Assembly: GCA_902765035.1 (NCBI GenBank)
Contig: CACWYF010000005.1
Coordinates: forward strand, 1 to 16,756
Source: an uncultured Eubacteriales bacterium
GTDB lineage: Bacteria; Bacillota; Clostridia; Peptostreptococcales; Anaerovoracaceae
Reading direction: 5' to 3'
DNA length: 16,756 bases
Shown: one piece after another, positions 1-16,756 of the stretch
How positions within the stretch are numbered: the stretch's first letter is position 1
How the letters are laid out: every line of letters starts with the position of its first letter
Made by a program: the position numbers and the translations under genes
Notes under the pieces: generated by a model
What the model was told of the DNA's origin: nothing
Seen by the model: only the letters and a program-made list of their open reading frames with translations
The model's database searches: none

Positions 1-111
1 ATGGGCTGGACGGATAACGGGACAAATATCTGGCTGTACACCCAGAATGGAACGGATGCTCAGAAATGGGTGCTGAAGGAAGCCGGCGATGCTGCGGGAA
101 CGGATGTGGAC
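1..111 (+). CDS. Ricin-type (QxW) beta-trefoil lectin repeat fragment, partial at both ends
   Basis: Plus frame 1 reads through a stretch containing DNGTNIWLYTQNGTDAQKW at residues 5-23, the typical pattern of a ricin B-type lectin repeat ending in the QxW motif (QKW here). Such repeats bind carbohydrate in secreted glycosidases and adhesins of Clostridia. The match fades by about residue 30. The frame then runs into sequence that is clearly the antisense of a methyltransferase gene and stops at the TGA at 160-162. The ATG at base 1 is probably just the window edge, not a start codon. No ribosome binding site, upstream part or C-terminus is visible. The true boundary lies somewhere between about 85 and 112. 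The lectin identity rests on one repeat only. Confidence 0.65.
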
Positions 112-1104
112 GGTGAAGACAGGAATGTCGCAGCCGGTGCTGACAATGTATCCGTTAGGTGAGTCCGCGCAGTCGGCTATATCTCTCATGACTTCTTCAC
201 GGACCTCATCAGGTGTACCGAGCATCATTGTGTTGATCGGATCGACGTTGCCTATAATAGGCACTTTGTCTCCGCCCAGTTCCTTGGCTCTGAGAAGAGG
301 CACTTTAACATCGACACTCAGCATGTCGCATCCTGATTCGAGCATGGCTTCAGTGATCTTGTTTGTATTGCCGCAGATGTGATAGCCCATAGCTACACCG
401 TGCTTATGGATCGCAGGTGCAAGCTCCTTGGTGTAAGGCAAAACGAGTTCTCTGTACGCCTTCTCGCTCATGATATCGCCCGATGCCACCGGGTCGCAGA
501 TGAAAATGTCCACGCCGCACTTAGCGAACTCCTCGCTGACAGCTATAAGAGCGTCAGTCGAGAATCTCAGCAGCTTGTGAACGAGCTCAGGCTGTTTTCT
601 CGTTGCTATGAGGAGCTTGGAGATAGGATAAATGCTGGAAGCCGCAGTCATAGGGCCAGTGAGGCTGGCGCTTGTTCCGACCACATCTCCCATCTGCTCG
701 ACCAGCATCTCGCATGCAGTGCAGCAGAGATCGATCCACGGATCGTTCTTCCTGAGCACGCATTCAGGATCAAGGTTATCTACATCTTTAAGGTCTTTCA
801 GAACATGCTCCACTATAGGCGGAGCTGTGTTCTCAGGGTCTCCAAGGATCGTTCCGGCGGCCTGTCCTATTCCGTGAAGACCGTATTCGATCGAAAGACC
901 GTCAAGTCCGAGCAGCTCATATGCCCTCTTCTGCACCAGAACCTGATTCTCTGCTGAAAGTCTCTTGAATCTGTTCTTCTCGCATATAAGCCTTGGTCCT
1001 ACCGAGTCGATCATCGGCATAGCAGGCAGACGGTCGACTTCCTTTCCGTCGAAATATGCCGCCATACGCTCATTTGAGGTCATCTGTTCTTTTCTAACTG
1101 TCAT
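112..1104 (-). CDS. UroD-fold corrinoid methyltransferase (MtaA/CmuA-like), 3' end lost
   Basis: About 331 codons are recognisable from the ATG at 1102-1104, which has GGAGG 5-6 bases upstream. The protein begins MTVRKEQMTSNERMAAYFDG and belongs to the uroporphyrinogen decarboxylase superfamily branch of zinc methyltransferases, which move a methyl group to or from a corrinoid protein. The zinc site is intact: a His-x-Cys (GYHICGN, near 370-385) and a late Cys (STGCDIP, near 121-141). The N-terminal arginine signature of true HemE (PVWxMRQAGRY) is absent, so it is not the heme enzyme. The family pattern fails after DIPVFT. The minus frame stays open to the window edge, but the remaining codons are antisense to a lectin sequence, so the last 15-25 residues are replaced. 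It is last in the visible operon, 15 bases after the DUF1638 gene. Confidence 0.88.
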
Positions 1105-1119
1105 TTTTTCCTCCTGCCC

Positions 1120-1851
1120 CTATAAGGTCTTTCTCCACAGCTGATCAGACTGGCTTCCGGTCTCTCCGCCGAAATCAAAGTCTTCGTCCCTTACCGGTTC
1201 TCCCGGCTCCTTAACTATTATGTCTTCATCCCATTCGCCTGAGATGAGTTTTCTCATTATTTCATTGCTTCCCGGCACTTTGCACAGTTCCAGGCCAAGA
1301 AGGTCCGCGCACTTCTCAGCGTATTCCTCAACAGGCTGAAGTTCATAGCATCCGGTATCGATCACGGTGACCTTGGTGTACGAGTCAAACATCAGCTTCA
1401 TGACCTTGAGGCCCCTTCGTTCTCCATACCTCTCCTGCGCCCTTTCGAGCATCGAGAGAAGCGCCCCCTCGTCCTTCGACCACCCTTTGGTCAGGTACAT
1501 ATTCCCTGCTTCGAGGAGATTGCGCTTCTGCCTCTTCCCGGTGCAGAGCATCATGTTGCAGCAGTCATCGAACCTCGGCATCGCAAGCGCAGCATGCTCT
1601 GTGTGCCATCCGCTCGCTCCTTTGCCGCAGAATCCGTAAGCCAGAATCACAGTATCCGCTCCGTCTGCTTCTGCTCTGTTTATCTCGTTCTGTATCACTT
1701 CGCGGAGCTCATCAGGATCATTGTGATACCCTCTCTCCATCCAGCGGACTTCGATATCCCCGCATCCAAAATGATCGAAGACAGCATTGATCTCATCTTC
1801 GATCATCGAACATGCTATGAGTATCTTCTTTCCCTGATACATTCCGTGCAT
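1120..1851 (-). CDS. DUF1638 domain protein of the corrinoid methyltransferase operon
   Basis: The 243-residue protein resembles the DUF1638 family, which is often encoded beside corrinoid methyltransferases in methanogens and acetogens and has no settled function. It starts with a beta-strand/Cys element (KILIACSMIEDEIN, residues 9-22, Cys14). An AYGFCGKGASGWHTEH segment follows (residues 71-86, Cys75, His83, His86), then a DDCC pair (Cys97/98) and a TGCYE motif (Cys168). The Cys/His clustering suggests metal or cofactor binding, which is inference. There is no signal peptide, so it is probably cytoplasmic. The acidic C-terminal tail (about 205-230) looks disordered. The ATG at 1851 is used. 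Its ribosome binding site is weak (AGGGA about 12 bases upstream), so translation may depend on the gene 32 bases upstream. An in-frame ATG at 1842 has an even poorer upstream sequence. Confidence 0.75.
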   Translation of the reverse strand: MHGMYQGKKILIACSMIEDEINAVFDHFGCGDIEVRWMERGYHNDPDELREVIQNEINRAEADGADTVILAYGFCGKGASGWHTEHAALAMPRFDDCCNMMLCTGKRQKRNLLEAGNMYLTKGWSKDEGALLSMLERAQERYGERRGLKVMKLMFDSYTKVTVIDTGCYELQPVEEYAEKCADLLGLELCKVPGSNEIMRKLISGEWDEDIIVKEPGEPVRDEDFDFGGETGSQSDQLWRKTL

Positions 1852-1883
1852 TGGTATCTCTGATCCCTTTCCCCGTCTTTGTC

Positions 1884-2759
1884 CTACATCTCCTTCATTA
1901 CTATCTCGCGGAACTTTCCGTGTGACAGCTTAACACCTACGTTCTTGATGCATACCTGTCCGCCGATCTTAGCGGTGCCCTTCATCTTCAGCATAGCCTC
2001 AAGGAAGTCAATGCCTGGTTCCAGCTGATACTCCTTAAGCTCGGCATGACCTGTGTCAACAAGAGCATATGTGAACTTAGGGCACAGCAGGAATATGCAC
2101 GAATCATCCATGATCTCACTGACTTTTCTCATGAACGGATCATAGAAGTCCTCTACCGCATTAGCAAGGAACTTCGGTCCGAGTATGTCAAGAGCACCTG
2201 CTGAATCAGAGAAAATGAAAACATCAACTCCGGCCTTCTTTCCGTTCTCAATATATCTTAGAAGCTGCTCTGAGAATTTATCGAAGACCAGCTTCATCTT
2301 CTCTCTGTCCTTGCGGTACGCCTTGAATACAAGTCTAGGCTCCATCAGCGCATTGAGAATCGTGAACGGGCCTGTCACCTCAAGGCAGACGGTCTCACCC
2401 TCGCTCTTCATCTCAGCGCAGGCATCCAGCACCTCATGAATGCGCATTTTGCCGAAATCAATATCCGGCAGCGCCAGCACTTCATCCATGTTCGCGCAGA
2501 TCGGGTCCTTGGCTCTCGGTCCCGTATTGGAATCCCCGTAGTTAAGAACTGCACCCATGGCCTCAGCCTCAACGGTCCTGCAGAAAGGAAGGAGCACAAA
2601 ATCCGAGTTGTCGTGCTTCTTGATGGCCTTTGCCAGGGTCTGCATCGTGCCACTGTGCATGTATGCATCCGGGAATTCAAGTCCGAGACCCGAAGTCACC
2701 TCATCGCTTATGCCAACCGAGTTTGAATAAGTGCATTTGTATTCTCTAATGTCTGCCAT
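1884..2759 (-). CDS. Shortened UroD-fold methyltransferase paralog with incomplete zinc site
   Basis: The protein has 291 residues from the ATG at 2757-2759. GGAGGGG lies 8 bases before that codon, whereas a GTG at 2768 would sit inside the Shine-Dalgarno sequence, so the ATG is preferred. It aligns by eye with the 341-residue UroD-fold protein at 3599-4624: PFCRTVEAEAMGA matches PFCMSVEAEALGA, and FSDSAGALDILGPKFL matches ISDPSGTGEILGPKFF. The zinc His-x-Cys is LLC here (Leu224, Cys226). The chain ends about 35 residues before the place of the third ligand Cys. It also lacks the usual N-terminal NERLIKILKGEKVDR segment. It may be a catalytically dead subunit, or bind ligand or corrinoid without methyl transfer. 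Codon use and a good ribosome binding site argue that it is an expressed gene and not a decayed one. Confidence 0.82.
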   Translation of the reverse strand: MADIREYKCTYSNSVGISDEVTSGLGLEFPDAYMHSGTMQTLAKAIKKHDNSDFVLLPFCRTVEAEAMGAVLNYGDSNTGPRAKDPICANMDEVLALPDIDFGKMRIHEVLDACAEMKSEGETVCLEVTGPFTILNALMEPRLVFKAYRKDREKMKLVFDKFSEQLLRYIENGKKAGVDVFIFSDSAGALDILGPKFLANAVEDFYDPFMRKVSEIMDDSCIFLLCPKFTYALVDTGHAELKEYQLEPGIDFLEAMLKMKGTAKIGGQVCIKNVGVKLSHGKFREIVMKEM

Positions 2760-2815
2760 TTTATTCACCCCTCCAGGTTATTTACCGAAATCATTACAGC
2801 ACTCACTGCTGCATT

Positions 2816-3592
2816 TTATCTGAACGGATCCTCGTCAAAGAGGTCCTCTCTGTTGTCATTATTATGTCCGTATTCGAGCATCAGCGCAGTGATCTCGACA
2901 CGGTTTCTCTCGGCCGACTTCTCAAGGTAGTCAGCCAGAGCATCAGCTGCTATGAGTCCGCGCTTCAGCATGTATCTCACAGCCTCTGCATTGCGCCTGT
3001 TGATCGCAAGGTCAAGGAGGTTGCCCTGTCTGTCGCGGGCAAAATCATCGATGATCCTTCGGCCGGTCATCTCATTTTCGTCAGTCAGTGTCTCATCCGC
3101 GTTCTCCGCGCAGCGCTCCATATACGTAAGAACGGCAGCGTATCTTGCGGCAGGCGGCAGCATCTTAAGTTTTGACGGGCTGATGACGATGTCTTTAATG
3201 TTCCTGCATCCTGAGAAAGCTGTCCTGTCTATCTTCAGGACAGAGTCGGGTATCTCAAGTGTCTGAAGAGCGTGGCAGCTCTCGAACATCTCGGCACCTA
3301 TCATAAGTATGCCCTCAGGCAGGCTTATCTTCTTAAGCTTCCAGCAGTGCTGGAAGAGTCCAGAGCCGGCGCTCTCAACTTTTGACGGCAGTCTTATCTC
3401 CTCAAGTGAGTAACACATCCTGAAGGCATAATTGCCTATGTGCTCCACGCTGTCAGGGATCTCAAGCACGGCAAGATGATCGGCACCCGAGAAAGCAAGA
3501 TCCTCTATATACCGGATATGCTGCGGCACACTAAAATGCACCGCAGCATCCTCATATCTTATAAGCCTGTCTCCGTCAATATTTACTGACAT
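2816..3592 (-). CDS. Cytoplasmic BspA-type leucine-rich repeat protein with ankyrin-like C-terminus
   Basis: The 258-residue protein has about five LRR_5/BspA-type repeats of roughly 23 residues between positions 25 and 140 (for example LEIPDSVEHIGNYAFRMCYS and LPEGILMIGAEMFESCHALQ). After a charged linker, residues 188-245 form helical repeats resembling ankyrin units (GNLLDLAINRRNAEAVRYML, then an EITALMLEYG-like helix). The tail is acidic. No signal peptide or cell-wall anchor is seen, unlike most BspA-type surface proteins, so it is probably a cytoplasmic interaction scaffold. AGGAG stands 9 bases before the ATG and overlaps the end of the preceding methyltransferase gene (6-base gap), so it is translated as part of that operon. 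Its role there is unknown. Binding of one of the methyltransferase components would be one possibility. Confidence 0.85.
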   Translation of the reverse strand: MSVNIDGDRLIRYEDAAVHFSVPQHIRYIEDLAFSGADHLAVLEIPDSVEHIGNYAFRMCYSLEEIRLPSKVESAGSGLFQHCWKLKKISLPEGILMIGAEMFESCHALQTLEIPDSVLKIDRTAFSGCRNIKDIVISPSKLKMLPPAARYAAVLTYMERCAENADETLTDENEMTGRRIIDDFARDRQGNLLDLAINRRNAEAVRYMLKRGLIAADALADYLEKSAERNRVEITALMLEYGHNNDNREDLFDEDPFR

Positions 3593-3598
3593 TTACAG

Positions 3599-4624
3599 TT
3601 ACTCCTGTGATCCGAATGTCCTTACAGTCTTAAGCACTTCCTGAACGTTGCCAAGCGGCGAACCCATTCCGAGTCCGCATGCCGGCGAGATGATGTCCGA
3701 GCCCTGGTTGTAGCAGTTCTTCGTCAGCTTCTCAACCGTTTTGCCGTCCTGCATCTCGATAGCAAACGTACTTACATTGCCCATGATGACCTTGTCCGGA
3801 AGCTGCTTCTTCGCCTCACGGATCGATACGACAGCATCGAAGCTGAACGCATCGCTGTGGATCTTTGCCACCTTGTCATATACAGACTTCATCTGGCCGC
3901 AGATGTGGACGATGGTTCTTGCACCTGCTGCAGCAACAGCATCAACTACCTTGTTGATGTATGTTACAGCGTATTCGTCGAAGAACTTAGGTCCGAGGAT
4001 CTCTCCTGTGCCGCTCGGATCGGAGATAACGATGACATTGGCACCGGCCTCGACCTCGGCAACACCGAATCTTATCAGCTGCTCTGTAACGAACTCCATG
4101 TACTCATGAGCCAGCTCTCTCTTCTGGCGGAGCTGCTTGTAGTATCTTGTCGGCTCCATTACCGAGCTTGCTACGCTGACAGGTCCTACGAGGTTGCCGA
4201 TGATTGGAACATCGTGAGTCTCCTCCTTGAGGATCCTGATCGCATCGAGAACGACTTTTGCCCTTCCCGAATTCAGGTCCATCGGGCTCAGCTTCTTATA
4301 GTCCTCGACAGTGTCAATTGCATATCCTGTGATATGCGGCTCGAAGAGCTGCGAGCCCATCGTGCAGGTCGCGCCGAGAGCCTCAGCCTCAACGGACATG
4401 CAGAACGGAACGCCGTAGTTCTCAAAGCATCCCTGATCGACGATAGCCTTCGCGAGGTCAGCCATCATCCTTGCATCAGTGTGAGCTTCAGGAAGGTATA
4501 CACCTGCAACATCCTGCAGCTCCTTGGTGACCATGTTCATCATGCCGCCCGGGCAGATGCATGCAGGCCTGTCGACCTTCTCACCCTTAAGTATCTTAAT
4601 AAGTCTTTCATTAGCAGTAGTCAT
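3599..4624 (-). CDS. UroD-fold methylcobamide methyltransferase (MtaA/CmuA-like)
   Basis: The protein has 341 residues from the ATG at 4622-4624 (MTTANERLIKILKGEKVDRP). GAGG lies 7 bases upstream. A longer frame to 4750 would overlap the preceding gene and has no family similarity in its extra 42 residues. It has the normal family length. The zinc site is complete by position: His240 and Cys242 in TIVHICGQM, and Cys316 in ISPACGLG. A strand with an acidic end (NVIVISDPSGTGEILGPKFF, 196-215) forms the usual active-site region. Relatives move methyl groups between a corrinoid protein and a thiol or tetrahydrofolate-type acceptor, or demethylate a donor. The sequence does not show which. It starts 10 bases after the reductive activator gene, so the two are co-transcribed and probably act on the same corrinoid protein. 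HemE activity is unlikely because the HemE N-terminal signature is missing. Confidence 0.9.
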   Translation of the reverse strand: MTTANERLIKILKGEKVDRPACICPGGMMNMVTKELQDVAGVYLPEAHTDARMMADLAKAIVDQGCFENYGVPFCMSVEAEALGATCTMGSQLFEPHITGYAIDTVEDYKKLSPMDLNSGRAKVVLDAIRILKEETHDVPIIGNLVGPVSVASSVMEPTRYYKQLRQKRELAHEYMEFVTEQLIRFGVAEVEAGANVIVISDPSGTGEILGPKFFDEYAVTYINKVVDAVAAAGARTIVHICGQMKSVYDKVAKIHSDAFSFDAVVSIREAKKQLPDKVIMGNVSTFAIEMQDGKTVEKLTKNCYNQGSDIISPACGLGMGSPLGNVQEVLKTVRTFGSQE

Positions 4625-4634
4625 AGTAATTCCT

Positions 4635-6437
4635 CTATTTAAATGATGGGAAAATAAGGCACTCGGAGAGCAGCCTCTCATAGTTCTCGGTCGCGCCAAG
4701 CTCAAGGTAGTCCATTTCGTGAGCCAGCGCTTCCATTTCCCTCTTGACATCCGATGACATCAGCGCCATGTACGCTCCTGTCTTGGATGTATTTCCGACG
4801 TACTCAATCTTGTCTTCGACTTCGAACGGAAGAATGCCTGTACCTGTGATGCTGTCCGCAGGAAGATGCGCTCCGAACTGTCCCGCTATAAGAACGCTGT
4901 CAAGATCTTCCATGCCGATACCTGCCTTCTTCATGAGAGCCATGAAGCCTGACAGGATAGCGCCCTTTGCCAGCTGTACCTGTCTGACATCTCCCATCGT
5001 GATACACAGAGGCTCATAGCCGTCCGTCATCTTAAATGACCTCTTGCCCTCTTCATCTACCAGTATGTATTTCGATCTGTAGTCATCTGCAGGGAACTTG
5101 TCTGCCTTGACGAAGGCTCCGGTCTTGCGTACGATTCCGGTTCTCAGTAGTTCCTTGGTGACGGTCAGGATACCGCTGCCGCAGATGCCTGCCGGTTCAC
5201 AGTCTCCTATAATCTTGAGGTCGAGTCCGTCCTCTCCGATGTGTATGTCCTCGATAGCACCCTCAGCCGCACGCATTCCTGAGCTGATATTCATTCCCTC
5301 CAGAGCCGGGCCTGCCGCGCACGAGCATGACATGAGCCTGCCGTCAGCAGCCAGGACGATTTCGCCGTTGGTTCCGATATCTATGAAAATTGTGTTTCCC
5401 TTGCGGTGTTTAAGGTCGCATACGTAAGCGCCGGCTACGATGTCCGCTCCGATGTATGCGGAAACTGAAGGCAGGCAGTAAAGCCTTGCTCCCGGCGCTG
5501 CCTTGAGGCCGATTTCTGATGCTCTCATGTCTTTGGCTTTTGCGAAGACAGGAGCGAATGGAGCCTTGCCAACAGGGGTTGCATCAACACCTACCAGCAT
5601 GTGCATCATGGTGCAGTTTGCTCCGACTGTGATCTCATAGATTTCATCAGTGCTGACAGAGAATCTGTCGCAGATCGATCCGACCATCTTGTTGATCGAG
5701 CCTACGATTGCCTTGCGAAGCTTGATGATGCCATCCTCAGGATGCTCGATCTCGTATGTGATTCTCGTAAGAACATCGAGGCCAAAGTGCTTCTGCGCAT
5801 TGATCTCTGATGCGTGACCGAGCTCTTCGCCCGTGTTCATGTCTACAAGAGAGCAGACTACGGTAGTCGTTCCGATATCTATGGCAACTCCGAACCTTCT
5901 GCCGGTTGTGTCTCCATGTTCAAGTCCGACGACTCTGCCGTTGTGCAGAACGGCAGTGTATTCGCCCGGCTTCATCGAGTCAATGCCGAGTGCGGTATAG
6001 TCCATGCCCTCAGCGCCGGTCTCTTCCAGAATCTGATCTTCGAACGGAGTCTGGTCATCGAGGGTAGGCTTGTGTATTGTAACAGGCATCTTGGTGATAT
6101 CTGTATTGAATTCAAAATCAGGCAGATAACCTGATGCCAGTACGTCGTGTTTCTTTTCCTTCTGCAGGGATTCGACTTTAAGGTCTCCTGCAGGAACAAC
6201 AAGACAGCCTAGCCTGATACCAGACTGGGCTTCGTCCTGTTTAAGTATTCCAAGTTCTGTTTCTGTGATCTCACCGGCGTCTCCCTCAAGGATCCTGACC
6301 TTGCACTTGCCGCATATGCCTTTGCCTCCGCACGCATTATCCACAAATATGCCTGCGCCGAGCATCAGGTCTGCGAGTGTCTGCCCCGGTGTGAATTCGA
6401 TTGTTTTGCCCTGCGGCATTACCGTTAAAACCGGCAT
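4635..6437 (-). CDS. Corrinoid activation protein: 2Fe-2S ferredoxin plus ASKHA ATPase (RACE type)
   Basis: The 600-residue protein is of the bacterial RACE type, which uses ATP and an iron-sulfur centre to return oxidised Co(II) corrinoid protein to active Co(I). The N-terminal plant-type 2Fe-2S domain has Cys36, Cys42, Cys45 (CGGKGICGKC) and Cys78. A linker of about 100 residues follows. The acetate/sugar kinase-Hsp70-actin type ATPase (DUF4445 region) begins near residue 180, with phosphate loops DIGTTT (187-192) and DIGTNGE (353-359) and an AGPALEGMNISSG segment. The C-terminal FGAHLP motif is also present. Length agrees with the family. It starts at the ATG at 6435-6437 with GGAGG 9 bases upstream. 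It lies between the corrinoid protein and a methyltransferase gene, which supports the role. No C-terminal Fe4S4 domain like that of archaeal RamA is present. Confidence 0.93.
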   Translation of the reverse strand: MPVLTVMPQGKTIEFTPGQTLADLMLGAGIFVDNACGGKGICGKCKVRILEGDAGEITETELGILKQDEAQSGIRLGCLVVPAGDLKVESLQKEKKHDVLASGYLPDFEFNTDITKMPVTIHKPTLDDQTPFEDQILEETGAEGMDYTALGIDSMKPGEYTAVLHNGRVVGLEHGDTTGRRFGVAIDIGTTTVVCSLVDMNTGEELGHASEINAQKHFGLDVLTRITYEIEHPEDGIIKLRKAIVGSINKMVGSICDRFSVSTDEIYEITVGANCTMMHMLVGVDATPVGKAPFAPVFAKAKDMRASEIGLKAAPGARLYCLPSVSAYIGADIVAGAYVCDLKHRKGNTIFIDIGTNGEIVLAADGRLMSCSCAAGPALEGMNISSGMRAAEGAIEDIHIGEDGLDLKIIGDCEPAGICGSGILTVTKELLRTGIVRKTGAFVKADKFPADDYRSKYILVDEEGKRSFKMTDGYEPLCITMGDVRQVQLAKGAILSGFMALMKKAGIGMEDLDSVLIAGQFGAHLPADSITGTGILPFEVEDKIEYVGNTSKTGAYMALMSSDVKREMEALAHEMDYLELGATENYERLLSECLIFPSFK

Positions 6438-6469
6438 TATGTTATTCCTCCAAAGTGATAGTTTACTGA

Positions 6470-7123
6470 TTACTCGATTCCGACGAGCTTCTTGGCCACC
6501 TCAACAGCCTCGACTGCATTTCTTGAATATCCGTCAGCTCCGATATCCTCAGCATACTTCATTGAGATAGGGCTTCCGCCTACCATTACCTTGAAGTTGT
6601 CTCTGATGCCCTGCTCCTTGAGCTTCTCGATGACAGTTCTCATGCCAGGCATGGTTGTTGTCATCAGTGTGGACATCATGATGAGGTCAGCGTCGACTTC
6701 CTTCGCCTTCTCAATGAAGCTGTCGATAGGAACGTCTCTTCCGAGGTCATACATCTCGAATCCTGCAGTCTCCATCATGATCTTGACGAGGTTCTTGCCG
6801 ATATCGTGCGTGTCTCCCTCGATAACGCCGATGACTGCCTTCTTCGAGTCGCCCATGCTTGCGTCTTCAGGAAGGTGAGGTCTCAGAACGTCGAGTCCTG
6901 CGTACATTGCATCAGAGCAGAGCAGCAGGTCAGTTACGAAGTACTCTTCCTGATCGTACATGTCACTTGCGCGGTTCATTCCGTCAACAAGTCCGTGCAG
7001 AATTCCGTCGAGAGGATCATATCCTGCTTCGATGTACTCTTCACATACATCAGCGATCTCTTCGTCTTCCATCTCGAAGACGTAGTCAGACATTTTCTGC
7101 AGTAATTCTTCTTTAGTTGCCAT
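6470..7123 (-). CDS. Corrinoid protein of a methyltransferase system (B12-binding, MtaC/MtbC-like)
   Basis: The 217-residue protein has the standard two-part layout of methyltransferase corrinoid proteins. A helical cap (about residues 1-90, with the DGMNRASDMYDQEEYFVTDL segment) is followed by a Rossmann-like B12 domain. The cobalt-ligating DxHxxG motif is GDTHDIGKN (Asp104, His106, Gly109). The nucleotide-tail contacts are MMSTLMTTTM (Ser151) and VMVGGSPIS (Gly182-Gly183). It carries the methyl group on cobalt between methyltransferases. AGGAG lies 10 bases before the ATG. The gene is followed after 32 bases by its reductive activator. A candidate promoter and two inverted repeats stand directly upstream, so it may be transcribed more strongly than the methyltransferase gene before it. 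Only one corrinoid protein is visible for four UroD-fold proteins. Confidence 0.95.
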   Translation of the reverse strand: MATKEELLQKMSDYVFEMEDEEIADVCEEYIEAGYDPLDGILHGLVDGMNRASDMYDQEEYFVTDLLLCSDAMYAGLDVLRPHLPEDASMGDSKKAVIGVIEGDTHDIGKNLVKIMMETAGFEMYDLGRDVPIDSFIEKAKEVDADLIMMSTLMTTTMPGMRTVIEKLKEQGIRDNFKVMVGGSPISMKYAEDIGADGYSRNAVEAVEVAKKLVGIE

Positions 7124-7160
7124 AAGTTACTTTCTCCTGTTTCTTTTTAGTATCTTCAAT

Positions 7161-7189
7161 ATATTAACTTCAATTGCTAACGTTTACAA
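7161..7189 (-). promoter_or_regulatory. Candidate promoter of the corrinoid protein gene
   Basis: On the minus strand TTGTAA (7184-7189) and TAATAT (7161-7166) are separated by 17 bases, each matching 4 of 6 positions of the sigma-A consensus. The start would fall near 7154, leaving a leader of about 30 bases with AGGAG at 7134-7138. The match is modest and the surrounding sequence is AT-rich, so chance is possible. Confidence 0.35.
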
Positions 7190-7207
7190 ATAGAAAAACA
7201 CCGTTAG
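7177..7207. repeat. CTAACG / CGTTAG dyad over the candidate -35 region
   Basis: A perfect 6-base inverted repeat, CTAACG (7177-7182) and CGTTAG (7202-7207), has a 19-base spacer. The candidate -35 hexamer lies between the arms, so a dimeric regulator could bind here. The right arm touches the larger inverted repeat that starts at 7207. The short arm length makes this tentative. Confidence 0.35.
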
Positions 7208-7259
7208 ATATTCATATATTCTGAATGGTGATCCTTCACTTGAAGAATATGTGAATATC
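7207..7259. repeat. 15-base inverted repeat (14/15) between methyltransferase and corrinoid protein genes
   Basis: The arms GATATTCATATATTC (7207-7221) and GAATATGTGAATATC (7245-7259) are complementary at 14 of 15 positions. The enclosed 23 bases contain a second small stem (GTGA, loop TCCT, TCAC). The structure begins at the very next base after the stop codon of the upstream methyltransferase gene (TAG at 7260-7262). On the minus strand it is followed by seven bases and then GTTTTTC, so it could act as a weak, leaky terminator or an mRNA-protecting hairpin. The AT-rich stem and the spaced T-run make strong termination doubtful. Confidence 0.7.
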
Positions 7260-8408
7260 CTATTCCTTGGTCTCAATCACGTCGGTCAGTGCCTCTTCAG
7301 CGATCCCGAGCGGCAGGCAGCCCTTTCTTGCGCCTCTGCCGTACTTGCGTGTTGCAAAGATAAATGCGTCAAAGTTCTCTCTCGGTGTTCCGATAGGTAC
7401 CTGGCATCCTGTGCCGAGTGTATATCCGTTCTCTGCCTCGGATCCCTTGATGATGCATGTTTTGCATGTCTCGATGACATCGTCTATGGTCCCGTTGAGC
7501 ATAACATCTACAGGTGCCACGTTGCCCATGAGTCCGAAGTGAGGCCCCATGATGTCTCTTGCAGCTGCGAGGTCTTCCATGTTGTCTACGCTGAAGTTGG
7601 CTACCTTGAGCTGGCTCATCTCATCCCACAGAGGCGAAGTCTTTCCGCAGATATGGATTCCAGGCTTCCTTCCGAGAGCCTGTGTCAGTCCCTCGATGAG
7701 CTCGATCAGATGAGGCTCTGAGAACTTCTTGTAGTTTCTCTTGCCGAGGATGTCAGAGCAGCTTACAGGGTCGCAGATGGTGCATCCGCCGCCGCCGAAT
7801 TCGTCAGCGAACATCTCTGCGTATGCGACTGTGTAGTCAACGCACCACTTCAGAAGGTCGTGAAGTTCTTCAGGGTGTCTTACTGTATCTCTCAGAATCT
7901 TCTCTACCGGTCTGATGCAGGAAGCGTTGGTGAAAGGACCTGCTACCGGCATCGCGATACCCATCTCAGGGAATGCTGCCTTGAGGTCTATACCTCTCTG
8001 CAGGACTGACAGGAAGACCGGATTCTTCTTAGGGTTATCCTTCATGAGAGTCTTCAGCTGGTCATAGTCCTCAAGAACAGGCTTGATGACACGGTCGATA
8101 CCTACTTCAGGGAAGTAGATCTCTGAACCGACAGCCTGCGCCATTGTTCTCAGTCTCAGTCCGGATGCGAGTCCGCCAATGTTGAACTCTTCCTTTCTTC
8201 TTTTTATGACATCGATATGTACCTTGACGTCATTTCTCCACTGAGCAGTAGTATATCCGAAAATGTTGGCCATAGCCTCTTCATTACTCTGGATCGAGAA
8301 AGGTATATGGTCTACCTCTTCACCTGCAGCGTATTTCTGCATTCTTTCCCCGTCGGTCATAGTCTCAGGGTACTTTTCCATTTCACGTTTCAGTTCTTCA
8401 TAAGTCAT
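7260..8408 (-). CDS. UroD-fold corrinoid methyltransferase, first gene of the cluster
   Basis: The protein has 382 residues from the ATG at 8406-8408 (MTYEELKREMEKYPETMTDG), with AGAGG 7 bases upstream. An in-frame codon at 8438 would add ten residues unlike the family. It is a UroD-superfamily zinc methyltransferase with His252 and Cys254 in GIHICGKTS and Cys335 in LGTGCQVPIG. It is the longest of the four paralogs. It carries a distinctive EFGGGGCTICDPVSCSDILG segment (204-222), where the others have simpler loops, and a basic C-terminal extension. The GLASGLRLRTMAQAVGSEIYFP segment is typical of the branch containing demethylating methyltransferases, so this is the likeliest candidate to act on the methyl donor. 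That is inference. It has its own promoter and leader hairpin, and its 3' end abuts a large inverted repeat. Confidence 0.9.
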   Translation of the reverse strand: MTYEELKREMEKYPETMTDGERMQKYAAGEEVDHIPFSIQSNEEAMANIFGYTTAQWRNDVKVHIDVIKRRKEEFNIGGLASGLRLRTMAQAVGSEIYFPEVGIDRVIKPVLEDYDQLKTLMKDNPKKNPVFLSVLQRGIDLKAAFPEMGIAMPVAGPFTNASCIRPVEKILRDTVRHPEELHDLLKWCVDYTVAYAEMFADEFGGGGCTICDPVSCSDILGKRNYKKFSEPHLIELIEGLTQALGRKPGIHICGKTSPLWDEMSQLKVANFSVDNMEDLAAARDIMGPHFGLMGNVAPVDVMLNGTIDDVIETCKTCIIKGSEAENGYTLGTGCQVPIGTPRENFDAFIFATRKYGRGARKGCLPLGIAEEALTDVIETKE

Positions 8409-8436
8409 ATGAGTACCTCTTACATCTGCAAACATC

Positions 8437-8459
8437 AAAAAACATACGGCTGACGCCGT
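8437..8459 (-). terminator. Terminator-like hairpin in the leader of the methyltransferase operon
   Basis: On the minus strand ACGGC, loop GTCA, GCCGT (8446-8459) is followed by two bases, a G and six T residues (8437-8442). It lies between the -10 element at 8473-8478 and the start codon at 8408, about 25 bases before the ribosome binding site. Its position fits an attenuator or a 5' stabilising stem. The stem is only 5 bp and no alternative antiterminator pairing was identified by eye. Confidence 0.5.
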
Positions 8460-8472
8460 TATTCATGGAATT

Positions 8473-8478
8473 ATTATA
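8473..8478 (-). promoter_or_regulatory. -10 promoter element (perfect TATAAT) of the methyltransferase operon
   Basis: The minus strand carries TATAAT exactly at this site, 64 bases before the start codon at 8408. Transcription would start near 8466. No good -35 was found: TTGCGC is only 14 bases away and nothing closer to TTGACA lies 16-18 bases away. An 8-base palindrome GAATATTC (8482-8489) sits in the spacer, which could be an operator of an activated promoter. Confidence 0.5.
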
Positions 8479-8554
8479 TCTGAATATTCTCAGCGCAATT
8501 ATTGATATCGTCTATGCAAAATGTTCGGTGTATTTGAGGAAATAATAGTGCCAC

Positions 8555-8594
8555 AAGAAAAAGCGCATACAGGGAGTTATCTCCCCCTATGCGC
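8555..8594 (-). terminator. Intrinsic terminator ending the tetrapyrrole / MoxR operon
   Basis: A long hairpin has arms 8563-8576 and 8581-8594, which pair at 12 of 14 positions (GCGCATA outside, GGGAG/CTCCC inside) with a 4-base loop. On the minus strand it is followed directly by TTTTTCTT. It lies 53 bases after the stop of the MoxR-like gene. There is no T-run on the other side, so it works for the minus strand only. It separates the two operons. Confidence 0.92.
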
Positions 8595-8646
8595 ATGTTG
8601 TCTCTGTTGCATATTTTATTCCGGTCTTCAGCACTGGCTCCGGAAA

Positions 8647-10149
8647 CTACAGCTCCAGCTGATCGATCTTGCGGTCGATCTCAATCTGTCTCTCGCTGAA
8701 CAGAAGCTCCTTGTTGTGCCTGAAGTACTCCTCGCATCCGTATCTGTTTATGAATGCTGCACTTGAGGCATCGGCAGTAAGCTCTGTGACGATCATCAGC
8801 ATCTCTCTGCCTTCGCCCCAGCAGCTTTCGGCGAATCTGAACAGCCCGGTGAGCTTATCCTGTGTTTTGCCGACCTGGGCTGCATGAGTCTTCACGATCG
8901 TGCTGAACTTGTCGCGTATTATGTCGAAGGACTCATTGAAATCCTTGACTCCTGAGGTCTCTGCTGCGAACTTCTCAAGTATGTCCGCAGTCCTGAGCAT
9001 GACCCTGCGCCTGTTCTGATCTACTGAGCCTGACTTTCTTCCGGCCTCAAGCCTGCTTCTCATATCTCCCGCGATCTCAAGAAGCCTATCCTGCGGAGTC
9101 TTCTCGCCCGGGTCTTCCTCTGCATAAGCCTTGAGGCATGCCCGCAGCTCATCTATCACCTTCTCCTCAGTATTGCACGCGCGGATGTCTGTCCTCACAT
9201 TGCTGAGGAGGAGTCCTATGAGTGTGTATACCTCGTCGAATCCGGCATCAGCAGCCTGGCCTATCATCTCGCCCGTGGCTTTGCCGAGGAGGATGTCCTC
9301 GACAGGATACTCCGTCCTGTACTTGTTGAAGAGGTCGTAATATACAGCGAATTCTTTGGCGGCCGCCTGATCCTGCAGGTACTGGATGATCAGGTCCTCG
9401 TCGACCTCAAGGCTGTTCTGCTCGTACAGGTACAGCATCTTGCTGAGGTCTTCCCAGCCTCTCGGTGTTACAATGCTGCGGCCGCTTACGGTCGTCTCTA
9501 CCGAGTAGAATCTGTTCCTCTTGCTCTGGAGGAAGGTCGTGACTGCCGGGTGGATCTCGGCTTTCAGTGCGTATTCTTTCCAGGTGTCGTAGTCAGCCTC
9601 GACATCGATCTTTTTGAGTCTGTCGAGTGTTACGATGTCAAAATCCCTGACGGAGTCGTTGTATTCCGGCGGGTTTCCGGCGCATGCGATGATCCAGCCG
9701 TCAGGAATGCGGTGTCTTCCGAATACCTTGTACTGCAGGAACTGGAGCATCAGAGGCGACAGTGTCTCCGACACGCAGTTGATCTCGTCGAGGAAGAGGA
9801 TGCCCTCCTTTACTCCGGTCTCTTCCATGAGCTCGTAAATGGAAGAGATGATCTCGCTCATCGTGTACTCGGTGACATCGTACTCCTTGCCGTCGTAGAC
9901 CTTGTGGCTTATGAACGGAAGTCCGATGGCGCTCTGCCTCGTGTGATGAGTCATGGAATACGAAATGATGCCGATGCCGAGCTCTGCGGCTATCTGCTCC
10001 ATTATAGCGGTCTTGCCGATTCCCGGAGGTCCGATCAGAAGGACCGGCCTCTGCTTCTCGACCGGGATGGCGTATGCCCCGAACTCATCCTTCGTGAGAT
10101 ACGCTTTGACTGCATTTCTTATCTGTGTCTTGGCTTTGCTGATATTCAT
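8647..10149 (-). CDS. MoxR-like AAA+ ATPase
   Basis: The 500-residue protein has an N-terminal AAA+ domain. Walker A is GPPGIGKT (40-47), Walker B is LFLDEIN (118-124), the sensor 1 Asn is in ACAGNPPEYN (near 159), and a following DRLKK segment carries a possible arginine finger. The MoxR-type insert is recognised in the SEIISSIYELME and HRIPDGWIIACAGNP patterns. The C-terminal half (about 280-500) is helical and charged, with no known domain seen. MoxR ATPases pair with a VWA-domain partner to remodel target proteins, often during metal or cofactor insertion (NorQ/NorD, CbbQ/CbbO, RavA/ViaA; CobS/CobT is an analogous chelatase pair). The partner here is the VWA gene 42 bases upstream. AGGAG lies 6 bases before the ATG. 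The last gene of its operon, it is followed by an intrinsic terminator. The target is unknown. Confidence 0.9.
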   Translation of the reverse strand: MNISKAKTQIRNAVKAYLTKDEFGAYAIPVEKQRPVLLIGPPGIGKTAIMEQIAAELGIGIISYSMTHHTRQSAIGLPFISHKVYDGKEYDVTEYTMSEIISSIYELMEETGVKEGILFLDEINCVSETLSPLMLQFLQYKVFGRHRIPDGWIIACAGNPPEYNDSVRDFDIVTLDRLKKIDVEADYDTWKEYALKAEIHPAVTTFLQSKRNRFYSVETTVSGRSIVTPRGWEDLSKMLYLYEQNSLEVDEDLIIQYLQDQAAAKEFAVYYDLFNKYRTEYPVEDILLGKATGEMIGQAADAGFDEVYTLIGLLLSNVRTDIRACNTEEKVIDELRACLKAYAEEDPGEKTPQDRLLEIAGDMRSRLEAGRKSGSVDQNRRRVMLRTADILEKFAAETSGVKDFNESFDIIRDKFSTIVKTHAAQVGKTQDKLTGLFRFAESCWGEGREMLMIVTELTADASSAAFINRYGCEEYFRHNKELLFSERQIEIDRKIDQLEL

Positions 10150-10191
10150 CGTATGCTCCTGGCTGTGTAGTTCAGCTGTCTATGCTCTTTT

Positions 10192-11529
10192 CTATATCCC
10201 CTCGCGCAGCTCGTCCTGCTGCAGCAATACTCTTATCGCCCACACCGGCACTGCCGGCAGATGGTAGCCGTCGTCAACGAAGACGAAGGCCGTCCTGTAC
10301 GGCGGTTTTGCCTCAGGATACGTCCCGAGTCCGTCCGTGAAATATATGAGTCCCTTGAGGTCTGAGAACGCACCCTCTTTTATGAGCCTGTCCACATAGG
10401 TGAAGACCGGTCTGAAGTCGGTGCCTCCGAGGCCTCTTATCTCCATCGTCTCAAGGTATCTGTCAAAATCCTCTGTACAGGTGATCACGGTGTCGTCCTG
10501 GATCTCCGCGTCGCACTGTATTATGTGGACGTTGATGTCACGGAAGAATGACCCCTGCTGATTCAGTATACCATATGTCCTGCGGAGGAAGGTCTGCACC
10601 TCTTCTCCCGCCACAGAGCCCGAGGTGTCTATCGCTATGACAAAATCCCTGATCCTGTGGTCCTCTCTGTATTCGAGCGGCTCTATAAGAGGCATGTTCC
10701 CGTAATGCGTCAGGCCGTAGGTGTAGTAGATGTAGTCGAACTCATCCTCGGAAGTCTTTATCTCTTCTCCCATGGCCGCGAACTTTCTGAGAAAATCCGT
10801 GTAGTCGTATCTCTCACGCGTCACGGCGCGTATGTTCTGTACGAGTGTCCCTGCAGACTCCCCGCGGACTTTGCCGAATATCTCGAGCTCCATCTCGATC
10901 TGCTTTGCGATGTTCTTCCACTGATCCTCATCGGTCAGGTTCACATCCTGTGACGGGCCGGATATGTGCTCGCGTGCCTGAGGAGCTGTGCCCTGTTTAT
11001 GCTCAGCAGCATACCAGGTGCTGTGATCGTCAGGCGAGAACAGCTCTGCCAGATAATCAAGCCTCTCTGCGGGGTACTGCATCTCTCCGAGCCATGCATA
11101 TATCTTCTCTGCAGTCAGGTGTTTTACCGCAGACTTTATCTCTCTCAGGTATTTGTGCTGCCTGTCCTCCCTGTCCGATCTTGTGCATGTGAGGCCGAGG
11201 TCGTTTATCGATGCCTCGACTGCTATATCGCAGGCCAGGTCCCATCTCTTCCTGTCGATCCTGGTGCCCACGAACGGATGCAGGAAGATGCAGTGCAGGA
11301 TAATGTGCAGGTAGTCTCTTGTAATCTCCTCACGTGAATCCCTGTATATTCTGAGAACGTGCTCCGGGGCAAAATATATGCAGTCGCCGTCTGTCGAAAA
11401 GGTCCCATCATAAACAGACCTCCTGTGCATGCTCAGCGCCACATCCATGTAGCGCAGATTCACAAGGAGCCTGTTTCTTGATATATCAAGCACATCATTC
11501 GCAAGATTCAGGATCTCTTCGTTAGCCAT
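10192..11529 (-). CDS. DUF2201 / VWA-like domain protein, partner of the MoxR ATPase
   Basis: The 445-residue protein has an N-terminal putative metallopeptidase-like domain (DUF2201 N-terminal type). It contains HIILHCIFLH (His75, His79, His84) followed by the DLACDIAVEASIND segment. The C-terminal VWA-like domain starts near residue 290, with the MIDAS motif DTSGSV (300-305), a later GGTD (about 367-370) and FTDG (about 396-399). The middle (about 150-260) is acidic and probably flexible. The catalytic Glu of HExxH is absent (H-I-I-L-H), so peptidase activity is doubtful. It probably binds metal and presents substrates to the AAA+ partner encoded next. The ATG at 11527-11529 has only a weak ribosome binding site, so coupling to the precorrin-2 dehydrogenase gene 21 bases upstream is likely. 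Confidence 0.88.
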   Translation of the reverse strand: MANEEILNLANDVLDISRNRLLVNLRYMDVALSMHRRSVYDGTFSTDGDCIYFAPEHVLRIYRDSREEITRDYLHIILHCIFLHPFVGTRIDRKRWDLACDIAVEASINDLGLTCTRSDREDRQHKYLREIKSAVKHLTAEKIYAWLGEMQYPAERLDYLAELFSPDDHSTWYAAEHKQGTAPQAREHISGPSQDVNLTDEDQWKNIAKQIEMELEIFGKVRGESAGTLVQNIRAVTRERYDYTDFLRKFAAMGEEIKTSEDEFDYIYYTYGLTHYGNMPLIEPLEYREDHRIRDFVIAIDTSGSVAGEEVQTFLRRTYGILNQQGSFFRDINVHIIQCDAEIQDDTVITCTEDFDRYLETMEIRGLGGTDFRPVFTYVDRLIKEGAFSDLKGLIYFTDGLGTYPEAKPPYRTAFVFVDDGYHLPAVPVWAIRVLLQQDELREGI

Positions 11530-11550
11530 ACAGTCAATTACCGGTCTGTT

Positions 11551-12036
11551 TTATCTTCCGGCTTCACTGTCTTCCGGAATATCTATATAGTCGAGCAGCT
11601 TTTTGATCTTGCCTGTCGTCTCTGCAGCCAGACTGTGATCCTCACCGCTTGCAGTTACGCCCACTACGACAGGTCCCTTGCGCGCAATTCCCGGGAAGTA
11701 GAAATCGCAAAGCGACTGGTCGCCTGCGGCATTGACGAGGATGCCTCTCCTCCTGCACATGCCTGCGATCCTCACATCCGTTCCCGCATGGCCGGTCGAG
11801 ATGAAGGCTATGTCCATGCCTTCGAGGTCGTTCTCGTCGAATCTCCTGCGGTGGTATGTGATGTACCCCGAATCCGCAAGCTTCTGTATGATCGGCTCAC
11901 AGTCAGGCGCGACGACCGTGACCGAACCGGCAAAATCGAAAATATTCACAAGTCTTCTCGCAGAGATTTTGCCCGCCCCGATGAAGAGGACGTTCTTCTG
12001 CGACAGATCTACAAACATTGGAAAATACAGACTCAT
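11551..12036 (-). CDS. Precorrin-2 dehydrogenase-like protein (SirC/CysG N-domain type)
   Basis: The 161-residue protein matches the NAD-binding domain of siroheme synthase, which oxidises precorrin-2 to sirohydrochlorin (factor II), the branch point to siroheme and anaerobic cobamides. The dinucleotide loop is GAGKISARR (20-28), then VTVVAPDCEP (39-48) and the FYFPGIARKGPVVVGVTASG segment (112-131). It is short. The C-terminal domain of full CysG/Met8-type proteins is missing, leaving a dehydrogenase-size chain like SirC. The residue at the place of catalytic Asp104 of E. coli CysG appears to be Gly105, with Asp106 beside it (VNAAGDQSLCDF). GGAG lies 7 bases before the ATG. Its upstream region is the palindromic element at 12060-12182. 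It supplies the pathway fed by cobA-hemD. Ferrochelatase activity cannot be judged. Confidence 0.88.
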   Translation of the reverse strand: MSLYFPMFVDLSQKNVLFIGAGKISARRLVNIFDFAGSVTVVAPDCEPIIQKLADSGYITYHRRRFDENDLEGMDIAFISTGHAGTDVRIAGMCRRRGILVNAAGDQSLCDFYFPGIARKGPVVVGVTASGEDHSLAAETTGKIKKLLDYIDIPEDSEAGR

Positions 12037-12059
12037 TGTTTCGCTCCGTTTAATCTAAG

Positions 12060-12182
12060 AGCGAACTTTACATATATACTTCAGGCGATAATTCTCGAAG
12101 AGCTTTACGCAACATTTTTGTATCTTTACGGGTTGCACGCTCTTCTGCGAGATCGCCATTCCGTATATATGTAAAGTTCGCT
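12060..12182. repeat. 123-bp palindromic element with perfect 20-bp terminal inverted repeats (MITE-like)
   Basis: The 20-base end AGCGAACTTTACATATATAC (12060-12079) recurs exactly in reverse complement at 12163-12182. Further matching blocks lie inside: GGCGAT/ATCGCC, GAAGAGC/GCTCTTC and GCAAC/GTTGC, so almost the whole element folds into one interrupted hairpin around an AT-rich loop of about 18 bases. It fills the 182-base gap between the exported-protein gene and the precorrin-2 dehydrogenase gene. No second copy is in the window and no clear target-site duplication is seen. It could be a small non-autonomous mobile element or a processed operon hairpin. Confidence 0.85.
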
Positions 12183-12218
12183 ATTACAATAATTACTTTT
12201 CAATTGTACCATACTGCA

Positions 12219-12893
12219 TTACTCGTAGAAGCGCTTCTTGATAAAGTGATTGAGTATCCCGCCGACGATTATGATGGCGAGCGCGATGTATATGACTTTG
12301 ACCGCGGCTTCCTGCGTGTCGGCGATGGTGCCGCCGTCTGCCGAGAGCTCCACGTGGAGATTCTCCTGAGGCAGGCTTTCCGCGATGAACGCGATGTCTC
12401 TGTCATACCATTTTGCCTTCTTCTTGCTGTATGCAGCGCAAGGCATCTCCTTGTTCAGTGCCTCGACATCGAGGGTGAACTCTCCGTATCCGCTCGACTC
12501 GTCGGCCGGTATCCACTTGCTCTGATCCGCAGCCTCTGCTTCAGCTGCGGTCCCCGGGTACACGTAAGCGTAGCTTGTACTCGAGATGCGGATGACGGCA
12601 TTGATGTGGCCCCCTTCATTTGTGAGTTTTGCCTGCGTGATCTTGAAATACTGCGAGCTCGAGAGCGCATCGACATCGTATGTCCCCTCGTCGAAGTCTT
12701 CGGGATATACCGGCGTCATGCTGTAGATAAGAGTCCCGTCCTGGAGCGAGCGGTCGCGCTCTTCGGTCTCAACGCCTATCCCCTTTTCCTTGTCCTTGAT
12801 GACCACCGGCTCTGCAGACACAGTAATACATGATGCTGCAGTCAGCATCACTATGAACAGTATTACCAGTGCTTTTCTGTGTGCGTTGATCAT
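12219..12893 (-). CDS. Exported, membrane-anchored protein linked to the ABC-2 transporter
   Basis: The 224-residue protein has a signal peptide (basic start, hydrophobic residues 8-20, cleavage probably after TVSA at 25-28). Its extracellular domain (about 50-190) is beta-rich, with segments such as YFKITQAKLTNEGGHINAVI, YVYPGTAAEAEAADQSKWIP and AAYSKKKAKWYDRDIAF. This pattern is shared by many surface proteins of Clostridia, but I cannot attach a proven ligand. A C-terminal membrane helix (about 199-216) and a short basic tail KKRFYE follow. A Cys at 22 follows AAS, a poor lipobox, so a lipoprotein is less likely. The start codon overlaps the stop of the permease gene by one base (TAATG), which implies translational coupling. 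The ribosome binding site is weak. It may be a substrate-binding or accessory subunit of the exporter. Confidence 0.75.
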   Translation of the reverse strand: MINAHRKALVILFIVMLTAASCITVSAEPVVIKDKEKGIGVETEERDRSLQDGTLIYSMTPVYPEDFDEGTYDVDALSSSQYFKITQAKLTNEGGHINAVIRISSTSYAYVYPGTAAEAEAADQSKWIPADESSGYGEFTLDVEALNKEMPCAAYSKKKAKWYDRDIAFIAESLPQENLHVELSADGGTIADTQEAAVKVIYIALAIIIVGGILNHFIKKRFYE

Positions 12894-13624
12894 TACAGGT
12901 TCTTTTTCTTATATATAAAATATACGGATATGCTGCCGAGGATCACGAGGTATGCAAGGAGCACGATGAATCCGTATGCTCCCGGCGCCTCCCCGTTGGC
13001 TATGCATCTTATCATGCCGCTCGTCTGCGACAGCGGAAGTATCTCGATGATCTGCCTGAAGCCGTCCGGCATCTCCTCTGTGGAGAAGAACGTGTTGCAC
13101 AGGAACGACATCGGCATGATTATGTACGTATTGAATCTCGGTGCGTCCGAGTATGTCTTCGCAAGGAATGACAGCACAAGCGCAAGGGTCGCGAATACCA
13201 TTCCGTTCAGAAGCATTATGAAAAATGACAGACTGTTGAAGATGAGTCCGTGCCTCACAGGAATCGTGAGGATGAGAATGACGCATGCAGCATACAGACC
13301 TCTCAGGCTGCCGCCTATCACCTGCCCCAGTATGAACTGCCAGAGGGGCGTAGGCGATACCATTACCTGGTCGAGCGCCTTTTCATACAGCCTCTGAACG
13401 CTCATGCTCTGGGCTATCGCGCCGAAGCTGCCGGTCATCGTGACCATCGCGACGAGTCCCGGTACGAGGAAGTGTATGTACGGCTCGCCGTGTGAAGTCG
13501 TACGGATGCCCAGGCCGAAGATAATCAGGTACATCAAAGGAGAGATCATCGCCGCGACGGTGATCTTATAGAAGTCTCGTCTGAACTCGACCCATTTTTC
13601 CCAAAGTACCGTAATAATTCCCAT
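12893..13624 (-). CDS. ABC-2 type transporter permease
   Basis: The 243-residue integral membrane protein has about six hydrophobic segments and the ABC-2 layout. An N-terminal cytoplasmic stretch (VLWEKWVEFRRDFYK) precedes helix 1 (VAAMISPLMYLIIFGLGI). Next comes an extracellular loop with HFLVPGLVAMVTM, then the QVMVSPTPLWQFILGQVIGG segment with the conserved coupling helix. A conserved PMSFLCNTFFSTEEMPDGFR loop comes before the last helices. Members of this family export drugs, lipids or polysaccharides, and some pair with surface proteins. It follows its ATPase by 2 bases and overlaps the exported-protein gene by 1, so the three form one unit. The substrate is unknown. Its place inside a tetrapyrrole operon suggests a tetrapyrrole or metal link, but that is guilt by association only. 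Confidence 0.9.
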   Translation of the reverse strand: MGIITVLWEKWVEFRRDFYKITVAAMISPLMYLIIFGLGIRTTSHGEPYIHFLVPGLVAMVTMTGSFGAIAQSMSVQRLYEKALDQVMVSPTPLWQFILGQVIGGSLRGLYAACVILILTIPVRHGLIFNSLSFFIMLLNGMVFATLALVLSFLAKTYSDAPRFNTYIIMPMSFLCNTFFSTEEMPDGFRQIIEILPLSQTSGMIRCIANGEAPGAYGFIVLLAYLVILGSISVYFIYKKKNL

Positions 13625-13626
13625 AG

Positions 13627-14463
13627 TTATATCAGCTTGCGTCCGGCGACGTCGACGAAGACGTCCTCGAGTGTGGTCTGCCTTAGTGATGAGTCTGCCG
13701 GTGCTGTCTCAAGGTATCTGATCGCTTCTTCTCTGGTGGTGAAGTGAGTGCTCTTAAGGTCGCCGTCTCCTGTCTCGTCTACTGTGAATTCGCCGAGCTC
13801 CTGTATGAGGGCACGTGGTGAATCCAGTTTCTGGAGTCGGCCTCTGTTGATCATGGCCACTCTGTCGCAGAGGGCTTCCGCCTCCTCTATGTAGTGTGTG
13901 GTGAGGAGGATGGTCATGTTCTGACCGGATACCTGTCTCAAGAGGTTCCACATCTGTCGCCTCGAGAGTGCGTCCATGCCTGCGGTCGGCTCATCAAGGA
14001 GGAGTATCTCCGGCTCTATAAGAAGGGCGCGGCATATCATGAGCTTCCTCTTCATTCCGCCTGACAGGTGACGCACCACTCTTCTGTGGTAGTCTCCGAG
14101 CCCTGCGAACTCAAGAAGCTCGTCCGACCTCTTCTTTATCTCCTTTTTCGGCATAAAGTAAAGGCGCCCCTGATACTCCATGACTTCATCCATGGTCATA
14201 TCCTGGCGCATCGAATATTCCTGAGTGATGACAGCGAGCTTCCTCTTCTGCTCGGAAGCAGCTCTTGTCAGTTTCATCCCGTCTATATATATCTCGCCCG
14301 AAGTAGGAAGCAGGACAGTCGACAGCATGCTTATGGTCGTCGTTTTGCCTGCGCCGTTAGGTCCGAGCAGCCCAAAGAACTCGCCGGTCCCGATCTCGAA
14401 GGAGAGACCGTCGACAGCGGTAAAGTTACCGAATTTCTTGGTGAGTTCTTTCAGTTCTATCAT
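13627..14463 (-). CDS. ABC-2 transporter ATP-binding protein
   Basis: The 278-residue protein has all motifs of an active ABC ATPase. Walker A is LGPNGAGKTT (33-42), the Q-loop is in VITQEYSM (Gln80), the signature is LSGGM (132-136), Walker B plus Glu is LLLDEP (153-158), and the switch His is in TTHYIEE (His189). It looks like the DrrA/NodI-type family that drives ABC-2 permeases. The C-terminal region (about 220-278) has the TREEAIRYLE and TTLEDVFVDVAG patterns common in this class. It begins 3 bases after the stop of cbiL. The ribosome binding site (AAGGA about 13 bases upstream, inside the cbiL end) is distant, which favours coupled translation. The permease follows directly. Confidence 0.93.
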   Translation of the reverse strand: MIELKELTKKFGNFTAVDGLSFEIGTGEFFGLLGPNGAGKTTTISMLSTVLLPTSGEIYIDGMKLTRAASEQKRKLAVITQEYSMRQDMTMDEVMEYQGRLYFMPKKEIKKRSDELLEFAGLGDYHRRVVRHLSGGMKRKLMICRALLIEPEILLLDEPTAGMDALSRRQMWNLLRQVSGQNMTILLTTHYIEEAEALCDRVAMINRGRLQKLDSPRALIQELGEFTVDETGDGDLKSTHFTTREEAIRYLETAPADSSLRQTTLEDVFVDVAGRKLI

Positions 14464-14466
14464 GTT

Positions 14467-15156
14467 CTATTTATTTTCCTTAGCTATTATGAGCGAGAAG
14501 TATCCGGCTTCATCCGGTATCTCCTCAAGCGAGCGGTACACCTTCTCTGTCTCCATGCTGCAGTTCTCTACTGCCTGCGCATCGTATCCCGATCTTGCAA
14601 GCATTGCCTTGACCTGAGGCATTTTGCTTGCGGACTTCATGATGGCATAGTTGCCCGGCCACTCAAGTGTCCCTTCGGTGTTGTGAAGACCCGGTATTAC
14701 ATGCAGCGGCTCATTCCACTCTGTCAGGGATATTCCAAGCCTTGCAGCTGCTGCGCAGAAAGACGGGATGCCGCTGACGAGCTCTACTTCATAACCTTCA
14801 TCTTCCAGAATTTGCTGGATGTAGCTGAAAGTGCAGTAGATGGTGGAGTCTCCGAGAGTAAGGTATACGACGTTCTTGCCCTCATCGAGATACTTCTCTA
14901 TGGTGTCTGCAGCTTCCCTGTGGCTCTTTGCGATCAGCTCGCGGTCCCTGACCATCGGCATGTATATCGGGATCAGAGTCTTGTCTGCGAGCTCTGGTAC
15001 CGCTGCAGCTGCGATCTTGTATGCGACTGCGTCCTGCGGCACCTTGCCCGGAACCGCCATAACTTCATTTTCTCTGATAAGCCTGCAGGCCTTGAGTGTC
15101 ATCAGCTCGGGATCTCCCGGGCCTACGCCTACTCCGTATGCTTTTCCTCTTGCCAT
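14467..15156 (-). CDS. cbiL: Precorrin-2 / cobalt-factor-II C20-methyltransferase
   Basis: The 229-residue tetrapyrrole methyltransferase adds the C20 methyl group from SAM, the first committed step of the corrin path in either cobalamin route. It shows the SAM-binding start YGVGVGPGDPELMTLKA (7-23) and VVYLTLGDSTIYCTFSY, which matches the LGDP-type motif in the form used by CbiL/CobI. It also has the ELVSGIPSFCAAAARLGISL segment. These, and the length, distinguish CbiL from CobA, CbiF and CbiH. AAGGA lies 8 bases before the ATG. The gene follows cobA-hemD by 22 bases, so the pathway order is kept. Whether it acts on cobalt-factor II or precorrin-2 cannot be told by sequence alone. The anaerobic setting favours the former. 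Confidence 0.93.
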   Translation of the reverse strand: MARGKAYGVGVGPGDPELMTLKACRLIRENEVMAVPGKVPQDAVAYKIAAAAVPELADKTLIPIYMPMVRDRELIAKSHREAADTIEKYLDEGKNVVYLTLGDSTIYCTFSYIQQILEDEGYEVELVSGIPSFCAAAARLGISLTEWNEPLHVIPGLHNTEGTLEWPGNYAIMKSASKMPQVKAMLARSGYDAQAVENCSMETEKVYRSLEEIPDEAGYFSLIIAKENK

Positions 15157-15178
15157 TGTATTTGTCCTTTTCTGCCGG

Positions 15179-16714
15179 TTATTTTACAGCTTTGCTCACT
15201 TCTTCAAGTTTCGCGCAAAGCGATTCAAGTGTCGCCTCGTCGGAAACGCACACACCCATGCCGCAGCGTTTTGCCTCAGCCGCTGTCTGCTTTCCGATGC
15301 ACACGGCTCTCACCTTTCTGAAGTTCATGCCCTTATATGCATTTACAAAGCCTCTTACTGTCGATGCACTGGTGAAAAGCGCGAATGTATGAGGATCGTC
15401 GAATTCAGCATCTGCATCGAACCAGTCCTGGGCCACGTATTTCGTATCGTATGTGGTGACGTCATCAATGTGGACTCCCCTTACGCGCGAAAGCTCTTCG
15501 ATCAGCTCAGGGTTGCCGAGTCTTGCCCTCGGGATGAGGACTCTGTCGCCCTTCCTGAGTAGTACTGCGAGCTGTGCGCCAAGCGTCCTTCCGTCATATA
15601 CGGTCGGGATCATGTCCGGTCGGATGCCGTACTTGAGAAGCTCTCTCTCGGTCCCTTTTCCTATCGCAGCTATGCTGCAGTACGCCAGCATCCTGAGATC
15701 ATACTTCTCAAGCAGTCTGTCCATAAATACCCTGACGCCGCTCGGGCTGGTGAAAACGACCCATTCGTAGCCGCTCTTCCTGAGGCCCTTGATCGCTTCG
15801 TCGATGACCGGGTTCTCCTCCGCAGCCTCGATCCTGATGGTCGGGAGCTCTATCGCTTCAGCGCCCTTTTCTCTCAGCATCTTCGCAAGGCCTGAACTCA
15901 GTTCTCTCGGCCTCGTCACGACCGCCCTTACACCTGCAAGCGGCAGATCTTCAAGCCAGCTGAAGTCTTCAGACAGCGCCGCGACCTCACCGACAACTAT
16001 GACGGCAGGCATCACGACTTTGGCCTTCTTCGCAGCCTCAGCGAGCCCCTCAACAGTCGATGAGATTATCCTCTGCGCTGCCGTGGTACCCTTTTCGATG
16101 ACCGCAGCCGGTGTCTCCGGATCGATACCTCCGCCCATAAGGCCGTTCATCAGTACCGGAAGCGAAGATATTCCCATCAGGAATACTATCGTCCCGCCGG
16201 CTTCAGCGAGTGCGGCAAAATCTATGTCGTATGTGTGGTCCTTTCTCCTGTGACCGGTAACGACGTGCACGCTCGAGCAGTGATCTCTGTGAGTCACCGG
16301 TATCCCTGCATATGCAGGTACGGCAAAAGCGCTGGTGACACCCGGCACGACCTCGTAAGGTATCCCTTTTTTCTTAAGAAGCTCAAGCTCCTCACCGCCG
16401 CGTCCGAAGACGAACGGGTCACCGCCCTTGAGGCGGACCACCTTAAGACCCTGCTGAGCCTTCTCGAGCAGAAGCTTGTTTATATCGCTCTGCTTCATAG
16501 TATGAAGGCCGAATCTCTTGCCTACGTATATCTTCTCGGCTTCTTCAGGCATGAGCGAGAGGATGCTGCTGCCGACGAGTGCGTCATACACTACGACATC
16601 AGCCGCCTCTATGACGTCTCTGGCCTTCAGCGTCAGGAGCCTGTAGTCTCCCGGGCCTGCTCCGACAAGCCAGACTTTGCCTTTTCTGTTATGATTTGCT
16701 TTTTCCTTATCCAT
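15179..16714 (-). CDS. cobA-hemD: Fused uroporphyrinogen-III C-methyltransferase and uroporphyrinogen-III synthase
   Basis: The 511-residue protein is a fusion of two successive enzymes. Residues 11 to about 250 are CobA/SUMT. They carry GAGPGD (18-23), GGDPFVFGRGGEE (97-109), VPGVTSAFAVPAYAGIPVTHRD and GTTAAQR, and make precorrin-2 from uroporphyrinogen III. Residues about 255-505 are HemD, which cyclises hydroxymethylbilane. The HemD patterns seen are VTRPRELSSGLAKMLREKGA, WVVFTSPSGVRVF and FALFTSASTVRGF. This fusion is common in Clostridia. The chosen ATG (16712-16714) lies 18 bases after AAAGGA, which is long. The frame is open to the window edge without another ATG, GTG or TTG, so the start is likely but not certain. 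It is the first visible gene of the operon. A promoter or cobalamin riboswitch could lie beyond the edge. Confidence 0.95.
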   Translation of the reverse strand: MDKEKANHNRKGKVWLVGAGPGDYRLLTLKARDVIEAADVVVYDALVGSSILSLMPEEAEKIYVGKRFGLHTMKQSDINKLLLEKAQQGLKVVRLKGGDPFVFGRGGEELELLKKKGIPYEVVPGVTSAFAVPAYAGIPVTHRDHCSSVHVVTGHRRKDHTYDIDFAALAEAGGTIVFLMGISSLPVLMNGLMGGGIDPETPAAVIEKGTTAAQRIISSTVEGLAEAAKKAKVVMPAVIVVGEVAALSEDFSWLEDLPLAGVRAVVTRPRELSSGLAKMLREKGAEAIELPTIRIEAAEENPVIDEAIKGLRKSGYEWVVFTSPSGVRVFMDRLLEKYDLRMLAYCSIAAIGKGTERELLKYGIRPDMIPTVYDGRTLGAQLAVLLRKGDRVLIPRARLGNPELIEELSRVRGVHIDDVTTYDTKYVAQDWFDADAEFDDPHTFALFTSASTVRGFVNAYKGMNFRKVRAVCIGKQTAAEAKRCGMGVCVSDEATLESLCAKLEEVSKAVK

Positions 16715-16756
16715 GCGTAAGTACTGATGTTTCCTTTGCTCTTTTTCTTTTATTGT

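Follow-up and report, generated by a model that had tools for sequence, protein, structure and literature searches.

A probable type 1 mlp gene cluster for demethylation of methyl-selenium or methyl-sulfur compounds, in an expanded form from rumen and gut Anaerovoracaceae

Which methyl donors might be used by a gene cluster that combines one corrinoid protein and one RACo-type activase with four UroD-fold proteins, and that carries no classic substrate methyltransferase? This question is raised by the window analyzed here, a stretch of 16,756 nucleotides from an uncultured Eubacteriales bacterium (Anaerovoracaceae). The cluster genes form a single co-directional run on the minus strand, separated by gaps of 6-136 bp and arranged in the order U4-CP-RACo-U3-LRR-Us-DUF1638-U1 (Table 1). 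Pfam domains agree with the gene count given in a preliminary description of this DNA, with URO-D detected in the open reading frames at 1-1104 (202.6 bits), 1884-2768 (67.3), 3599-4750 (258.5) and 7260-8438 (168.2). The corrinoid protein scores 207.6 bits against TIGR02370, just under the cut-off of 215.3. The same description had noted that classic substrate methyltransferases are missing from the cluster, and at E ≤ 0.001 the ten proteins encoded at 1-11529 gave no match to the families of MttB, MtaB, MtmB and MtbB. Rfam and tRNA scans gave no matches, and the HemD-like part of the neighboring CobA fusion matched nothing above cut-off.

Two boundaries required adjustment. Positions 1-117 gave no match to the U1 3′ ends of loci L008, L012, L017 and L018, and on the plus strand they bear a weak likeness to RicinB_lectin_2 (E = 0.0055, below cut-off); for these reasons, this segment is probably a chimeric contig end, at which the U1 gene is cut and its 3′ end lost. 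The open reading frame at 3599-4750 is probably over-extended, with the U3 gene starting near 4624. The source genome is a metagenome-assembled genome, 68% complete and divided into 304 contigs, and hence the lack of an MTTB domain in it is weak evidence of absence.

Table 1. Features of the window, with the evidence for each
Feature	Positions	Strand	Evidence
Likely chimeric contig end, outside cluster	1..117		no L008/L012/L017/L018 match; RicinB_lectin_2
U1, UroD-fold methyltransferase, Mlp2-like, HCC zinc site	118..1104	-	URO-D 202.6 bits; ligands; clade
DUF1638 protein, presumed corrinoid-reactivation helper	1120..1851	-	PF07796 136.8 bits
Us, short UroD (294 aa), Mlp1-like	1884..2768	-	URO-D 67.3 bits; clade support 100
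LRR_5 protein, weak ankyrin-like C-terminus	2816..3592	-	LRR_5 103.1 bits; Ank_5 E=0.0009, below cut-off
U3, MtaA/MtbA-like methyltransferase, Mlp3-like, HCC zinc site	3599..4624	-	PRK06252; PDB 4ay7
RACo/Ram-type corrinoid reductive activase	4635..6437	-	Fer2, Raco_middle, RACo_C_ter (Pfam)
Corrinoid protein (CP), methyl carrier	6470..7123	-	B12-binding + B12-binding_2 (Pfam); TIGR02370
U4, UroD-fold methyltransferase, Mlp2-like, HCC zinc site	7260..8408	-	URO-D 168.2 bits; ligands; clade
MoxR-type AAA ATPase, conserved neighbor	8647..10149	-	AAA 39.2 bits
VWA/DUF2201 partner of MoxR protein	10192..11529	-	PF09967, PF13203
Siroheme synthase N-terminal domain (precorrin-2 dehydrogenase), corrin-pathway neighbor	11551..12036	-	TIGR01470 89.3 over 62.3
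Precorrin-2 C20-methyltransferase CobI/CbiL, neighbor	14467..15156	-	TIGR01467 189.3 over 163.25
CobA (uroporphyrinogen-III C-methyltransferase) fused to HemD-like part, neighbor	15179..16714	-	TIGR01469 312.6 over 185

Among PDB entries, each of the four UroD-fold proteins is matched best by the methylcobalamin:CoM methyltransferase 4ay7. This goes part of the way toward an outcome that the preliminary description would have counted against its reading, namely that all four fall within the acceptor-side clade of MtaA. Matches to CdmB are weak (E = 7.7e-5 for U4 and 1.5e-5 for U1). U3 scores 403.4 bits against PRK06252 (cut-off 244) and 211.8 and 206.4 bits against the MtaA and MtbA equivalogs NF040654 and NF041608 (cut-offs 400 and 600); U1, U4 and Us score below U3, and the equivalog cut-offs are reached by none of the four. 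For U4, 228 homologs were found at E ≤ 0.001.

A His-Cys-Cys (HCC) zinc site, as in thiol/selenol methyltransferases, is kept in U1, U3 and U4, and it is present in all U3-type rows of the alignment and in all but six U1/U4-type rows. The equivalent positions of Us are Leu-Cys-Cys, without the zinc histidine (LCC in 112 of 121). S-methyltransferases carry HCC, and O-methyltransferases have carboxylates or non-coordinating residues in place of one or both cysteines (PMC10418091). The site in U1, U3 and U4 thus argues against O- or N-methyl donors. In an unrooted tree built by a quick method from 117 of 155 rows, with nine long branches flagged and three long-branch joins unsure, Us proteins form one clade (support 100), 34 of 35 U3-type rows fall in one group (87), and on the opposite side (96) the U1 and U4 types join MtaA. 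Rows shorter than 240 aa and rows from loci similar to others (L007, L010, L011, L013, L015, L016 and L019-L023) were omitted; the rows do not include ClMlp1-3, OdmB, MtvB or CmuA.

To the preliminary description the system looked undescribed, a view that is not supported, as the "mlp gene cluster" (MGC) type, represented in over 100 genera and tied to methyl-selenium/sulfur metabolism, had already been reported by Kountz and Balskus (2023; PMC10418091). In the Clostridium ljungdahlii example, three UroD proteins are arranged in the order Mlp1-Mlp2-CP-Mlp3-Ram, and ClMlp2 was found on assay to transfer a methyl group from methylcobalamin to selenide. A type 1 MGC is defined by clade as having Mlp2 and Mlp3, with HCC in the Mlps except for several Mlp1 proteins, and a non-selenium clade, linked to MarHDK-like genes, was read as acting on methyl-sulfur compounds (PMC10418091).

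Gene content and spacing at our locus agree with the first three defining points of an MGC, and the fourth agrees as far as an incomplete genome allows: the genes run in one direction with no divergent gene and no gap above 2 kb, and no tetrahydrofolate methylase occurs within 20 kb, in a genome that is 68% complete and on a contig that ends at U1. The zinc ligands likewise follow the type 1 pattern, with HCC in U1, U3 and U4 and LCC in Us. As ClMlp1-3 are outside the tree, we assign Mlp names from gene order and topology, by which U3 would be Mlp3, U4 and U1 would be Mlp2, and Us would be Mlp1. The earlier choice of U4 as the donor-side candidate is plausible, given its grouping with Mlp2-like proteins. 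Gene order in relatives and the shape of the tree fit a type 1 MGC. It is therefore likely that the locus is a type 1 MGC, expanded in rumen and gut Anaerovoracaceae, whose zinc-thiolate UroD proteins demethylate methyl-selenium or methyl-sulfur compounds onto the corrinoid. New relative to the known type are the 4-5 Mlps, the short UroD lacking the zinc histidine, and the conserved DUF1638, LRR-ankyrin and MoxR-VWA genes.

The preliminary description had called for a search for this gene set in other genomes. Seventeen Mogibacterium-like or rumen/gut loci (L007-L023) show the same arrangement, and the gene set appears in reshuffled order, with the LRR, DUF1638, MoxR and VWA genes, in L090 (G076). 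U1, which is 98% identical to L008 11606-12676, occurs in 6 of the 17 and is missing from 8 that extend beyond its place; a fifth UroD, U5, is often encoded further on, for a total of 4-5 Mlps. The order Us-U1-CP-U3-RACo is found in Acetoanaerobium noterae (L106) and in G386 (L074), where the Us-type reading frame is extended to 595 aa; this order is equivalent to that of the C. ljungdahlii cluster. Double-cubane-like and MetQ-like proteins are encoded in 5 and 3 of the 17 loci, respectively.

An MttB-type gene just beyond the left end, which the preliminary description had named as grounds for rejecting its reading, was considered and discarded. Where close loci continue beyond the cluster, the genes seen at that place encode the fifth UroD, an NhaC-like antiporter, a double-cubane-like protein or MetNIQ-like proteins, and L008 has a TauB/SsuA-like/PatB set; L007, L010 and L016 end too early to show this region. 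A search of 27 other genomes gave no MTTB-domain methyltransferase in 26 of them, and the exception (G441) has one such gene on contig C4, with its cluster on a different contig (C3, 326,924 bases). The view of the locus as a corrinoid methyltransferase set run by UroD proteins is supported, with no MttB beside it in the relatives examined. A plasmid collection scanned for reference sequences yielded four records, none annotated as CmuA, and a Peptoclostridium region from it is not an MGC by the labels assigned here.

In the sample of Clostridia genomes, 16 have a U3 homolog. Us is encoded nearby in 9 of these, and selD is present in all 9, versus 59 of 282 other genomes of the class (Fisher p = 1.4e-6, treating related genomes as independent, with a Us search narrower than the whole class and including some weak Us matches, such as L079 with 25% identity on a long branch). 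U3 alone does not track selenium, as only 1 of the 7 U3-positive genomes without Us nearby has selD. Of the 25 cluster-bearing genomes, 22 have selD above cut-off, including the one with the closest locus (L008/G434); no selD was detected in G436, in G446 or in the source genome, which is 68% complete. Us genes stand alone in G088 and G140, two genomes without selD. In Methanococcus maripaludis, sdm-like genes are reported to rise on selenium depletion (PMC11097638).

No Pterin_bind domain was detected in the source genome (68% complete). Of 11 close relatives searched genome-wide, 10 likewise have none, and G443 has one pterin-binding methyltransferase; the usual transfer to tetrahydrofolate therefore appears to be missing from these organisms. 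MetE is absent from all 11 close relatives. Separately, a gene for a UroD-corrinoid fusion was observed to adjoin one for a homocysteine methyltransferase.

The accessory genes are widely retained. LRR_5 genes are present in all 17 close loci and L090, and MoxR and VWA genes in L090 and in 11 of the 17, some of these loci being truncated where the contig stops. Residues C14, H43, C75 and C97 of the DUF1638 protein are invariant across 15 sequences, and a PDB search with this protein gave no match. In Phaeobacter inhibens, DUF1638 is described as genetically linked to a RamA-like activase (PMC5764234). The term "leucine-rich" does not occur in the main text of PMC10418091, and that paper did not come up in a literature search for DUF1638.

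From these features, a reaction scheme can be proposed. U4 and U1, often together with U5, would be zinc-thiolate enzymes to which a methylated selenium or sulfur compound binds by its selenium or sulfur atom, and they would pass its methyl group to Co(I) of the corrinoid protein, releasing selenide (for SelD) or a thiol. The MtaA-like U3 would then take this group off the corrinoid and hand it to a thiol acceptor, for example sulfide or homocysteine. Accidentally oxidized corrinoid would be returned to Co(I) by RACo, probably with help from DUF1638; Us, the LRR protein and the MoxR-VWA pair may have supporting roles. A more speculative extension, which we regard as rather unlikely, is that these rumen bacteria make their methionine independently of folate. 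Methylated selenium or sulfur compounds (via the cluster) and a second donor (via the UroD-corrinoid fusion) would supply methyl groups that reach a stand-alone homocysteine methyltransferase through corrinoid proteins, and the His-less Us, DUF1638 and LRR-ankyrin proteins would be new components dedicated to holding the methyl-transfer complex together or to its upkeep.

Within the type 1 MGC reading, the donor could instead be a methyl-sulfur compound (methionine-derived, a methylthiol or S-methylcysteine) used for methionine or sulfur salvage rather than for selenium salvage, as was proposed for the non-selenium clade (PMC10418091). MetNIQ-like genes adjoin the cluster in L009, L018, L019, L024 and L025 (the L018 MetQ- and MetN-like proteins score under NCBIfam cut-offs), a PatB C-S lyase is encoded beyond the cluster in L008 (399.7 over 340), and no selD was found in the source genome. 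However, MetNIQ could also import seleno-amino acids, and selD accompanies the cluster both in most cluster-bearing genomes and throughout the Us-nearby class sample. This sub-case is the less likely one.

The preliminary description had listed methylthiols, which fit the HCC site, together with methoxylated aromatics, methylamines and betaines, which fit it poorly. A new system for such O- or N-methyl donors is very improbable. The UroD enzymes MtvB, OdmB, VdmB, MtoB and CdmB do use methoxylated aromatics or haloalkanes (PMC13222342), and CdmB weakly matches U4 and U1, but 4ay7 matches both more strongly, and the zinc site, the lack of a nearby MttB and the near-absence of pterin-binding methyltransferases all speak against it. 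We give almost no credence to a chance juxtaposition of functionally separate UroD genes with corrin biosynthesis genes. UroD paralogs and corrin genes are common, and close spacing by itself proves nothing; nevertheless, recurrence of the set in 17 loci, its conservation under a different order in L090, and the gaps of 6-136 bp indicate that the arrangement is not accidental.

Assignment to a type 1 MGC would link a puzzling rumen operon to a cluster type that is known, though little studied, and that serves methyl-selenium/sulfur turnover, with selD co-occurrence and the missing folate-linked acceptors of close relatives as independent support. The DUF1638, LRR-ankyrin, His-less short UroD and MoxR-VWA proteins become concrete new targets in corrinoid enzyme maintenance.

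Several known systems invite comparison. Like MtaA and MtbA methylcobamide:CoM methyltransferases, the UroD proteins best match 4ay7, and U3 exceeds the PRK06252 cut-off, but all four remain under the MtaA and MtbA equivalog cut-offs. These bacteria are not expected to contain coenzyme M. CmuA, CdmB, OdmB, VdmB, MtvB and MtoB share donor demethylation by a UroD-superfamily protein onto a corrinoid protein, whereas the CmuA, CdmB and O-demethylase systems have a second, tetrahydrofolate-side methyltransferase (PMC13222342) that was not found here; CdmB is a weak match. SdmABC of Methanococcus, used for dimethylselenide, also joins a corrinoid protein with UroD-annotated methyltransferases in methyl-selenide demethylation, but is archaeal and smaller (PMC11097638). 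Features in common with the type 1 MGC are a corrinoid protein accompanied by a Ram/RACo activase, several SCMT-like UroD proteins that carry HCC zinc ligands, lack of a tetrahydrofolate methylase, gene order in L106 and L074, MetNIQ-like and double-cubane neighbors and selD co-occurrence. The locus described here differs from that type in having four UroD proteins, often five with U5, rather than the three of C. ljungdahlii, and in its own gene order, with DUF1638 and LRR genes set inside the run.

The window makes up the left end of contig C5 in a metagenome-assembled genome (MAG) that is 68% complete and split into 304 contigs. Read in order of transcription, the minus strand encodes CobA-HemD, CobI/CbiL, an ABC transporter set, a siroheme-synthase N-domain, a VWA/DUF2201 protein and a MoxR ATPase, followed after a gap of 238 bp by U4, CP, RACo, U3, an LRR_5 protein, Us, DUF1638 and U1. 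The LRR_5 protein is weakly ankyrin-like at its C-terminus. Gaps across the run from U4 to U1 measure 6-136 bp. U1 is truncated, the contig's final 117 bases being unlike its relatives, and this terminal stretch is likely a chimeric contig end.

Features, with the number of the 17 close loci (L007-L023) in which each was labelled by blastp; contig ends truncate several loci, and the presence of Us is built in by the choice of query
Feature	Position	Strand	Labelled (of 17)
Weak resemblance to ricin-type lectin domain	1-117	+	
U1 (UroD-fold)	118-1104	-	6
DUF1638		-	16
Us (short UroD-fold)	1884-2768	-	17
LRR_5 protein		-	17
U3 (UroD-fold)	3599-4624	-	17
RACo (corrinoid reductive activase)	4635-6437	-	15
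CP (corrinoid protein)	6470-7123	-	14
U4 (UroD-fold)	7260-8408	-	13
MoxR and VWA/DUF2201 pair	8647-11529	-	11
U5 (fifth UroD-fold)	L103:1042-3820		12
UroD-corrinoid fusion module (contig C62)	L104:3229-6953		

A scan of genome contigs with Us as query returned 19 loci, 17 of which, in MAGs from rumen and gut that carry the labels Mogibacterium, Clostridiales or Clostridia, retain the order U4-CP-RACo-U3-LRR-Us-DUF1638 as far as their contigs extend, except that DUF1638 is unlabelled in L015. U1 is next in line in only six of these close loci (L008, L012, L015, L017, L018, L021). In a different genus of the same family, the full set with LRR, DUF1638, MoxR and VWA occurs in rearranged order (L090, genome G076), and thus the gene association outlasts reshuffling. 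Loci from Faecalicatena orotica (L024) and Dorea (L025) contain Us, CP, U3, RACo and U4 types along with MetNIQ-like genes, and no LRR or DUF1638 was labelled in either. In clusters lacking Us (L085, L099, L102), homologs of DUF1638 (28-36% identity) have RACo and U3-type genes nearby. The short UroD genes of genomes G088 (L094) and G140 (L095) stand alone, with no CP or RACo labelled within the 19 kb fetched around them.

Beyond the left end, U5 is found in 12 of the 17 close loci (among L008-L023) and an NhaC-like antiporter in 10; in the window's own genome both reside on a separate contig, C157. In 11 close loci and in L090 the MoxR-VWA pair sits immediately upstream of the cluster, and it could be a maturation pair for corrinoid enzymes or a partner of the corrin genes.

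Zinc ligands were scored at the three MtaA ligand positions (His-Cys-Cys, HCC). HCC occupies these positions in all U3-type rows and in the window's U1 and U4, and six U1/U4-type rows lack a clear HCC (FCC in L093, HCD in L099 and L105, gaps in one L086 row and two L015 rows). Among 38 Us rows, 22 have LCC (window, L007-L025, L073, L090), eight HCC (L075-L078, L087, L088, L094, L095) and eight other residues. For 121 short UroDs (the best 120 of 508 matches, plus the window), the counts are 112 LCC, 7 HCC, 1 MCC and 1 VCC, and 100 among those best 120 are exactly 289 aa long. The predominance of LCC and the uniform length indicate that Us is a stable short family, in which the branch holding the window lacks the zinc histidine. 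Several Mlp1 proteins of the mlp gene cluster (MGC) likewise deviate from HCC (PMC10418091).

Co-occurrence with selD was assessed in a class sample of 292 genomes, comprising the window's own and others with a completeness of at least 85%. Homologs of U3 (E<=1e-40) occur in 16 genomes besides the window's own, with Us nearby in nine (G386, G400, G316, G253, G335, G382, G312, G272, G285) and without it in seven (G218, G244, G245, G347, G379, G409, G411). All nine of the former possess selD, as does one of the seven, compared with 59 of the 282 genomes left when those nine and the window's own are set aside (Fisher p 1.4e-6 for nine versus the 282, genomes being treated as independent). In a family sample, nine genomes other than the window's own have a strong Us match (E<1e-30), and selD was found in seven of them, against 41 of the 138 remaining genomes; G088 and G140, with their lone Us genes, are the exceptions. 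Among cluster-bearing genomes, 22 of 25 have selD above the cut-off; at that level it was not found in the window's own 68% complete genome (G000), G436 or G446. Of three cluster-less genomes in this search, one (G135) has selD and the other two (G004, G083) are without it. One in-frame TGA is present in 22 of 23 above-cut-off selD genes (G382 is the exception), suggesting that SelD is itself probably a selenoprotein in those genomes.

As for the methyl acceptor, among the 11 close relatives G434-G444 only G443 has Pterin_bind, in one match of 265 aa; it was not found in the other 10 or in the window's incomplete genome. No MetE turned up in any of the 12. Since Pterin_bind occurs in 11 of 25 cluster-bearing genomes overall, folate-linked acceptors are unlikely for the close lineage only. 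A homocysteine methyltransferase domain, encoded by an ORF that lacks a pterin domain, is present in 12 of 12.

On a separate contig, the window's own genome encodes a 590-aa UroD-corrinoid fusion; in its vicinity are a gene identified by eye as DUF2284-like and a 414-aa homocysteine methyltransferase without a pterin domain. The fusion's zinc positions, also judged by eye, read H-A-D instead of HCC. Fusion and methyltransferase lie close together here and in 15 of 15 neighbourhoods (L108-L122) fetched around methyltransferase matches, the ~410-aa one being chosen where a genome had more than one PF02574 match. The DUF2284-like gene is unlabelled in L120, and L119, L121 and L122 have a RACo homolog in between. 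The fusion matched in three of 292 class-sample genomes including the window's own, one match covering only the UroD part. No such module was found in the literature searched, including passages of PMC7857596.

We propose that U4, U1 and often U5 are most likely donor-side zinc enzymes, which would demethylate a methyl-selenium or methyl-sulfur compound onto CP. U3 would most likely transfer the methyl group to a thiol, and RACo would most likely reactivate the corrinoid. DUF1638 probably has a helper role, proposed because its mutant phenotype in Phaeobacter tracks that of a RamA-like activase (PMC5764234); this prediction is restated in a 2025 paper (PMC12478193). Such chemistry, most likely also that of the window's organism, is carried over from other organisms, where it is supported by the activity of Clostridium ljungdahlii Mlp2 with selenide (PMC10418091) and by the selenium response of Methanococcus (PMC11097638).

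In the open-licence literature searched (PMC10418091 without supplements), we met neither an increase in Mlp number to four or five nor LRR and DUF1638 within an MGC run, nor a short UroD that, as a rule in the lineage considered here, is without the His. The type of system, which the preliminary description had read as apparently undescribed, is already known as the MGC (Kountz & Balskus 2023). MGC criteria, among them co-directional genes, gaps <=2 kb and no tetrahydrofolate methylase within 20 kb, hold for the window in numbers 1-3 and, as far as the incomplete genome permits, in number 4. Type 1 MGCs contain Mlp2 and Mlp3, and frequently Mlp1 (PMC10418091). The order Us-U1-CP-U3-RACo, seen in an Acetoanaerobium noterae record (L106) and in G386 (L074), equals the Mlp1-Mlp2-CP-Mlp3-Ram of these authors (PMC10418091). 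In an unrooted UroD tree built by a quick method, Us forms a single clade (support 100), U3-type rows group together (34 of 35, support 87), and U1 and U4 types fall on the opposite side with MtaA (support 96). From gene order and tree shape we infer Mlp names for U1, U3, U4 and Us, which stay provisional because the reference Mlp proteins are absent from the tree. The shape of the tree agrees with the published placement of Mlp1 as sister to Mlp3, from which Mlp2 stands apart (PMC10418091).
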